Source: Haladaptatus caseinilyticus
Lineage (GTDB): Archaea; Halobacteriota; Halobacteria; Halobacteriales; Haladaptataceae
DNA: 64,000 bases
Assembly (NCBI RefSeq): GCF_026248685.1
Contig: NZ_CP111041.1
Span: 124,001-188,000 of the forward strand
Direction of reading: 5' to 3'
The notes under the pieces were generated by a model. That model worked only from the letters and a program-made list of their open reading frames with translations, had not been told where the DNA came from and made no database searches. This document shows positions 1-64,000 of this stretch, piece by piece; position 1 is the stretch's first letter; the number at the start of each line of letters is the position of its first letter. The translations under genes and the position numbers were made by a program.

Positions 1-124
1 CGACGACGCGAAACAGATGATTGTGAGCGGGTTCATCGAACCCATCACGGAAGAACTCCCGATCGAGTACGCGGTGGAGCTAAACCGTCTCATCGAACTC
101 GAAATGGAGGGAAGCCTTGGCTAG
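1..124 (+). CDS. sufB: SufB C-terminal end (partial, enters from the left)
   Basis: Only the last 40 codons are present; the stop TAG is at 122-124. The residues are identical to the last 40 of the complete SufB at 32501-33931, while the DNA differs at several third codon positions. SufB is the scaffold subunit of the SUF iron-sulfur cluster assembly complex (SufBCD). The identity shows this is a second sufB. A run of five T follows the stop (127-131) and may end transcription. Whether sufC and sufD lie upstream cannot be seen. Confidence 0.9.
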
Positions 125-228
125 TCTTTTTAGATCTCTAGAATCATTTTACAGGAATTCAAGCCGAGTTCCACTGATTTGACCCTGAAGGGGGTTCACT
201 GCAGCTTAATTTAGATTGGGGTTATCAA

Positions 229-702
229 CTACAGCACGGTCAACGGATCTCGTAGAATGACATCCTCTCCTACCCCATGTTGGGTCACGATGTCCTGCAC
301 GATCGCACGGAGTTTGGTATCGGCAGTGGCTAGGTGGACAGTCTCGTCAGTAGCAAGGCCACAGACGAGGGCTGGAATGTACTGATCCGCTTTGACGGTA
401 TGTTCCGGAAGCGTGTCGTCTGCAATGCGCTGACGTGCTTCGTCAATTACGCCACTGTACGTCTCGAAATCCGGTATCCGAAGCACAAGAAATCCGTCAT
501 CAACTAATTGTTGAATTGCCTGTGCAGAGGCATGATGATTGACTGGTGCGTTTTCAGCCGCAAGCACATCATCAACGAGTTCTTGCTTGACCGAACGAGG
601 AAGGACAAGCGTTAATCCTTCTTCAACGGCGGTTCGAACGCGATCTGGAAACGCTCTCCCATGCATGACAACCGCATTTGCGTCCAGCACGACCACATTC
701 AT
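229..702 (-). CDS. PIN-domain protein, probable toxin
   Basis: 157 residues. The N-terminus (VVVLDANAVV) carries the first acidic residue of a PIN fold, and HLATADTKL near residue 125-133 looks like the later conserved acidic site. PIN domains are metal-dependent ribonucleases and usually act as VapC-like toxins. The start overlaps the stop of the upstream wHTH gene (699-1175) by 4 bp, the usual toxin-antitoxin arrangement. The partner is a winged-helix protein rather than an AbrB or RHH antitoxin. The toxin role is inferred from fold and context. Confidence 0.75.
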   Translation of the reverse strand: MNVVVLDANAVVMHGRAFPDRVRTAVEEGLTLVLPRSVKQELVDDVLAAENAPVNHHASAQAIQQLVDDGFLVLRIPDFETYSGVIDEARQRIADDTLPEHTVKADQYIPALVCGLATDETVHLATADTKLRAIVQDIVTQHGVGEDVILRDPLTVL

Positions 703-1175
703 CGGGTAAACAACTCGAGTTCAGCTGCCAGTCGAAGGAAATCAGCATGCTGTATCTCAAGTACACCACTTGCCTCGCGATAGGTGAGGTCACCATCCTC
801 GACACGTTCCCAGACATCAAGGAGTTCGTCGATGATACTATCACCATATGTGTCGAGCATATACTCAGTCGTTTCGGACTCTGCCTCAACAGCCGTCGCG
901 ATGGCGTCCAGTGAGAGATGAATATCAAAGTCAACGGCAGTGTAGGTCGCAGGCTTCATTTGCTTCCGATGGAGGAGACCCGCTTGGTGCAGCTCGCGAC
1001 AATAGTCGTGTGCTGTCGTATGTGGGAGCCCAAGGTCGTCTTTGAGGGTGGTGACGGCGAACTGCTCGTGCTTGGCTGCGTGGCTGAGGATCTCGAGCTT
1101 GCGGTCATGTGCCAATTGCTCAAACACCGTCTGGAGACGTTTCCGGGAGATGGGAGTATCGTTTGTGACTCTCAT
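699..1175 (-). CDS. Winged-helix DNA-binding protein, probable antitoxin of the PIN pair
   Basis: 158 residues. Residues 10-65 form an ArsR/MarR-like winged helix (FEQLAHDRKLEILSHAA, then LPHTTAHDYCRELHQAGLL as the recognition region). The C-terminal half (about 85-158) is acidic and probably binds the toxin. It comes first in a two-gene unit with the PIN gene, overlapping by 4 bp. A strong inverted repeat covers its start codon, which suggests autoregulation. The antitoxin role is inferred. Confidence 0.7.
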   Translation of the reverse strand: MRVTNDTPISRKRLQTVFEQLAHDRKLEILSHAAKHEQFAVTTLKDDLGLPHTTAHDYCRELHQAGLLHRKQMKPATYTAVDFDIHLSLDAIATAVEAESETTEYMLDTYGDSIIDELLDVWERVEDGDLTYREASGVLEIQHADFLRLAAELELFTR

Positions 1176-1208
1176 ACGAATTTCACGAATATACGAAATA
1201 TTCGTATG
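1173..1208. promoter_or_regulatory. Palindromic operator over the start of the wHTH/PIN unit
   Basis: CATACGAAT (1173-1181) and ATTCGTATG (1200-1208) are a perfect 9-bp inverted repeat. Between them the ACGAA core appears twice more. The left arm contains the start codon of the minus-strand antitoxin gene, so a bound regulator would block transcription or initiation. This suits autorepression by the winged-helix partner. Confidence 0.6.
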
Positions 1209-1238
1209 GACCTAAACCTGTCGAACAGCCGAATCTGA

Positions 1239-1996
1239 GAGTATCACCACTACACTCAAAATTGTGAAAATTGAATCACTGAGTTTTAACCGGCTTGCGT
1301 GGAGTCTCGGTGTATGCTGGTCGCATCGACGGTCAGATAAGAAACGACAATCCGCGCTTTTTCCCGCTGAACCGAACTAGATTCTCACCACAAGCCCGAG
1401 TTTTGATGCATCTCTTATTTTCATATAATTTTCTACTGAATAGGCTTTAGTAACGCAATTTCTGAGTCAGTCACGGGCTCATCTTGCAAGTGGAGATCGA
1501 TCGTGCGCGCTGTTTCTGACAGGAGAACGCTAAACACCTGTGCGGCAGAGTCTTCAGCAAGGCGCAGAGGGTTCCACGTTGCATGGGTTAGGATCGCGTT
1601 CCTGAGAGCTTTTGGAAGAGGTCACCTATTGTGATATTTGTAACTCTGTTGACTCCTATAACATGCGGCTATCTTCGTTGGTGGCATCGTATTCAGTCAC
1701 TGGTTGAAGCTTATTCTCGAGAACGGTTCTACGCAGCTCTCATGTGAGAAAATGTTCCTTTCCCGGTATCGCAGGAAATAAACCTCTAGATGAGCTATCT
1801 CGTGATATAGTTCTTGGACGTTGTGCACCAGGTAGTAGACGTACTTGGCGGTTCGATGTCGGCGAAGCATTACCAGCGCGACCGATTCCGGCTAAGTGAC
1901 GACGCTCGTGAGACGGGGTAGTCGTCTCAAAAGAACTCTATCGAATCCCCTGCCAACGTGTGCATCGCTAAACAGCCAAAGCTATCCTGTAAAACA
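1239..1996. other. Long non-coding or decayed stretch
   Basis: No intact gene is visible. On the minus strand 1433-1621 stays open for 62 codons between two stops, has no start codon, and reads like a protein tail (THATWNPLRLAEDSAAQVF and onward). I do not recognise it. It may be the end of a degraded gene. The rest, up to the NRAMP-like gene, shows nothing I can name. Confidence 0.35.
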
Positions 1997-3295
1997 ATGA
2001 GTCTTGACTTCAACACATACGACAATCTTCGCTCGATATTCAGCGTCAAAAACATGGTAAGCGATTTCTTCCGGAAGTACGGGCTGGCATTTGTGATGGT
2101 CGCCAGTTACTTCGGCTCCGGATCGATCTTTATCGCTAGTTCCGCCGGCGTCCGCTACGGCTACTCGCTTCTGTGGGCCGTCATCGGTGCGGTTCTGCTT
2201 GGCTACATGGCTCAGGATATGAGCGCTCGTCTCGGTATCTTCGGGCAATCCTTGGCCACCTTTGCCAGAGAGAAACTCGGACGAACTGCCTCGACAGTGC
2301 TCATGATACTTTTGTCGATCGGCTGTGTCGCCTGGACCCTCGAACTCACCGCTGCTGTCGGGAAGGGAATCGTCGTGCTTCTCGGCCTCCAAGCGATCGG
2401 CTGGGCTCCCTTCGCATATCTGACCGGCGTTGCGGCCATTGTCGTCGGTATCCTCGGCTACGACTGGGTTGAAAAGATCATGGTCGCGATGATGTTCGCG
2501 CTACTCGGCAGCTACGTCCTCGTCGCCAGTGTCTCCTCGCCGGATATCGTCGCTGCAGCGACGGGGGTCGTCCCTGTACTTGGCGGCCTGGACGGGATGG
2601 TTCTGGCTATTTCTATTCTTGGAACCACGGCGCTGTGGCCCAACTTCTTCCTCGAATCTGAGCTCGTCGAAGAGAAAGGCTGGTCTGGCGCTGACGCGGT
2701 TCCTAACATGCGTCGAGATCTCGCCATCGGCTACACAGTCGGCGGCATCACTACTATTGCCATCGTCGTCGCTGCGGCCGCGGTGCTGCGACCGGCAGGC
2801 TACGAGCAACTCGAAACGTTCCTCACGCCTGGCAAAGCTATGGCCACTGTCCTCGGTGAGTGGGCGATGGTTGTCTTCCTCGTGGGAACCCTCGCAGCGG
2901 CCTTCAATAGTATCATTCCCATCATGTGGGCGCCCGCCTACATGATCCGCGAGACGCTGGGCGGTGAGTACGCCAATAGCCGGCGGACGTTCCTCGTCAT
3001 CTACGTTGCTGGCGTCGCACTCGGTAGTCTCTCGCCGTTCATCCACCAGTACTTGGGACTCAGCGTCATCGATATGATTATCCTCTTCCCGGCGTACAAC
3101 GCCGTAATTGGATTACCCATCACCGTTGCCCTACTGTTTTGGGCAGTCAACGACCCCGACGTAATGGGTGACCATACCAACGGTTGGCTGCTTAATATCC
3201 TCAACACTGCACTCATCTTGGTGGCAGCCTATTCAGTCTACAGTGCTGGCGGGCTGGTAATCGAGACGATTTTCACCGGCGGGTTGGCCGGATGA
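1997..3295 (+). CDS. NRAMP-fold membrane transporter lacking the canonical metal-site motifs
   Basis: About 432 residues from ATG 1997, with 11 or so hydrophobic segments. An upstream in-frame ATG at 1958 is possible but adds a polar, non-conserved tail. The fold matches NRAMP: TM1 region VASYFGSGSIFIASSAG followed by RYGYSLLWAV, and TM6 region TTALWPNFFLES. Canonical NRAMP metal transporters have DPGN in TM1 and MPH in TM6. Here these are GSGS and WPN, so Mn2+/Fe2+ transport cannot be assumed. It is followed after 14 bp by a TauE/SafE permease on the same strand, probably one transcript. The substrate is unknown. Confidence 0.8.
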   Translation: MSLDFNTYDNLRSIFSVKNMVSDFFRKYGLAFVMVASYFGSGSIFIASSAGVRYGYSLLWAVIGAVLLGYMAQDMSARLGIFGQSLATFAREKLGRTASTVLMILLSIGCVAWTLELTAAVGKGIVVLLGLQAIGWAPFAYLTGVAAIVVGILGYDWVEKIMVAMMFALLGSYVLVASVSSPDIVAAATGVVPVLGGLDGMVLAISILGTTALWPNFFLESELVEEKGWSGADAVPNMRRDLAIGYTVGGITTIAIVVAAAAVLRPAGYEQLETFLTPGKAMATVLGEWAMVVFLVGTLAAAFNSIIPIMWAPAYMIRETLGGEYANSRRTFLVIYVAGVALGSLSPFIHQYLGLSVIDMIILFPAYNAVIGLPITVALLFWAVNDPDVMGDHTNGWLLNILNTALILVAAYSVYSAGGLVIETIFTGGLAG

Positions 3296-3309
3296 GGGGG
3301 TGAACTAAT

Positions 3310-4095
3310 ATGGCTGCAATCGCCGGCCTCACACTTCCAACCGTGTTCGTTTTGGTTATCGTCTCTCTCGCGGGTGGAATGGGAATTACCGCAGTCGGTC
3401 CCGGTGGCGTTTTCGTCACAGCAGCGCTGTACGCCCTACTGGATATCCCACCTGGCACCATCGCGGGTACAGCCAGCGCGACCTTCGTCGCCACGGGGCT
3501 ACTCGGAACCGCCACCTATCTCCGTTCTGGCGAACTCGGCGACCGCGAGCGAACCGTCGCAGCCGGACTACTCAGCCTTGGGGGGATTGTTGGTGCACTC
3601 GTCGGTGTCCGTCTCAACGCTATGGTCTCCGGGCAACTGTTCGGTCATCTACTTGGCGTGTTCCTCACGCTTTCCGGCGTGGTCGTCTGGTACCGCGCCC
3701 GAACAACCACGGACGAGCAGCGCAAGCTCAATCCCGCTACTTGGTCGGGATGGGCCGCAATCACGGTCATCGGATTCACTGTGGGCGTCCCTGGCGGTCT
3801 GTTGGGCGTCGGCGGTCCCGTCATCGCCGTGCCGTTGCTAGTGGCCGCGGGTATTCCGATGTTACTCGCCGTGGCTCTCGCACAGGTTCAGTCGGTTTTC
3901 CTCGCGGCCGGGGCCACCGCCGGCTACGTTGCCCAGGATGCCGTTTCGTGGCCACTGGCCGTGCTGGTAGGCGTCCCAGAACTCATCGGCGTGGTTGCTG
4001 GCTGGCGCTTCGCACAGCATATCGATCCTTCCCGGCTCAAGCTCGGACTTGCGGTCCTGCTTGTCGGTCTTGGCCCGTACCTTGCGCTGTCGTAG
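3310..4095 (+). CDS. TauE/SafE family membrane permease
   Basis: 261 residues with about eight transmembrane segments in two homologous halves. GMGITAVGPGGVFVTAALYALL near residues 18-39 and GVPGGLLGVGGPVIAVPLLVA near 160-180 are the repeated Gly/Pro-rich motifs typical of TauE/SafE. Members export or exchange sulfur-containing or organic anions such as sulfite and sulfoacetate. It sits 14 bp behind the NRAMP-like gene. No sulfur-metabolism gene is adjacent, so the substrate is open. Confidence 0.85.
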   Translation: MAAIAGLTLPTVFVLVIVSLAGGMGITAVGPGGVFVTAALYALLDIPPGTIAGTASATFVATGLLGTATYLRSGELGDRERTVAAGLLSLGGIVGALVGVRLNAMVSGQLFGHLLGVFLTLSGVVVWYRARTTTDEQRKLNPATWSGWAAITVIGFTVGVPGGLLGVGGPVIAVPLLVAAGIPMLLAVALAQVQSVFLAAGATAGYVAQDAVSWPLAVLVGVPELIGVVAGWRFAQHIDPSRLKLGLAVLLVGLGPYLALS

Positions 4096-4300
4096 GGAGG
4101 ATATCGTAGGAAGGGGTGGAGTAATCATAGAAGGGCCATCACCTTGCATCACGCAGTTCGTTCCAAGTTGCGGATATACGGCGACCCTCAGTGCGATGAC
4201 TAGGCGCCACACCGGTGTCCACCTGCTCACGCTTGTCTAATATTGTGCAGACGTGAACCAGCGTCGATGGCCACCGTTTGGGCCACAGCTGCGACGAGAG

Positions 4301-5104
4301 TTAGTACCGGTCGTCGCGCTCAGTGACTGTGGCAGTGCTGACGGCGAGTGCCCGGCACGCGAGTGCGACGAGTCGGTTATCGACGCCGGTGGCCCAAATC
4401 GCATGGGCACCGTTCTGGGGACTCACCGCACTGATGAGCAGCTCCGACTGATCAACCAGCACCAGTGGGCCAAGCTGGACGCTGTCGTCATTTGTGTCGA
4501 GCCAGTCGGGCCACGATTCAACCACCTCTGCGTCGGGGAGTTCCGTCAGTGCGCGCTGTTGGGTTGTCTCTGAGGTTGCGGCAATGAAAATAGCCACCCC
4601 CCGATCGCTCGCGGTGTGGAGTGCGTCCACTAACGCGTCAGTCAGGCCGTCATTCGAGCCGATCGCGAGAACGACTTCATCGCTGACATCGGTGATGAGG
4701 GCCTGCAGTCACGTCGTGATCGTCTTTGCAGTGGAGAGTGGCCACACGGTGGGCATGTCATGAGGTTCGATATCGACGGGAGTAAGGCTCTCGAGGAGGT
4801 CGTAGAGTTCGGTGATGCGGACGTCGAAGCGGTGCTGCAGAATCTGGGTCGCGACGTCGATCGGCACTGCACGATACTGCTGAGGGCTGGCGTGTTGCAT
4901 ATGCACAAGGTCATATGCTTGGAGCTGTTCGACCGCGTCATAGACGCGCGTTCGGGGGACGTCCGCAATCTCGCTGATGTCTTTGGCGGTCCCGTGTGGG
5001 AGGCGCATGAGTGCGACGAAGCACTCACATTCATAAACCTCTGGCTGAGAATCAGACACGATTGTAGTGAACAGAACGATTTCACTCGCATTCCACAGCG
5101 TCAA
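4301..5104 (-). pseudogene. TrmB-like transcriptional regulator broken by an in-frame TGA
   Basis: Reading from 5104, a winged helix comes first (GTAKDISEIADVPRTRVYDAV, then LQAYDLVHMQ), then a coiled-coil segment, which is the TrmB layout. Translation stops at TGA 4709-4711. The same frame continues directly with LQALITDVSDEVVLAIGSN and a full sugar-sensor-like C-terminal domain to 4301. Restoring one codon, perhaps TGG, gives about 267 residues, the normal TrmB length. TrmB proteins control sugar transport and metabolism genes. It is either a recent pseudogene or a truncated HTH protein of 131 residues. It overlaps the HalOD1-like gene upstream by 4 bp. Confidence 0.75.
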
Positions 5105-5484
5105 GCGTCGTCACGTATGATGGGAGTCAGTGTGCAGCTGGCGTTTCTCGCATGACAAATAGTGTTTGGAGAGTCTCGTGTTACCAAAAGGCATGATTCC
5201 CGTAGGTGGTTTGCCATTAGGGTATGCCCGGCGACTTTCTTGCCGAAGAAACCGTCTTCAATTGCAGCAATATCTACACACTCGTATAAGGATGGATCCT
5301 TGATCTCGATCGGGGCAACATCCTCGGCGACCGCGATCGCGAAGATGATTTCGGTGGTGAGATCGTGGTGGCTCTCACGTTCATACTGACCCTGTGTCAC
5401 AAACGTCATGTCGGGATCGTCGAGTTCGTTTTCGTCCTGTCCAAGTTTGGTGCCATCATTGGTGTGATCATTACTTGACGTCAT
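5101..5484 (-). CDS. HalOD1-like protein with an atypical C-terminus
   Basis: 127 residues. Residues about 40-82 (DLTTEIIFAIAVAEDVAP, then LYECVDIAAIEDGFF) match the first half of the HalOD1 domain, a small haloarchaeal output module of unknown biochemistry. The expected last part, a G-x-V-x-F-x-Y-like strand pair, is absent. Instead a Cys-rich tail follows, suggesting a frameshift near 5220. The stop overlaps the TrmB-like start by 4 bp. A DUF7344 gene lies 72 bp upstream, the same gene order as at 19.8-20.8 kb. Confidence 0.6.
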   Translation of the reverse strand: MTSSNDHTNDGTKLGQDENELDDPDMTFVTQGQYERESHHDLTTEIIFAIAVAEDVAPIEIKDPSLYECVDIAAIEDGFFGKKVAGHTLMANHLRESCLLVTRDSPNTICHARNASCTLTPIIRDDA

Positions 5485-5556
5485 CTGTCATCCTCCGAGT
5501 AAACGTGTCCTAGGGAGGTATCGTTCTCGCGGTAGCGAAACCTCTGTGCAGTGCCA

Positions 5557-5841
5557 TCAGTTATCGAGCATCTTCTCGGTCTCGTCATCGAACTCGATCA
5601 CGTCCAAATCCACGAGTTTCGGAACATGGGAGTGATAGAGCGATGTATACAGCTCCTGGCGCGCGAGCGTCGCGATGTTCGTCTCTGCAGTATCAGTCTC
5701 CCAGGCAGCGAGTTTAGTCGCGAGGTCATCAAGCGACCATTCAGTCTCTTCGGCGAGTGTGTAGACGAGGTAGCGTCGTCGTGGATGTGCAATCGCCTCG
5801 AAGACGGGTTGTAATTCGAGGATGGACTCCGAGACATCCAT
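5557..5841 (-). CDS. DUF7344 family winged-helix protein
   Basis: 94 residues: IAHPRRRYLVYTLAEET at the start, a central helix, then TSLYHSHVPKLVDLDVIEFD, the hallmark of haloarchaeal DUF7344 proteins, which resemble small winged-helix regulators. It is first on the minus strand, followed by the HalOD1-like and TrmB-like genes. Two further DUF7344 genes are at 20302 and 27760. The regulatory role is inferred from the fold. Confidence 0.8.
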   Translation of the reverse strand: MDVSESILELQPVFEAIAHPRRRYLVYTLAEETEWSLDDLATKLAAWETDTAETNIATLARQELYTSLYHSHVPKLVDLDVIEFDDETEKMLDN

Positions 5842-6227
5842 ATCAAGATCGCGCTCGGCGGCGCTCTCCTCGGTGGTTCGACTGAAATGTGTCTCCTAGT
5901 CATCGGGAGATGACTCGTCCCCCGTCATAGCCCGCTGGAGTGTGGAACCGTATTAACATTTCGGCGTAGTGTATGTTTTCCCGACCATATTGGACACATG
6001 CGCACTCAGTCCCCATATCTTACCATCTGTAAGACGTATTATGTTCCAAGCGCGACTAGTTTGAATTCCTTAATAATGACCAGCGATGCTGTCCGTCTGT
6101 CGGTAGCAGATGTGTCCACACCCGCTTAGTGCAACATGAGGCAGTGGACGGTTCTTGGGGGGCTCAATCCCCTCTCACCGTATGTTTTAATATTCTGGAA
6201 GTCATACTATCTACTCAGTAAAGAACT
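5842..6227. other. Intergenic region between divergent transcripts
   Basis: It separates the minus-strand DUF7344 gene from the plus-strand antitoxin gene. An AT-rich TATA-like stretch (ttttaatatt, about 6184-6193) lies about 35 bp before the antitoxin start, a plausible distance for a leaderless haloarchaeal transcript. I see nothing else. Confidence 0.4.
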
Positions 6228-6557
6228 ATGAGTAGTAAGAGTGAAAATGGCGACCACGTCGTTCGTATCAGCCGCAAAGGCCAGGCGACGATCCCCAAGT
6301 CGCTCCGGGAGAAGTACGGCATCGAAATCCCAGGCCGTGTGCGCTTCCGCGAAGAAGACGGCGAACTCGTCGTCGAGCCAGTCCCGAAACCAAGTGAACG
6401 CTTCGGGTCACTGGGGGAAGACTACGAGCGTGGCGAGGTCATTACGCACCATCGAGAGGAGCAGGCAGCTGAGCGCCAGGCAGAGGACACCGCTGACCAG
6501 CGTGACTATCAGCGCTACGTCGCTACCGACGACACAGACGAGACCACCGACGAATGA
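6228..6557 (+). CDS. AbrB/MazE/SpoVT-type antitoxin
   Basis: 109 residues. Residues about 11-50 form a swapped-hairpin AbrB domain (VRISRKGQATIPKSLREKYG, then RVRFREEDGELVVEPV). The acidic, charged tail should wrap the toxin. The stop overlaps the start of the PIN gene at 6554 by 4 bp, a standard VapBC organisation with an AbrB-type antitoxin. Confidence 0.85.
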   Translation: MSSKSENGDHVVRISRKGQATIPKSLREKYGIEIPGRVRFREEDGELVVEPVPKPSERFGSLGEDYERGEVITHHREEQAAERQAEDTADQRDYQRYVATDDTDETTDE

Positions 6558-7003
6558 GCTATCGCTACGTTCTTGATACGGAACCTCTCCTTGCGTACTA
6601 CTACGGTGAACCCGGTGGGGAGACTGTCCGCGACCTCCTGACGGATGTCTACATGGGTGAAGAGGCCGTAGCGGTCAGTGAAATCACGGCGACCGAACTG
6701 ATGTACAAAATCGCCCGCTTTGAAACTGGCTCCCCACCGGGAACGCCAACAGAAGAGACACTGGCGACCGGCCGACAGGCCGTGCGTGACTTGGTGGACG
6801 GCGGTGTCACACTGTGTGCTCCCTCCGAGTCGTGGCCACTGGCAGCTGAAGTGAAAGGAGCGGGAGGGATCGCGCTCGGCGATGCATATGCTGTGGCGCT
6901 TGCGGTTGCCGAAGATGCAACGCTTCTGGTCGGTGCTGACGACGATTTCACGGAGCTCGTCGTAGATGTATCGGTCGAACGGATCCGGACAGAGCCAGCG
7001 TGA
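6554..7003 (+). CDS. vapC: PIN-domain toxin (VapC-like)
   Basis: 149 residues. YVLDTEPLLAYYYGE gives the first catalytic Asp, SEITATELMYKIAR the conserved Glu, and IALGDAYAVALAVA plus LLVGADDDF the remaining acidic residues. All four PIN acidic positions seem present, so it is probably an active ribonuclease. It is translationally coupled to the AbrB-type antitoxin. Confidence 0.85.
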   Translation: MSYRYVLDTEPLLAYYYGEPGGETVRDLLTDVYMGEEAVAVSEITATELMYKIARFETGSPPGTPTEETLATGRQAVRDLVDGGVTLCAPSESWPLAAEVKGAGGIALGDAYAVALAVAEDATLLVGADDDFTELVVDVSVERIRTEPA

Positions 7004-7060
7004 CACGTGGGAGACGAACAGACGGAAAGCGGTTTGCGTATCTCCGTACTACATTGAGGT

Positions 7061-7771
7061 ATGGCGGCTGCGTGGGCACAGTGGGACCACATTGCGAAGG
7101 TTGACCCGGATAAAGCACTCCACGATGAGGATACTTACGCTAGCATTGCTGACACGGGGACCGACGCAATCATCATCGGTGGCACCACGAACGTCACCGA
7201 AGCCCGTGTTCAACCGATTCTTGATGCGCTTTCTGCTACCGAAATTCCCATCTTCGTCGAGCCAACCTACCGTCCGTCGTCATCTCATACCGAGGGACTC
7301 TCTGGGTACCTGCTTCCGATCGTTCTGAACGCCGATGACCCACTGTGGATCACAGGAGCACACCACGAATGGGTTCGCTCATCTGATCCTGAGTGGGACT
7401 ACGTCCAGCCAGAAGCCTATATCGTCCTGAATCCGGCGTCATCAGTTGCGACGCTCACCCAAGCAGACTGTGGTCTTGATACGGATGACGTCGTTGCGTA
7501 TGCTGAACTCGCTGAGCAGGTCCTCAGCCAAGAAATCGTCTATCTCGAGTATTCTGGCATGCTTGGTGATCCAGCTGTTGTCGCTGCCACACGAGATGCG
7601 CTCTCATCAGCGCAGCTCTTCTATGGTGGGGGGATTCACGACTATAATTCGGCCTACGAAATGGCAAGTGTCGCAGACACGGTCATCGTCGGTGATGTGC
7701 TCCATGAGGCCGGTATCGAGGTGGTCGAGGCAACTGTTCGTGGAACAAGGGATGCAAAGCACGACTCGTAA
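7061..7771 (+). CDS. Geranylgeranylglyceryl phosphate synthase (GGGP synthase)
   Basis: 236 residues, normal length for the family. It joins geranylgeranyl diphosphate to sn-glycerol-1-phosphate, the first ether bond of archaeal membrane lipids. A TIM-barrel with family signatures is visible: KVDPDKAL near residues 10-17, DAIIIGGTTN near 34-43, WITGAHHEWV near 107-116, EAYIVLNPASSVA, VYLEYSGMLGDP and LFYGGGIHDYNSAYEMA (phosphate-binding loops). It stands alone between a VapBC pair and an acetyltransferase. The chromosome may carry another copy. Confidence 0.88.
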   Translation: MAAAWAQWDHIAKVDPDKALHDEDTYASIADTGTDAIIIGGTTNVTEARVQPILDALSATEIPIFVEPTYRPSSSHTEGLSGYLLPIVLNADDPLWITGAHHEWVRSSDPEWDYVQPEAYIVLNPASSVATLTQADCGLDTDDVVAYAELAEQVLSQEIVYLEYSGMLGDPAVVAATRDALSSAQLFYGGGIHDYNSAYEMASVADTVIVGDVLHEAGIEVVEATVRGTRDAKHDS

Positions 7772-7837
7772 TCCTGTGCTCTCTCCCATTGTAGTGGTGA
7801 GGAACAGAGAGAAAGAGCCGGTAATCAGTCGTCCATA

Positions 7838-7858
7838 GGCTAGTTTGAGCTACTAACC
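7838..7858. promoter_or_regulatory. Imperfect TAGT/ACTA palindrome followed by a TATA-like element
   Basis: GGCTAGT (7838-7844) and ACTAACC (7852-7858) pair with one mismatch. A TATA-like ctaaatttag follows about 18 bp later. It resembles the palindromes at 9283, 9651 and 16050. No gene starts until 8063, so if it is a promoter it may serve a short RNA or a long leader. Confidence 0.3.
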
Positions 7859-8062
7859 AATGCTGTCTCGGCCCATCTAAATTTAGTTGCGATTTGACTC
7901 CAGAGTGGGTCGGGCATAGTACACTTGGTTGTCGGAACTCAAGCAATCAACACAGTAATCCACTGCTTTGGTCTTAAAGAAATATTGATGATGTCTCTGT
8001 TATCAGTCATCAAATAATAAAGTGGAGGTATTTACCGAGATTCATCATTACTAGTGATACGG

Positions 8063-8626
8063 ATGCCCGGCCCAGCATATCTCCGCAGCGATTCACTTAC
8101 CCTGTGTACAGTCGAAGAGGAAGATCTCGCATTTATACAAGAAGGATTCAATGATCCACGGATCCGCAAAAACATTGGAAGATATACTCCCTCAAATCAC
8201 GCGCAACAACAGACGCATCTCGAAGAGCGAATTACCGAGGGCGAAAACAGCATCTACTTTCTCATCTGTGTCGATGAGACGCCAATCGGGCTCATCTGGC
8301 TGTTCTCACTTGACTATCAGCGAGGGAAGGGGGAAATCGGCCTCTGGATTACACCAGACGAATGGGGCAACGGCTACGGAACAGACGCGGTGGCACTCAT
8401 TGTCGAATATGGATTCAAGCAGCTGCGTCTCCACAAACTCATCGCACGCGTCCAAGAATCGAATGCTGCCTCCAAACAGATCTGGGACTCACTTGGCTTT
8501 ACAGAGGAAGGGTTTCAGCGCGACGAATTCTATTCCGATGGTGAGTATGTGAGCTACTATTACTTTGGAATCCTCGCCGATGAATGGGATAGAGACTCTG
8601 TGAATGCTAACGTGGATTTCACATGA
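8063..8626 (+). CDS. GNAT N-acetyltransferase, RimJ/RimL type
   Basis: About 187 residues from ATG 8063; an in-frame GTG lies at 8054. The acetyl-CoA-binding motif is visible in GLWITPDEWGNGYGTDAV and the late motif in ARVQESNAASKQIWDSLGF followed by TEEGFQRDEF, both typical of RimJ/RimL ribosomal-protein or small-molecule acetyltransferases. Substrate unknown. A single-gene unit followed by a second, unrelated GNAT gene. Confidence 0.8.
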   Translation: MPGPAYLRSDSLTLCTVEEEDLAFIQEGFNDPRIRKNIGRYTPSNHAQQQTHLEERITEGENSIYFLICVDETPIGLIWLFSLDYQRGKGEIGLWITPDEWGNGYGTDAVALIVEYGFKQLRLHKLIARVQESNAASKQIWDSLGFTEEGFQRDEFYSDGEYVSYYYFGILADEWDRDSVNANVDFT

Positions 8627-8740
8627 TTTAGGGATACTAGACGTGTTTTATTATCTCATCTAAAAGTGAACATTCACACATCTCTAAAAGGGAGATCAAT
8701 ACTGACTACCGTTCACTTTTTCCTGTTCCCATCTATATGA

Positions 8741-9157
8741 ATGCATATGGATATTCGTGTGTTAGAAGCGGAGAGTGAACGTCGAGAGGCAGCCCTACTT
8801 CTCCAGCAGCTCTGGACTGATCGTGACCGTGACGAAATTGTTGCGTGGACAGGTGAGGAAGAGTACCACTTATTCGGTGGTTTTGTTGACGACGAACTTA
8901 TCGGGGTCGCGGGCGTCGTAATTCGAGAAATGCTCCATCATAGTCGCCATGCCTGGCTCTACGATCTGGTTGTCAACGAATCCCGAAGAGAAGAGGGATA
9001 CGGAACGGAACTCATCCGATTCGTTGAACAGTGGGCGAGCGAGAATGAGTGTGAATACGTTGCGTTGGCGTCACCACTCGCGAAAGAGGAAATCCACCAG
9101 TACTACGAAAGCCGAGAGTACAACAGGTGGGGGTACGTTATCGAGAAGGAGCTCTAA
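8741..9157 (+). CDS. GNAT N-acetyltransferase
   Basis: 138 residues; ATG 8747 is an alternative start. The central GNAT strand is FGGFVDDELIGVAGVVI, and the CoA loop region is WLYDLVVNESRREEGYGTEL followed by IRFVEQWASE. The final strand pair is EYVALASP and YYESREYNRWGYVIEKEL. Substrate unknown. Confidence 0.75.
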   Translation: MHMDIRVLEAESERREAALLLQQLWTDRDRDEIVAWTGEEEYHLFGGFVDDELIGVAGVVIREMLHHSRHAWLYDLVVNESRREEGYGTELIRFVEQWASENECEYVALASPLAKEEIHQYYESREYNRWGYVIEKEL

Positions 9158-9282
9158 CGTGAATCAGACGATCGTTCTGCGACTAACTGTTTATTTGTTT
9201 CTTTGAGCTCATATCGACCTATCTACAATCGAAAGGGCAAGGGTGTTGATCGGGAGTGTTCGCCTCCGACTAGTTGCTCGCA

Positions 9283-9303
9283 GGTTAGTATGAAATACTA
9301 ACC
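9283..9303. promoter_or_regulatory. Perfect palindrome GGTTAGTA-N5-TACTAACC
   Basis: An 8-bp perfect inverted repeat with a 5-bp spacer, about 46 bp before the gene at 9349 and just upstream of an AT-rich TATA-like stretch (gatttaacg). The same core recurs at 9651-9669 and 16050-16068. It is a likely binding site for a dimeric regulator. Confidence 0.55.
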
Positions 9304-9348
9304 AATATCGCCCACCGATTTAACGACGTCCGGACACTACCACTCGAT

Positions 9349-9585
9349 ATGAGCGAGAATGCCGCAATCATCGCTCGGATAATCGAGCATAACACGGGCG
9401 GACAGAACCGTCCGACAATTGATCGCGACCACATCGGTGTGATTGCAACTCAGCATAGTCGCTTTGACGGCGATATTGACGATTCAATAGCCGAGGCCCT
9501 TGCTGAAGGATACATCAAAGAGCAGGACGATGAGTACGTCGCGACAGAGAAAGTGTTGGATCTCGTTCCCGGTACTACTCGCTAG
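9349..9585 (+). CDS. Small conserved-looking protein of unknown function
   Basis: 78 residues, acidic, with predicted helices (SENAAIIARIIEHNTGG; DDSIAEALAEGYI). The arrangement of helices followed by EQDDEYVATEKVLDLVPG could be a minimal winged-helix protein, but I do not recognise a family. It has its own promoter region with the palindrome at 9283. Confidence 0.55.
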   Translation: MSENAAIIARIIEHNTGGQNRPTIDRDHIGVIATQHSRFDGDIDDSIAEALAEGYIKEQDDEYVATEKVLDLVPGTTR

Positions 9586-9650
9586 CTAGTCGTTCGGTCT
9601 GCCTGCGTTTTGAGCTCTTCCCGCCTCTCACTCTTTCTTCAACGATCCTG

Positions 9651-9669
9651 TTAGTATACAATGCTAACG
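9651..9669. promoter_or_regulatory. GTTAGTAT/ATGCTAAC palindrome before the Tat lipoprotein gene
   Basis: The two 8-bp arms pair with one mismatch around a 3-bp centre. A TATA-like aaatttaaat lies about 15 bp downstream. It sits between the small gene at 9349 and the Tat lipoprotein gene at 9794, in the same geometry as the site at 9283. Confidence 0.45.
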
Positions 9670-9793
9670 AAGGCATCTGAAAATTTAAATACCTCTTTCA
9701 ATTCACTCAGTTACGTACGTAAAACTTATCTTGATTTGTGTAATAACGTATTCTAGAAACAACGCCTGCACCGAAACGCCAGTGATTCCTCCT

Positions 9794-10759
9794 ATGACAC
9801 CACCAACCGCTGATACAGATGACCACGAATCGCATAGTCGACGGGCGTTTCTCGCGACAACCGCTAGTCTCGGTTTTGCGTCACTGTCCGGATGTGTGTA
9901 CGGCAGTGGAATTGGTGCGGTAGATAATGGATCGAACAGTACCAATAGTGCGAATTCAACAGGTGGCACACCATCGGGACTCGATCCGACGAACTATGCC
10001 GACCAGTTCAAGCACCGAGTCAACATCACGAAGAAAGGTGCAGACAACACGGGGAAGCAAGCGATTGATGATGTTCTCGACCGTGTGATCGACAACGATA
10101 CACTCGTCTACTTCCCACCCAGTCGGTACAAGCTCAATACGAACCATCGCCACGTTGGACTCCGTAACCTCGGAATTATCGGGCAGAACGCGGTCCTCAC
10201 GCACGGGCGTGTAGACACGATCGAGGGGTTCGATGTCACCAAGGGCGAGTACCATGGCCCTGCTCAGCATTTCAAAATAGGAGTCCCTGATACACCGCAC
10301 AAGGGACGCTTCGTGTTCGGTGGGTTCACAGTTGATTGGCGGGGGAAGAACGAAGGGATGCAGATTTTGAATCATTATACCGCCGGGAAATCGGTGATTC
10401 AGAACATTCGGCAAGTCGGCATGCACTCACTGGGATGCCAAGGGCCATTCCGACTGAATCCAGCAACTTATTATAATCACTATGGCGTTCCCAGATTCAT
10501 TCTTCGTTGTCCTTGGAATCGTATGGTTCATAGCACTCATAGTAAGCTATGGTGGATACCGTACTGGACGAATGACATCCAAACGTGCAAAACAGGGGAT
10601 GGGAATGTCTCTTATCTGGATTTTATTTGTAGTTCTTCGGTTAATCGGGAACCTCCTTGTTGTTTCACTAACAATTGTGCTCACGGCAGGACTGTACTTG
10701 TTATATTTTCACGACTGGAACGAGTCAGCAGAAATCAATTGATTCCCACTGTGGTTTAG
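9794..10759 (+). pseudogene. Truncated Tat lipoprotein, pectate-lyase/glycosidase-like, with a foreign 3' end
   Basis: From ATG 9794 a twin-arginine signal with lipobox is clear (SRRAFLATTASLGFASLSGC), so the product should be exported and lipid-anchored. Residues about 55-220 (KHRVNITKKGADNTGKQAID, YFPPSRYKL, FVFGGFTVDW) look like the N-terminal part of a right-handed beta-helix pectate-lyase superfamily protein, which normally exceeds 400 residues. After about 10470 the similarity to such a protein stops, and the frame runs through another gene (10482-10742) as Cys/Trp-rich noise. I read it as a deletion junction. Confidence 0.6.
10482..10742 (+). CDS. Small membrane protein of unknown function
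   Basis: 86 residues with two strongly hydrophobic helices (FFVVLGIVWFIALIVSYGG at 7-25; IWILFVVLRLIGNLLVVSLT and on to about 75) separated by a basic loop (RTGRMTSKRAKQG). It overlaps in another frame the tail of the broken lipoprotein gene, so its promoter and start may be products of the same junction. No family recognised. Confidence 0.5.
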   Translation: MAFPDSFFVVLGIVWFIALIVSYGGYRTGRMTSKRAKQGMGMSLIWILFVVLRLIGNLLVVSLTIVLTAGLYLLYFHDWNESAEIN

Positions 10760-10760
10760 A

Positions 10761-11169
10761 TTAGTTCGGCAGTTCTTTCCGTCCCGTTCGCACGCATGGC
10801 CAGCACGGGAAGTCCCCGAGACCGTCACAGTCGCAGTCCTCTGGTTCGGTATCGTTGTCGTCCTTGGAGGGGAAAACGTCGAGCGTCCCGTCGTCAGTCG
10901 CGTTTTCGACGGCGGCCATGTGTTTGCAGAAGGCATTGCGGTGGACGTGATGCGGGCACATGCAGGCCATCAGTTCGTGCGTCACGTCGTCGATGGAGAC
11001 GGTGTACTGATGGGTTGCGGGGTTCTCGTGGCTCTCGTTGGTGACTTCGATGAGTCCGGGGGCATTGACGTCGAAGGCGAATTGGTCGGCCTGTGCGCGT
11101 TTCTGTGCCGTCTCGTCAGCTTTAAGGGCTGCAGACGGTTGTGTCCTCGTTATCGGATCAGTTGTTCAT
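10761..11169 (-). pseudogene. SWIM zinc-finger protein relic, copy 1 (frameshifted N-terminus)
   Basis: The open part from about 11146 reads ADETAQKRAQADQFAFDV, then VTNESHENPATHQYTVSIDD, then the SWIM core CPHHVHRNAFCKHMAAVE (C-x-C-xn-C-x-H type), an acidic linker, and the conserved tail DCDCDGLGDFPCWPCVRTGR ending in KELPN. An ATG at 11167-11169 is out of frame by one base. SWIM domains bind DNA or protein through zinc. This is the most complete of nine copies in the window, all on the minus strand. Confidence 0.7.
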
Positions 11170-11238
11170 GGATTTGTGCATACCCTCAGATCGGTGAATA
11201 CAGCCTGTTTATTAGGTGGTATGACAAATTGAAGCCCT

Positions 11239-11403
11239 ATGTCTTCAGATCAAGATGAAAATGGATCAGAGAGGAAGATGGGAGCTGGAATCGCAGTTGG
11301 GATCGCACTTGGAGCCGGTATCGGAGTTGCAATGGATGACATAGCAATGGGGATCGCAATTGGGCTGGTTCTGGGAATTGCAATGGGATCAGCGTGGGAG
11401 TGA
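11239..11403 (+). CDS. 54-residue glycine-zipper membrane peptide
   Basis: ATG 11239 to TGA 11401-11403. After a polar head (MSSDQDENGSERK) the sequence is a continuous run of small and aliphatic residues with regular GxxxG-like spacing (GAGIAVGIALGAGIGVAM, then MGIAIGLVLGIAMG). This is a glycine-zipper pattern that packs as transmembrane helices. Function unknown. Confidence 0.5.
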   Translation: MSSDQDENGSERKMGAGIAVGIALGAGIGVAMDDIAMGIAIGLVLGIAMGSAWE

Positions 11404-11586
11404 AAACAATACTAAAGCGATATTTAGTTAAACGCGAATAGCTTTGTGAGGTCGTACTCTTGGGACAGCTTCGGGAAATACGAGGCCGTGTTGAGATGAA
11501 GAAGTATGAACGCGATACGTACCTCCATTCAGCGAAGTAAAAACGGAAGGCTAAAAAGCTGATTAACGGAAACAAACAACGAAGCT

Positions 11587-12396
11587 GTGCGCCCATTTCG
11601 AGCTGAAGAGTCGACCTACGAGCGATCCATTGTGATCGATGCAAGTACCGTAGGAAACGTTACTGTCACAGTTGCTGCGTATGCAGAACGAACGGACGAA
11701 ATTGCGGTTCTCGATAGTCTGTATACCGCTGCTGATGGACACAACTTCTTCCCGTTTCGAGACAAATCCCACAATCTCAACCACGAGGACAGTATCGACC
11801 TTTTTGAAAACGTTATCGTTGCTAATGGGCATCGATTGAAGGCAACAGCTCATCTGGGACATGACGGTTCAGATCAGGAGCGAGTAGAAGCCGTCCAATC
11901 GGCAATTCTCGTCGAAGAACTGCAAACACCAGAGACATTAGTGATCCTCGACGGCAATGAAGATAAAGCGAATCGATTTGGCAATGCTATTCGCGGGATC
12001 TCATCTAGCATACCACCGATTGCGACCTGCATTCAGTCAGAACTCTATTACCCGACAGCCCTCCTTGCTGATCTGTGTGCCAGCCATCTCGCACATGTAA
12101 TCGAACACCCCCGTCATTGCGCCACTGTAGAACCACCTGCACCAATTTCGAAAGAGGTGTATCACAACCACTGGGGTAAAGCATACAATTCGATGGTGAA
12201 CTCATCACATCGGGTTGCAACAGAGTCGCTTGAACAGCGTCGTGCAGATACCGTTAGTCAACGTGTCTGTTGCTGGTTTGAAGGCTACATGGGTGGCGGA
12301 GAGCCATATTCGTTTGAGCAATCGTTACAGCCGATTATCCGGTATGTGCGCGATAGCGGGTATGAAGAACTGGCAATGCAACTCTCTGGGATTTAG
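11587..12396 (+). CDS. Hypothetical protein, possible RNase H-like fold
   Basis: 269 residues from GTG 11587; no nearer ATG fits well. An early strand with Asp (SIVIDASTVGNVTVTVAAYA), a central strand ending in Asp (TLVILDGNEDKANRFG) and a late helix (ALLADLCASHLAHVIEHP) could form an RNase H-like core as in the DUF2209/DUF3800 group. That is a weak structural guess. It is flanked by SWIM relics on both sides and has no obvious partner. Confidence 0.5.
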   Translation: MRPFRAEESTYERSIVIDASTVGNVTVTVAAYAERTDEIAVLDSLYTAADGHNFFPFRDKSHNLNHEDSIDLFENVIVANGHRLKATAHLGHDGSDQERVEAVQSAILVEELQTPETLVILDGNEDKANRFGNAIRGISSSIPPIATCIQSELYYPTALLADLCASHLAHVIEHPRHCATVEPPAPISKEVYHNHWGKAYNSMVNSSHRVATESLEQRRADTVSQRVCCWFEGYMGGGEPYSFEQSLQPIIRYVRDSGYEELAMQLSGI

Positions 12397-12590
12397 AAAC
12401 AGGTGCATTTCCTGTGCCCACGTCCGTCGTCAACGCCCATTGGTTTGCACCGCCGGGCTTCCGGGGCATGGTCACACAGGCTCCACGCAGCACCTTTGCG
12501 CTCGTTTATACAGAAGAACTGATGGCATATAGACGTTTGGATGAACGACAGTATAACCGTGGACTGGAACAATAGACAAGCCGAACGGGG

Positions 12591-12875
12591 TTAGTTTGGC
12601 AGTTCTTTCTGTCCTGTTTGCACGCATGGCCAGCACGGGAAGTCACCGAGGCCGTCACAGTCGCAGTTGTCTGGTTCGTCTTCGTCCTCCGAGGGGAAGG
12701 CGTTGAGCGTCCCGTCGTCCGTCGCGGTTTCGACGGCGGCCATGTGTTTGCAGAAGGCGTTGCGGTGGACGTGATGCGGGCACGTGCAGGCCATCAGTTC
12801 GTTGGTCACATCGTCGATGGAGACTATGTACTGGTGGTCTGCGGGGTTCTCGTGGTTCTCGTTGGTGACGTTCAT
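12591..12875 (-). pseudogene. SWIM zinc-finger protein relic, copy 2 (5'-truncated)
   Basis: An open frame of 94 codons carries VTNENHENPADHQYIVSIDD, the SWIM core CPHHVHRNAFCKHMAAVE and the tail CDGLGDFPCWPCVQTGQKEL. Compared with copy 1 the N-terminal DETAQKRAQ segment is missing. The similarity ends abruptly near 12875, where unrelated DNA starts. All zinc ligands are intact, so a short protein could still be made. Confidence 0.6.
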
Positions 12876-12916
12876 CTAGCAAAACTTACCATCGAAATTG
12901 AGCTACTGTAAAAAAA

Positions 12917-13378
12917 TTAATAGCCCAGAAACTCGTTAAGTGTTCTAAATTCCTCAGGGGAAAGGATAACTTCGGTGGTTAGCTCATCGAGCCGATCGAA
13001 GTCATCATCTAAGGTGAGTATTGTTTCCGCTCCCTCCTCAATAGCAACTTGTGCATAGTACCCATCCCAGCCATCGATATTCATCTCACCTGCATACTCA
13101 AAGCCAGCTCGAACAGTGTCTTCAGCAAGTTCCTCGTACCAATGAACCCGCTTTGCATCCATGAATCGTTGCATGAGCGCAGAGGCTCTCTCGTTCGAGA
13201 AACCATAAATAGATGAGAGGATGTGATGAGCGCCAATAAGAGATGCATGCGGGACAATTGCCTGTATCTCCCCAGCAATTGCTTGTCGGACGTAGGTGAG
13301 CGCCACATCGCTGACTGGCGTCCCTGCATGTGCGAGGGCAGTTACTCCAACATCGAATAGATACGGTTCATCACTCAT
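12917..13378 (-). CDS. PIN-domain toxin of an AbrB/PIN pair
   Basis: 153 residues from ATG 13376-13378, which lies inside the end of the antitoxin gene (8-bp overlap). Acidic PIN positions are visible in PYLFDVGVTALAHAG, NIDGWDGYYAQVAIEEGAE and ILTLDDDFDRLDEL. The open frame extends further upstream to 13441 but that part overlaps the antitoxin. It is the third PIN-type module in the window. Confidence 0.75.
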   Translation of the reverse strand: MSDEPYLFDVGVTALAHAGTPVSDVALTYVRQAIAGEIQAIVPHASLIGAHHILSSIYGFSNERASALMQRFMDAKRVHWYEELAEDTVRAGFEYAGEMNIDGWDGYYAQVAIEEGAETILTLDDDFDRLDELTTEVILSPEEFRTLNEFLGY

Positions 13379-13655
13379 CGCTCGTCTCTTCGCTATTTGC
13401 TTGCCGTCGAATAGTGTCGACGTGGTGCTTGGCTTCGACATCTAGCTCGTCGTATTCGGATTGGTCTCTGTGTGCTGCGGCATCTTCGATGATCGTTTCG
13501 AGATCAGCGATGATTTGATCGGGTTTGTCCTCCGGTTCGATAACTGCTTTCCCGTCTTCTTCGTGGATTTCGACTTCGGTACCGGGTGTAATTCCGAGCC
13601 GTCGGCGGACGTTTTGTGGGAGAACAATTCGTCCCTTTGAGTCTACTTTGCTCAT
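13371..13655 (-). CDS. AbrB/MazE-type antitoxin
   Basis: 94 residues from ATG 13653-13655, or 105 from an upstream start at 13688. The AbrB fold is plain: MSKVDSKGRIVLPQNVRRRL, then GTEVEIHEEDGKAVIEPE. The C-terminal half is acidic and helical, for toxin binding. Translationally coupled to the PIN gene. Confidence 0.82.
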   Translation of the reverse strand: MSKVDSKGRIVLPQNVRRRLGITPGTEVEIHEEDGKAVIEPEDKPDQIIADLETIIEDAAAHRDQSEYDELDVEAKHHVDTIRRQANSEETSDE

Positions 13656-13756
13656 GTTCCCACATACAGTGGGAATGAGCTTAACCATTGTGCCTCACAT
13701 AGTATTTTCGTTACTTCCGCCGAAGTCATTAAACGAAAAAAGGAGGTTGAGTAAGG

Positions 13757-14130
13757 TTAGTTCGGTAGTTCTTTTCGTCCCGTTCACACGCACGGCCAGC
13801 ACGGGAAGCCACCGAGGCCATCACAGTCGCAGTCGTCGGGTTCGACATCGTTGTCGTCCTCGGACGGGAAGGCATCGAGCGTTTCCTCTTCGGTTGCGTT
13901 TTCGACGGCGGCCATGTGTTTGCAGAATGCGTTCCGATGGACGTGATGCGGACAGGTGCAGGCCATCAGTTCGTGCGTCACGTCGTCGATGGAGACCACG
14001 TATTGGTGGCTTGCGGGGTTCTCGTGGCTCTTGTTGGTGACTTTGATGAGTCTGTGGGCATCGGCGTCGCAGGAGATTTGTTCGGTCTGTGCGCGGTTCT
14101 GTGCCGTCTCAGCAATGTCATGGGTTGCGG
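13757..14130 (-). pseudogene. SWIM zinc-finger protein relic, copy 3 (nonsense mutation)
   Basis: It reads AETAQNRAQTEQI, VTNKSHENPASHQYVVSIDD, the SWIM core CPHHVHRNAFCKHMAAVE and CDGLGGFPCWPCV, then an in-frame TGA where other copies have Arg, then TGRKELPN and the normal stop. Copy 3 keeps nearly full length but has no start codon in frame. It lies directly upstream of the AbrB/PIN pair. Confidence 0.65.
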
Positions 14131-14255
14131 ATGATTACAATATGATCTTCCTTGAAAAGCGTCGTATTGAGAAGGTGCTTGCTGTGGTCAGAAATCAATG
14201 CCAGAATCAGCGGGTAGTGATTAATGTTTCTGACAAAGCGATCACGAAATAGTTC

Positions 14256-14471
14256 TTAGACAATATGGGAGATACTGATTGTAATGAGCCCAATTCCAAG
14301 GAATCGATACACCCAGATCATTCGTTGAGATGGCTCATCCGAAGTAGAGGCAAATTTGAGTTCATATCGATGGACTGTCCTTGGAGCAATGATATATGCA
14401 AGTCCGAGTAAGCCCGTCGCGATAGCAGCAAGCTGTATGATGAAATTCACAGCATTTTGTTTCAGATGCAC
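14256..14471 (-). CDS. Small membrane protein of unknown function
   Basis: 71 residues. Two hydrophobic helices (NFIIQLAAIATGLLGLAYII and WVYRFLGIGLITISISHIV) flank a polar loop (KFASTSDEPSQRM). No family recognised; alone on its strand. Confidence 0.5.
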   Translation of the reverse strand: MHLKQNAVNFIIQLAAIATGLLGLAYIIAPRTVHRYELKFASTSDEPSQRMIWVYRFLGIGLITISISHIV

Positions 14472-14519
14472 ATATAAATTGTTTGTTCTATTTAGTTAAT
14501 AAATGAAGTAAAAAAACCA

Positions 14520-14690
14520 GATTCAGTTGAGACGTATCCGCCCGATGTTGACGATCCGTGGGCGTACTATGCGGCCGAACATGAACACGTCTGGGAGGGG
14601 TTTGCGACAGACTATCTCCAACGAGCGGGGGCCCCTGAATTGCTTACGCAGAGGGATGATGGGAAACGCGTCTTCGTAAATCGATTATGA
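14520..14690 (+). pseudogene. Gene fragment without start codon
   Basis: Fifty-six codons reading DSVETYPPDVDDPWAYYAAE and on to KRVFVNRL before TGA 14688-14690. The composition is clearly protein-like (acidic, Trp/Tyr-rich), but no ATG or GTG lies in frame before the upstream stop at 14493. Family unknown. Confidence 0.35.
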
Positions 14691-14867
14691 CCCAATCGTT
14701 ATGGTTCCTTAGTCCCGAGTTAGTAGTATGATTGTGACCATATAGTGGTTCAGAAGGATTCGAGCAGTTAGGACGAGATATGATGCGTTTGCGAAGTATC
14801 GGGGGAGAGTGAACGCGACGAGCAGGGACGATTTGCGGAGCAAACGAGCGATGACGATATTCTTCGG

Positions 14868-15050
14868 GTGATTCGTGAGTCCGAGTTTCCGGCGGTGACC
14901 GCTTGGTGGGTCGCAGATACGGTGGAGATGGAGCGGCGGCCAGTGCATCAGCGGCTCGAGGAGTTGCATGAGCGAGGTGAGTTAGAACGGGGGAAAGTGA
15001 GTCCACGGGTGGTTATTTGGTGGATTCCAGGAGGGTGGAGAGTAAATTAG
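14868..15050 (+). CDS. Small winged-helix protein, possibly 5'-truncated
   Basis: 60 residues: IRESEFPAVTAWWVADTVEM, then RPVHQRLEELHERGELERGK and RVVIWWIPGG, a typical haloarchaeal winged helix with terminal beta-wing. The frame is open further upstream and reads SERDEQGRFAEQTSDDDILR, as in longer members, but without a start codon, so the gene may be damaged. Confidence 0.5.
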   Translation: MIRESEFPAVTAWWVADTVEMERRPVHQRLEELHERGELERGKVSPRVVIWWIPGGWRVN

Positions 15051-15060
15051 CGTACTTCTC

Positions 15061-15261
15061 ATGAGAACAGTCATCAGCTCGGATGTAGTGGAGTCACTGC
15101 TGATCGATCCATCAGGTCCCAGACCACAAAGTCTAATATGGCACTATCTCGTAGTACGGCACATGCCCGTGAATGAAGATGCGCAGCGTCGGATGAACAA
15201 GGACGTCCGAGAAAACTCTGCACTGTATGCAGCGCTCGCTGACGCTGACGACGACGAATAA
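15061..15261 (+). CDS. Hypothetical 66-residue protein
   Basis: Starts 10 bp after the winged-helix gene and ends head-to-head with the Doc-like gene stop at 15262. The sequence (IWHYLVVRHMPVNEDAQRRM, then an acidic end ALADADDDE) is helical and acidic. No family recognised; it may be a small partner in the winged-helix unit. Confidence 0.4.
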   Translation: MRTVISSDVVESLLIDPSGPRPQSLIWHYLVVRHMPVNEDAQRRMNKDVRENSALYAALADADDDE

Positions 15262-15759
15262 CTACTTTTTCGCGTATTCTAACACATCGTCAAAATAGCG
15301 CCGCCAGACGTCATAGAGCGGATCTTTCTGATAAATATCTGCAAGAGTAATTGTTGGTAGTTCACCTCGAACAGTGTGCGATTCGTCTCTCACTTGCCGA
15401 GTTCGTTCTGGATCCCAGTCACCCGGAGGAAGATCGTTTTCGGCCATAATCTCACGAAGGATAACGACACCCGTTCGGTGATTTGCATCCGGGAAAAAGT
15501 GCTTACCGACGAACGCTTGCATCCACAAAGCGCATTGGTCGTGGAGTGGTTCGTCGTATGGAAATCGTTGCAGGAGTTTTTTGATATCCCCATTTCTCAC
15601 GACCCAAATATCATGTCGAAGTCGATGATCAAGAAGTCCTTGTCCAACGTGATACTCCATCCCATCCTGTTCCAGGAAATGCGTATTTTGGAGCTTGATG
15701 TCCTCCGGATTGAGAAAGGAGAGATTCTCTATCTTGGTGGGGGAGTTATCGGGGGACAC
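15262..15759 (-). CDS. Doc/Fic-family protein
   Basis: 165 residues. The Fic active-site loop is visible as GKHFFPDANHRTGVVILREI near residues 85-104, a Doc-type variant of HxFxx(A/G)NxR with the essential His. The N-terminus (NLSFLNPEDI, then GQGLLDHRL) matches death-on-curing proteins. Doc phosphorylates EF-Tu in bacteria, and other Fic proteins AMPylate targets. No adjacent Phd-type antitoxin gene is apparent. Confidence 0.75.
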   Translation of the reverse strand: MSPDNSPTKIENLSFLNPEDIKLQNTHFLEQDGMEYHVGQGLLDHRLRHDIWVVRNGDIKKLLQRFPYDEPLHDQCALWMQAFVGKHFFPDANHRTGVVILREIMAENDLPPGDWDPERTRQVRDESHTVRGELPTITLADIYQKDPLYDVWRRYFDDVLEYAKK

Positions 15760-15919
15760 AAGCTGTCTTTTATTGGTATTGGGTCAAAGAGCTTTCCCAG
15801 TGGCGGTGGAGATCAAGAGTTTCGAGCCATCTGTTCTACCAACAGGTTGTCTCTATCATCGTCCCTACTACAAGCTCGAAAGGAGAAGGCCTTTGTTGGA
15901 TGCGTTTTGATGTCGAGGT

Positions 15920-15993
15920 GCCTTGGTAGCTCAGGCTGGCAGAGCAACTCCTTTGTAAGGAGTCGGTCGAGAGTTCAAATCTCTCCTAAGGCT
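15920..15993 (+). tRNA. tRNA-Thr (TGT anticodon)
   Basis: A complete cloverleaf of 74 nt. Acceptor GCCTTGG pairs with CTAAGGC (one G-T), the D stem is GCTC/GAGC, the anticodon stem ACTCC/GGAGT encloses TTTGTAA with anticodon TGT, and the T stem GAGAG/CTCTC encloses TTCAAAT. Discriminator base T, no encoded CCA, no intron. tRNA 3' ends are common integration sites, but I found no duplicated 3' end elsewhere in the window. Confidence 0.93.
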
Positions 15994-16049
15994 TTCTGTT
16001 ACGGTTTGTGCACCCGCATGTGAGAGAAAACTCCCTGAGATTGCATGTG

Positions 16050-16068
16050 GTTAGTATAATCTACTAAC
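16050..16068. promoter_or_regulatory. Perfect palindrome GTTAGTA-N5-TACTAAC
   Basis: The 7-bp arms with 5-bp spacer match the site at 9283-9303. It lies 56 bp after tRNA-Thr and 160 bp before the membrane protein gene at 16228. No clear TATA element follows at the same distance as in the other copies. Confidence 0.4.
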
Positions 16069-16227
16069 GATAGCATTTCTTAGTCGGTGCACTGCCTCTC
16101 CTATCGTCATTTTGCACGGTCGTTGCGGATTTAACGTTCTCCATGTGTTTGAGGCAGATCTCGGAGAATCTAAGATAGAGGACTACCTTTATTAGAGTTC
16201 TGAGAAAATGAATATTTAGTTGACTTA

Positions 16228-16599
16228 ATGAGCCCTCAGGCCTCACTGCTTCAGTCGCGCTTACAAACTACACGTCAAGAGCAACGCGATTTCCTTGGCT
16301 GGCTTCTCATTGCGGTACTTACGACAGGAATCACGCTATCCCTCGGATTACCGCTTACACGGACGCTTCCAGTTGTAAGTGTGTTCGCTCTCGGGAAGCT
16401 ACTCGATCTGCTGATCGGTGTCTTTGCCTTCCCCAAAGTGCTCGAAAGTCTTGTCCCAGGGCTTGTGCTCTTGGGTTTGAGTGGATGGCTCTTCTTCAAT
16501 GATGGTTCATCGTTGGTTATGATTGGAACCGCCTTTGCGAGCGGTTGGATTCTGCATAGCGCTGTTCACTCCTTTGGTGATCCGCAAAATGATAAATGA
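16228..16599 (+). CDS. Integral membrane protein of unknown function
   Basis: 123 residues. After a polar head, four hydrophobic segments follow (FLGWLLIAVLTTGITLSL; VVSVFALGKLLDLLIGVFAF; LVPGLVLLGLSGWLFF; LVMIGTAFASGWILHSAVH). No family motif recognised. Single-gene unit. Confidence 0.55.
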   Translation: MSPQASLLQSRLQTTRQEQRDFLGWLLIAVLTTGITLSLGLPLTRTLPVVSVFALGKLLDLLIGVFAFPKVLESLVPGLVLLGLSGWLFFNDGSSLVMIGTAFASGWILHSAVHSFGDPQNDK

Positions 16600-16639
16600 G
16601 ACAGGTGAGCGAATTGGGCTGACGTTCCCTTGTGATCCG

Positions 16640-16760
16640 CGCAGATACACACGGCCAGCACGGGAAGCCACCGAGGCCGTCACAGTCATAGTCTATTGAT
16701 TCGACCCTTCGAAGGATTGCACCGAAGCTCGTCGGGTGATCTGGACATAACCGAAATAGC
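16640..16760 (-). pseudogene. Short relics: SWIM tail (copy 4) and a winged-helix tail
   Basis: On the minus strand 16646-16705 reads DYDCDGLGGFPCWPCV, the C-terminal signature of the SWIM family. On the plus strand 16718-16759 reads CTEARRVIW followed by a stop, matching the tail of the winged-helix relics at 53833 and 59698. Both are too short to function. Confidence 0.5.
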
Positions 16761-16860
16761 GGTCGTTTATTGTATAGGTGATCGCTATTTACTGGAGACA
16801 CTACACCAAACAAAGAAGTCACTCAGAATATAATCTGCTTACGGTTTCGATTGAGTGACG

Positions 16861-17187
16861 TTATTCGAATTCGTCGTTGGGATGCGCATAGAGCAATTCG
16901 CTCTCACCATCATCATAATCACTCTCAGGTCCTCCGATGATGAGATCTAGCTCCCGGGGGACGCCACCGACCTCGATTGTCTCCGGATAGCGCCCGTCAT
17001 ATTCGAATTCGTCCATAGCATCGAAGCTCTCGAATGCAAGGACAACATCGACGTCGCTCTCCCGTGTGACTTCCTTCGTCGGGTTCACAAAACTGCCCGT
17101 GAGCCACGCACTGAGAAGGCAATCTTCGTTAACTCCAAGTGCATCTCGGATCTGTGGCCACGTTGGCTTGCGTTCGTTATTGGCCAT
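16861..17187 (-). CDS. Nucleotidyltransferase-fold protein (MNT-like)
   Basis: 108 residues. LTGSFVNPTKEVTRESDVDV near residues 29-48 is the GSxx...SDxD signature of the minimal nucleotidyltransferase fold, and LDLIIGG may supply the third carboxylate. MNT proteins usually pair with HEPN partners as toxin-antitoxin systems in which MNT modifies HEPN. No HEPN gene is adjacent, so it may be an orphan. Confidence 0.65.
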   Translation of the reverse strand: MANNERKPTWPQIRDALGVNEDCLLSAWLTGSFVNPTKEVTRESDVDVVLAFESFDAMDEFEYDGRYPETIEVGGVPRELDLIIGGPESDYDDGESELLYAHPNDEFE

Positions 17188-17338
17188 TGTAGTGGACGTG
17201 TCGGTAATTGGTTACTGTGATACAGGCACTAAATCGCGATGCCGGAACCAGACATCGATTCGTCGAACTGAGAATTCAATTGAAATTCGATGTTAGATAG
17301 ACAAAACCACTTTCAAAATTCGAATATACCGTGATATC

Positions 17339-17356
17339 GTAACCAATTTTGGTTAC
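17339..17356. promoter_or_regulatory. Perfect palindrome upstream of the aldehyde dehydrogenase promoter
   Basis: GTAACCAA (17339-17346) and TTGGTTAC (17349-17356) with a 2-bp centre. A TATA-like tttatatctatata begins about 14 bp downstream, and the gene starts at 17425. It is a good candidate operator for control of the dehydrogenase. Confidence 0.55.
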
Positions 17357-17424
17357 GTCGCGGCGGTAGTTTTATATCTATATACGAGTACAATATTTGT
17401 AGACGTCATCAACGGAAAGAAAAC

Positions 17425-18786
17425 ATGAATGTTGTGAATCCAGCAACCGGAAAACAGGTCAAAACGTACGAAGACGACGACATTACTGATGCAAAGGCTG
17501 CGCTTGAAACTGCGTCAGCTGCGTTTGATTCGTGGCGGACTCGCCCACTCAGGGAACGGGAGTTACTCCTCGCGAATGTTGCGGAGATCCTCCGAGAGAA
17601 CTCACAGAAGTACGCCGAGTTAATGGCTCAAGAGATGGGCAAGCCGATCACACAGGCGAAAGCGGAGATCGAGAAGTGTGAGTGGGTCTGCAATCATTAT
17701 GCAGAGCATGCAGACACCTACCTCGAAGATGAGTATCACCCAAGTCCTGCTGGTTCTACTGTTAAAACATCGTACGAACCATTAGGTGTCGTTCTCGCTG
17801 TTATGCCGTGGAACTTTCCGTTTTGGCAGGTGTTCCGATTTGCGGCCCCATATCTCACTGCAGGAAATGTTGGAATTTTGAAGCACGCTTCTAACGTACC
17901 AGGATGTGCAGTGGTTATCGAGGAAATTTTCCGTGAAGCGGGGTATCCTGAAGGTGTTTTTCAATCCCTACTTCTTCCCTCTTCGTATATTGATGAACTA
18001 CTTGCTGATGACCGGGTGAAAGCCGCGACCCTTACCGGAAGTGGCCCGGCTGGTCGAGCCATCGCATCGACAGCTGGTGAGCATCTCAAGAAAACCGTTC
18101 TCGAACTCGGAGGAAGTGGCCCATTCGTCGTACTTGCTGACGCAGATTTAGATAATGCTGCAGAAACTGGTGCATGGGCACGTAACCAGAACGGGGGTCA
18201 ATCATGTATCGCTGCCAAACGGTTCATTGTTCACGAAGATGTCTACGACGACTTCCTACCTCGTCTAACGGACGAATTCGAATCACTGACCATCGGTGAT
18301 CCGATGAAAGAGGACACCGACATCGGTTCACAAGCAAGGCATGATTTAATGGAAGAACTCCACCAGCAAGTGACCGAAAGCATTGACGCTGGCGCTACGC
18401 TCCATCTTGGAGGAGAACCACTTGACCGGGATGGGGCATTCTACCCGCCCACTATACTTACAGATATCCCAGAGGGTTGCCCAGCAGATACGGAAGAATT
18501 GTTTGGCCCTGTGGCGGCGATCTATCGTGTCTCTAATGAGGATGACGCAATCAAAAAAGCAAATGACACTGAATTTGGACTCGGTGCCAGTATTTGGACA
18601 GAGGATCGGGAGCATGGGACACAACTTTCACGCCAAATCGACGCTGGCTGTGTATACGTTAATCAACTTGTGAAATCAGATCCACGTGTTCCCTTTGGTG
18701 GCATCAACGATTCTGGGTATGGTCGTGAACTCTCTGAGATCGGCATTCAAGAGTTCGTCAATAAGAAGACCGTTTGGGTGGAGTAA
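17425..18786 (+). CDS. gabD: NAD(P)-dependent aldehyde dehydrogenase, succinate-semialdehyde type
   Basis: 453 residues, full length. Rossmann and substrate features are PWNFPFWQVFRFAAPYLTAG, then LTGSGPAGRAIA, the catalytic Glu in LELGGSGPFVV and the catalytic Cys in NGGQSCIAAKRFIV. The short N-terminus and the family pattern fit the succinate-semialdehyde dehydrogenase class, which oxidises succinate semialdehyde to succinate. Other aldehydes are possible. Single gene with its own promoter. Confidence 0.85.
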   Translation: MNVVNPATGKQVKTYEDDDITDAKAALETASAAFDSWRTRPLRERELLLANVAEILRENSQKYAELMAQEMGKPITQAKAEIEKCEWVCNHYAEHADTYLEDEYHPSPAGSTVKTSYEPLGVVLAVMPWNFPFWQVFRFAAPYLTAGNVGILKHASNVPGCAVVIEEIFREAGYPEGVFQSLLLPSSYIDELLADDRVKAATLTGSGPAGRAIASTAGEHLKKTVLELGGSGPFVVLADADLDNAAETGAWARNQNGGQSCIAAKRFIVHEDVYDDFLPRLTDEFESLTIGDPMKEDTDIGSQARHDLMEELHQQVTESIDAGATLHLGGEPLDRDGAFYPPTILTDIPEGCPADTEELFGPVAAIYRVSNEDDAIKKANDTEFGLGASIWTEDREHGTQLSRQIDAGCVYVNQLVKSDPRVPFGGINDSGYGRELSEIGIQEFVNKKTVWVE

Positions 18787-19118
18787 CTAACGCGCGGAAT
18801 TTTATATCGGCCACGAACTCCACTTGGCCTTTTTGTTGGCTTGTGGTCACTTCCGCCACCTCGTGGAAGGTCATAATCGAATAGCCACCTTGACAATGCA
18901 CAACCAGATAGTTCGCTCCCGTAATTGAGCGTTTGTCAGCATAAAACCGACCGATTATTATAAATTTTTAAATAACTTTGATTTATAATACACACTCATC
19001 GAAGGAATGCGAAGACAACGCCATCGGAAAATCACATTCTGTAACGAAGAAAACACACATGGCATATGTAATGTGCTTATAAATAAGATAGATAGTCGTA
19101 GGCAAGATAGGATCTTAT
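18787..19118. other. Intergenic region
   Basis: 332 bp, AT-rich toward the end (attataaatttttaaataa near 18956-18974). It contains no open reading frame I can support. It probably holds the promoter of the HTH_10 regulator at 19119. Confidence 0.4.
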
Positions 19119-19820
19119 ATGGGAGGTACGATCGTCGAAGTTAGTATCGCTGCCGAAGAGTTTGCACTCAAGCACACGTTGGCCACGCTCGAAACTGTGA
19201 CTATCGAAGTCGAACAGACAATTACGACCGATCGAGATGGCCTGATGCCATTCATATGGTTCAATACAGACGATAGTCTTGCGCTTGAGTGCGCGTTGAC
19301 CGACGACGACAGTGTTACTGACTTTCACCTAATCGCAGATTTCGAGACAGAATCTCTCTATCAACTTACGTGGAACGATCGGGTCAACCATCTGGTTAGG
19401 GTTCTTGCCGAAGAAAACGGAGCAGTCCTCGCTGCTACTGGTAAAGACGACACTTGGCATCTTCGGTTATTGTTCGCTGATCATGATGCAGTGCGACGCA
19501 CATCTGAATACTGTAAAGAGGAGGGGGTTCCATTAGAAATTCAGAATATCCAGGAATTTACAAGAAAATCTCAGACCCGATTCGGACTTACAAAGTCACA
19601 GCAACGAGCACTACAACTTGCCACTACTCACGGCTATTATTCGGTGCCTCGCGAAGCCACTGCAGATGACTTGGCTGAAAAACTTGATGTCTCACATCAA
19701 GCGCTCTCTGAACGACTGCGGCGTGCCCATGGCAATCTGGTCGACTATGTGTTCCTAAATCGAGTCGGTACACCAGAGGTAGCAGAAACAGATTCCGACA
19801 AAGACGTGGCCTCTGAGTGA
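19119..19820 (+). CDS. HTH_10 (bacterio-opsin activator-type) transcriptional regulator
   Basis: 233 residues. The N-terminal part (TIVEVSIAAEEFALKHTL; LMPFIWFNTDD; FHLIADFETESLYQL) is the GAF-like domain associated with Bat proteins. The C-terminal 55 residues (FGLTKSQQRALQLATTHGYY, then SVPREATADDLAEKLDVSHQ and ALSERLRRAHGNL) form the HTH_10 domain. The family controls diverse haloarchaeal genes; the target here is unknown. Convergent with the HalOD1 gene (14-bp gap). Close paralogues are at 31459 and, as a ruin, at 28947. Confidence 0.88.
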   Translation: MGGTIVEVSIAAEEFALKHTLATLETVTIEVEQTITTDRDGLMPFIWFNTDDSLALECALTDDDSVTDFHLIADFETESLYQLTWNDRVNHLVRVLAEENGAVLAATGKDDTWHLRLLFADHDAVRRTSEYCKEEGVPLEIQNIQEFTRKSQTRFGLTKSQQRALQLATTHGYYSVPREATADDLAEKLDVSHQALSERLRRAHGNLVDYVFLNRVGTPEVAETDSDKDVASE

Positions 19821-19834
19821 AAACTGCCGGTGTC

Positions 19835-20125
19835 TTAGCCACTCTCAGCGTCGGTTGGTTCGAGCTCAACCGTCCGATCAGCGTGGACAGTAACCTGATA
19901 GTTACAGTACTCGAAAATCACTTTCCCGTGTCGTTCGGATTCTCTGTGAAGTGGAGCAAACAGCTTGTTGAGTGCATCTGGATCGATAGCCTCGTATAAT
20001 GGCGGGCACTCACTTGAATCGGGACCGTCACGGGCAGCGATTGCTGCTTGGATCAACACTACTATCGATGTGTCTGTCACTGTCGTCTGCTTGTTGCTCG
20101 GTGCGTTGGTTGTTGTCTCTCCCAT
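19835..20125 (-). CDS. HalOD1 output-domain protein
   Basis: 96 residues with the whole HalOD1 pattern: TSIVVLIQAAIAARDG, CPPLYEAIDPDALNKLFAP and the final strands GKVIFEYCNYQVTVHADRTV. Function of the domain is unproven; it occurs alone or fused to signalling proteins. The DUF7344 gene lies 176 bp upstream on the same strand. Confidence 0.85.
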   Translation of the reverse strand: MGETTTNAPSNKQTTVTDTSIVVLIQAAIAARDGPDSSECPPLYEAIDPDALNKLFAPLHRESERHGKVIFEYCNYQVTVHADRTVELEPTDAESG

Positions 20126-20301
20126 TTCTATCCTCTCCCCAGAGTCCTCGTGACTAGTAGGGTATCCCTCACGAGTACTCTATACAATACTCAAAGATGT
20201 AGGTATAAACATCCTCTGGCAAGAGATGAAACCACTATTCTCTTAGTAATACCCTCACGTAGTAATGAAACGACTTATCCGACCAAACGATATGAGACGT
20301 T

Positions 20302-20754
20302 CTACATCGTTTCATCGAGCACAGATAGGTACTTTTCCACTTCGGGATGACTTCGATATCGGATGGTTTCGCTTCGAGCATCAAAATCGATCATTCCGGC
20401 ATCGTCCAGTTTTGGGAGATGGTTATGTTGCAGTGTAACTCTCACAGCATCGTCCTGCGTCCGTTGCATACTGGTTTCGGTTTCTGATTTCTGCGCCAAA
20501 ATGACAGTGACAAGATCGTCTATTGTTGCAAGATCGTTCTCAGACTGTGAAAGGGATAAAAGAATCAAGCGGCGATACGAGTGAGACAGGATACCAAAGA
20601 ACGTATTTAGGGATAGATTCGAAGAAGATGAGCTATCGTCATATTGGGATGTGTTCGTTGGTTCATAGTTAATCTGCGAGGTAATCATTTGAGAATCGGA
20701 ACTACCAGGTCGATCGCTGTCGTGTGGGTTCATGGATACGTATTGAGAACACAC
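20302..20754 (-). CDS. DUF7344 family winged-helix protein
   Basis: 150 residues. A Ser/Thr/Gln-rich N-terminus of about 45 residues precedes the domain: FGILSHSYRRLILLSLSQSE, then VRVTLQHNHLPKLDDAGMID and RSETIRYRSHP. Likely a small DNA-binding regulator. Upstream of HalOD1, as in the cluster at 5 kb. Confidence 0.82.
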   Translation of the reverse strand: MCSQYVSMNPHDSDRPGSSDSQMITSQINYEPTNTSQYDDSSSSSNLSLNTFFGILSHSYRRLILLSLSQSENDLATIDDLVTVILAQKSETETSMQRTQDDAVRVTLQHNHLPKLDDAGMIDFDARSETIRYRSHPEVEKYLSVLDETM

Positions 20755-20942
20755 GGATAGTGTGCCCCGCGTACCGGCAACGCGTATGAACCCGATCTAA
20801 GTACTTGGTAGGGTCATCGATCCCTTCATCATTGGGACACGGCTCGAACACACTTTCTATCCCGAGGTTCTGTTTTGAAATATAGATTTAGATTAATAGC
20901 TTCACGGGCTGCATTAGCAAGCATCTCCTATATCTCGATGAT

Positions 20943-20970
20943 ATCTGCCGGGTTTAGTATGGCTTGCATT
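20943..20970 (+). promoter_or_regulatory. Upstream element shared with 27211 and 29664
   Basis: ATCTGCCGGGTTTAGTA followed by GGCTTGCAT. The element lies 127 bp before the DUF7835 gene at 21070, exactly the distance seen for the paralogue (27211 to 27338). A related element is at 29664. It may be a conserved regulatory or promoter site. Confidence 0.4.
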
Positions 20971-21069
20971 CAAAGACAGTAGGTAAAGAGGGTTCCCCAT
21001 TGTTCTATTCTACTGTAGCAAAGTGCAACTGAACGGGATACAATACAGTCCACCGGACCTAACAAAATC

Positions 21070-21270
21070 ATGGTCACCACAACAACTACTGACGGCCAAT
21101 CCGGCGAACTGTGCGAGAACTGTAATGCGATGACGCCTCATCAAGTGACGATTGAGATCGTTACTGAGAACGAAGAAAATTCAAACGCAGCGTTCTCTCG
21201 AGAGCCCTACCGTATCACGGAGTGCCAACAATGTGGCTTAACGAGCAAACAGCGCGCAAACAACATGTAG
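21070..21270 (+). CDS. DUF7835 putative zinc beta-ribbon protein
   Basis: 66 residues with two Cys pairs: LCENCNAMTPHQVTIEIVTE and TECQQCGLTSKQRANN. The linker contains NSNAAFSREPYRI, which is diagnostic of this haloarchaeal family. Its near twin at 27338 has lost the Gly after the last Cys. A broken DUF7563 gene follows, as the intact one does in the other copy. Confidence 0.8.
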   Translation: MVTTTTTDGQSGELCENCNAMTPHQVTIEIVTENEENSNAAFSREPYRITECQQCGLTSKQRANNM

Positions 21271-21277
21271 AGTGGTG

Positions 21278-21469
21278 ATGATTCATGCCAAGAGCGACCA
21301 CGCCGAAGCAAATGAAGTTATGAATCGAAGGCACACAATGCAGAACTGCGGGAGCTTCGTCACCCGTGATTTCTAACGCGTATTCGGTGATAAATAAAAC
21401 ATCGTGCATGAATGTTTAGACAGCATAAATGGTACTGATGTGAAGGATGGGTGCGCGGTTCATTCATGA
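21278..21469 (+). pseudogene. Decayed DUF7563 gene, duplicate of 27550-27735
   Basis: From about 21337 the frame reads MQNCGSFVTRDF, then a TAA, RVFGDK, a second TAA, and NIVHECLDSINGTDVKDG to TGA 21467-21469. Aligned with the intact copy it has lost the first Cys-x-x-Cys partner, part of the second pair and two sense codons. The preceding 60 bp are scrambled. Clear loss of function after a duplication. Confidence 0.7.
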
Positions 21470-21600
21470 GAAAGTTCGATTGTAGATGGGTGTGCACCTT
21501 GGACTATTCACAGCTCGAGGCGGGGATGGGTCATTTCCATTTCTAAGATGATGTGGCAGAAATAGCTTTTTCAGGAGGACTAAATTTACCGTTCGGACTG

Positions 21601-22443
21601 TTACCTGACGTCGAATGATTCATTAGGTTCACCTCTACTCTCTTGTCCACCGCGAACAACGTGACCATATTTGAGAAGAGCGACAAAAACTGTACCGCCA
21701 ATTACATTTCCGGCCGTCGCGCCCACAAGGAATCTGCCATAGTCCACAAACGTAATCTTGGAACTAGCGAACAAGCCTAAGAGAACCTCAACGTTTCCGG
21801 CAATACAGTGGGGAAGGTGGGCAAATCCGATGGTGGAAGCAATAAGCCAGACGAAAAATATCCGACTGATCGTTTCCTGTGCGGCGGTGACGAGCCACGA
21901 AAGCAAGCCCATGAGCCAACCAGCGAACACGCCGCTGGCAATCAATACGAGCAAGCTATGGTCGGTAAGGCTTGACGCGATATCGGTGAATGCAGCGGAA
22001 TTAATAAGTCCAGTTGCTGGGCCGACAACCACTGCAAATCCAGCGAAGATTATGCCACCAAGGATGTTTCCAGCGTAGACGATACCCCAGAGGCGGCCCA
22101 GTTGGGATAGCGAAGCTTGTTGGTCAAGCACTGGGAGTACGGCGAGCGTGGTGTGTTCAGTGAACAACTCAGATCGGCCGAGGATGACAAATATAAATCC
22201 GATAGCGTAGATATTCGCCATCAATAGTTCGGTAACTGGTTCACCAAGAGCACCAGTCAGTAGCGTCGCCATCACCGCCATTAACAGCGGACCAAAGCCA
22301 ATATCGAGCCCCGCAGAGAGTCCTGACAGGAAGAGCCCCTCAGTCGACCGGTTGAGTTCTGAGAGGGCCTGACTGATTTCCTGAGAGAGGATATCCTCAT
22401 ATGCTTTCTGTTCATCTGTCGATCCGACATCTGTGGCGCTCAT
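21601..22443 (-). CDS. Formate/nitrite transporter (FNT) family channel
   Basis: About 280 residues from ATG 22441-22443 with six hydrophobic segments. Family features: GLFLSGLSAGLDIGFGPLLM near the start, then GNILGGIIFAGFAVVV and IGFAHLPHCIAGNVEVLLGL near residues 200-220, where the His and Asn line the FNT pore. FNT pentamers conduct formate, nitrite, hydrosulfide or lactate. No metabolic partner gene is adjacent, so the anion is unknown. Confidence 0.85.
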   Translation of the reverse strand: MSATDVGSTDEQKAYEDILSQEISQALSELNRSTEGLFLSGLSAGLDIGFGPLLMAVMATLLTGALGEPVTELLMANIYAIGFIFVILGRSELFTEHTTLAVLPVLDQQASLSQLGRLWGIVYAGNILGGIIFAGFAVVVGPATGLINSAAFTDIASSLTDHSLLVLIASGVFAGWLMGLLSWLVTAAQETISRIFFVWLIASTIGFAHLPHCIAGNVEVLLGLFASSKITFVDYGRFLVGATAGNVIGGTVFVALLKYGHVVRGGQESRGEPNESFDVR

Positions 22444-22467
22444 TACACAATAGTTCAATGGACGCAC

Positions 22468-22941
22468 GCGTTAAAGCACTTTTCAAGACATCAACCCCAA
22501 CCAAGCGAACATCCATTTAAATGCAAAATATCAATGGATACGTGAACACATATTCATCGTGCTGCAAAGCTTATCGACCCTCATCTGAGCGTTCCGGACT
22601 GACTGTGAACTTCTCGAATCACGCTGCTCGTGCGAACAGCGGATTTGCTGCGCGCCGGGCAAGACTGAGATATTGATGGATGGAACTGACCACCAAACAC
22701 TCACGAACGATATCGATGCAACGACCGCTGCGACAATACATCTGAGACGCAAGAAGCCATACTGTTAGAGAAAATGCCGCCGCTGTCTGTCTGACTTCCC
22801 GTCACGGACTGATTCAGGCTTCGTTTGCAGCGCCGGTACTCGTTGAGCACGTAAGCAAAACGGAGACCGATGACAGACAGTGTATCCTACAGTAAACGGT
22901 GAGGTTCGAGTGCCCTGCACCGCTACAAAAATGACAATATA
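22468..22941. other. Intergenic or decayed region
   Basis: No intact gene. Short open stretches on both strands are interrupted by stops. The composition around 22560-22900 (GC-richer, codon-like) suggests former coding sequence, but I could not assign a family. Confidence 0.35.
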
Positions 22942-23760
22942 TCAGAGATAAGAGTCATCGTACGATTCGGCTGATTTCGCAGAGTGGATATTTCCACACT
23001 GAGTACATTCGATTTGATCCTGCGCGTTTGTTGCAATATCCATTGAGCCGCAATTGCTGCAATAATATCCGAACTGTTCAGAATACTCTTCATCTACGTA
23101 CGTGGCGAAAAATGGCTCTTCCGTCCCCGATTCCGCCTCATCTCGGTTTATGTACACTTTTTGGTCATCACTCGTCGTAGCAGCCGTAACACCATGGTGT
23201 GTTTCAGTATCTGGGAGTTCCATCTCGGCCGGGTCTACTTCGCTTGAGGCGGAATTACTTGAAACGTCTGTCCCTGCCGGAGTTTGCGCGTAAACGTTCT
23301 CGATGAAGGTTTCATCCCCGTACTCTACGTGCCGATCATTCATTTTCTCGAAATTGGCTTGTTCGAAAAATTGTCCACCTTCTCTGTTCGCATCGAGCGT
23401 GCCAGCCTTGATTTGCTCTGCCCCGTGTTCGCGTAACTTTTCGGTTATCACTTCGAACAACTGAGTTCCGACTCCTTTCCCGCGATGTTCCGGATCCACG
23501 AACAACCAACGTACTTCACCAGTGTTTTCGTCGAGATGTGCCTCGGTAAGCCCTACAATGGTCTCCCAGTCTTCGTCTTCAAGCACGAGAACGATGCTCT
23601 CGGAACTTTCGACAAGCCCTGTTATGCGATCTTCGGTAAACTGATCCTCCACGAGATTGTCGATTTGTTGTGGGCTCAGAGCGTAGGAAGCAGTCATCGT
23701 ACTTTCCGTGAGTTCGCGGATCCGCTCTGTGTCACTTTGAGTTGGCTCACGTAATTTCAT
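22942..23760 (-). CDS. GNAT acetyltransferase fused to a DUF5816 zinc ribbon
   Basis: 272 residues. The GNAT domain spans residues 1-160, with the CoA-binding loop WLFVDPEHRGKGVGTQLFEV. After an acidic linker, the DUF5816 part has VYINRDEAESGTEEPFFATY, YYCSNCGSMDIATN and IECTQCGNIHSA: two Cys-x-x-Cys knuckles forming a zinc ribbon. This fusion is a known haloarchaeal architecture; the substrate is unknown. Confidence 0.85.
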   Translation of the reverse strand: MKLREPTQSDTERIRELTESTMTASYALSPQQIDNLVEDQFTEDRITGLVESSESIVLVLEDEDWETIVGLTEAHLDENTGEVRWLFVDPEHRGKGVGTQLFEVITEKLREHGAEQIKAGTLDANREGGQFFEQANFEKMNDRHVEYGDETFIENVYAQTPAGTDVSSNSASSEVDPAEMELPDTETHHGVTAATTSDDQKVYINRDEAESGTEEPFFATYVDEEYSEQFGYYCSNCGSMDIATNAQDQIECTQCGNIHSAKSAESYDDSYL

Positions 23761-24029
23761 AGGCCAACTTTTCTTCTCGAAACAGAAAAGTCCGTGCCAG
23801 AACGGTTACAGTGCTCTAGATTTCCCCGAGTGACTGAGAATATTGTCGAATATCTCACATTCGAAAAATTCACCCATGTATTGAATTGATAAAATAATAA
23901 TCGTACGATACGCAAGCAAGCATAAGGGGCTCTCGACAGCCTCGGGGTATCCGGCTCGGAATATGATAAATGAGAGCAATATGCAGCCCAAGGGATTATG
24001 CGGCAGCATCAAAACAATCAAACAGCATC

Positions 24030-25544
24030 ATGTGTCCATCCCCAGCGAAGCGAGAACTCTCGTCGAACGACACGGATGAAAGCACAGAGATGTCAATGTC
24101 ACCACCAGGAGAGGATTTCGTCCTCATCTCAAATCGCCAACCGTATCGGCATTATTATGCCGATGATGGCAGTATAAAGGTTGATCGTCCTGCAGGAGGT
24201 CTCACTGCAGGACTCGATCCAGTGATGCAACAGACCGATGGCACATGGATCGCGTGGGGAGACGGAGAAGCGGATGATGCAGTTACTGACAACAACGGAA
24301 CGATGCGGGTGCCACCGGAAGAACAGGCGTATACACTCAAGCGTGTGTGGCTCCCGGATGAAGAGGTCGAGGGCTACTACTACGGATACAGCAATCGAGT
24401 ACTGTGGCCCCTCTGTCATGGTGGAATTTGGAAAACAGAGTATGCTAACCGAAATTGGGCGCGGTATCAACAAGCAAATGAAAAGTTTGCTGACGCTATT
24501 ACCGAACGAGCGGATTCGAAGTCAGTCATCTGGTTTCAGGATTATCACTTTTCATTGGCTCCACGATTGATTCGTAATGCTATCCCGGATAGCTTTCTCA
24601 TGCACTTTTGGCACATTCCATGGCCCGGGTTGAATACATTCCAGACGTGCCCACAGCAGCAAGAATTACTCGATGGCCTTCTGGGCAACGACTTGCTTGG
24701 ATTTCATATCCAGAATTACTGTGAGAACTTCCTCGACTGCGTTGAAGAGTGTCTGGATGAGGCAATCGTCGATCGTGAGGATGGCCAGATTCAATATCGG
24801 AATCACACGACGACAGTTCGGGCGTTTCCGATGGGAATCGATGCAGAAGTAATGCAGACAGCGAGCAGCAATAAGGGGCAGCCCTTCTGGAACCGATTTC
24901 GACGCGAGTACGAAATCGCGCCGAACACGAAGATTGCTGTTGGCGTGGATCGTCTCGATTACACGAAGGGAATTCTCGAACGACTCGATGCGCTCGAACG
25001 TTTTTGGGTGACCGAACCGAAGTGGCGGGGTAATCTCACGTACGTGCAGAAAGCAGATGAGAGTCGTTCACGGATACCCGATTATCAGAATCTCCAGCAA
25101 AACGTCGAGGATGCTGTTACACGGATCAATGATCGATTTAGAACCGACGACTGGCGTCCAATTATTTACATCGACGATTGGTTGACCGAGGACGAACTCG
25201 CCGGACTCTACCGACATGGAGACATACTGCTCGTCAGTGCTCTTCGAGACGGCATGAATCTCGTCACGAAAGAGTATGTGGCCGCTCAGACAGCAGAACC
25301 CGGGGTTCTTGTCCTCAGTAATCAGACAGGTGCTTACGAGGAACTCGGCGACGACGCTGTCACCATCAACCCGCACGATACCGATAAGTTTGCGGCCACC
25401 ATCGAAACAGCACTGACGATGGATGAGAAAGAGCGGCGAGAACGAATGGCAGTGCTCCAAAAACAGGTGATGGAAAACGATCTTGTCGAGTGGATGTCGG
25501 ATATTTTCGAGACAGCTTCCCGTTTGCGGGACGAGAAAGAGTGA
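24030..25544 (+). CDS. otsA: Alpha,alpha-trehalose-phosphate synthase (UDP/ADP-glucose type, GT20)
   Basis: About 504 residues from ATG 24030; an in-frame ATG at 23970 exists. It makes trehalose-6-phosphate from a nucleotide-glucose and glucose-6-phosphate, an osmolyte pathway. GT20 landmarks: FVLISNRQPYRHYY, RPAGGLTAGLDP, VWFQDYHFSL-like IWFQDYHFSLAPRL, FWHIPWPG, AVGVDRLDYTKGI, and the nucleotide-binding SALRDGMNLVTKEYVAAQ. No phosphatase gene (otsB) is adjacent. Confidence 0.9.
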   Translation: MCPSPAKRELSSNDTDESTEMSMSPPGEDFVLISNRQPYRHYYADDGSIKVDRPAGGLTAGLDPVMQQTDGTWIAWGDGEADDAVTDNNGTMRVPPEEQAYTLKRVWLPDEEVEGYYYGYSNRVLWPLCHGGIWKTEYANRNWARYQQANEKFADAITERADSKSVIWFQDYHFSLAPRLIRNAIPDSFLMHFWHIPWPGLNTFQTCPQQQELLDGLLGNDLLGFHIQNYCENFLDCVEECLDEAIVDREDGQIQYRNHTTTVRAFPMGIDAEVMQTASSNKGQPFWNRFRREYEIAPNTKIAVGVDRLDYTKGILERLDALERFWVTEPKWRGNLTYVQKADESRSRIPDYQNLQQNVEDAVTRINDRFRTDDWRPIIYIDDWLTEDELAGLYRHGDILLVSALRDGMNLVTKEYVAAQTAEPGVLVLSNQTGAYEELGDDAVTINPHDTDKFAATIETALTMDEKERRERMAVLQKQVMENDLVEWMSDIFETASRLRDEKE

Positions 25545-25632
25545 CCGCGTATTCCGGAATCGCCGTATTAGTAGGTCTTTCGAACGGTTATCATTTGGGA
25601 TTATAAGGATATTCCCCCAATGCCGATTTTTT

Positions 25633-25663
25633 CATGCTTGGTTCAAGAATAGAACCAAGCATG
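25633..25663. terminator. Perfect 12-bp hairpin after otsA
   Basis: CATGCTTGGTTC (25633-25644) and GAACCAAGCATG (25652-25663) with a 7-nt loop. It lies between the end of otsA and the convergent end of the minus-strand gene at 25721. It could act as a bidirectional terminator or RNA stabiliser, though archaeal termination mainly needs T-runs. An insertion-element remnant is also possible. Confidence 0.45.
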
Positions 25664-25720
25664 ACGAATACGGACGGTAGTTAATTTGCGTGAGTGTGAA
25701 TCGTTCGATCGAGACTGATT

Positions 25721-25999
25721 TCACCTTTTTTTGCCAGTGTGAAGATAAATCGCCTGTTTTTGTTCCGGTAGTTGAATTTCCTCTTCTACGTCGTACTGGG
25801 AGGTACAGCGACGCTGATAGCGTTTGAAGAAGTCGAAGACCGTTCCGGGAAAGAAATCGCGCCATCGTATTCCCTGTTCAATGACGAATCGTTTTTCATA
25901 TGGGGTTCCACACAGGGGACATTCGTTAGTATCCGAAGTCTGATTGGGCTTCACGTGTACTTGAACAGGTTGTACAATGATACGTTTGGTGGCATCCAT
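25721..25999 (-). CDS. Small protein with a CxxC knuckle, function unknown
   Basis: 92 residues from ATG 25997-25999 (a longer start at 26059 is possible). NECPLCGTPYEKRFVIEQG has one Cys-x-x-Cys pair, and RRCTSQYDVEEEIQ a later single Cys. Basic and aromatic, unlike the acidic bulk of the proteome. Possibly a zinc-binding nucleic-acid protein; family not recognised. Confidence 0.5.
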   Translation of the reverse strand: MDATKRIIVQPVQVHVKPNQTSDTNECPLCGTPYEKRFVIEQGIRWRDFFPGTVFDFFKRYQRRCTSQYDVEEEIQLPEQKQAIYLHTGKKR

Positions 26000-26266
26000 T
26001 ATTACATTACGTATGGTGATATGAAGAAAATATCGTGGTTTCCCCTCTCGCCTGAGCAATGACGGGATTCCAAGCGACAGTCAGTCCATGCTTGCGCTGT
26101 CTTGTTATAGCCTCCACCGATGAATTCAAAGTGAGCTATCACTCTGTCTAAATGTCCATTATATTTCTGTGTATGGAATCACCACACTCGCTCGTGAGAA
26201 CTTTGTTACTACAGTACCTGCTTTTGCAGCCAGAACCCCTTTTCCGGTTCGCTCTCTATGGATACT

Positions 26267-26578
26267 ATGACCCGTGGTGAGCGAGAGCAGGGGATCGATT
26301 ACGGTCCACTTGACGAAGAACTCAAACAGCATGACTATCCGACGTCAGCCGACGACCTCGTCGATGAATACGGCGAATACGAAATCGATCACCAGAACGG
26401 AACGGAAACGCTCAAGGCCGTGTTTAGCCCATTAGTCGAGTCGGAGAATCAGGAATTCGATTCTGCTGATGAGGTTCGGCAAATGATACTTAATATGATC
26501 GGCTCCGAGGCAGTCGGTCGTGAAGGGTACAGTGATCGGGGATCCGAGCAAGTCGATAACGATCAAGAATCGCTCTAA
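26267..26578 (+). CDS. DUF5789 family protein, copy A
   Basis: 103 residues from ATG 26267. I prefer this start over 26258 because the upstream box CCAGAACC then lies 37 bp away, as it does in the paralogue at 30384. Sequence: EREQGIDYGPLDEELKQHDY, then LVDEYGEYEIDHQNGTETL and FDSADEVRQMILNMIGSEAV, the DUF2795-like fold of DUF5789. Function unknown. Confidence 0.75.
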   Translation: MTRGEREQGIDYGPLDEELKQHDYPTSADDLVDEYGEYEIDHQNGTETLKAVFSPLVESENQEFDSADEVRQMILNMIGSEAVGREGYSDRGSEQVDNDQESL

Positions 26579-26663
26579 CTTCTTGTCACCTATTATAGGC
26601 CAACATCATTATCTTCATGTTCAATACTATATTCACAAACCACTCGGAGATCAATCAATCACT

Positions 26664-27052
26664 TCAGTGATCGGCGGGCCCAAGGTGGAGCGAGGAGAAC
26701 ACGGTCGCTTCGACCTTCCGGAGATGCTCACCGACTGTCGTCTCGGAGGGTCCAGCCACCGCCGCGATTTCGTCGTGGTCACCTTGCGAGGTTCTTGGTA
26801 ATAGCCGAGCGTTATCGCCGCCTGGAGCACCTCCCGTTAACGTTCGGTCAGACGAGAAACGATGTGGCGGGGGGCGGGAGTGTATGTGCCGGTTCGTTCG
26901 ACCTCTATTCTGACACCCTCAGGTTGTTCGGAGAGCGCGTCGGTGAAGGCTGCTTCCGTCCCGATGTAAGTCACCCGGAGACCGCCGTCGGTAGTGCGTT
27001 CGATAGGCATATCGATTAGGTACGACGACTTCCGCCGGTCTTCCATGAGCAT
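26664..27052 (-). pseudogene. HTH_10 regulator relic with nonsense and frameshift
   Basis: From 27052: MLMEDRRKSSYLIDMPIERT, then VTYIGTEAAFTDALSE and RHIVSRLTER, then TAA where the family has Gln, then REVLQAAITLGYYQEPRKVT, a one-base shift, and DEIAAVAGPSETTVGEHLRK to a stop at 26664. The order (GAF-like end, then HTH_10) is right but the N-terminal half is missing. It abuts a SWIM fragment at its 5' end. Confidence 0.65.
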
Positions 27053-27055
27053 CCG

Positions 27056-27170
27056 AGTCAGTTACATCGTTGATGGAGACCACGTAGTGTTTGTCTGCGG
27101 GCTTGTCGTGACTATCATTGGTGACGTCAGCCATTCCGAGGGCATCAACATTGAAGGATGTTCACTCTAT
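27056..27170 (-). pseudogene. SWIM family relic, copy 5 (N-terminal part only)
   Basis: Reads FNVDALGMADVTNDSHDKPA, then DKHYVVSINDVTDSD and stops matching before the zinc-ligand region. The fusion point with the HTH_10 relic is near 27056. This fragment contains just the segment preceding the SWIM core. Confidence 0.55.
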
Positions 27171-27210
27171 AATTTTCAAGTAATCTCCCCATGGAGACCA
27201 ACATAGTATT

Positions 27211-27240
27211 ATCTCCCGGGATTAATACGGCTTGCATGTA
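27211..27240 (+). promoter_or_regulatory. ATCTCCCGGGAT upstream element
   Basis: ATCTCCCGGGATTAATACGG (27211-27230) followed by CTTGCATG. It lies 127 bp upstream of the DUF7835 gene at 27338. The core has the palindrome TCCCGGGA. Related elements stand at 20943 and 29664, before two other genes. Confidence 0.45.
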
Positions 27241-27337
27241 AAGCCCATACGTAAACGCGGTTCCAACTTGTTTATCTTTCTGTACTGAAGCGCAACTGAT
27301 TGGGATGCGTTGCAGCCCTCCAGAACTACCAAAAATC

Positions 27338-27541
27338 ATGGTTACTACAGCAACTACTGATAGTCAACCTGGCGAACGGTGCGAGAACTGCAATGCGATG
27401 ACGCCGCATGACGTAGCAATCGAGATTGTCACCGAGAGCGAAGAAAATTCAAATGCAGCGTTCTCTCGAGAGCCTTACCGCGTCACAGAGTGCCAGCAGT
27501 GTAGTACGACCACTAAACAGCGTGCAAACAACAGACAGTGA
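27338..27541 (+). CDS. DUF7835 putative zinc beta-ribbon protein, second copy
   Basis: 67 residues, very close to the 21070 product: CENCNAMTPHDVAIEIVTES, NSNAAFSREPYRV and TECQQCSTTTKQRAN. All four Cys are kept. It is followed by an intact DUF7563 gene 8 bp downstream, so the pair forms a short operon. Confidence 0.82.
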   Translation: MVTTATTDSQPGERCENCNAMTPHDVAIEIVTESEENSNAAFSREPYRVTECQQCSTTTKQRANNRQ

Positions 27542-27549
27542 GGGAGTGA

Positions 27550-27735
27550 ATGATGTCTAAGACAACTATTTCAAGCCAACCAGAGTCACGGATCGCAGAC
27601 ACTCGCTGTCAGAACTGCGGCAGCTTTGTGACTCGTGATTTTACACGTGTCTTCGGCAACAATCAAAACAGCGTTCATGGGTGTTTAGACTGCATGAATG
27701 GCACCGATGTGAAGAATGGCCAAGCAACCCATTGA
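27550..27735 (+). CDS. DUF7563 zinc-ribbon protein
   Basis: 61 residues. RCQNCGSFVTRDFTRVFG and GCLDCMNGTDVKNGQATH give two Cys-x-x-Cys pairs, the DUF7563 layout. Cotranscribed with the DUF7835 gene. Function unknown; such small zinc proteins are abundant in haloarchaea. Confidence 0.78.
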   Translation: MMSKTTISSQPESRIADTRCQNCGSFVTRDFTRVFGNNQNSVHGCLDCMNGTDVKNGQATH

Positions 27736-27759
27736 TAACACGTTATTTATAAATAAAAT

Positions 27760-28134
27760 ATGATATCTGGAAAAAAGACTGAAAATCTTAAAAGTGTCAC
27801 TAACGGAGAAACCAATGATCGACTTTCGGAAACGGAAATCGCTGAATTGCTCGAAAACCAGCGGCGACGGGTGATTCTTTCGTACTTACAGGTATGTGAC
27901 GGTCCAGTCGAAATTGAATCGCTGATCGAACACCTCACATACCAAGAGTTAGAGGAATGCTCGAGGGACAGATCAACTCGACTCTTCGAAGAGATTTCGG
28001 AGACAGTCTGGAGCGATCATTTGCCACTGCTCGCCGAGCACGATGTTATTAAGTACGATCGAGAGAGCCAAAAACTGCGCGGCTGGATCAATATCGGTCA
28101 GCTTACGCACCGCTTGCGAGAGTACGATACCTGA
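27760..28134 (+). CDS. DUF7344 family winged-helix protein
   Basis: 124 residues: IAELLENQRRRVILSYLQVC, a long linker, then VWSDHLPLLAEHDVIKYDRE and LTHRLREYD. The HLPLLAEHDVI stretch is the DUF7344 hallmark. It follows the zinc-ribbon pair by 24 bp, so it may share its transcript. Confidence 0.75.
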   Translation: MISGKKTENLKSVTNGETNDRLSETEIAELLENQRRRVILSYLQVCDGPVEIESLIEHLTYQELEECSRDRSTRLFEEISETVWSDHLPLLAEHDVIKYDRESQKLRGWINIGQLTHRLREYDT

Positions 28135-28501
28135 TTAGTATCGATAGACCTAGACACGAGTTGCGACGGTGTCTTATTCACTGCAGCAGAGGCCATGGGC
28201 AAAATCCGGCTACTTGTACGATGTGGAAGAAGTGATCCAACTGCTGTGTTCAGATGGTAGTTCTACTGTCCACCGAACTCTGTTGGTTGCAAGGAGCTTG
28301 AAGATTCAGCCGAGCTGAGCGTGACAGTTAGTAGTGGAATGAGTACGTGATCGTGGTCGGGATGCACGATTCGGGCATATTTCGCGCCGTGATCATGCGA
28401 AAGACCCATGGTTTGGTGACGCGATTGCCTGCATTCAACGCTTCCTCTCATTGTGGGAGACAAACACGCTCAGTTCTGTAATCGATACGTTTGAATTATT
28501 A
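28135..28501. other. Region with no supported gene
   Basis: 367 bp between the DUF7344 gene and the small minus-strand gene. Several stops in each frame; I see no recognisable fragment. Confidence 0.35.
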
Positions 28502-28711
28502 CTATCGACGGAGGTAGCAAGATGAAGAGAGCACTACTGGCTGCCTAAACGGATCAGTCTCGTCATAGAAACCCCACGATGGAGAGGTTACTTGATGCCC
28601 AGTCGCACGAAAATGCCGTATTGCACGCTGATTGACTTCATGCGATGAGTATTCGCGTGTACTCGTTTGCCACAGACATTCAACGCAACTGAGGATTCGT
28701 TCATCTGTCAT
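28502..28711 (-). CDS. Possible small zinc-finger protein
   Basis: 69 residues: ERILSCVECLWQTSTREYSS, then HEVNQRAIRHFRATGHQVTS. Cys-x-x-Cys followed by spaced His residues resembles a C2H2 finger as found in other short haloarchaeal proteins. The Arg-rich end is unusual, and the gene may be damaged at its 3' end. Confidence 0.45.
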   Translation of the reverse strand: MTDERILSCVECLWQTSTREYSSHEVNQRAIRHFRATGHQVTSPSWGFYDETDPFRQPVVLSSSCYLRR

Positions 28712-28946
28712 ACGCGCAGGTCAGAGATGAAGTCGGTTGATCAGCATGGTTGCTTTTCCAAGGGATTCATTTGGGCGCCCGTTTCGTTGGGTCATCGACT
28801 CCCTGGCCGATAATGGGCGTATTTTCAACAAGATCGCTATGATCTCGTCGGAGTAGTTTAGAGATTCTTTGTGTGAAACCCCAATCTTCTAGTTAGTTCG
28901 GCGATTTTCAGAAAAGGAGATACGGCCATGAGTGAGACCTGCTTTA

Positions 28947-29578
28947 ATGACTGGAACAATTGTAGAAGTGACTGCCCCCTGCCAAGCAATTTGCACTTGA
29001 GCATACGCTTGACGCGCTTGAGACAGTAACTTTTGGGGTTGAATAGATGGACGCCACCAATCGAGACAGCTTAATACCGTTCATTTGTATCGGTACAAGT
29101 GATCGAGACACGCTCGAAGCAGCGTTTAGCAGTGGTGAGAGCGTTGTTGACTTTCAACTTATTGCCGAGTTTGAGACCGAGTGTCTGTATCAACTCGAAT
29201 AGGTTGATCATATTGGCCACATAAGTCGGATCCAGTGGATGAGAAAGACGGTGCTTGCTGCAATCGGCCAAGAGGACACGTGGCATCTGCGCCTATTATT
29301 TGCTGACCATGATTCAATTACCCGGAGCATCAAGTATTGTGAAAAGAATGGGATTGACTTCGACATTGAGAATATCCATGAGTTCAGTGATGAACGGAGT
29401 GATTGATTTGGACTGACGGACTCTCAACAAAAGACACTCCAACACGCTGCCGATCGCGGGTATTACTCGGTCCCACGCGATATCACGGCAGAAGAGCTCG
29501 CCGACGAATTCGATGTCAGCCATTAAGCGCTCTCTGAACGATTGCGACGCGTGAAACCGCGGTACGCGAGCTATTCCT
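28947..29578 (+). pseudogene. HTH_10 regulator ruin, paralogue of 19119 and 31459
   Basis: From ATG 28947 it reads MTGTIVEVT, then frameshift and stops, DSLIPFICIGTSD, SVVDFQLIAEFETECLYQLE, stop, WHLRLLFADHDSITRSIKYC, IENIHEFSDERSD, TGA, FGLTDSQQKTLQHAADRGYY, SVPRDITAEELADEFDVSH, TAA and ALSERLRR. At least four in-frame stops and one frameshift. The remaining similarity to the 19119 product is high over the whole length. Confidence 0.8.
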
Positions 29579-29663
29579 AATTCGTCCTTTGGGGTAATTC
29601 GAGCGGGAATTCGCCCTAAAGGAGAGGTGCATATGCTCTGAGAGAGTTCGCTGAAACAGAGGA

Positions 29664-29690
29664 ATCTCCCGGGATAAAAGGGACTTGCAC
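29664..29690 (+). promoter_or_regulatory. ATCTCCCGGGAT element before the 29737 gene
   Basis: ATCTCCCGGGATAAAAGGG followed by ACTTGCAC. The first 12 bases are identical to the element at 27211, but here only 73 bp precede the start codon. Confidence 0.4.
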
Positions 29691-29736
29691 ATACAGCCCT
29701 GCTACTTTGCCGTCCAGCCGAGAAAATCAAAGTGTT

Positions 29737-30282
29737 ATGATCGGGTCTTCGCTGGGAAAACAGGTGGGTTACACCGTTGGCAAGAAAGCACTGAAAGCGG
29801 GGTATAAGCGCTATGGCATTCCTGGTGCGATTCTCACTGGGAGTGTAACCGCAGTCGGGTATGTTGTGGTTCGGCGCGCGCTCAAATCAAGCACCGAACG
29901 AAAGGACGTCGAATCCGCAATCAACGTCGAAGTGCTACGTTCGGAAGTGAAAGAGAACGGATTGAGTGCCATTACGAATCGACAAACGCTCGAAGCAGCG
30001 ATCAACGAAGACGAATTAGACACGAACGTCGAGATTGAAGATGTCAGGTCAGAGGCAACAGAAGAAGCCGAAGAGTTAGACGAGAATTTGCCCGAACACA
30101 ACGGGAGCAGTGAGGAGGCGGCGGCTGCGTCTTCGGATGCAAGTGCATCAACAGGGTCGCTCACCGATGAAACCGCAGATTCTTCCTCAGCAGCAGAACC
30201 AGCTGAGGCTGCTGGACCGACAGAAAATGACGATGTTCCCCCCAATTCGGATGAAGCTGAAGATGAGACCGACGGTTCGTAA
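29737..30282 (+). CDS. Acidic-tailed protein with a hydrophobic N-terminal segment
   Basis: 181 residues from ATG 29737. Residues 1-50 are basic and hydrophobic (KQVGYTVGKKALKAGYKRYG, then IPGAILTGSVTAVGYVVVRR), probably one membrane helix. The last 90 residues are low-complexity Glu/Ala/Ser. The layout suggests membrane anchoring with a disordered acidic tail. Family not recognised. Confidence 0.55.
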   Translation: MIGSSLGKQVGYTVGKKALKAGYKRYGIPGAILTGSVTAVGYVVVRRALKSSTERKDVESAINVEVLRSEVKENGLSAITNRQTLEAAINEDELDTNVEIEDVRSEATEEAEELDENLPEHNGSSEEAAAASSDASASTGSLTDETADSSSAAEPAEAAGPTENDDVPPNSDEAEDETDGS

Positions 30283-30383
30283 GTAGCTCTTTTTCTGTCT
30301 GAGGGAATGGGATATTCATTCAATTTCTGATGTAGTATTTTGCTGGCCAGAACCTCTTTTCATAGCCATCTCCTTGTGGTATC

Positions 30384-30695
30384 ATGAGCAACAACAATCG
30401 AGAGCAGGGAATCGACTATGGACAACTCAACGAGAAACTTGAGCAACTGGACTACCCGATATCAGCAGAGACGCTAATCGATGAATACGGTGAGTATGGA
30501 ATCGATCATCAAAACGGAACGAAGACGCTTCAAGAAGTGTTTGATCCACTCACCGAGTCTGACGGCCAGACATTTGATTCTGCTGATCAAGTCCGTCAAA
30601 TGATCCTCAACATGATCGGCTCTGATGCAGTGGGGCGTAAAGGATACAGTGATCGAGGGTCAGAACACGTGGACGACGAAGAGAAGTCACTCTAG
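30384..30695 (+). CDS. DUF5789 family protein, copy B
   Basis: 103 residues, closely similar to copy A: REQGIDYGQLNEKLEQLDYP, LIDEYGEYGIDHQNGTKTL and FDSADQVRQMILNMIGSDAV. The box CCAGAACC lies 37 bp before the start in both copies. Function unknown. Confidence 0.75.
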   Translation: MSNNNREQGIDYGQLNEKLEQLDYPISAETLIDEYGEYGIDHQNGTKTLQEVFDPLTESDGQTFDSADQVRQMILNMIGSDAVGRKGYSDRGSEHVDDEEKSL

Positions 30696-31089
30696 GTGCG
30701 TGAACTTCCACCAAGTTCTGCAGAGACACGGCGAGGAACAGGCGGTGAGATATTTACTTGTTTGCCGGCTCATCGATGACGTTCGTACTTGTTATTTCTC
30801 TCTGTCCAGCCCGTCACATGTGACGGAGACTGCTGTATCTGCGAGATATGTTGTCATGTATAATTCGTACCGTATCTTCTACTCTGGTTGTGTTACAGTG
30901 GAAAATAGAGCGATGAGATGTTGGTAGGAGTAACTAACCACTGCAGGGCTTATGTGAAGCAGGAGCGATAGAACTGACTCACTCGGAACACTGCAACACG
31001 CGAAAATCTTCCTCGTATCTATTGCTTGTCGCGAGAACTACTTAAACGAGAATTCAGTCAGTGGCTATCGTCCTCTTCAACATGGATTG
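30696..31089. other. Region with no supported gene
   Basis: 394 bp between DUF5789 copy B and the SprT-like fragment. An imperfect TAGT/ACTA palindrome-like stretch (gttggtaggagtaactaac) occurs near 30919-30937. Nothing else is recognised. Confidence 0.35.
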
Positions 31090-31386
31090 ACCCACGCGCT
31101 CATTACTGTTGTACTGTTTGGAGTTGCGAACTGTCTTCGAGCGTCGGTACCGGGCAACCCAACCACCGCAGCCCTCACAGACAGGCCACCAGTTTAGCGT
31201 GGTGAAGCGTTTGCAGTATTGGGTTGTGTCAAGGCGGTCCGTCCAGCAGGTGAATGTTGTGCCGTGAGCTGCGTCGCCGAACTCGTGGTACTGCCAAGCG
31301 CGAATGAGTTCGTGGCGAACGGTGGAGCTGAATTGTTGCCACCCGTGCTGTTCGTAGGCACTCCAGGTCAGCGCGATCGTGGTTTA
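31090..31386 (-). pseudogene. SprT-like zinc metallopeptidase fragment 1
   Basis: The minus strand reads TIALTWSAYEQHGWQQFSST, VRHELIRAWQYHEFGDAAHG, FTCWTDRLDTTQYCKRFT and VCEGCGGWVARYRRSKTV. This is the SprT pattern with the zinc helix followed by a zinc ribbon. The second His of HExxH is Arg here (HELIR), so it would be inactive. The N-terminal part is missing; no start. Confidence 0.7.
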
Positions 31387-31458
31387 AAATCGATTTCGAA
31401 TGACAGTGTTGCTGGTCGTTGGATGCTCACCGAGTTTATCCCTTTAGCTGACGAAGAG

Positions 31459-32145
31459 ATGGCTATGACGGGGACAGTGGTCGAAGTTGAGATTCCCATT
31501 AATGAGTTTGCGCTCCGACAAACCGTCTCTAAGTTCCCATCCATTGACTTTGAGATCGAACGAGCTGTCGCTCACGATGCTGATCGGGTAATGCCATTCA
31601 TCTGGGTACAGAGCGATGAAATCGATCGTGACGAATTTGAAACCGTTATTGGAAACGATCCAAGCCTAGAGCAGTTTGACCTGATTGCTGATTTAGACGA
31701 AGAATGGCTCTATCGAATGGAATGGATTACTGAAATCGAAGCCCTCATCCACATTCTCGTTGAAGAGCAGGGAACAATCCTCTCCGCGGTCGGTTCGCAA
31801 GCAGGGTGGAATCTTCGGATCTTGTTCGCAGACCGAGACGCGCTTTCCCGGACATTTGAGTACTGTAAAACCCAGGGATTAACATTCAACATCATAAACA
31901 TATATCAGTTTGAAGAAGGACGTGAGGGTCGGTTGGGACTAACAGAAGAACAACAAGACACTCTCATATCCGCGTTCGAGGCAGGCTATTTCGATATCCC
32001 ACGCGAGGCAAATGCAGAAAAGCTAGCTGCTGATCTCGGCATTTCTCATCAGGCGGTTTCTGAGCGCCTGCGACGTGGGTACGCCAATCTAATACAAAAC
32101 ACGCTCATTATCGGGGAGGGTGCTGGAAAAGAGCAGTCCAAATAG
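31459..32145 (+). CDS. HTH_10 (Bat-type) transcriptional regulator
   Basis: 228 residues from ATG 31459; the open frame upstream overlaps the SprT fragment and is not conserved. The GAF-like part has TGTVVEVEIPINEFALRQTV and VMPFIWVQSDE. The HTH_10 part is LGLTEEQQDTLISAFEAGYF, then DIPREANAEKLAADLGISHQ and AVSERLRRGYANL. Paralogue of 19119. It sits between a SprT fragment and a SWIM relic, perhaps inserted between them. Confidence 0.87.
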   Translation: MAMTGTVVEVEIPINEFALRQTVSKFPSIDFEIERAVAHDADRVMPFIWVQSDEIDRDEFETVIGNDPSLEQFDLIADLDEEWLYRMEWITEIEALIHILVEEQGTILSAVGSQAGWNLRILFADRDALSRTFEYCKTQGLTFNIINIYQFEEGREGRLGLTEEQQDTLISAFEAGYFDIPREANAEKLAADLGISHQAVSERLRRGYANLIQNTLIIGEGAGKEQSK

Positions 32146-32243
32146 AAATTTCTGTGCACCTTGTACAGCGGTCGAGTGCTCCGGTCGGTGAGATCCGAGA
32201 ACGTCAATTGGCGTGCCATGGATAAAAAAGACTGAAGCGGTGG

Positions 32244-32465
32244 TTAGTTCGGTAGTACCTTTCGTCCTGTCCGCGCGCACGGCCAGCACGCGAAACCATT
32301 GAGACCGTTGCAATTACAGTCTTCAGGTTTGGCATCGGTGTCGTCCTTCAAGGAGAAGGCGTCGTCGGTCACATCGACGAGGCCGACTATGTACTGGTGG
32401 ACTGGGGTGTTCTCGTGGGTCTTGTTATGCAGGCTGTCGATGACCAGCAGGATCCGGCCGACCAA
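32244..32465 (-). pseudogene. SWIM family relic, copy 6 (zinc core deleted)
   Basis: It reads KTHENTPVHQYIVGLVDVTD, then jumps to AFSLKDDTDAKPEDCNCNGL and FACWPCARTGRKVLPN. The whole CPHHVHRNAFCKH zinc segment is missing by an internal deletion. Its downstream flank (ccatggataaaa...gaag) is shared with copy 9 at 52.7 kb. Confidence 0.62.
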
Positions 32466-32500
32466 TATGATGACTCGCTCTAATCTTTATCTCAAAAGAA

Positions 32501-33931
32501 TCAGCCAAGACTCCCCTCCATTTCGAGTTCGATGAGACGGTTGAGTTCGACCGCGTATTCGATCGGGAGCTCTTCCGTGATGGGCTCAATGAAGCCACTC
32601 ACGATCATCTGTTTCGCGTCGTCGTCGTCCAACCCGCGACTCTGGAGGTAGAACACGTCCTCGTCGCCGATTTTACCGACCGTTGCCTCGTGAGCAACGT
32701 CAACACGATCTTCGTTGATTTCCATGTATGGCATGGTGTCCGACGTGGATTCGTTGTCGAACATCAGCGCGTCACATTCGACCGACGTACTCGAATCCAC
32801 CGCACCATCGCTGATGTGGACAAGACCACGGTAGTTCGTTCGGCCACCGTCCTTGCTGATGGATTTCGACTCGATGGTCGAGTTCGTTTTCGGCGCGTTG
32901 TGGTACACCTTCGCGCCGGTGTCGATGTTCTGACCTTTGCCAGCGAACGCGATGGAGATCTGATTTGCGCTCGCGCCACGTCCCTTCAGGATGGAACATG
33001 GGTAGAGCATGGTAGCTTTCGACCCCATGCTCCCCGACACCCATTCCATGCGGCCACCGGCTTCGACGATGGCGCGCTTGGTGTTCAGGTTGAACGTGTT
33101 CTTCGACCAGTTCTGCACGGTTGAATACTGGACGTGCGCGTCCTCATCCACGAATACTTCGACGCCGCCGGAGTGGAGGTTGTGACTGCCGTATTTCGGG
33201 GCAGAACAGCCCTCGATGTAGTGGACTTCGGAACCTTCCTCGGCGATGATGAGCGTGTGCTCGAACTGCCCCATCCCTTCTGAATTCATTCTGAAGTACG
33301 CCTGCACGGGCATTTCGACCGTTACATTCTCGGGGACGTAGACGAACGACCCGCCAGACCAAACGGCACCGTGAAGCGCCGCGAACTTGTTGTCGCTCGG
33401 CGGCACGCACTTCGTCATGAAGTACTCTTTCACGAGGTCTTCGTGTTCCTGGACGGCTTCGTCCATGTTGCAGAAGACGACGCCTTTCTCCTCCCACTGG
33501 TCCTGCATGTTCTGGTAGACGACTTCAGACTCATACTGGGCACCGACACCCGAAAGTGCCTTGCGCTCGGCTTCCGGAATACCAAGTTTCTCGAATGTGT
33601 TCTTGATGTCGTCCGGGAGGTCGTCCCAACTATCTGCACCCTCGCGCTTGTCGACATCCGGGCGAATATAAGGAATGATCTCTTCGACATCGAGTTGCGT
33701 CAAATCGGGCTGGCCGGGCCAGTCCGTCGGCAGGGGCATGTTCTGGTAGTGCTCCAACGCGCGGAGACGCCGCTGGAGCATCCATTCGGGTTCGTCTTTG
33801 TCCTCGCTGATGAGGCGGACGACCTCTTCGGTCAGTCCCTTATCGGATTTGACCGCGGCCCGCTGTTCTTTCTTGAACTCGAACCGTTCCTCTGTGTCTG
33901 TATCGCGTAGGTGATGCTGGTCTGAACTCAT
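32501..33931 (-). CDS. sufB: SufB, Fe-S cluster assembly scaffold
   Basis: 476 residues, full length. Family features: VFCNMDEAVQEHEDLVKEYF, NKFAALHGAVWSGGSFVYVP, EMPVQAYFRMNSEGMGQFEH, CSAPKYGSHNLHSGGVEVFV, NLNTKRAIVEAGGRMEWVSG, and the C-terminal VECDALMFDNESTSDTMPYM. The Cys near the end (SVECDALMFDN) and downstream Glu/His are the usual cluster residues. It stands alone, without sufC or sufD, between SWIM and SprT relics, and is GC-richer than its surroundings. A TATA-like ttttaaatat lies just upstream on the minus strand. Confidence 0.93.
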   Translation of the reverse strand: MSSDQHHLRDTDTEERFEFKKEQRAAVKSDKGLTEEVVRLISEDKDEPEWMLQRRLRALEHYQNMPLPTDWPGQPDLTQLDVEEIIPYIRPDVDKREGADSWDDLPDDIKNTFEKLGIPEAERKALSGVGAQYESEVVYQNMQDQWEEKGVVFCNMDEAVQEHEDLVKEYFMTKCVPPSDNKFAALHGAVWSGGSFVYVPENVTVEMPVQAYFRMNSEGMGQFEHTLIIAEEGSEVHYIEGCSAPKYGSHNLHSGGVEVFVDEDAHVQYSTVQNWSKNTFNLNTKRAIVEAGGRMEWVSGSMGSKATMLYPCSILKGRGASANQISIAFAGKGQNIDTGAKVYHNAPKTNSTIESKSISKDGGRTNYRGLVHISDGAVDSSTSVECDALMFDNESTSDTMPYMEINEDRVDVAHEATVGKIGDEDVFYLQSRGLDDDDAKQMIVSGFIEPITEELPIEYAVELNRLIELEMEGSLG

Positions 33932-34030
33932 ATTTAAAAGTGAGTGCTCTAGCCTGATGAGGCTGGTGGGTAAGTTAACGATAGACAGGAGTGTATATTG
34001 GGGTCCTCGTTGACCGTCCCCCGTCGGTCT

Positions 34031-34330
34031 TCATCGAATTTGAGGTGGTAGGTCGTCTTTTCTGCCGTTCATTGTGCGCGGTGAGACTGTCCACTCAATC
34101 ACCTCAATCGGCAACTCTGGAAAGTGTTCGGTGGCAACGTCTGCCGTGTGCTGTCGTGCTCGGTCGAGGATAGCCATCGGGGTCTCGGGTGTATCGTCGG
34201 TCGCATCCGTGCTTTCTGACAGCATTCGCTGGGCGATGATCTCAGAGAGTGTATTGGTTCCTGCCAGAGATAAGTCGACTGAGGTAAATGTCTGAATGAT
34301 ACGAGGGTATGTGTAAAGTGCCCATAGCAC
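34031..34330 (-). pseudogene. SprT-like fragment 2 (N-terminal part)
   Basis: Reads AQRMLSESTDATDDTPETPM, then LDRARQHTADVATEHFPELP and IEVIEWTVSPRTMNGRKD, the start of the SprT-like proteins seen at 52.5 kb. It ends before the zinc helix. The 99-codon frame is open, but the enzyme would lack its active site. Confidence 0.6.
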
Positions 34331-34370
34331 AGGGATTTAAACGTTGATTCCGATAGTTCACTCGGAAGCC

Positions 34371-35807
34371 ATGTCCGAACCCATAAACAGACCGTTTAGC
34401 TGTGATAACGCTGTCGTATTATCCGACGTGACAAGCTCCAAAAACGTGATTTTCGGGAAAAACAGTGATCGACCCGCGTTCGAGTGTCAGCCGATAATCT
34501 ACGGAGATGCAAAGAAACCGTCTTCAGAAGCGACTCTAAAGCTCGCAAATTGTGAACTTGCACAACCGTCGAAAACCTATGCGACACTCGGAACTGCCCC
34601 ATACTGGTGTTGGGGCTATGAGCTTGGTGTCAACGAACATAATGTCGTCATTGGGAACGAGGCCGTCTTTACGGAGCCCTGGAAGGAGGCGCTTGACGCT
34701 GTTGAGCAGAGTAAATCGACCGAGAAAGGAATTTTAGGGATGGAATATGTACGCCTTGGTCTTGAGCGAGCGACGACTGCCGAAGAAGCGGTCAAAGTTA
34801 TCAGCAATTTACTCGAAGACTATGGTCAGTTCGGTTCGGCAGTCGCAGGTGATGATATCGAGGACGGAGCATACGACAACTCATACCTCATTGCAGACTC
34901 AGATGAAGCATGGATCCTGGAAACGGCCGGTTATCGGTGGGCAGCGAAGCGTATTTCGGCTGGATCAGAATCGATTTCTAACGAATTATCGATTCGCTAT
35001 TCATGGACGAAAGGGTCGGATGATTTGGTTGCCAATGCTAAAACACAGGGCTGGTGGCCACATGATCGAGAACCGTTCGATTTCGCTGATGCGTATACTG
35101 ACCACTCGACTCCACTCCAGGTATCTCGTATCAGATACAAACGTTCACAAGATCTACTCAATAATTTCACCGGCGACGGAAATTTCAATATTGATTCAAT
35201 GCAGCAAATTCTCAGAGACCATTATGAAGATACATTTCTTGAGGGCCCGAAATTCAATGCGGCACTGCCGGATTTCCTAACGATTTGTATGCACTCATCA
35301 CCAGCAGAATTCACTTGGGGTGATAGCGTCAGTTCAGCTATTTTCGAGTTACCATCCGATAATGACGGGTTTGCGAAAATGTGGTGGACACCAGGACCCC
35401 CATGCATCGGCGTGTACGTGCCCTTCTACATCGAGAGTGAAACTGTTCCAACAGTCGTTTCAAAGGCTGGAACAGCATCTCGAGAGGTTACACATCCGAC
35501 AGAGGCGACCAAAGATGAATACGAAGACGGATCGTACTGGTGGGAATTCAAGCGTCTCTTGGAGACGGCGAAGGCTGATGAATACGGTCGGGATTTCAAA
35601 ATGAACCAGAAAATCATTCGAAGTCGTTTCGACGAGCTAGAAAAGAAGTTTCAAAATCAAGCTAATGATAGAGAAACGAAAGCGCGTGAACTTTACGACG
35701 AGGGGCGGGTCGAGGAGGGAAAAGATATGTTGGCATCGTTCACCGAATCCTGTGTCTCAGAAGTTCGTAGAGAAATAGACCGAATGACACAGATGCTTAC
35801 TCATTGA
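34371..35807 (+). CDS. C69-family peptidase, secernin/dipeptidase-like
   Basis: 478 residues from ATG 34371. SCDNAVVLSDVTSSKNVIFG followed by KNSDRPAFECQP is the C69 signature: Cys near residue 10 becomes the N-terminal nucleophile after processing. WGYELGVNEHNVVIGNEAV and DNSYLIADSDEAWILETAG are Ntn-hydrolase strands. The family cleaves dipeptides or acylated amino acids; the exact substrate is unknown. Single gene; the C-terminal 60 residues form charged helices. Confidence 0.82.
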   Translation: MSEPINRPFSCDNAVVLSDVTSSKNVIFGKNSDRPAFECQPIIYGDAKKPSSEATLKLANCELAQPSKTYATLGTAPYWCWGYELGVNEHNVVIGNEAVFTEPWKEALDAVEQSKSTEKGILGMEYVRLGLERATTAEEAVKVISNLLEDYGQFGSAVAGDDIEDGAYDNSYLIADSDEAWILETAGYRWAAKRISAGSESISNELSIRYSWTKGSDDLVANAKTQGWWPHDREPFDFADAYTDHSTPLQVSRIRYKRSQDLLNNFTGDGNFNIDSMQQILRDHYEDTFLEGPKFNAALPDFLTICMHSSPAEFTWGDSVSSAIFELPSDNDGFAKMWWTPGPPCIGVYVPFYIESETVPTVVSKAGTASREVTHPTEATKDEYEDGSYWWEFKRLLETAKADEYGRDFKMNQKIIRSRFDELEKKFQNQANDRETKARELYDEGRVEEGKDMLASFTESCVSEVRREIDRMTQMLTH

Positions 35808-35914
35808 ATTAATAGTGGGTTCTCTTGCTAACAATGATTTCGTTTATAAGTCGCTCTGGGGTGCTGCCACTGACATTGACCGTCTTCGGAGAGCGTCTAT
35901 CAGAGTCGAATTCA

Positions 35915-36125
35915 TGGCTCTGTTGAAAATCTTAACAGATGATACAAAGTGCGTGTTGAAGGCAGAAACTTGAGTTCAGCAGTTAGATACAGTCGCACAG
36001 GTAAGACGGAAAGACGCGATCATGATTGGAGTGGTTAACTGAGAAGTAATGATGAGAAGGTCCAACGTGCTGGGCAATTCACAATAATCCGAACGAATAG
36101 AGATAGTTTGAACTCTACAGAGCCA
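35915..36125. mobile_element. Possible 211-bp MITE-like or decayed IS remnant
   Basis: TGGCTCTGTTGA at the left end and TCTACAGAGCCA at the right end are terminal inverted repeats with one mismatch in 12. A GGCTCTGTTGAAA-type end is common among haloarchaeal insertion sequences. The interior reads in part like coding DNA interrupted by stops. No target duplication is obvious. Confidence 0.4.
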
Positions 36126-36136
36126 ACAGCGATGAC

Positions 36137-37216
36137 TCAGTTAACCTCTTTTGCAAGGGATATCGCTTCATCAAATGACAACTTTTCTTGAGAGTCCGTT
36201 TGAAGTAGTTCTAATAATCGATCGATTTGTCCTTCAGTTGCTTGTTTATCGCACCGTTCTAAGAGCCGTCGTGCGGCACCCCGGCCAGTAGCGTTACCGA
36301 AGAGAAGTTGCCGTTTGCCACCGAACTGAGCTGGGTCGAACGGCTCGAATGTGCTTGGTTTGTTTAGCATCGCTGCGGTGTGAAGACCGGACTCATGGGA
36401 AAACACTTCCCTTCCGAGGAGCGATTTTTCGGGTTTTACATCTTCGTCCAAGGTAGCGAGAACACTCTTAGTGACGGGAAGTAGCTTGTTTTCGGTGACG
36501 TCGATATCAATTGATTCGTCTCCAACGATAGTCGCAGCAACGAACTCTTCTAGGGCAGCATTTCCAGCTCGCTCACCAAGACCAGCAACTGAGAGATCCA
36601 CTTTACCGACGCCAAGACGACCAGCCGCAAGTGCATTTGCTGTCCCAACACCGAGATCGTCATGGAAATGGGCACCGATATTGGAGAGTTCGGTGTTGAG
36701 TGCTTTGAGGTGTTTAACGACATCTGCTGGGGTTCGACTACCTACTGTATCAGCAATCGTATAGAGTTCTGCATCAACGGCATCAAACAAGTCATCAAGA
36801 GCGGCGGGCTCTGTTCGGAATCCGTCCATCGCACTAAAGTGTACTTCGACACCGTGATCGTGGGCGACGGTAGCAGCCTCAATTACTTTCTCCGACAACT
36901 CGTTTCGATCTATTCCAAGGATGTGGTCAAGTTGGCGGTCACTAGTTGGGGCGAATAGATCAACCACGTCTACCCCGGCTTCGATTGCAGCCATCACATC
37001 GCTCGGAATTGAACGGGCGATTCCAGTAGTGGAGGCGTTCAAATCAGTGCGATCACAGACTGCTGCTGTTCGGCTATCTGCAATTGGAAACCCAATTTGT
37101 ATGTAGTCCACGCCGAGCGAATCCAATTCGCGCGCGGCGGAGATCTTCTGATCTACTGAGTAGTGAACACCGGGCCGTTGCTCGCCTTCGCGTAGCGTAA
37201 GATCAAGCAGTTTCAT
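36137..37216 (-). CDS. Isopropylmalate/citramalate/homocitrate synthase family enzyme
   Basis: 359 residues, a TIM-barrel of the HMGL-like group. LLDLTLREGEQRPGVHYSVD holds the Arg-Glu-Gly-Glu start, IGAHFHDDLGVGTANALAAG the metal-binding His pair, VAGLGERAGNAALEEFVAA the loop typical of synthases, and VFSHESGLHTAAML the LeuA-like end. It lacks the leucine-sensing C-terminal domain of LeuA, so it is closer to citramalate or homocitrate synthases, which condense acetyl-CoA with a 2-oxo acid. Last gene of the ABC/CoA-transferase operon; 4-bp overlap with the CoA-transferase. Confidence 0.8.
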   Translation of the reverse strand: MKLLDLTLREGEQRPGVHYSVDQKISAARELDSLGVDYIQIGFPIADSRTAAVCDRTDLNASTTGIARSIPSDVMAAIEAGVDVVDLFAPTSDRQLDHILGIDRNELSEKVIEAATVAHDHGVEVHFSAMDGFRTEPAALDDLFDAVDAELYTIADTVGSRTPADVVKHLKALNTELSNIGAHFHDDLGVGTANALAAGRLGVGKVDLSVAGLGERAGNAALEEFVAATIVGDESIDIDVTENKLLPVTKSVLATLDEDVKPEKSLLGREVFSHESGLHTAAMLNKPSTFEPFDPAQFGGKRQLLFGNATGRGAARRLLERCDKQATEGQIDRLLELLQTDSQEKLSFDEAISLAKEVN

Positions 37217-38526
37217 ACGACCCCCTCCTCTTGAAGACGTTCAATTCGTTCCGTATCATAGCCACATGCTGCAAGGACAGCGGCGGTATCCTCACCTAGT
37301 GCCGGCGGGTCGGTGGACTTGACTCGATCGAATCCAGTGGTGTGTGCTGGGAATCTTGGAGTCAGTATACGATCACCGTCGCCCTCCGTTGCTCGGACTT
37401 CGCTCAGAGCATCGGTTGCTTCGAGATGCGGGTCAGTAGAGACATCGGCAGTATCGTTTACCGGTGCCACCGGAACACTAGCCTCTTGTAGGCATTCGAC
37501 TAGATCCGTTGCGGTGTACTCTTCACAAATCGATTGGACGTGCTCGTTGAGTACTTCACGGTTTTCGAGTCGATTTGGAAGCGTATCGAATCGTTCGTCT
37601 GTATGCAGATCAACGTCGAGTGCCTCACAGAAGCGAAGCCATTGCTTCTCTGACGACGGCCCGATGAACACCCATTGGTCATCCTTGGACTGAAAGACAT
37701 CGTAGGGTGCCCATCCAGGATGACTTGCACCCATTGGCTCAGGAATGTCATCGTACGCTTGGGTGTACGCTAGCCAGTATCCCATCAGTGCAACAGTACT
37801 CTCAAAGAGTGGGACGGTTATGTGCTGACCTTCGCCGGTAGCATCGCGGTGGCGAATTGCTGCCAATATTGTGAGCGCACCATACAGTGACGCCGCCATA
37901 TCTGAGAGACTCGTGCCAGAACGAACGGGAGGAGTAGCGGGTTGACCCGTAACGCTCATCACTCCAGAAAGTGCCTCAGCAACGGGGTCAAGCGCCGGGA
38001 ATTTCTCGTACGGTCCTGGATTAAACCCTTTTATTGAGCAGTAAACTAACGCGTCGTTGAACCGATTCAGATCGTCGTAGCCAACGTCAAGACGATCAGC
38101 AGTTCCCGCCGCAAAGTTTTCGACGAGAACATCGGCTTCGCGAACGAGATCACGGAATACAGCATTTCCTTGGTCAGATTTAAGATCGATAGTGATACTG
38201 AGTTTGTTTCGATTGACGTAGTTGAATGAGCTATTGCCGATTGGACTCGAATCACGGACAGCGTCGCCGTGCTCGGGGTGTTCAACTTTAATGACTTCTG
38301 CACCCAGATCAGCTAATAACATTGAACAGAACGGTCCAGCAATAATATGACCGAGTTCGAGAACTGTAACATCCGAGAGGGGATGACCATCCGCACCGGG
38401 AAGTAAGTCAGAGGAAATTCGACCACCATCCGTTCGAATGTTACAATCGTTATAAGAATTGAATGAGTTTTGCTTATCAGTGTCGTCTGATTGACTGTTC
38501 GTCGTAGGTTGATAATCGTCTGTCAT
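37213..38526 (-). CDS. Class III CoA-transferase (CaiB/BaiF family)
   Basis: About 437 residues from ATG 38524-38526, with a polar 40-residue leader. VTVLELGHIIAGPFCSMLLA, LGAEVIKVEHPEHGDAVRDS and NKLSITIDLKSDQGNAVFRD are the N-terminal CaiB signatures. LVENFAAGTADRLDVGYDDL contains the motif next to the catalytic Asp. The enzyme moves CoA between carboxylic acids. In this operon it could activate an imported acid or a breakdown product. It lies 20 bp after the ABC ATPase gene. Confidence 0.85.
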   Translation of the reverse strand: MTDDYQPTTNSQSDDTDKQNSFNSYNDCNIRTDGGRISSDLLPGADGHPLSDVTVLELGHIIAGPFCSMLLADLGAEVIKVEHPEHGDAVRDSSPIGNSSFNYVNRNKLSITIDLKSDQGNAVFRDLVREADVLVENFAAGTADRLDVGYDDLNRFNDALVYCSIKGFNPGPYEKFPALDPVAEALSGVMSVTGQPATPPVRSGTSLSDMAASLYGALTILAAIRHRDATGEGQHITVPLFESTVALMGYWLAYTQAYDDIPEPMGASHPGWAPYDVFQSKDDQWVFIGPSSEKQWLRFCEALDVDLHTDERFDTLPNRLENREVLNEHVQSICEEYTATDLVECLQEASVPVAPVNDTADVSTDPHLEATDALSEVRATEGDGDRILTPRFPAHTTGFDRVKSTDPPALGEDTAAVLAACGYDTERIERLQEEGVV

Positions 38527-38546
38527 ATATTTGTTTTTATTAGTGA

Positions 38547-39677
38547 TTACTGCTGTTGTTTCGGGGAGTGATTCGTAAGTTCGCCACCGTGACAAATTGT
38601 CTGTCCGTTGTCATCGAACACGAACAAATCATCCTTGTCAAACCCAACGACGATTTCGTCTCCGTGATTGACGTGACCGAGAGTGGAAGACACGACATCG
38701 ACATTATTACCGGCGGTTGAGTGTCCATGAACGACGAATTCCGTTCCTAGTTGCTCCACAACGTCAACAATCACGGTGAATTGATGCTCACCGGCATCGG
38801 GGGAAAGGTACTGCGGACGGATTCCGAGGGTAATCGGCTGTCCGATGTGGTTCGCAAAGTGATCAACTGGTGCCGAAATCTCGAACCCGTTTCCATCGAG
38901 GACGTATGAGCCGTCGTGTTCGACGACTGTTGTGGGGAGCAGGTTCGTCGAGGGGGTTCCGATAAATCGGCTGACGTACTTCGAGACGGGTCGGTCAAAT
39001 AACTCGCCAGGAGGGGCAAACTGTTCGAGCTGCCCATTATTGAGAAGGACGACCTGGTCACTCATCGTCATTGCTTCCGTTTGGTCGTGTGTTACATAGA
39101 CCATCGTCGCATCGAGTTCCTGATGCAACCGCTGAACCTCAACTCGAAGCTCGGCTTTCAGTTGTGCATCGAGATCGCTCATCGGTTCATCGAGCAGGAG
39201 GATATCTGGGTCTTGAACAAAGGCCGAACCCAATGCCACTCGTTGTTGCTGCCCCCCTGAGAGTTCTGCAGGCATTTTCTCTAACTGCTCGGAGATCTGG
39301 AGTACTGCAGCGGCATCATCGATGCGGCAGTCGCGTTCCTCCTGTGGAACCCCTTGGACCTTCAACCCGTAGCCGATGTTTTGCCGAACGGACATATGTG
39401 GGTACAGTGCGATAGACTGGAAAACCATCGCACAATTTCGATCCTGGGGAGACAGGTCGGTGACATCCTGCTCTCCGAAAGCTATCTGGCCTTGCGAGGG
39501 TGTTTCTAACCCGGCAATCATTCGCAACGTCGTCGTTTTGCCACAACCAGAGGGACCGACAAGCGTTGTGAACGATCCCTCGGGGATCGACAGCGATAAA
39601 TCATCGACGGCGACGTGGACGGTACCGGCGGATCGATACTCCTTGTGAACGGATTCGAGGTGAATTGGACGTGCCAT
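38547..39677 (-). CDS. ABC transporter ATPase, carbohydrate-type (CUT1, MalK/UgpC-like)
   Basis: 376 residues from ATG 39675-39677, which overlaps the permease stop by one base. Walker A GPSGCGKTTT, Q-loop MVFQSIALYPHMSV, ABC signature LSGGQQQRVALGS, Walker B DILLLDEPMSDLDAQ and H-loop VYVTHDQTEAM are all intact. The C-terminal 130 residues form the OB-fold regulatory domain of CUT1 ATPases. It energises the importer encoded upstream. Confidence 0.92.
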   Translation of the reverse strand: MARPIHLESVHKEYRSAGTVHVAVDDLSLSIPEGSFTTLVGPSGCGKTTTLRMIAGLETPSQGQIAFGEQDVTDLSPQDRNCAMVFQSIALYPHMSVRQNIGYGLKVQGVPQEERDCRIDDAAAVLQISEQLEKMPAELSGGQQQRVALGSAFVQDPDILLLDEPMSDLDAQLKAELRVEVQRLHQELDATMVYVTHDQTEAMTMSDQVVLLNNGQLEQFAPPGELFDRPVSKYVSRFIGTPSTNLLPTTVVEHDGSYVLDGNGFEISAPVDHFANHIGQPITLGIRPQYLSPDAGEHQFTVIVDVVEQLGTEFVVHGHSTAGNNVDVVSSTLGHVNHGDEIVVGFDKDDLFVFDDNGQTICHGGELTNHSPKQQQ

Positions 39678-40552
39678 TATTCGAGGCCTCCTACGTTGAA
39701 TCCCTGAAGCAGGTAGTTCTGCAGAAACAGGGCAATGAGAAACGGTGGGATACAAATCAGCAGCGAAACTGCCATTGTCTCTCCCCAGCCGATCGTGACA
39801 CGGTCAAGGAACAGGCTCGCTCCGACCGTGATGGTGTACATTTTGTCGCTGCTCATGACGACGCGGGCCATGGTGAAGTCGTTCCATGCAACCGCAAACG
39901 CGAAGATGGATGCTGAGATGTAACCTGGACGTGCAATTGGAAGAACGACATCCCAGAGTGTACGCGTTCGACTCGCTCCCTTGATCCATGCGGACTCTTC
40001 TAGCGATATTGGAATCGTCTGAAAGTACTGCCACATGAGCCAGATGGTGAACGGTGCAGAAATGCCGGTCAACGCCATCGCGAGCGCGAAGTAGCTATTC
40101 AGTAGCCCGAGCGTGTAGAAGATGACGTAGAGTGGTATCGCCAGTACTATCGGGCTAAACATGTATGCGAACAACACTGCCCGTGCCGCGAGTGTCTTTC
40201 CGGTGAAATCAAAGCGAGTGAGGCCATAGCCTGCTGCTACCGCGAGTGCAGTGGACATCAGCGTCGAACTTGCAGTGACGATAATACTATTTGTGAAATA
40301 GCGAACTGTGTTTGTTTCCTCGAATAGTATCCGGAAGTTTCTGAACGTCACCGAATCGATCAACAAGTGAACCGCCCCACCTTCGAACACTGCTGCGGGT
40401 GATTGTACTGCAATTGCGATCATGATGTAGACTGGAAAAGTCACAAATACGGCCACCAGCAACGCCGTGAGAATCACGGCGATACGTTTTACTCGCTGTT
40501 GAATATGTTGAGGAAGAACCGATCCAGCGGCCCCTTCACCGAACGACATCAA
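39677..40552 (-). CDS. ABC transporter permease (MalG-type)
   Basis: 291 residues, six hydrophobic segments. The EAA loop that docks the ATPase is visible as LEESAWIKGASRTRTLWDVV followed by LPIARPGYIS. It overlaps its neighbours by 4 bp upstream and 1 bp downstream, so all parts are cotranslated. Confidence 0.9.
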   Translation of the reverse strand: MMSFGEGAAGSVLPQHIQQRVKRIAVILTALLVAVFVTFPVYIMIAIAVQSPAAVFEGGAVHLLIDSVTFRNFRILFEETNTVRYFTNSIIVTASSTLMSTALAVAAGYGLTRFDFTGKTLAARAVLFAYMFSPIVLAIPLYVIFYTLGLLNSYFALAMALTGISAPFTIWLMWQYFQTIPISLEESAWIKGASRTRTLWDVVLPIARPGYISASIFAFAVAWNDFTMARVVMSSDKMYTITVGASLFLDRVTIGWGETMAVSLLICIPPFLIALFLQNYLLQGFNVGGLE

Positions 40553-41460
40553 TGAGTCACCTCCTTTTCGGGTTCAAACACGGAGAAATAGACCACGGCC
40601 ACGCCTGCGAGCAGGAAAAACATGATTCCTGCGAGTGCCGTCGCGCCACCGAAGTCAACCGCTTCGAATGCAAGCTCGTATACACGAATAGGTAAGGTAG
40701 TCGTCGCTTTCAGCGGACCCCCTCGCGTCGAGAGGTAGATAATGTCGAACTTGTTGAACATCCAAATTCCTCGTACGAGAAGGATGATGAGGATGGCCCC
40801 ACGCAAGTGCGGAAGGGTGATGTCCCGGAACGCTTGCCATGTCGAGGCGCCCTCAACCCGAGCCCGTTCGTAGAGATTCGGGTCGATGGCCTGCAAGCGT
40901 GCTAAGAGAATGAAAAAGGAAAACGATCCAAATTTCCACACACTGGCGATGACTACCGCGGGCATCGCCCATTTGAGGGTTGAGAAGAACGCAATGGGAT
41001 CCTCAATGTAACCTACTTGAATGAGCCATTGATTGAGAACCCCGACGTTCGGGTCAAGGATGAACTTCCAAATGAAAATGACAACTAGTGTTGGCAGAAG
41101 ATACGGGAAGATCATCATCGTCCGGAGAATACTTCCACCTTGGATCTCTTGATTGACGACAAGCGCTAGCCCAAGGCCGACAAGCAAACTAAGGACGGTA
41201 GACGAGAGGGCATAGACAATACTATGCCACAGGAAAGTCGGAAAGTCGCTGCTCGTTAGGATATCGACGTAGTTCCATAGACCCGTGAATATCGCGGCGC
41301 CAGTCGGATCGTGGAGAAGGCTCATCCAAAGGGCATAGCCAATGGGGATAAGCCAGACGATCGTAAAGAACGCTGCAAATGGGATGAATGTCGCCAATAG
41401 CAGCAACTGCCGTTCGTCAAGGTGAGTGAACGAGGACTTGAGGGAATTTACCGTACTCAT
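40549..41460 (-). CDS. ABC transporter permease (MalF-type)
   Basis: 303 residues with six membrane segments. The EAA loop is YERARVEGASTWQAFRDITL followed by PHLRGAILI. It forms the second half of the membrane channel with the downstream permease. Starts 12 bp after the binding-protein gene. Confidence 0.9.
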   Translation of the reverse strand: MSTVNSLKSSFTHLDERQLLLLATFIPFAAFFTIVWLIPIGYALWMSLLHDPTGAAIFTGLWNYVDILTSSDFPTFLWHSIVYALSSTVLSLLVGLGLALVVNQEIQGGSILRTMMIFPYLLPTLVVIFIWKFILDPNVGVLNQWLIQVGYIEDPIAFFSTLKWAMPAVVIASVWKFGSFSFFILLARLQAIDPNLYERARVEGASTWQAFRDITLPHLRGAILIILLVRGIWMFNKFDIIYLSTRGGPLKATTTLPIRVYELAFEAVDFGGATALAGIMFFLLAGVAVVYFSVFEPEKEVTH

Positions 41461-41472
41461 GGGAGTCAGTGA

Positions 41473-42810
41473 TTAGCCCTGGAGCCCTCGCAGCTTTTTT
41501 GCGACCCAATCGACGGTCTGCTCGGGAGACTTGCCCCCCACGAGCATCTGTTCGGACGATTGACCGAGCACCTGCTGACCGTACGCGTCAGCAGCGACGA
41601 TATTTGGCTGGCCGTTCTTGCCCGTCGCCAGAATTGACGTAAATGCGTCCCAGTTGTTCCGAACGAGATCGAGTACGGCCATATGTTGTTTGATCGTCTC
41701 GTTGTTTTTCACCGCGTCACTGTTCAACATCTTCTTCGTCGGCGGGAACTGGAACAACGGTGCGGAGAGGACAAAGTCCATAAACTTGTCCGATTTGCTG
41801 AAGAAATTCACGAATTTTTTCGCACCCTCTGTTGCCTTGCCATGCTTCCAAACGACGTGGCCCTCCATGTACGCCCACCACTTATCCTGCTTTTTACTGC
41901 TCGGAGCAGGGAATGGCGTTGGAGACAGTTTTTCCACGAGATCTGGTCGATTAGAAGCAATCGTGAGGATTGGCAGTCCACCAACACTCATGATCGCAGC
42001 AGCGTTCTCTTGTTGGAGTGCGGCGATTGCGTCGCCCCATTCCCACCCCGCTCCGTTTGGGGAATACTCAGCCATCTGTTTGATCCATCTGTACGTCTCG
42101 ACGGCGCGCTTTCTGTTGTCACCCTTGTCGATAGTGACTTTGATATTATCGGACGATCCGCTGTAGAGGTTAACACCGTTCTGCCAGTGGTATTGGGTGA
42201 TTTGAGTGTCAGCATTGTTTGTCTGGCCTGATTGTATGACGTATCCTTTGATGTTCTCTTGCTCTGAGACTCGCTTAGCTTCTGATGTCCATTTCTCCCA
42301 CGTCGTGGGGTTCTCATAATAGAGGTCATTACGGTACCACCCCATCAGGGGTTCGACCATGGTCGCGGCAAAGTACGACTCTCCATCGATGTTAACAGGA
42401 TCCGGAAAACCTGTTCCTTGGACTGCGTCACTGACCGGTGCAAGATTACCATTACGCTGGTAACGGTACGCGTCTGCCGACGTGTCGAAGACAACGTCCG
42501 GGGGATTGCCCGCTGCCTTCATTTTCTGTAACTGCTCGTCGGTTGATTTCCCCTTGGACGTATACGTGACTTCGACCGTGTAATCGTGTTTCTTTTCAAA
42601 CTCGGAAATTATCTGGTCGATAACTTTTTTCGAATCGCCACGATCCGAGAGATACTGGATTTTCTTCGACTGGTCACCATTCTGCCCTCCATTTTGCCCT
42701 CCTTTTGACTCGCTGTCGTCCGGTCTACTGGTACATCCTGCAGCGGCGACGACCGATCCGGTTCCAGCTAGTTGGAGAAACCGTCTTCGTGTTGTGGGGT
42801 CATGAGCCAT
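41473..42810 (-). CDS. Tat-exported lipoprotein substrate-binding protein (carbohydrate type)
   Basis: About 445 residues from ATG 42808-42810; a GTG at 42825 is possible. Signal: TTRRRFLQLAGTGSVVAAAG followed by Cys, a twin-arginine lipobox. The mature part has the family-1 solute-binding pattern: IISEFEKKHDYTVEVTYTSK, NPPDVVFDTSADAYRYQ, VEPLMGWYRNDLYYE and WWAYMEGHVVWKHGKATEG. It should capture a sugar, polyol or related ligand outside the cell. First structural gene of the operon. Confidence 0.9.
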   Translation of the reverse strand: MAHDPTTRRRFLQLAGTGSVVAAAGCTSRPDDSESKGGQNGGQNGDQSKKIQYLSDRGDSKKVIDQIISEFEKKHDYTVEVTYTSKGKSTDEQLQKMKAAGNPPDVVFDTSADAYRYQRNGNLAPVSDAVQGTGFPDPVNIDGESYFAATMVEPLMGWYRNDLYYENPTTWEKWTSEAKRVSEQENIKGYVIQSGQTNNADTQITQYHWQNGVNLYSGSSDNIKVTIDKGDNRKRAVETYRWIKQMAEYSPNGAGWEWGDAIAALQQENAAAIMSVGGLPILTIASNRPDLVEKLSPTPFPAPSSKKQDKWWAYMEGHVVWKHGKATEGAKKFVNFFSKSDKFMDFVLSAPLFQFPPTKKMLNSDAVKNNETIKQHMAVLDLVRNNWDAFTSILATGKNGQPNIVAADAYGQQVLGQSSEQMLVGGKSPEQTVDWVAKKLRGLQG

Positions 42811-42881
42811 GTTAATATACGACACCCCTGATGAGAGAAGGTTCTCTCCCCTTCACTTGTTGGCTCTTTAAAAGTCACAGT

Positions 42882-43562
42882 CTAATTCATTTTCTTTATT
42901 GGAGGTTCACGGCTGACTTGGTGCTCGTCTCCACCAAACTCCTCACTCTGCACGCATTGGTTCAAAACGTTTCTAAGCAGTGTCCGCTCTGCTTTTCGGA
43001 GATGTTCGAGAAAGGTAGTGTGACTAATTCCTAGTTCAGCAGCCAGCGATTCTGCATCCATCTCACGGGGCCACTCGTAATACCCACCGTCGAGAGCAGT
43101 ATTGATTACCTCTGCTTGTCTATCCGAGAGGAGCCCTTCCGAGGCGCGATACGGTGTGAGCTGTGTAAGTTGTACAGTTCCGATCTCACGGAGTTCACCG
43201 ACGATATTTCGGAGGTCTTCTCGTCGGAAGACAATGATATTGAACACTCGCTGTGTGCCACTCACTCGGTCCCACCATTGGAGCATGCCATGATTCCGTC
43301 TGATAATGGGAAGAGCCCCACAGGAACGCTTGGTGAGTTTGATATGGGTCGTGTCAATCTGCTTGACGTGTTTTACCTGCTCAGAATTTTCGAATGCGTT
43401 GATAAACTCCTCAACTTTGTTCTCAGCATTGATGACGAAATTAATATACTCATCGTCGAGAACCTCCTCGTGATTTGCGGTGAACGACGTATTCCAGCGA
43501 CTAGTAACCTCACTCAGGATACAGTCCGTTTGCAGGTCTAAGTAGAGCTTTGCCTTTAACAT
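42882..43562 (-). CDS. HTH_10-type transcriptional regulator at the head of the ABC operon
   Basis: 226 residues. The C-terminal domain is EGLLSDRQAEVINTALDGGY, then YEWPREMDAESLAAELGISH and TTFLEHLRKAERTLLRNVL: HTH_10. The N-terminal 150 residues are a divergent sensor part without the usual PFIW motif. It lies about 70 bp upstream of the binding-protein gene on the same strand, so it is a likely local regulator. Confidence 0.83.
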   Translation of the reverse strand: MLKAKLYLDLQTDCILSEVTSRWNTSFTANHEEVLDDEYINFVINAENKVEEFINAFENSEQVKHVKQIDTTHIKLTKRSCGALPIIRRNHGMLQWWDRVSGTQRVFNIIVFRREDLRNIVGELREIGTVQLTQLTPYRASEGLLSDRQAEVINTALDGGYYEWPREMDAESLAAELGISHTTFLEHLRKAERTLLRNVLNQCVQSEEFGGDEHQVSREPPIKKMN

Positions 43563-43621
43563 TCGGTAGCTATTACCATACTACTCTCATTAACGTTTGG
43601 AATACGTTTTTTCTGGGAGTT

Positions 43622-43790
43622 TTAAGTCAAATCGTGAATGAGTTTGTGGCACACCATTGAATCGAATTGCTCCCATCTATGCTGTTCGTAGGCCGTCCAG
43701 GTCAGCGCAATTGTGATTGCCTCTGTTGTCGGGTCGTACTTCGTGACGCCCGCCTGTCATTGGGCACGCTTCGAGACCTTCCAAACATTC
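43622..43790 (-). pseudogene. SprT-like fragment 3
   Basis: It reads SKRAQ, TGA, QAGVTKYDPTTEAITIALTW, then TAYEQHRWEQFDSMVCHKLI and HDLT before a stop. Here the zinc helix is HKLIH, keeping both His but losing the Glu. The sequence then ends. It lies downstream of SWIM copy 7, in the same order as at 52.7 kb. Confidence 0.62.
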
Positions 43791-44099
43791 ACTTCGGCTA
43801 CGAGTTCGCGAAGTATGTGGATATAAGTCCCCATATATTTAATGATAGATTTAATATATCCTATAATACAATCAGATCACAGCAACAGTCGAAGCAAAAC
43901 GAATCGTTTCCAGAAATGAAATAATGGTCACGAATCTGATCACAAATGCTGCATCTCCGAGGAGATTGTTGCTTGGGCCCCGTTTGGATACTTTCGTTCA
44001 TGTTGCCCGTGGTCACCCTAGTTTTCCATAAGTATTATGTCAGGGTACATCTTCACGTGAAGGTCAATTATTGGCAAATGGGATTCTAGGAAGAGTAGT

Positions 44100-44420
44100 T
44101 CGGCAGTTCCTATCGCCTGGTCCTCACGCATGGCCAGCACGGGAAGTCACCGAGGCCCTCACAGTCGCAGTCTTCGGTGTCGGTCTCGTTGTCCTCTGCT
44201 GGGAAGGCGTCGAGCGTCCTGTCGTCCGTTGCGTTCTCGATGACAGTCATGTGTTTGCAGAAGGCGTTCCGGTGAACATGGTGCGGGCATGTGCAGGCCA
44301 TCGCGCCGTCCGTTACGTGATCTAGCGTGACGATGTGTAGTGTTTAACGGGTTTTTCGGGGTTCTCGTTGGTCACGTCGATGAGTCCCTGGGTATCGATA
44401 TCGAACGCACACATATCAGT
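44100..44420 (-). pseudogene. SWIM family relic, copy 7 (frameshift and nonsense)
   Basis: CAFDIDTQGLIDVTNENPEK comes first, then a one-base shift, DHVTDGAMACTCPHHVHRNA, FCKHMTVIENATDDRTLDAF, and CEGLGDFPCWPCVRTRR followed by TAG where others have Lys. The zinc ligands survive but the frame is broken twice. Confidence 0.65.
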
Positions 44421-44463
44421 TTATAAATATATGGGGTTTCTCAAGCCAAATTTCATAGAACCG

Positions 44464-44856
44464 TCACGGAATAATTGTTACGGGAACGGTTCCCGCTCGT
44501 GAAACTCGTCTAGTTGCACTCCCTATAATTGCATTGTCGACCGCCCCCTTACCATGATGACCCATGATCACATGGTCATACTCGTTTTCCTCTACGAGCT
44601 GGATGATCAGATTCCCGATACGATTTCCGGGACGAAAATCAAGTTCGGGATTGATTTCTACTCGTAGGTCAGCATCGACATTTTCCTTGTCAAGTATCTC
44701 CCGTGCTTTCGTTAGAACTTCTTTGCCAATATCTGATTTTTCACCCCGGAAATGTACTACTTCAAGACGCGCATCATAACAATGTACCAGTTCAGTCGCA
44801 TACTGAACAGCATCCATACTGGGTTTTGACCCATCAACCGGCACGAGCAATTGCAT
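44464..44856 (-). CDS. Universal stress protein UspA family
   Basis: 130 residues from ATG 44854-44856. LLVPVDGSKPSMDAVQYATE starts the fold, and VIMGHHGKGAVDNAIIGSAT followed by RRVSRAGTVPVTIIP contains the G-x2-G-x9-G(S/T) nucleotide motif of ATP-binding Usp proteins. Stand-alone gene between two SWIM relics. Confidence 0.88.
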   Translation of the reverse strand: MQLLVPVDGSKPSMDAVQYATELVHCYDARLEVVHFRGEKSDIGKEVLTKAREILDKENVDADLRVEINPELDFRPGNRIGNLIIQLVEENEYDHVIMGHHGKGAVDNAIIGSATRRVSRAGTVPVTIIP

Positions 44857-45082
44857 ACACAAAGAATGCCATACAGATCGATAAAACAGAGGTTGACGTC
44901 CAGTAGAATCGATACTGCAACATACCACTCTAGTATTCTCTACTTGGAATCAAATAGATCTCATACGAATTCATTGCCCTGGTTTGCCACAAACCATTGC
45001 GATACGGGCGAGTGGGCAATAATAGGATTCTGAGTGTAGCTGATATTGCGCAAGAATCTTCCTCAAATCACAAGATTGGTGG

Positions 45083-45473
45083 TTAGTTCGGCAGTTCTTT
45101 CCGTCCCGTTCGCATGCACGGCCAGCATGGGAAGCCACTGAGACCGTCACAGTCGCAGTTGTCTGGTTCGGCATCGCATTCGTCCTCCGAGGGGAAGGCC
45201 TTGAGCGTCCCGTCGTTGGTTGCGTTTTCGATGGCCGCCATATGTTTGCAGTAGGCGTTCCGGTAGACGTGGTGCGGGCACGTGCAGGCTATTAGTTCCT
45301 CAGTCACGTCGTCAATGGAGACGGTATACTGGTGGTCAGCGGGGTTCTCGTGGCTCTCGTTGGTGACGTCGACCTGTCCGGGGACTTCGAGGCGGAAGCC
45401 GAACTGTTCCCACTGCGCGCGTTTCTGTGCCGTCTCGTCAGATTATGTGTTGCGTAGGCGGTTTCGTACTCAT
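45083..45473 (-). pseudogene. SWIM family relic, copy 8 (nearly complete)
   Basis: From about 45440: DETAQKRAQWEQFGFRLE, VDVTNESHENPADHQYTVSI, DDVTEELIACTCPHHVYRNA, YCKHMAAIENATNDGTL and CDGLSGFPCWPCMRTGRKEL ending PN. An ATG at 45471-45473 begins MSTKPPTQH but is out of frame, with a stop between. One indel could restore a 130-residue protein. Confidence 0.68.
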
Positions 45474-45505
45474 AGTCTTTCAGAGTTGCATTTGGAAAAC
45501 CGGTG

Positions 45506-45525
45506 CCGGGTGTTAGAGCACCCGG
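45506..45525. terminator. GC-rich hairpin
   Basis: CCGGGTG (45506-45512) and CACCCGG (45519-45525) with a 6-nt loop. It lies upstream of SWIM copy 8 in an intergenic stretch. Terminator or insertion-element remnant. Confidence 0.3.
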
Positions 45526-45587
45526 TGCGTTTCTACACACGCCCGAGGACACCGTTCTTCCTACGCTAAACTATGTATTAATGCATA

Positions 45588-45606
45588 GCAAAGCTACCGG
45601 CTTTGC
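45588..45606. repeat. Hairpin with GCAAAGC/GCTTTGC arms
   Basis: GCAAAGC (45588-45594), loop TACCG, GCTTTGC (45600-45606). The flanks ATTAATGCAT and CATTAGTGCAT extend the symmetry imperfectly. About 70 bp before the gene at 45675. Role unknown. Confidence 0.35.
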
Positions 45607-45674
45607 ATTAGTGCATGGAATTAAAGTAGGCAGAGGTGCATAGATTGAACTATATTGGTACAAAACCGCAGGTA

Positions 45675-45890
45675 ATGAGTCGATATCGAGCGATCATGAC
45701 GGAGACCGATCGAGAACATATTAGCGGCGAAAGCGACTCCTCAAACCAACAGCGCGATCAAGCCGTCTATCGGGTGAGTAAGCGGATTACCGAGGAACTT
45801 CCGAAAGATAATGCTGTACTTGCCGAGCATCGACCTGACAAGCTCGTAGAACTCCGTGAAATTGTTTGTGAGGAAGTCGACGAAGAATGA
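45675..45890 (+). CDS. Small acidic haloarchaeal protein, function unknown
   Basis: 71 residues from ATG 45675, or 64 from ATG 45696. MTETDREHISGESDSSNQQR, then DQAVYRVSKRITEELPKDNA and VLAEHRPDKLVELREIV. It looks like one amphipathic helical domain. I recall similar short proteins in haloarchaea but no function. Confidence 0.55.
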   Translation: MSRYRAIMTETDREHISGESDSSNQQRDQAVYRVSKRITEELPKDNAVLAEHRPDKLVELREIVCEEVDEE

Positions 45891-45998
45891 GTGATCGTAC
45901 TGGTTTTTCGGCTGGGTATACCCGTTACGATATCTGCTATCGTTGAGTGGCCGATTGAGTCCGGAAATAGACGAAGACTACTGTTGTAATTTTAATAC

Positions 45999-46367
45999 TT
46001 AGAATGAAGGTAGCGAAAAAATCGTGACGATGAGTCCGGCGATGAAGTATATTGAAGGTCCAACATACCTCCAGAGTGGATCATCAACCCGGAAAAAATG
46101 CGTCAGGATGGCCCCTATCATCGTGGCGACTATTAAGACCCCACCAAGAATAGCGAGAATCGGCGCGAATAGAAGACCGACGAGCAACCCGAGACCGCCA
46201 ATAACTTCGATGCCACCGGTAACGAATCGAAACCACTCTGGGTAGCCGTACCGCTTAAAATCCTTTTTCACAATGTCAACGCCGATAATCTTCACGCTGC
46301 CTGCACCGACCATGATGAGTCCGAGCAGTCCTTGCACAATAGGGATGGCCGTTTCAAGTATATTCAT
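45999..46367 (-). CDS. DoxX-family membrane protein
   Basis: 122 residues, four membrane helices. VQGLLGLIMVGAGSVKIIG, YPEWFRFVTGGIEVIGGLGL and LVGLLFAPILAILGGVLIVA are DoxX-like. Divergent from the HTH_10 gene at 46482, which probably controls it. Members take part in redox or thiosulfate reactions or stress; role here unknown. Confidence 0.8.
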   Translation of the reverse strand: MNILETAIPIVQGLLGLIMVGAGSVKIIGVDIVKKDFKRYGYPEWFRFVTGGIEVIGGLGLLVGLLFAPILAILGGVLIVATMIGAILTHFFRVDDPLWRYVGPSIYFIAGLIVTIFSLPSF

Positions 46368-46481
46368 GGCTATTCACTACTTGCTACGCTAAGCGAGACC
46401 ACGGATTTGTGCGTGAATACATTCACCCTTTTAAGTCACTGCGAGTCTGTTAAACCACTCGTCATCCAACTTTGGCGTGGT

Positions 46482-47108
46482 ATGCCTCGTGTACACCTGA
46501 AAACCAAGATTGGGGCAGACGACGATAATTTCCTGGCTAGTGTCTCAACCGATTTTTCGAGCACCGAGTTTAAGATTCTAACTAGCAATCCTACAGACAA
46601 CGGCGTACTCGAAATCATAGAAGTAACGACATCAGAAAGGGACGCCATCATTCGCCGGTTCGACGACGCACCGGAGGTGTACTCGTCCGAAGTTCTCCAT
46701 TCCGACGAGGAAATAGTATTGATCCAGTTGATATTTTCGATGCCGTCAACGTATGAGGCAAGGCTTGCGACGGGGAACCTTCCACGATTTCCGATCATTA
46801 TCCGAGATGGGTGGTTATCAAGTGAACTAATCGGTTCACAGGAGCAGTTGTCGGAATACACGACCGAGTTATCGGCGGCTGACATCCCCTATGAGATTCT
46901 ATCGCTCACGCAATCATACGGAGCGAGCGGACTCCTCACCGAGCGTCAACGAGAGTTCATTACTGAAGCGGTTGAACGCGGCTATTACGACAGTCCACGT
47001 GGCTGTACGCTCGTCGAGCTTGCAGAAAGGTTCGGAGTCAGTCAATCGGCAGCTAGTGGCGTTCTGCATCGAGGTGAAGGCCAAATCATCAAGGAGTTCA
47101 TCTCATAG
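46482..47108 (+). CDS. HTH_10-type transcriptional regulator
   Basis: 208 residues from ATG 46482; the longer open frame from 46332 overlaps the divergent doxX start. The C-terminal HTH_10 is GLLTERQREFITEAVERGYY, then DSPRGCTLVELAERFGVSQS and AASGVLHRGEGQIIKEF. The N-terminal part is a GAF-like sensor. Probably controls the divergent DoxX gene. Confidence 0.83.
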   Translation: MPRVHLKTKIGADDDNFLASVSTDFSSTEFKILTSNPTDNGVLEIIEVTTSERDAIIRRFDDAPEVYSSEVLHSDEEIVLIQLIFSMPSTYEARLATGNLPRFPIIIRDGWLSSELIGSQEQLSEYTTELSAADIPYEILSLTQSYGASGLLTERQREFITEAVERGYYDSPRGCTLVELAERFGVSQSAASGVLHRGEGQIIKEFIS

Positions 47109-47282
47109 GTGATAAAGATAGACGGAATGTCGAGGGTGTCCGCCCATTGAGCGAACATTGAGTCTAATCTATTTCTGGGAAGAAGCGTAGAGATAATGCA
47201 GCTTTCTGACGTCTATTTTCCTGATTAGGCGTATGGTCACCAGAGTCTTTGGAATGGCAACCGTTTCAATACCGAACGAATA

Positions 47283-47867
47283 ATAGATGTACTCGTTGCA
47301 GGCTCCCACGGTCAAGTCGGACAGCACATTACAAATCTACTGGCGCAGAGTGATCACACCGTTCGAGGAATGGTTCGAGACGATCGTCACGTAGAAGATA
47401 TCGAAGATCTCGGAGCAGAGGCAGTCGTTGCAGACCTCACACAGGATGTGTCGCATGCAGTTGAAGGATGTGATGCAATTATTTTTGCTGCCGGATCTGG
47501 TGGCGATGACGTGTGGGGAGTTGATCGAGATGGAGGATTCAATTTGATTGAAGCTGCAGAAAATCAAGATGTCGAACGGTTTGTGATGCTAAGCTCAATC
47601 AATGCCGACTCACCCGAAGAGAGCCCCGAAGCATTCCAAGAGAGTGAGTTACTCTATACGATTGTTCGTCCAGGCCCGTTAACGAATGAGCCGAGTACTG
47701 GTCAAATCAAAATTGGGGATGATCTTGAGCGAGGTGGAGATATTCCGCGTGCCGATGTTGCACAGACACTCGTTACTGCGCTCTCCATGGAAGGTACATA
47801 TGGGGAGACGTTCGAAATCCTTTTAGGCGAGACACGGATCCAAACAGCGTTAGCAGAGCTTGAATAG
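47283..47867 (+). CDS. NAD(P)-binding SDR-like oxidoreductase without a visible start codon
   Basis: The frame reads DVLVAGSHGQVGQHI (Rossmann GxxGxxG), then LGAEAVVADLTQDVSHAVEG, CDAIIFAAGSGGD, RFVMLSSINADSPEE and YTIVRPGPLTNEP: an atypical SDR/NmrA-like protein of about 194 residues, as in YwnB-type epimerases. The codon where ATG is expected (47283-47285) is ATA, and no ATG, GTG or TTG lies in frame up to the preceding stop. The first in-frame ATG (47370) would delete the NAD-binding motif. Likely a recent start-codon loss. Confidence 0.7.
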   Translation: MDVLVAGSHGQVGQHITNLLAQSDHTVRGMVRDDRHVEDIEDLGAEAVVADLTQDVSHAVEGCDAIIFAAGSGGDDVWGVDRDGGFNLIEAAENQDVERFVMLSSINADSPEESPEAFQESELLYTIVRPGPLTNEPSTGQIKIGDDLERGGDIPRADVAQTLVTALSMEGTYGETFEILLGETRIQTALAELE

Positions 47868-47929
47868 TATGCTCAAGTGAACTAAGAAATGATTCTCACA
47901 GCACAATATCAGAAGTTAAAGTCGAGGAC

Positions 47930-48115
47930 TTTGGTGCGGTGAAGCGTTCGCAGTGCTGCGAGGTATCGAGCGTGCCGGTCCAGCGAGTGAACGTCCGCCC
48001 GTGATCCGCGTCGCCGAACTCGTGGTACTGCCAAGCGCGAATGAGTTCGTGGCGAACAGTCGAACTAAACTGTTCTCAGCCGTGGTACTCGAACGCGTCT
48101 TACACGGGTGAAATC
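47930..48115 (-). pseudogene. SprT-like fragment 4
   Basis: Reads TVRHELIRAWQYHEFGDADH, GRTFTRWTGTLDTSQHCERF and TAP. HELIR again has Arg for the second zinc His, as in fragment 1. The upstream and downstream parts are gone. It precedes the bio operon. Confidence 0.62.
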
Positions 48116-48136
48116 ATAGTATCGTCCGTCTTGGAA

Positions 48137-48157
48137 ATCCAACTATGCACGTTGGAT
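48137..48157. promoter_or_regulatory. ATCCAAC-N7-GTTGGAT palindrome and AT-rich promoter of the bio operon
   Basis: Perfect 7-bp arms at 48137-48143 and 48151-48157. Then follows a 12-bp direct repeat, TTTGTATTTATA twice (48179-48202), which supplies TATA-like boxes. The bioB start is at 48312. A candidate operator for biotin-responsive control. Confidence 0.45.
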
Positions 48158-48311
48158 CGTACCATACCTCAATCAACATTTGTATTTATATTTGTATTTA
48201 TACGAAGGTGAGTCGGGATCGCCGAGATGTTGTCATAACAAAATAAGCTTGAACAATAATAGTAATATCGATGGCATAAATCTTTTATTCTCGTCAACCG
48301 GCGTTAGATTC

Positions 48312-49424
48312 GTGGTTGACGAGATTGAGAATGCGACGGTAGATAATGCTGTCGAGCGCGTGTTGACAGGTAAACAGCTAGACCGGCGCGATGGATTGGC
48401 GCTCATCGCACAACCAGTTGAGGAGCTCGCATTCGCTGCTGACTACGTACGCTCGCAGTTCGGCGACGATACTGTCGATGCCTGCTCGATCGTAAATGCA
48501 AAAGCGGGCAACTGTGCAGAAGACTGTGGATTCTGTGCGCAATCAGTCCATTTCGACACCGATATCGACACATACGGATTTCTCGATCCGGAAGAAATAC
48601 TCGCTGCCGCAACGCGAGCTGAACGTGATGGCGCCCAACGGTTTGGTATTGTTGTCGCTGAAAAAGGTGTTTCCAAGGAACAACGTCCGAAGGAATGGCG
48701 AGAGGTACTCCGAGCTATTCGAATGGTTCGCGACGAAACCGACGTAGAGGTCGACGCTTCACTTGGAATTCTTACAGAAGAGGAAGCTCAAATCCTTGCG
48801 GAAGAAGGAATTAATCACTATAACCACAATATTGAAACTTCACCGCGATTCTTCCCAGAAATCGTTGATAGCCACTCCTTTGAGGATCGAGTCAAAACCC
48901 TAGAAATAGCAAAAGACGCAGGAATGGACTTGTGTGCTGGCGTTATTCTCGGTATGGGTGAGGCTCCCACGGATCGAGTGGATGCGGCCATTGCTCTCCA
49001 GAGTATTGGTGTGTCTTCACTCCCAGTAAACATCCTCAATCCTGTTGAGGGGACAACACTCGGCGACAAATTCGGAGATTCTGCAGACATTTCCACCGAA
49101 GAGATTATCAAAACCATCGCTGTCTACCGGCTTCTCCACCCTGAAGCCAGAGTACGACTGACCGGTGGTCGTGAGGTTAATCTCGGCAAAGACGAACAAC
49201 ATTTGCCATTTGAGGCTGGTGCCGACGGTATACTGACCGGAGATTACCTCACGACTTCTGGCCAGTCTCCCGGAGGAGACATCGAAGTGATAGAGCGTGC
49301 TGGGTTGGAACCCAACCTAGAAGTAAATGAGTATGACATAGAGGCTGTCAAGAAACGTACGAGAGAGCAATCCTCAGTCGAAACGGCAGCAGATGCGAGT
49401 AACAAAATAAAACTAGACGACTAG
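48312..49424 (+). CDS. bioB: Biotin synthase BioB
   Basis: About 370 residues from GTG 48312, preferred because conserved sequence starts there; the frame is open from 48180. Radical-SAM Cys motif NCAEDCGFCAQS (CxxxCxxC). Other BioB hallmarks: DACSIVNAKAGNCAEDC, EGINHYNHNIETSPRFFPEI, AGMDLCAGVILGMGEAPTDR and LPVNILNPVEGTTL. It inserts sulfur into dethiobiotin. First gene of bioB-bioU-bioF-bioD. Confidence 0.95.
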   Translation: MVDEIENATVDNAVERVLTGKQLDRRDGLALIAQPVEELAFAADYVRSQFGDDTVDACSIVNAKAGNCAEDCGFCAQSVHFDTDIDTYGFLDPEEILAAATRAERDGAQRFGIVVAEKGVSKEQRPKEWREVLRAIRMVRDETDVEVDASLGILTEEEAQILAEEGINHYNHNIETSPRFFPEIVDSHSFEDRVKTLEIAKDAGMDLCAGVILGMGEAPTDRVDAAIALQSIGVSSLPVNILNPVEGTTLGDKFGDSADISTEEIIKTIAVYRLLHPEARVRLTGGREVNLGKDEQHLPFEAGADGILTGDYLTTSGQSPGGDIEVIERAGLEPNLEVNEYDIEAVKKRTREQSSVETAADASNKIKLDD

Positions 49425-49425
49425 C

Positions 49426-50493
49426 ATGGACGAAATCAATTTCGCGGTACTCGGGACAGGTGGTATCGGTCGACGAACGCTTGAAGTTTCGAAGGACAAG
49501 GAGGCGTTAACACCCGTTGCGGCGTGTGACCGTCACGGAGTCGCCATCGACCACGACGGGCTCGATGTAGATGAATTACTGAAGGCGACGGAGGGAAATA
49601 TCGCGAGCGATCCGGAAAATCGTGATATAGCTACAGACGGCGGTTCGACGGCTGTAAAAGGTGGGATCAAGCAAACTGGAGAAAATGGAGGAGTTATTGC
49701 GTCCTCTCAGGCTGATTCTTCGGAGACACCGATTGGCGATATTATTGCAGAGAGCGGACAGATCGACGCCGTACTTATCGCACTTCCGAACTTCGAACAC
49801 GACTTCATTCCACGGGTCGCCGACCGTTTTGCGGAGGCCAACTATTCTGGCGTTCTCGTCGACGTGCTGAAGCGCTCACGAGTCATCACCATGCTCGACG
49901 ACCGAATGGAGACTTTTAAGGAAAAGGGGATCACGTTCGTCTGTGGTGCCGGTGCGACACCCGGTTTCCTTACTGGTGCAGCGGCTATCGCAGCCCAGTC
50001 ATTCGTTGAGATCGAGGCGGTCGAAATCTGGTGGGGTGTCGGTCTCAAATCCGGTTATAAGGACAATCGTGGCACCGTTCGCGAAGATATCGCTCATCTG
50101 CCGGAGTACAACATTCAGGACGCCCGCGACATGAGTGACGGGGAGATTGAGGCAATCATTGACGAGCATGATGGCGTCCTTGAATTCGAGGACATGGAGC
50201 ACGCCGATGACATACTCTTGGAACGAGCCGGTATCTGTAACGCCGAAGACGTGACTGTCAGTGGCATTCTTGACGTCACATCTGATGAAAAACCCACAAC
50301 GACAACTGTGCGCGTCACTGGGAAAACCTTCGACGGAGAAACGGGAACCAACACATTCCAGCTCGACAATAACACGAGTATGGAGGCGAATGTTAACGGA
50401 CCAGCCCTTGGGTATTTGAAAACCGGTGTTCGTCGCAACCAGGCGGGTGAATATGGGGTCTTTGGGCCTGTAGATTTGATGCCCGGATTCTAA
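49426..50493 (+). CDS. bioU: BioU-like (S)-8-amino-7-oxononanoate synthase, suicide enzyme replacing BioA
   Basis: 355 residues. Rossmann start INFAVLGTGGIGRRTLE, then LIALPNFEHDFIPRVADRFA, VLVDVLKRSRVITML and FVCGAGATPGFLTGAAAIAA. In cyanobacteria and some haloarchaea BioU turns 7-keto-8-aminopelargonate into the diamine using its own lysine side chain as amino donor, once per molecule. Lys149 in DVLKRSR is my candidate for that lysine; not proven by alignment. Starts 1 bp after bioB; no bioA in the cluster, consistent with this role. Confidence 0.8.
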   Translation: MDEINFAVLGTGGIGRRTLEVSKDKEALTPVAACDRHGVAIDHDGLDVDELLKATEGNIASDPENRDIATDGGSTAVKGGIKQTGENGGVIASSQADSSETPIGDIIAESGQIDAVLIALPNFEHDFIPRVADRFAEANYSGVLVDVLKRSRVITMLDDRMETFKEKGITFVCGAGATPGFLTGAAAIAAQSFVEIEAVEIWWGVGLKSGYKDNRGTVREDIAHLPEYNIQDARDMSDGEIEAIIDEHDGVLEFEDMEHADDILLERAGICNAEDVTVSGILDVTSDEKPTTTTVRVTGKTFDGETGTNTFQLDNNTSMEANVNGPALGYLKTGVRRNQAGEYGVFGPVDLMPGF

Positions 50494-51750
50494 ATGTACG
50501 GCGACACATACCACGGGACGGGTTCGAATGCTGAGGCAGACCGGGATAACAAACGGGGATTCGACCTATCAGTACGTCTCGCCGAACGCGAGCAACAAAC
50601 TCTCAAGCGAAATCTTACACCGGTTGATCAGGTTGCCGCATGCAGTCACATGGCTCCCGATCCGAAGGGATTGCCGCCTGAATATGGTGATGAGAATCAA
50701 TTGGTGTTTGCGGCGAATAACTATCTTGGGCTTACGGTTGACAAACGAGTCCAACAGGCTGCCGCTACCGCAGCACGAGAAATTGGAACTGGTGCAGGCG
50801 CGAGCCGGCTCGTGACTGGAGACACACAAATCCACCGTGCCCTTGAACGCGACATCGCCGAGACCAAGAACACTGAGCGATCGCTCGTGTTTTCATCGGG
50901 CTATGTAACTAACGTCGGTGTACTCTCCGCACTGAATCCTGATGTTATCATTTCTGATGAGCTAAATCACGCGAGCATCATCGATGGCTGCCGGCTGACT
51001 AATGCGGAGACATTAGTGTACGACCACTGCGATCCCGAGAGCCTCCATGTGACACTCGAGCAGCGAGCACGCGAGGGAAATTCCGACGAGTCATGGCTAA
51101 TCGTCACTGACTCCGTCTTTAGCATGGATGGTGACATAGCACCGTTACGGAAGATCTGCACTATTGTTGAAGAGTTCGACGCATGGCTGATGGTTGACGA
51201 AGCACATGCGACTGGGCTGTACGAGGACGGTGGCGGTATTGTCCAACACGAAGGGCTCTCAGATCGGATTCACATCCAGATGGGTACACTTTCGAAAGCC
51301 TTTGCGAGTCAGGGTGGGTATGTTGCTGGTTCCGAGGATCTAATCGAGTACCTGCTAAACGCCGCCCGTTCGTTCGTGTTCTCGACAGGGCTTGCACCTC
51401 CGGCTGCAGCGGCGGCACGCGAAGCGTTGTCTATCGCTCGCAGCGGTGATCGCTCTGCGCAACTATGGAGGAATGTGGAATGGCTACGCGATGGACTCGA
51501 AGAGATGGGATATGAAGTCTGGGGGGAAACCCAGATCCTACCGGTCATTATTGGTAATCGGGAAGACACGATGGCTTTGGATGATCGTCTGCGTGAGCAA
51601 AACGTCGTTGCTCCAGGGATGCGACCACCAACAGTACCTGAAGGAACCAGTCGGATTCGCGTAGCACCGATGGCAAGTCATACTAACGAGGACATTGACC
51701 GCTGTCTGACGGCCTTCCGAAAAGCTGGTCGAGACCTAGATTTGCTATGA
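50494..51750 (+). CDS. bioF: 8-amino-7-oxononanoate synthase BioF
   Basis: 418 residues, a PLP enzyme of the alpha-oxoamine synthase family. NQLVFAANNYLGLTVDKRVQ, TGAGASRLVTGDTQIHRALE, DELNHASIIDGCRLTNAETL, LMVDEAHATGLYEDGG and the PLP lysine in MGTLSKAFASQGGYVAG. It joins pimeloyl-thioester and alanine. Its ATG directly follows the bioU stop. Confidence 0.93.
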   Translation: MYGDTYHGTGSNAEADRDNKRGFDLSVRLAEREQQTLKRNLTPVDQVAACSHMAPDPKGLPPEYGDENQLVFAANNYLGLTVDKRVQQAAATAAREIGTGAGASRLVTGDTQIHRALERDIAETKNTERSLVFSSGYVTNVGVLSALNPDVIISDELNHASIIDGCRLTNAETLVYDHCDPESLHVTLEQRAREGNSDESWLIVTDSVFSMDGDIAPLRKICTIVEEFDAWLMVDEAHATGLYEDGGGIVQHEGLSDRIHIQMGTLSKAFASQGGYVAGSEDLIEYLLNAARSFVFSTGLAPPAAAAAREALSIARSGDRSAQLWRNVEWLRDGLEEMGYEVWGETQILPVIIGNREDTMALDDRLREQNVVAPGMRPPTVPEGTSRIRVAPMASHTNEDIDRCLTAFRKAGRDLDLL

Positions 51751-52418
51751 CCGATGATTTTGTAGTCGTTGGAACTGACACAGGCGTTGGAAAAACTGTC
51801 GTAACCGCGGGTCTCGTGGGGATGCTTCGAACAGATGGTATTGACGCAAAGGCGATTAAGCCATGCCAAACTGGCTATCCCCCAGACGACGACGCTGGAT
51901 TCGTTGCTGAGGCCTGTGGGACTGAAGCTGCGGCCGCCTGTCTTCGGCGGTTGAAACCGGCTCTCGCTCCCGAAGTGGCAGCCGAGCTAGAAGGTGTGAC
52001 CCTCTCCTATGCGAAGATACTGAACGAGTGTGAACAGGCGATTGCCGACGCGGAATGCGGTGTCGTCGAAGGTATCGGTGGTCTTCGAGTCCCATTAGCT
52101 GACGGTCGGGAAGTAATCGACCTTGTAGCTGACTTGGATTTGTCCGCGGTGGTGGTTGCTCGATCAGGGCTCGGGACACTGAATCATACGATGTTGACTG
52201 TTGAGGCGCTCCGTCAACGGCAGACTCCGATTCTCGGGATCGTTCTCAACGAGTATGACGGTACAACTGTCGTCGAACGGACGAATCCGAAGATGATCGA
52301 GAAAATGACTAAGCAAGAAGTATGGACTCTTCCACCGTTAGACCTGACTGACCCAAGGGCAGCTGTCGAAGGTGCCACTGAGTATCTTTCGCAATCTCTT
52401 CTCGAAGACTTCGAATAG
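51747..52418 (+). CDS. bioD: Dethiobiotin synthetase BioD
   Basis: 223 residues. P-loop VGTDTGVGKTVVTAGLVG, substrate loop AIKPCQTGYPPDDDAGF, GVVEGIGGLRVPLADGREV and LGTLNHTMLTVEALR. It closes the ureido ring with CO2 and ATP. Overlaps bioF by 4 bp; last gene of the operon. Confidence 0.93.
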   Translation: MTDDFVVVGTDTGVGKTVVTAGLVGMLRTDGIDAKAIKPCQTGYPPDDDAGFVAEACGTEAAAACLRRLKPALAPEVAAELEGVTLSYAKILNECEQAIADAECGVVEGIGGLRVPLADGREVIDLVADLDLSAVVVARSGLGTLNHTMLTVEALRQRQTPILGIVLNEYDGTTVVERTNPKMIEKMTKQEVWTLPPLDLTDPRAAVEGATEYLSQSLLEDFE

Positions 52419-52469
52419 TCACTTGGTTTCTACACAGATCCAGTGTCTCCCATCCAATCTTTCGTTGGT

Positions 52470-52695
52470 CTCTTACGCGGATAGAATCGTCGCTTCGTTC
52501 GTTCAGGGATGTACTTTGTGACGCTTGCCTGTTACTGAACACAGTACAAAACCACTTAATCGGTCGCCTCGACCGGCAGCTCTGGGAAGTGCTCGGCGGC
52601 GACCATCGTAGCGTGCTATTGTGCTCGGTCGAGTCGGTCGTAGCGTTCAAGCTTTCCGTGAGCATTCGCTGGTCAGTGATATCCGAGACCGTCAC
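52470..52695 (-). pseudogene. SprT-like fragment 5 (N-terminal part, several stops)
   Basis: In mixed frames it reads TVSDITDQRMLTESLNAT, then RLDRAQ, stop, HATMVAAEHFPELPVEAT, stop, and QASVTKY. It matches fragment 2 in the first half and fragment 3 in the second. It starts where SWIM copy 9 ends, giving the order SWIM then SprT on the minus strand. Confidence 0.58.
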
Positions 52696-52905
52696 TTAGT
52701 GTACCATGGATAAAAGAGCTGAAGTGGTGGTTCGTTCGGTAGTTCTTTCCGTCCCGTTCGCACGCACGGCCAGCATGGGAAGCCACTGAGACCGTCACAG
52801 ACGCAGTCGTCTGGTGCGGTATCGTTGTCGTCCTCCGAGGGGAATACGTCGAGCGTTCCCTCTTCGGTTGCGGTTTCGAGGGCGGCCATGTGCTTGCTTA
52901 GGGCC
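52692..52905 (-). pseudogene. SWIM family relic, copy 9 (5' part lost at a possible IS end)
   Basis: Open part: MAALETATEEGTLDVFPSED, CVCDGLSGFPCWPCVRTGRK and ELPN, then read-through (stop changed to GAA) to 52692. The zinc segment is cut off near 52893, and DNA resembling an IS200/IS605 right end begins. Confidence 0.6.
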
Positions 52906-52930
52906 CCGCTCGGCCTGAAATCCCATTGTG

Positions 52931-52966
52931 GAATTCCCCCGCTTAAAGTCGCGGGAGGAGGTCAAC
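52931..52966. mobile_element. Possible IS200/IS605 (TnpB-type) right-end relic
   Basis: GAATTCCCCCGCTTAAAGTC, then GCGGGAGGAGGTCAA. CCCGC (52938-52942) and GCGGG (52951-52955) form a subterminal hairpin followed by GGAGGTCAA, the layout of right ends of haloarchaeal IS200/IS605 elements whose 3' transcript forms the guide RNA of TnpB. No tnpA or tnpB is present. Confidence 0.45.
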
Positions 52967-53054
52967 TCGGATAGCAACGCAAACAGTTCTGTACTAACCC
53001 ATCAGGCAGGGAGTCAGCGTAAACTAATTACGTTTGTATGCAGTCCGTATACAC

Positions 53055-53252
53055 ATGAGCACGTCGATCAGAGTATCTGATGAGACAAAACGAATGTTGA
53101 AGAGTCTAAAAAGAGACGAAGAAACATTTGATGAGCTCCTTGAACGCCTTGCACAGAGTGAGAAACCCATCGATATCGGTGCCTGGGACAAGGAAGACGC
53201 CGAACGGGCGCGGGAGGCTGTGAAACGATCCCGGGAGAGCTTCAAGCGGTGA
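53055..53252 (+). CDS. vapB: Antitoxin, DUF7557/VapB-type
   Basis: 65 residues from ATG 53055. MSTSIRVSDETKRMLKSLKR, then DEETFDELLERLAQSEKPID and AREAVKRSRESFKR: a ribbon-helix-helix-like head and a helical tail. Overlaps the PIN toxin gene by 4 bp. Confidence 0.83.
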   Translation: MSTSIRVSDETKRMLKSLKRDEETFDELLERLAQSEKPIDIGAWDKEDAERAREAVKRSRESFKR

Positions 53253-53647
53253 CATTCCTTGATAGTTCCGTCATTATCGATATGCTAGAGGGTGTCCCCG
53301 ATGTAGTTGAGGCCGTAGAAGAACGCGGTCAACCATATCTCACCTCTTCACTTTGTGTGTTCGAGGTTTTATATGGAACAGTTGGTAGCGGTAAGACCGA
53401 TGTTGTCGAAGTGCGTCAGCAATTCGGTGGCGTCCGAGCGTTGGAATTGAACGAGCAAATCGCATTGGAGGCAGCACGGATGCAAGATACGTTGATGAAT
53501 GATGGCCAACGGATGGCTGCACGCGACCTGCTTATTGCTGCGACTGCAAAATCCACTGGGGACGAACTCGTAGTCGCCGACCGTGATTTCGAGACCAATT
53601 ATCTCAGTGAGATAATGGACGTCACGAATCTCAGCCCCAAAAAGTAA
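53249..53647 (+). CDS. vapC: PIN-domain toxin VapC
   Basis: 132 residues from GTG 53249. TFLDSSVIIDMLEG (first Asp), SLCVFEVLYGTVG (Glu), AARDLLIAATAKSTGDELVV and ADRDFETN (last acids): a complete PIN site. Probable tRNA or rRNA nuclease neutralised by the upstream antitoxin. Confidence 0.85.
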   Translation: MTFLDSSVIIDMLEGVPDVVEAVEERGQPYLTSSLCVFEVLYGTVGSGKTDVVEVRQQFGGVRALELNEQIALEAARMQDTLMNDGQRMAARDLLIAATAKSTGDELVVADRDFETNYLSEIMDVTNLSPKK

Positions 53648-53722
53648 TCTCTTCTCGTGAAACCATACACCAATAATTCTTCATCTCGATATTAGGTACA
53701 CCTGGGTTTTGGTGAGGTCATC

Positions 53723-53742
53723 TCGCGGGTTTCCGCCCGCGA
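53723..53742. terminator. GC-rich hairpin after VapBC
   Basis: TCGCGGG (53723-53729), loop TTTCCG, CCCGCGA (53736-53742), 76 bp behind vapC. It may help end the VapBC transcript or be another relic of an IS end. Confidence 0.35.
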
Positions 53743-53832
53743 ACCTTCATCCACAATTTCGCAGAGAAACATCTGTACTAACGATCAATATCTGCTCGCT
53801 ACTGCTCAGTCCCTTCGGACCGTGTATACTAC

Positions 53833-53965
53833 ATGACGAGCAAGATCGCGAAAGAACTTGGATGGTCACGACGGTCGGCCTATAACGTTTTCACTCGACT
53901 CCATGAGAGCGACGAGATTTGAAACAAGAAGCCCGAGGCGCGTCGAGTGATCTGAATTCGACCGG
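53833..53965 (+). pseudogene. Winged-helix gene relic
   Basis: MTSKIAKELGWSRRSAYNVF, then TRLHESDEI, TGA, NKKPEARRVI, TGA, IRPE, TAG. A plain winged helix broken by two stops. The tail KKPxARRxI-stop-IR recurs at 59698 with the same TGA at the expected Trp, and at 16718 with Trp retained. Confidence 0.55.
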
Positions 53966-54248
53966 AATAGATGTCAGTCTATAGCGGAATGTAACCGTTT
54001 GTTCTCTACGTTCTCTGAAACGCGGAAGCACCATGTCGCAGCTTATCGGGACTGTTGAACAACTAGTCGAGCATGGAGACACGCAAGGCCGAACCGATTG
54101 GCGGTAGACCAGCCGACACGGGGAACTGACCACAATCGGTCCCTCGCTGACTAGGCCGATCCAACTGCGAACGAGATGCTGTTGCTGTCACTCGACGATG
54201 GACCTACTGTTGGCGTCGCAGGAACTGACGATCAAGAATCCGAATGGG

Positions 54249-55763
54249 TCAGTCGTCGCTCGGCGTCGGACCGGGGGTACGGTCGAGGCTGGCGTTCCGC
54301 CACGTCCCGCGCTGGTACCAGAGGTAGGCGACCGTCGCGCCGAACACGTTCGAGAGCGCGAACGACAGCCAGAGCCCGTTCGGGCCCAGCGAGAGCGTCT
54401 CGGACCCCAGCCACGCGATCGGCAGGCGGAACACCATCAGCGTCCCCACGGAAATGATCGCGGCCGTGGTGGTCTTACCGGCACCGCGGAAGCTGCCGTT
54501 GTAGGCGCGCATGATCCCCATGAAGCCGAACGTAGGGGCGACGAACCGCATGAACTGTGCACCGACCTCGATCACCCGTTGTGCGTTGGTCTGATCCCCG
54601 CCGACGAAGATCGAGACGATCGGTTCGGCCCAGACGAACGCGATCACGCCCACCGCCGAGAGGATCAGGAACGACGCCTTCGACGCGAACGCGGCGGTCG
54701 CGGCCGCGCGGTCGGGCTTGTCAGCACCGATGTTCTGGCCGCTCATCGTCTCGACGCCCCGGGCCATCGCGATGGCGGGCATAAACACCACCGAGAGCAC
54801 GCGGGTGCCGATCCCGTACGCCGACACCACAGGGGTGGCGAACAGGCCGACGACGATCAGCAGGAGGTTCACCGAGAGCGCTCGCCCAACGCCCTCGACG
54901 GAGGCGGGGACGCCGATATCGAGGATGCGCCGCGCGAAGTCGAGATCCGGTCCCATGTCGCCCAGCCGGATTTGGACGCCCTGATTGCCCCGGTACATGA
55001 TCCACAGGCCGATGAGGAACGCAACCGCCCGGGAGAGCACGGTCGCGACCGCGGCGCCGCGGAGGCCGTCGCCGGTATAGCCCGTCATCGTGAACAGCTG
55101 CTCCTGTAATCCGGGCATCCCAACCATCGCGAACAGGGGGTTGTTCTGGAACCCGAAAATGAAGAATGGGTCGAGCACGATGTTGATGACCACCGAGATC
55201 CCCATCACGATCATCGGCGTCACCGTGTCTCCCGCCCCGCGCATCAAGGAGATGAACATGATGAAACCGAACATAAACACTAGCCCCAGCGAGATTACCT
55301 CCATGTAGTTGACCGCCAGTGGCTTCACGTCGGGCGAGGCGCCATAGATCTGAACCAGCGTTTCCACGACGAAGTAGCCGACGGTGCCCAGCACGATCGA
55401 GGTGACGACCGCGAAGGAGATGGTTTGGGAGGCGGCGTAGTCGGCCTCGCGCTCGTCTCCGGCACCGATGTTCTGGGCGATAATCACGCTGCCCGCGACC
55501 GAGAGCCCCATCCCTAGCGAGATCAGCAGGAACACCATCGGGAACGCGAAGCTGATCGCGGCGAGTGCCTCGGTGCTGTAGCGACCCACCCAGAACGTGT
55601 CCGCGAGGTTGTACGCGGTCTGGAACAGGTTCGTGATGACGATCGGGATCGCGAGGACGAACAGCGGCCTGCCGATGCCGCCCTCCGTCAAGTCGAGCTC
55701 TTCCTGGTTGAACGCCCGCTCGAACAGCCGGCGGGCACCCGACAGGCGGTTGCGGAGGCTCAC
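54249..55763 (-). CDS. MATE-family multidrug/sodium efflux transporter
   Basis: 504 residues with 12 membrane helices. ALAIPIVITNLFQTAYNLAD-like LFVLAIPIVITNLFQTAYNL, DTFWVGRYSTEALAAISFAF, SVIIAQNIGAGDEREADYAA and, in the second half, SGQNIGADKPDRAAATAAF show the internal duplication. It expels cationic or planar compounds using ion gradients. It overlaps the TetR gene by 4 bp. Both genes are far GC-richer than the flanks, suggesting recent arrival from a higher-GC haloarchaeon. Confidence 0.9.
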   Translation of the reverse strand: MSLRNRLSGARRLFERAFNQEELDLTEGGIGRPLFVLAIPIVITNLFQTAYNLADTFWVGRYSTEALAAISFAFPMVFLLISLGMGLSVAGSVIIAQNIGAGDEREADYAASQTISFAVVTSIVLGTVGYFVVETLVQIYGASPDVKPLAVNYMEVISLGLVFMFGFIMFISLMRGAGDTVTPMIVMGISVVINIVLDPFFIFGFQNNPLFAMVGMPGLQEQLFTMTGYTGDGLRGAAVATVLSRAVAFLIGLWIMYRGNQGVQIRLGDMGPDLDFARRILDIGVPASVEGVGRALSVNLLLIVVGLFATPVVSAYGIGTRVLSVVFMPAIAMARGVETMSGQNIGADKPDRAAATAAFASKASFLILSAVGVIAFVWAEPIVSIFVGGDQTNAQRVIEVGAQFMRFVAPTFGFMGIMRAYNGSFRGAGKTTTAAIISVGTLMVFRLPIAWLGSETLSLGPNGLWLSFALSNVFGATVAYLWYQRGTWRNASLDRTPGPTPSDD

Positions 55764-56356
55764 TGCCCACCCTCGTCGGCGACGATCATCGAGTCGATGT
55801 GGGTCCGGAGGGTCTCGCGTGCCTCATCAACAGAGCGCCCGACCGCGACGCTACGGACGTGGGCACCGTTGAACACAGTCACGAGGAAATCCGCCGACGC
55901 TTCGACGTCGAGGTCGGCCCGGAATTCCCCGTTCTCGACGCCCGCCGCGAGATGGTTCTCGACGTGTTCCCGTAGCGTTCGGTCATGGGCCTGCAGGTGC
56001 TGGCGGAACGCCTCGTCGTAGGGACCCTGTGCCTTTAGTTCCAACACGGCCGTCTGGAAGCCCCGATCCGGGGCGTCGTCGTCCGGCGGAAACAGCACCG
56101 TGTCGATCAGGTTCCACAGGCGGTCGTGTGCGGTATCCCCCTCCACGGCGTCGAGCCGTTCGGTGAAACTCTCCAGCAGGTCGTCGAAAAACGAGACCAG
56201 TAGATCGTGCTTGCTGTCGTAATGGTAGTGAAGGGTCGATTTGCTCTTGTCCGTCTCCGCGGCGATATCCTCCATGGTTACCTCCGCGTATCCATGCTTA
56301 CAGAGTGCGCGGTAGGTCGCCACGACGATGTCGCTGGTTGACTCTCCGGAGCTCAT
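55760..56356 (-). CDS. TetR-family regulator of the MATE exporter
   Basis: 198 residues. HTH: DIVVATYRALCKHGYAEVTM, then EDIAAETDKSKSTLHYHYDS and KHDLLVSFF. The C-terminal ligand domain is about 140 residues, as in TetR proteins with TetR_C-type pockets. First gene of the two-gene unit, with an operator just upstream. Confidence 0.88.
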   Translation of the reverse strand: MSSGESTSDIVVATYRALCKHGYAEVTMEDIAAETDKSKSTLHYHYDSKHDLLVSFFDDLLESFTERLDAVEGDTAHDRLWNLIDTVLFPPDDDAPDRGFQTAVLELKAQGPYDEAFRQHLQAHDRTLREHVENHLAAGVENGEFRADLDVEASADFLVTVFNGAHVRSVAVGRSVDEARETLRTHIDSMIVADEGGQ

Positions 56357-56362
56357 ACTGAC

Positions 56363-56376
56363 TGACTAGTTAGTCA
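56363..56376. promoter_or_regulatory. TetR operator TGACTA-GT-TAGTCA
   Basis: Perfect 6-bp arms with a 2-bp centre, 6 bp upstream of the TetR start. An extra GACT half-site overlaps on the left (ctgactgacta). Likely autoregulatory site for the TetR/MATE unit. Confidence 0.55.
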
Positions 56377-57051
56377 AACTGTTGGGTCAATCAAAAGGCC
56401 TGCGGTTCCGGCGAGATGCGTGTGGAACCATCTTGCCCACCGCTCAGCCGATAAATCCTGGGCAGGGGGCCGGGCGTTCAAAGGAGTCGTCGCGCAGTGT
56501 CGCCGCTGACAGTATCGACATCCGATCGATGTCGACGCAGTCGAACATCGACCCCTGCCGCGAAGAACTTGCGGAACGGTGGCATGACGTTGCTGGGTTC
56601 GATGCGAACTGAGATCGGATAAAAAACCCGTTACACTATTCGTGCGGGCCGACCGATTACGGCGAGACACGGGCTGAACTCGAAGGATTCCAAGACCTCC
56701 TGTCGTGAGACCACTAGCATACTCCACGCCACCGCAACGAAACCAACATCTGGCGTTTCGGCGTGAACTCAGAAACACCCGACAAACTTGCAGGGAAAGC
56801 GTAGTGTGAACGCGATGAGGTCGATCGCTACTCATTCTGATCGAAAGGAAGTGGTGAGACTTGGGCAGATATTGATGTCTCAGACCCTGCCGAGTAGACT
56901 CGACTCAAAGAGTCCGGCGTGAGCAAGAAATACTCACAGGAACTCGCTCGTCGGACGATGGACACGATGCACGATCTCTCGGAAAGACGTCACTGTGAAC
57001 GTGGATTCAGACTCGCTGAACAACTTTGCAGAAATTGATTTGCTGAGTCAT
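56377..57051. other. Decayed region downstream of the GC-rich island
   Basis: 675 bp without an intact gene. Near 56900-57030 a plus-strand frame reads KESGVSKKYSQELARRTMDT, then MHDLSERRHCERGFRLAEQL before a stop, clearly former coding sequence but with no start and several upstream stops. Family not recognised. Confidence 0.35.
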
Positions 57052-57459
57052 TTACTTCGGTAGTAGTTTGAAGGTGAGACGAACATTGTCCGAGGAGAGT
57101 TTCGGTGTATCAAGACAGACCCGGCGTCCGGCCGCAATTGCTTCAGACTCACACGCGACACGTCCCATGAGTCGTGGACCTTCGTCTAACGTGATGATAG
57201 CTGATACGATTGGGGCGTCTGATGCGAATCGCTGGGTTGGGCGGTGAATACTTGTATAACCGTACACCGTTCCAGTGCCTGCAATCGATTTGAATTCCCA
57301 TTCGTCTGAGTAACAGTCTGGACAGTATCGGCGTGGAGGATGATAGACGTGGTCACATGCCTGACAGTGGGCAATACAAACATCACCGTTAGCTACACGC
57401 TGCCAGTATTGGCGTTCGTATTCGGTCGTCGGTGTCGGAATAGGCTTGTTAGTCGGCAT
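57052..57459 (-). CDS. DUF35 zinc-ribbon/OB-fold protein, partner of the thiolase-like protein
   Basis: 135 residues from ATG 57457-57459; ATG 57468 is possible. CIAHCQACDHVYHPPRRYCP, then DCYSDEWEF gives four zinc Cys. GTGTVYGYTSIHRPTQRF starts the OB-fold. DUF35 subunits bind thiolase-like or aldolase partners and channel acyl-CoA. The start overlaps the end of the thiolase-like gene, so the two are coupled. Confidence 0.85.
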   Translation of the reverse strand: MPTNKPIPTPTTEYERQYWQRVANGDVCIAHCQACDHVYHPPRRYCPDCYSDEWEFKSIAGTGTVYGYTSIHRPTQRFASDAPIVSAIITLDEGPRLMGRVACESEAIAAGRRVCLDTPKLSSDNVRLTFKLLPK

Positions 57460-58612
57460 GACGTTCACCTCGTTCGAGGATCGCTACTGCTTGCGTTGAG
57501 AAGATCCCCCCATTTCCATGGACGAGTGCCGTCGATGCGTCTTCGACTTGCGCCGCTTCGGCACGTCCTTGTAGTTGACGGATTGCTTCGGTAATATGAA
57601 AGATCCCACAGGGCATTCCCGGATGTGCTTGGGCGAGCGCCCCGCCATGAGTGTTGAGTGGCCATTTTCCAGTTAATCGAAGAGCACCACTGTCAACGAG
57701 GTCACCACCGTTCCCGCGTTCACAGAAGCCGAGGTCTTCGAGGATTCGAAGGACGGTAATCGTAAAACAATCGTATATTTGAAGAACGTCGATATCAGCA
57801 TGACTGACAGCTGCTTCGGCCATTGCTTGCTGTCCTGCTTTTACCGCTCCCGTTTCTTCGAATGATGGCATCTGGGAGATGTGGTCGTGGGTATGTCGTG
57901 CACCGAACCCTTTCAATCGAACTGGTACTTGATCGATCTCGGCGGCATTTTCTTCAGTGGTTACGATGAATGCCGCTCCGCCATCGGAGATAAGAGCGCA
58001 CTGATCTGCGGTCAATGGAGTTGCAACCATCGGAGCGTCGAGAATCTCATCAGCTGATTTTGCTTCCTGTCGGTGTGCACGTTCCGCCCGTTGTAACGAC
58101 GCATGCTCATGAGCGATGGCTGCGATTTTGGCGAGTTGTTTCCGTGTCGTCCCAAACGTATCGAGGTGCCAGTTTGCGACATGGGCGTAGAGCGAGGGAA
58201 CGATGTTCGCGGGTTCCTCGAACTCGCTGACACTGTCGGATAGTTCTTCGATAACTGTTCGTGGTCCGATGTCAGAATGAAGAGCATCTGCAGCGACAAT
58301 GAGGATCGTTTCGGCCTGTCCATTTTCAATTGCATTGGCCGCTCGGTTGATCGAGTTTACGTGGGATGCACCACCGACGCCGGTGAGTTCTGCAAAATTG
58401 AGTGGAGCAATTCCAAGATATTCGATCAGCCGAGGGAGTGGAAACCGCTCTGTTCGAAAGGGTGCAGTCGCAATAAGCCCGTCAATATCGTCTGGTTCGA
58501 GATCGACGTCACGCAAGGCTTCCTGTGTCGCCCACATGTTCAGCTCTTCGTATCTATAGTCGAGTGACTCTCCGACGCTCGTTTCACCATACCCGATTAG
58601 CACTGGGTTCAT
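57449..58612 (-). CDS. Thiolase-superfamily protein lacking the catalytic cysteine (Ltp2-like aldolase candidate)
   Basis: 387 residues from ATG 58610-58612. The thiolase fold is clear: PVLIGYGETSVGESLDYRYE, AIENGQAETILIVAADALHS, DGGAAFIVTT and LNTHGGALAQAHPGMPCG. At the position of the nucleophilic Cys (usual CxSG) it has GGASH, and the late CxG is GNGG. Thiolysis is therefore unlikely. With a DUF35 partner it resembles the Ltp2-DUF35 retro-aldolase complexes of steroid side-chain breakdown. The true reaction is unknown. Confidence 0.75.
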   Translation of the reverse strand: MNPVLIGYGETSVGESLDYRYEELNMWATQEALRDVDLEPDDIDGLIATAPFRTERFPLPRLIEYLGIAPLNFAELTGVGGASHVNSINRAANAIENGQAETILIVAADALHSDIGPRTVIEELSDSVSEFEEPANIVPSLYAHVANWHLDTFGTTRKQLAKIAAIAHEHASLQRAERAHRQEAKSADEILDAPMVATPLTADQCALISDGGAAFIVTTEENAAEIDQVPVRLKGFGARHTHDHISQMPSFEETGAVKAGQQAMAEAAVSHADIDVLQIYDCFTITVLRILEDLGFCERGNGGDLVDSGALRLTGKWPLNTHGGALAQAHPGMPCGIFHITEAIRQLQGRAEAAQVEDASTALVHGNGGIFSTQAVAILERGERHAD

Positions 58613-59321
58613 TGGTCTCAATCGCATACGATACCGATCCCAAAGAAGGTTAGAGGTAGTCATTGATGCTAGAACGTATTTGAAAGTACCTATCAGCGGT
58701 ACTGCCATACGAAATAGATACCATATTTCTGATGGAACATGGTGGTACTAATTGGGTTGGTTTCGGTGGACCGTGTCATTTCTTCGAGATGGGGCGTCGC
58801 GAATGTGACCCTCTATTACAACGGTATAATCGCCCATACCGAAGATACATTCTACATCCTCTGAGAAGTAGACGTTCAGGAAATCGTCGTAGAAATGGAT
58901 GCGATCATACAAAGCCGTTGCAATACATCTTTGTCCCGTGTTCCTAATTGGGTTCGAGTCGATCCCTCGTTTAGGACAGAAATTGCACACTCTCCGGAGA
59001 TCACACAGGAATTATACCCACAAGCCGCAGTCCCGCAGGTGACTTTTCGCCCCCGGAGGGGTGGGACGCAGATTGGGATTGAACTTGAAACCCATTCAGA
59101 TAACAGCGACAGTGACCAGCTAGCAAACTGTGACTGGTATGGGCATAGTGAACTTCGGTGTTGTCCTTGTGTGCGATTCAGGTGCCGCGACCTCTCTGAG
59201 TATAGTGCAAATTAGCTATAAGTGAGTGTGTGTGCTGAACATCTGTGCCAATTTATGCAACTACATGCCGGTTTTTCTCCGTTTATCTCTGGTTAAATGG
59301 CTGTGGAATGTATACTATAGT
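58613..59321. other. Region with no supported gene
   Basis: 709 bp. A minus-strand frame at 58748-58990 (DDFLNVYFSEDVECIFGMGD and onward) is open for 80 codons but its start is Cys-rich and unlike its neighbours. I regard it as chance or relic. Nothing else stands out. Confidence 0.3.
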
Positions 59322-59681
59322 ATGATTGAAGAGAGTTGCACAAAGTGTACGACAGACTCACTCCAACAGCAAGCACAGAGCCTGCAGGTAACGTCGCCTG
59401 CGAAATATGGTCTCTTGAAAACGTACCTCGGGAATATTCGTGAGGCACTGGAAGTCTGTTCGCGGAACTATCCCTCTACCAAACAACTGAGCGAAAATCT
59501 CTCCGATTCTAATCTGACACCGCAAATGGTGGGGAATCTGCTTGCCTTACTCGTGGAATTTGAAATCATTGAGGTATTCAGTGAGCGTAACAATAGCAAT
59601 CGCTACGATCTCACTCACTACGATCCGAACCGCATGGATACGCTCAGTCAGATTCTTCAACGAGAGGCCACAGGGTCCTAA
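59322..59681 (+). CDS. Hypothetical protein, possible winged-helix regulator
   Basis: 119 residues from ATG 59322. KYGLLKTYLGNIREALEVCS, then TKQLSENLSDSNLTPQMVGN and LLALLVEFEIIEVFSERNNS, followed by RYDLTHYDP, which looks like helix-turn-helix plus wing. The Cys pair CTKC at the N-terminus may bind metal. Family not recognised. Confidence 0.5.
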   Translation: MIEESCTKCTTDSLQQQAQSLQVTSPAKYGLLKTYLGNIREALEVCSRNYPSTKQLSENLSDSNLTPQMVGNLLALLVEFEIIEVFSERNNSNRYDLTHYDPNRMDTLSQILQREATGS

Positions 59682-59815
59682 CCAGCGACAAGATTCGACA
59701 AAGAAGCCCAAAGCTCGGTGTATGATCTGAATTCGGTCGAAGTAGCGGTCAACTTCTGAAGAAGTGAGTACTGTGAGCGACAAAACAGGGGATGTTACCT
59801 TGCGGCGGTGGATCG

Positions 59816-59983
59816 CTATAAATCGTGCGCCTGGGCGGTTTTGCGATCGTTTTCTTCAGTCCCTCTGGCGGTGTTTTCGATCACTGTCGCAACTTCCTTA
59901 TCGAATGCATCGTGGGGGTCATTCGACACATTGTGTCCTTCAAGCAATTCCTTCACTGCTGCTTTGACAATCAACTTAGCCAT
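59816..59983 (-). CDS. DUF1931 histone-fold protein
   Basis: 55 residues from ATG 59981-59983. MAKLIVKAAVKELLEGHNVS, then DAFDKEVATVIENTARGTEE and NDRKTAQAHDL match the archaeal DUF1931 family, a small histone-like fold in which a pair of helices is followed by the NDRKTxxxxDL end. Such proteins are predicted DNA-binding chromatin components. Confidence 0.78.
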   Translation of the reverse strand: MAKLIVKAAVKELLEGHNVSNDPHDAFDKEVATVIENTARGTEENDRKTAQAHDL

Positions 59984-60197
59984 ACAAGCATCCAGACGAT
60001 ACAATATGGGTGTGGTCACAGACTGAAGTGGCCGCTGCCTGCAATTCTTCTACCGAATGTGGCCTTCCCGCGGGCAATAATGAATAGACGGTGAGATTCC
60101 ACCCATGGTGTAGCTCACTATGTTCGTGAACGTACTATCTGTTTACCACTGAGTTATATTGTGTGGTTATATTGGGGTCGAGTGTGTACCCTCGAAT

Positions 60198-60365
60198 ATG
60201 ATCTTTAAAGGCGACCTCGAACCAATGGCCGAATCCGTTTGGGACGCTATCTTGGAGCACCCAATGATCGAAAAGTTCAGGGAAGGAACTTTCAATGAGG
60301 AGCTATTCAGGAACTGGATCAGGCAGGATTGCGTCTACTTGGGCGTCGAAGGGGGGGATAAGTAA
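60198..60365 (+). pseudogene. TenA-family (thiaminase II-like) N-terminal fragment
   Basis: 55 residues: LEPMAESVWDAILEHPMIEK, then FREGTFNEELFRNWIRQDCV and YL. This equals the first quarter of TenA (W.AI..HPF....G.L....F..Y..QD..YL). Normal length is about 220. It ends at a TAA that overlaps the symporter ATG by one base, so a deletion has probably removed the rest. Confidence 0.65.
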
Positions 60366-61927
60366 TGGTGAGTTCTGCTGTGGCGCTCGGACTGACGATC
60401 GCGACACTCGCAGTTTTCACCGGGATCGGGGTTTGGTTCTCACATGGGAGGGTTAAGTCCGTAGAGGATCTCATCACTGCACGCGATTCAACTGAGCAGG
60501 GACAAACGTCGGCCACGCTCATTGCCTCGGTCATGGGTGTCTGGATTCTCCTCTCGGCCCCAGAGGCTGGCGCCCTCTACGGAATCGCTGCTGTGGTGGG
60601 CTACGGAGTCGGCGAGGCCATTCCGATGCTCGCGTACTCGAAGCTCGGCCCACGGATTCGAAAGGTGATTCCGGAGGGCCATTCGCTCACCGAATATGCC
60701 TACGTGCGGTATGGCGGCATGATGTACGCGTTTGTGATCGCCGTTAGCGTCCTCTATATGTTCGTGTTTCTCGCCGCGGAGTTGACCGGGATCTCGCTGG
60801 CGCTCTACCACGTAGCGGGAGTTCCTCAATGGCAGACGGCGTTTCTCGTCGGCGGATTTGTCCTGTTGTACACCGGTTACGGTGGCCTCCGAGCGAGCAT
60901 TGTCACTGACACGATACAAATGTTATTGATCCTCCCATTGCTCGTCGTGAGCATCGTTACGGTTGTTCTCGTGCTCGGCGGAACCAGCGGCGTTTATGAG
61001 GGAATCGTGTCTGCGGACTCTATGCTCCTTGATCCCGGATTCGTTCCAGGGGTCAGGTTCGGCGTTGCGCTGGTTTTCGCGATCCTCGGCTCGGAACTCA
61101 TCAATCAAACGTGGTGGCAGCGTATTTACGCCGCTAACGGATCCGACACGGTCGAGGGAGGGTTCCGCACCGCGACCGTCGTCAACGGTTTAGTTCTCCT
61201 CTTGGCCACGTTCCTCGGCGTTATCGCAGTCGGCAATGCCGATGTTGTCACTCAATTCGGGAGTGAGAATTATAACGCTGGAATCGCCTTTTTCATTTTG
61301 CTCGAGAACACCGTCGCAGAATGGGTCGTCCTCGGCGTTCTCCTGCTAGCGCTCGTGTTGGTCATGAGCACAGCCGACACGCTGTTCAATGCGTTGTCGA
61401 GCCTCGTGACAGCCGATCTCCCGCGGCTGATCGAAAATCCGGATGACCGAACCCTTCGATTCAGTGCGCGAGCGTTTACCGTACTCATTGCGGTCGCCGC
61501 AATCGCGGTGAGTCTTCGCGCTCAGAGTGTCCTTCGCCTCTTTTTCGTTGCCGACCTTCTCGGTGCCGCCGTCGGCTTCCCGCTCGTCTACGGCCTGTTT
61601 AGTGGCCGTCTCTCGGGCACTGGAGCCCTCCTGAGTAGTCTCGCCGGACTCGCAGCCGGGAGCGCTTACTTCCCCTTCCCGTTCGGCCTCCACGAGGCAT
61701 TGGATTCGTTACTCAGAAATGCTCTCCCGGCCGCCGACACGACGTATCTGATTCCCTTCGCCGGCGCGTTTCTCACCTCGACTGGCCTAGCGTTGATTAC
61801 CGCACGATTCTCGAGCGAAGCGTTCGACTTAGCTCGACTCTCCCACGAGATTCGCAGATTCGATGAACCGACAACCGACGGCGGTTTGACGGTGGACACG
61901 GACACTGACGCGGAGGTGAGTGAGTAA
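60365..61927 (+). CDS. Sodium:solute symporter (SSS family)
   Basis: 520 residues, 13 or so membrane helices. AYVRYGGMMYAFVIAVSVLY, LYTGYGGLRASIVTDTIQML (the GG-x-(K/R)xx-x-TD loop of SSS), NQTWWQRIYAANGSDTVEGG and ALVLVMSTADTLFNALSSLV (sodium-site Ser/Thr) are typical. The acidic tail is cytoplasmic. Substrate unknown; a TenA fragment upstream hints at a thiamine-related compound but could be chance. Confidence 0.88.
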   Translation: MVSSAVALGLTIATLAVFTGIGVWFSHGRVKSVEDLITARDSTEQGQTSATLIASVMGVWILLSAPEAGALYGIAAVVGYGVGEAIPMLAYSKLGPRIRKVIPEGHSLTEYAYVRYGGMMYAFVIAVSVLYMFVFLAAELTGISLALYHVAGVPQWQTAFLVGGFVLLYTGYGGLRASIVTDTIQMLLILPLLVVSIVTVVLVLGGTSGVYEGIVSADSMLLDPGFVPGVRFGVALVFAILGSELINQTWWQRIYAANGSDTVEGGFRTATVVNGLVLLLATFLGVIAVGNADVVTQFGSENYNAGIAFFILLENTVAEWVVLGVLLLALVLVMSTADTLFNALSSLVTADLPRLIENPDDRTLRFSARAFTVLIAVAAIAVSLRAQSVLRLFFVADLLGAAVGFPLVYGLFSGRLSGTGALLSSLAGLAAGSAYFPFPFGLHEALDSLLRNALPAADTTYLIPFAGAFLTSTGLALITARFSSEAFDLARLSHEIRRFDEPTTDGGLTVDTDTDAEVSE

Positions 61928-62037
61928 TGGCAGTCATGAGTTCGATGGCTTTTGCAGTCGTTCTCTGGGGAAGTCTTCTTAGCGTTCTCCTTGTGTTTTG
62001 TTACGAAGTGGCCGTGATTACCAGTGAGGTTTGTTAG
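61927..62037 (+). CDS. 36-residue membrane peptide, probable symporter small subunit
   Basis: ATG 61927 overlaps the symporter stop by one base; TAG at 62035-62037. MSSMAFAVVLWGSLLSVLLV followed by FCYEVAVITSEVC is one membrane helix with WG after the first turns, as in the small accessory subunits (MetS-like) that accompany SSS and NSS transporters. Confidence 0.6.
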   Translation: MAVMSSMAFAVVLWGSLLSVLLVFCYEVAVITSEVC

Positions 62038-62139
62038 TTAGAATGGGGGTGAACCGCTTGGTGTGACTCCTCGGGACAATCAACCGGCTTGAGCCGTGAA
62101 GTCGGTATGTATTTCATTCTCCGGTAATATCACCAAGGT

Positions 62140-63465
62140 ATGAATGAAATACCGACTGCCGTGACCACCACGGGGGGCGGAGCAGTCCGCGACTACCTCC
62201 GTGAAATGGGGCCGTCGTGGGTTGCTGGGGCGATCGCCGCAGGGCCGGCGACGATGGCGAGTCTACTTACTGCGGGTGCACGCTTCAACTATGCTCTGCT
62301 TTGGGTCGTGATTCTCTCTGCGGTCGCAGGTGCACTAGCGCAATATCTCGCAATGCGATTAGGACTCCTCACCGAGCGGGGAATCGTGGGCGTCGTCGAG
62401 GAATATCTTGGGACGTGGTGGGCCTGGATCCTCGTCATCGATGTGGTGATTGCAGCTGGCGTCGCACAGCTCGTGATCATGAACACCGTCGCTTCAGTCT
62501 CGTCGACGATAACGGGAATCGATGCCAGAATATGGGGTGGTATCTGGGCGCTGGTTCTCGCCGTCGGTCTCGCCGGGCAGGGGTATCGTTTCATCGAATT
62601 TGTGGCGAAGATCCTCGTTACTGCGGTCGTCCTCGCGTTCGTCGCATCCCTTTCCGTTGTTTCGATCGACCCAGGGAGTGCCGTTCAGGGACTTTCTCCG
62701 TCACTTCCCTCCGGCAGTGCAGTTGTGGCCGCGGGTATCCTCGGCGGTGCGGTTCACATCACGCTGATCACGATGCATTCCTACACGATGCACGCTCGCG
62801 GGTGGACCGATCATGAGTACGACCTCGCAACCTTCGATATCGTCGCTTCGATGCTCGTCGCGTTTGGTGTTTACAGCGTTGCGATCTTCCTCGTTACTGC
62901 CAGTGTGCTCACCGACCCCAATCTGACGACCGTCAGCGCTGCACAGGCTCTTGGCCCGCTTGCCGGATCGAGCGCCAAGTGGCTTTTCCTCCTTGGGCTT
63001 GGTGGTGCGGCAGTCTCAACGCTCGGTGGGAACACGATCGTCCCACCGTTTCTCGTTGCTGACAAACTCGGCTGGAATACGACGGTCGAAGACTCGCGGT
63101 ACCGGACACTCCTCGCCGCATTCGCGCTTCTGTCTGCTCCCGGCGCCTTCATCGGTGGGGAAGTTATCGGCCAGCTCGTGCTCGTCCTTGCGCTTGGTAC
63201 AGTTGGGACGCCATTCGCCATCGCCATCGTTCTCTACCTTCTGAACTCCAAGGCAGTGCCAGAGTCGAACTCGACACTCGCCAACTGTGGGGGACTCGCC
63301 TTACTTCTCGTTTCAGGGGCACTCGCAGTGAACTTTGTTCGCGAACAGATTGCAGGCGGCATCGATTCGTTGTCAGGTATCGTCCTCATGTTCGCCATCA
63401 TCCTCGGGATCGCGACCATCGTTCTCCTGGGGAAATATGCCCGAGAGGAGGCAGCGATCGTATGA
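62140..63465 (+). CDS. NRAMP-fold transporter lacking canonical metal-site motifs, second type
   Basis: 441 residues, 11 helices. TM1 region: GPSWVAGAIAAGPATMASLL, then ARFNYALLWVVIL; TM6 region: GILGGAVHITLITMHSYTMH. DPGN is replaced by GPAT, and the TM6 metal-site Met-Pro-His by AVHI. Distantly related to the 1997 product. Members of this kind (for example YcsG in Bacillus) sit in oxoprolinase gene clusters, so a non-metal substrate is possible. Overlaps the P-loop gene by 4 bp. Confidence 0.8.
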   Translation: MNEIPTAVTTTGGGAVRDYLREMGPSWVAGAIAAGPATMASLLTAGARFNYALLWVVILSAVAGALAQYLAMRLGLLTERGIVGVVEEYLGTWWAWILVIDVVIAAGVAQLVIMNTVASVSSTITGIDARIWGGIWALVLAVGLAGQGYRFIEFVAKILVTAVVLAFVASLSVVSIDPGSAVQGLSPSLPSGSAVVAAGILGGAVHITLITMHSYTMHARGWTDHEYDLATFDIVASMLVAFGVYSVAIFLVTASVLTDPNLTTVSAAQALGPLAGSSAKWLFLLGLGGAAVSTLGGNTIVPPFLVADKLGWNTTVEDSRYRTLLAAFALLSAPGAFIGGEVIGQLVLVLALGTVGTPFAIAIVLYLLNSKAVPESNSTLANCGGLALLLVSGALAVNFVREQIAGGIDSLSGIVLMFAIILGIATIVLLGKYAREEAAIV

Positions 63466-64000
63466 CTGATCTTCCGTTCCCACTCTCCGGTTCGACTCTA
63501 ATCGTCGGCCCTTCTCAGACTGGGAAGACCCGTCTCACTGCCCAAGCGCTCGATGCCTGGATCGAACGGAAGGGTACTGAGGGCGTAGTCGTCTTAGAGT
63601 TCGCCCCCGAGGTCGAACGGGACGAATGTATGCTCGGCGGCAGGCTCGATCGCTTCACGACGATTCCTGATCGAGTATGGTACGGTGTCCTCGAGGCGAA
63701 TGCCCCGCGATCGGAAGGTAAGACTGAAGAGAAAATGGTCGCACTGGCCCAGGATAACGCCAAGCGAGCGAGTCGGATTCTTGACGAGGCTGCAAATCCG
63801 CGCGTAGTATTCGTAAATGATGCCACAATACCGTATCAGCACAAATCATTCGACTCCAAACAACTCACTTCCTACTGCAAACGGGCCGAGTGTGTGGTTA
63901 TGAATGCCTTTGAAAGCGACGAGCTCGGGACGGATGATCCTGTTTCCCGGTACGAACGAGAGGCTGTAGGGTTTATCCAGGCGTGGGTTGACCGAACCAT
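63462..64000 (+). CDS. P-loop NTPase of unknown function (partial, leaves at right edge)
   Basis: 179 codons visible from ATG 63462. Walker A GPSQTGKT at residues 16-23, preceded by PFPLSGSTLIV, and a Walker B-like PRVVFVNDAT near residue 110. Between them GVVVLEFAPEVERDE and RVWYGVLEANAP are unfamiliar. No signature of an ABC, AAA or GTPase class. It ends the overlapping symporter-peptide-NRAMP cluster, which suggests a role in controlling those transporters or the imported compound. Confidence 0.7.
   Translation, partial: MTDLPFPLSGSTLIVGPSQTGKTRLTAQALDAWIERKGTEGVVVLEFAPEVERDECMLGGRLDRFTTIPDRVWYGVLEANAPRSEGKTEEKMVALAQDNAKRASRILDEAANPRVVFVNDATIPYQHKSFDSKQLTSYCKRAECVVMNAFESDELGTDDPVSRYEREAVGFIQAWVDRT

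Follow-up and report, generated by a model that had tools for sequence, protein, structure and literature searches.

A conserved haloarchaeal operon combining a class III CoA-transferase with a LeuA-like enzyme, a possible organic-acid degradation module with interchangeable importers

In itaconate degradation (ict-ich-ccl), a CoA-transferase activates the acid and carbon-carbon cleavage then yields acetyl-CoA and a 2-oxo acid. The pairing of succinyl-CoA:malate/citramalate CoA-transferase with malyl/citramalyl-CoA lyase follows the same plan of activation followed by cleavage. According to work cited in PMC5592240, (S)-malate and (S)-citramalate are substrates of class III transferases, and the binding protein of a tripartite tricarboxylate transporter can lie near modules of a CoA-transferase and a CitE-type lyase (PMC12290011). 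The methylaspartate cycle of haloarchaea also uses a class III enzyme, succinyl-CoA:mesaconate CoA-transferase, which does not use citramalate (PMC5592240).

Here we analyze an operon of a Haladaptatus-type genome in which an HTH_10 regulator and an ABC importer are encoded with a class III CoA-transferase (CaiB) and a LeuA-like enzyme. By analogy, its overall plan resembles itaconate and citramalate degradation, and what would be new are the lyase family and the regulator. Unlike in the CoA-transferase/CitE modules, the position of the lyase is occupied by a DRE-TIM LeuA-like enzyme rather than a CitE-family protein, an enoyl-CoA hydratase is absent, the regulator is of the haloarchaeal HTH_10 type, and the importer is of the CUT1 type. 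We found the gene set described in no paper in a literature search of open-licence papers, in agreement with a preliminary description of the locus that could not match the pathway to a known one. We tentatively propose that a haloarchaea-specific branch of the isopropylmalate synthases may have become a CoA-dependent 2-alkylmalyl-CoA lyase. Supplied with its own reaction intermediate by the CoA-transferase, it would carry out the opening step of leucine-type biosynthesis in reverse, within a pathway for degrading organic acids that has not been described before and whose importers are exchangeable. If this is true, a second, unrelated lyase family joins the CoA-transferase/lyase route for branched diacid degradation, a biosynthetic Claisen enzyme has been turned to catabolism, and the many haloarchaeal genes now labeled “citramalate synthase” or “LeuA family” gain a function.

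Gene layout and conservation of the operon

The operon occupies positions 36137-43562 of the window (the whole 64,000-nucleotide stretch of DNA that was analyzed) and consists of seven co-directional minus-strand genes, whose positions and families as first described are borne out by Pfam matches and operon-like spacing. The contig carrying the window is 557 kb long, in a genome of 4.8 Mb. The first gene encodes an HTH_10 (bacterio-opsin-activator-like) regulator of 226 aa (42882..43562; PF04967, 4.9e-20). The sugar-type ABC importer that follows is complete, as had been claimed: an extracellular solute-binding protein (SBP_bac_1, 445 aa; 41473..42810; PF01547, 2.2e-20), CUT1-type permease 1 (UgpA/MalF-like; 40549..41460; PF00528, 9.1e-19), CUT1-type permease 2 (GlcU/MalG-like; 39677..40549; PF00528, 3.2e-13), and a MalK/UgpC-like ATPase with OB_MalK and TOBE domains (376 aa; 38547..39677; PF00005, 3.6e-34, with PF17912 and PF08402). 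The last two genes encode the class III (CaiB/BaiF) CoA-transferase (437 aa; 37213..38526; PF02515, 2.2e-114) and the LeuA-like DRE-TIM enzyme (359 aa; 36137..37216; PF00682, 1.6e-54; PF22617, 2e-14). The starts of the ATPase, permease 2, CaiB, and the binding protein were taken by homology from the annotation of Haladaptatus salinisoli (plasmid copy), and with these starts the spacings from HTH_10 to the LeuA-like gene are 71, 12, -1, -1, 20, and -4 bp. Such overlaps of 1-4 bp and gaps of 12-71 bp fit the expectation for a single transcript. The flanking genes, which encode a C69 peptidase and a universal stress protein, were not seen conserved with the operon in the compared loci.

H. salinisoli is also the closest named relative (88% identity for the LeuA-like protein and 93% for the binding protein), and gene lengths in the two species are equal with the exception of the LeuA-like gene (359 versus 358 aa). 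Relative to H. salinisoli, dN/dS is 0.03-0.13 for each of the seven genes, and purifying selection acts on all of them. No other gene of the set is as conserved as permease 2 (73-86% between genera of the clade; dN/dS 0.03).

Among 391 Halobacteria genomes, a relative of the LeuA-like protein is present in 75 (E<=1e-80) and the binding protein in 33 (E<=1e-40). An intact LeuA-like gene adjoins in 28 of these 33 genomes, genera of different families included. Of the other five, one has a contig end within CaiB, one a broken LeuA, and two a broken importer; the fifth is genome G323, in which an importer and CaiB operon lacks LeuA and a lone LeuA-like gene lies elsewhere (L180, L069). Several Haloferax species, H. 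gibbonsii, H. lucentense, and H. alexandrinus among them, also carry the operon, so the proposal is open to testing. We then read 20-kb neighborhoods at 39 LeuA-like loci, a non-random sample taken from the top of the match list, and found a CaiB gene within the same locus in 35. The full regulator-SBP-permease-permease-ATPase-CaiB-LeuA set occurs in 17 other sampled genomes, in four of which the LeuA-like gene is convergent rather than co-directional (L045-L048). The gene order is therefore not unique to this genome, as the preliminary description had considered it might be. Its second concern, that the last two genes might regularly be found elsewhere without the transporter, turned out to be true, as the CUT1 importer is swapped at other loci. 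A CaiB/LeuA-like pair without the CUT1 importer usually keeps a regulator of the same HTH_10 clade together with other acid importers or enzymes that produce acids, giving the notion of a pathway module a sharper outline.

The HTH_10 regulators beside LeuA-like/CaiB genes form one clade, 34-74% identical to the window copy; other HTH_10 proteins are 16-25% identical, and three others in the window 16-20%. This clade stays the same whichever importer is present, and its members may be dedicated regulators of the operon. Across Halobacteria, the constant part is thus the LeuA-like enzyme, CaiB, and one HTH_10 clade, and the importer is the variable part. Import of a compound, its activation to a CoA ester, and condensation or cleavage had been suggested for this locus; the idea survives in that the operon is conserved and very likely catabolic, but the CUT1 importer is not a fixed element of it.

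The LeuA-like enzyme and the direction of its reaction

The LeuA-like enzyme (359 aa) contains only an HMGL-like and an HCS_D2 domain. It had been called a synthase without feedback domain, and the regulatory domain is indeed absent, but the catalytic second domain, HCS_D2, is kept. The protein falls under every curated NCBIfam equivalog or subfamily cut-off, including those of models for isopropylmalate synthase (NF002085, 274 versus 517 bits; TIGR02090, 244 versus 485; leuA_bact, 187 versus 599), homocitrate synthase (nifV, 240 versus 463; LysS, 225 versus 414), and citramalate synthase (TIGR00977, 111 versus 450). The metal and catalytic residues R9, Q13, H183, H185, N219, and H279 are retained; R9, H183, H185, N219, and H279 are invariant, and Glu10 takes the place of the metal Asp, a replacement also seen in Lys-type homocitrate synthase. 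This Glu, the loss of GKHSGR, and an SG(L/I)HTAAM motif are specific to the clade. Homocitrate synthase (Lys20/NifV) and CimA belong to the same DRE-TIM Claisen-condensation group and have a similar two-domain fold, but the LeuA-like protein is far under their equivalog cut-offs and has His126 at the Arg of the (V)RFxxED motif common to three solved homocitrate synthases.

In maximum-likelihood trees, the haloarchaeal clade stands apart from all other sequences with full support and a long branch. The neighboring branch is haloarchaeal isopropylmalate synthase, and the grouping of the remaining sequences is supported at 81%. A scan of contigs gave, among the matches listed, two close haloarchaeal relatives, the others being at most 38% identical; this suggests that the LeuA-like clade may be confined to Halobacteria. 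The genome's genuine isopropylmalate synthase is encoded elsewhere, in a leu/ilv cluster (L085). The two proteins have the fold, the catalytic His, and, apart from the Asp, the metal site in common; however, the LeuA-like enzyme is only about 33% identical and differs in its missing regulatory domain and GKHSGR motif, in the change of the metal Asp to Glu, and in being encoded with an importer and a CoA-transferase. Both also carry Met and Phe (or other hydrophobics) at the positions of a Glu/Tyr pair, E227 and Tyr399 of methylthioalkylmalate synthase (PMC11532901). We considered the lost pair as a sign of lost condensation chemistry and rejected this idea because the genuine isopropylmalate synthase has the same Met/Phe. 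A kinship with Lys-type homocitrate synthase, considered from the REGEQ and DxFR motifs, received no support from the tree.

Isopropylmalate synthase forms a bound 2-alkylmalyl-CoA intermediate that is then hydrolyzed, which makes the forward reaction irreversible. With such a CoA ester supplied from outside by a dedicated CoA-transferase, that active site would be able to work in reverse. We therefore favor, at a little short of even confidence, a scheme in which an imported acid, probably a 2-alkylmalate-like diacid, receives CoA, after which the LeuA-like enzyme splits it to yield acetyl-CoA and a 2-oxo acid. Gene content, conservation, families, catalytic residues, and association are what the data show directly; the class of substrate, the direction of the LeuA-like reaction, and the regulation are what we infer. 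The Tat-exported binding protein and CUT1-type importer would take up the carboxylate, a role suggested by importer swapping. The class III CoA-transferase would load CoA onto the acid, probably from succinyl-CoA or acetyl-CoA, a chemistry assigned from family membership and a conserved Asp, and the LeuA-like enzyme would split the CoA ester by a retro-Claisen reaction. Given a retro-reaction on 2-alkylmalyl-CoA, the likeliest substrates would be 2-alkylmalate-type diacids, for example citramalate, or acids converted into them. Activation by a CoA-transferase and reverse cleavage would account for the CaiB/LeuA-like pairing, the carboxylate importers, and a LeuC/LeuD-like neighbor. In favor of cleavage we count the kept gene order and purifying selection, the CaiB pairing at 35 of 39 loci, the single HTH_10 clade, the importer swaps, the LeuC/LeuD-like and caprolactamase-like neighbors, a parallel CitE operon, the retained residues, and G323. 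Against it we count the overall fold, which seems nearer to condensing enzymes than to HMG-CoA lyase, the usual cargo of CUT1 importers, and the low identity between subgroups that pair CaiB with a LeuA-like gene.

The parallel operon lies in the same genome, where a third class III CoA-transferase is encoded with an HTH_10 regulator, an oligopeptide-type ABC importer, and a CitE/RipC-like lyase. As this operon ends in a CitE-type lyase, the LeuA-like enzyme holds the position of a known acyl-CoA lyase. The CaiB-CitE operon is rare (the lyase is present in 3 of 194 genomes) and thus offers a parallel inside this genome rather than a counterpart conserved across many.

The main rival to cleavage is forward condensation, which we consider rather unlikely. 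Here the acid would be imported, CaiB would make its CoA ester, and the LeuA-like enzyme would join this ester, or else acetyl-CoA, to a 2-oxo acid, giving a 2-alkylmalate that enters metabolism. The intact catalytic His and metal site, the nearest branch of the tree, and the domain content are all compatible with this reading, as is the AlphaFold model (pLDDT 93), whose whole length aligns with methylthioalkylmalate and homocitrate synthases (Z about 39). However, condensation that depends on acetyl-CoA needs no CoA-transferase, a CitE-type lyase sits at the same position in the parallel operon, and most loci lack downstream enzymes for alkylmalate.

A clearly less probable explanation is catabolism of the HMG type, with CaiB as a succinyl-CoA:HMG CoA-transferase and the LeuA-like protein as a convergent HMG-CoA lyase producing acetyl-CoA and acetoacetate. 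The alignment of CaiB with succinate-hydroxymethylglutarate CoA-transferase is good (E 8e-56), and HMG-CoA lyase shares with the LeuA-like enzyme both the PF00682 superfamily and the retro-Claisen chemistry that we propose. The two differ in C-terminal architecture and motifs. The GERAGN motif and HCS_D2 domain found in the LeuA-like protein are those of condensing enzymes, its score against the HMG-CoA lyase model PRK05692 is 34.6 bits versus a cut-off of 246, and structures of HMG-CoA lyases align chiefly with its residues 1-271, at a lower Z of about 28-30.

Importer exchange and the class of substrate

Sugars or glycerol phosphates are the usual cargo of CUT1 importers. In the importer of the window, the best NCBIfam model for permease 1 is UgpA, with a score under the cut-off. 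The N-terminus of the binding protein, read directly from the sequence, has a Tat-type lipoprotein signal (TRRRFLQLAG...AAGC); comparison of this protein with the PDB gave weak sequence matches only, and its predicted structure has a pLDDT of 33.

At other LeuA-like loci the CUT1 importer is replaced. The tripartite tricarboxylate transporter TctA/TctB/TctC is found instead at L054, L060, L061, L063, and L064, and three TctABC loci have an HTH_10 gene directly adjacent. A sodium:solute symporter takes its place at L053, the second copy in this genome, L055, and L081, and Natronorubrum daqingense has an NMT1-type ABC importer beside LeuC/LeuD-like genes. The LeuC/LeuD-type dehydratase genes next to one LeuA-like copy are 34-40% identical to the biosynthetic ones. 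At seven loci (L066, L067, L068, L072, L082, L087, and L088) we find hydantoinase/caprolactamase-like A and B subunits together with an isochorismatase-family hydrolase; such neighbors, of the lactam/imide hydrolase type, would give an open-chain acid. The association with exchangeable importers and acid-producing neighbors points to a carboxylic or organic acid, not a sugar, as the imported class of substrate. CaiB adjoins LeuA-like genes in subgroups that share only about 30% identity, and the substrate may therefore not be the same for every importer class.

These observations already make it unlikely, to the point of being quite improbable, that this is a sugar uptake operon with the CoA-transferase and LeuA-like genes as functionally unrelated passengers. 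The importer is of the CUT1 type by all family models, but the LeuA-like gene is kept beside it across genera of different families, and the pair stays together with its regulator even where the importer is of quite another kind. If our reading is right, it is also a caution for annotation: haloarchaeal CUT1 importers should not be called sugar transporters by default.

The CoA-transferase

The assignment of CaiB to the CaiB/BaiF CoA-transferases holds: the PF02515 match spans positions 1-366 of 366 (383 bits versus a cut-off of 23), and the region of the Asp is kept. In alignments, the Asp of the ALDPVAEA segment falls on that of oxalate, formyl-CoA, and succinate-hydroxymethylglutarate CoA-transferases, and we take it to be the catalytic Asp of the class III family. 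The best matches of CaiB are transferases for oxalate, formyl-CoA, mesaconate, and hydroxymethylglutarate. CaiB reaches no equivalog cut-off of the curated NCBIfam models, where such exist; the best match is succinyl-CoA:mesaconate CoA-transferase, at 268 bits versus a cut-off of 700. It is a class III enzyme like that of the methylaspartate cycle, but no mesaconyl-CoA hydratase or methylaspartate genes lie beside it here. That CaiB is instead an acyl-CoA racemase or epimerase, with the LeuA-like enzyme acting on a CoA ester made elsewhere, is the least probable alternative. Alpha-methylacyl-CoA racemases, which belong to the same family, match at E about 1e-27, far behind the CoA-transferases (1e-62 to 1e-56), and it is with the transferases that the region of the Asp aligns. 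Of only four class III CoA-transferases in the whole genome, two adjoin the two LeuA-like genes of the clade.

Related operons in the same genome

The H. caseinilyticus genome carries a second copy of the CaiB, LeuA-like and HTH_10 module on contig C6 (337301-357300), where positions 5418-10580 of locus L053 encode a sodium:solute symporter, HTH_10, CaiB and a LeuA-like protein that is 48% identical to that of the window. On contig C5 (448000-464000), we find an operon parallel to the window operon (positions 4326-13247 of locus L184) that encodes an HTH_10 regulator, an SBP_bac_5 binding protein, CaiB, a CitE/RipC-like lyase, and an Opp-type permease and ATPase.

Genuine isopropylmalate synthase of haloarchaea, including leuA of the leu/ilv cluster in this genome (L003/L085), has Met/Phe instead of the Glu/Tyr pair, whose importance has been reported for methylthioalkylmalate synthase (PMC11532901). 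A Bathyarchaeota sequence shows the same replacement. Besides L003/L085, the comparison covered L096, L137 and L094.

Hydrolase and dehydratase genes beside the module

At locus L068 (3557-8184), genes for caprolactamase/hydantoinase-like A and B subunits and an isochorismatase-family hydrolase adjoin CaiB, LeuA-like and HTH_10. This hydrolase set is conserved at L066, L067, L072, L082, L087 and L088, and its association with the module may represent a cluster for cyclic amide or imide degradation. LeuC/LeuD-type dehydratase genes adjoin CaiB/LeuA-like on a Natronorubrum daqingense plasmid (L084, 11146-12904) and share only 34-40% identity with the biosynthetic ones of H. caseinilyticus.

Other genes of the window

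Three further HTH_10 regulators (19119-19820, 31219-32145 and 46332-47108) do not belong to the clade that includes the HTH_10 of the operon itself. The minus strand encodes a protein with a thiolase domain (57449-58708); it is of the acetyl-CoA acetyltransferase/lipid-transfer type and scores under every curated NCBIfam cut-off. Lastly, the window contains a biotin cluster, bioB-bioU-bioF-bioD (48180-52418). Its BioU-like protein (49426-50493) reaches 315 bits where the model requires 600, and the match begins only at residue 94, so the N-terminal region looks divergent.
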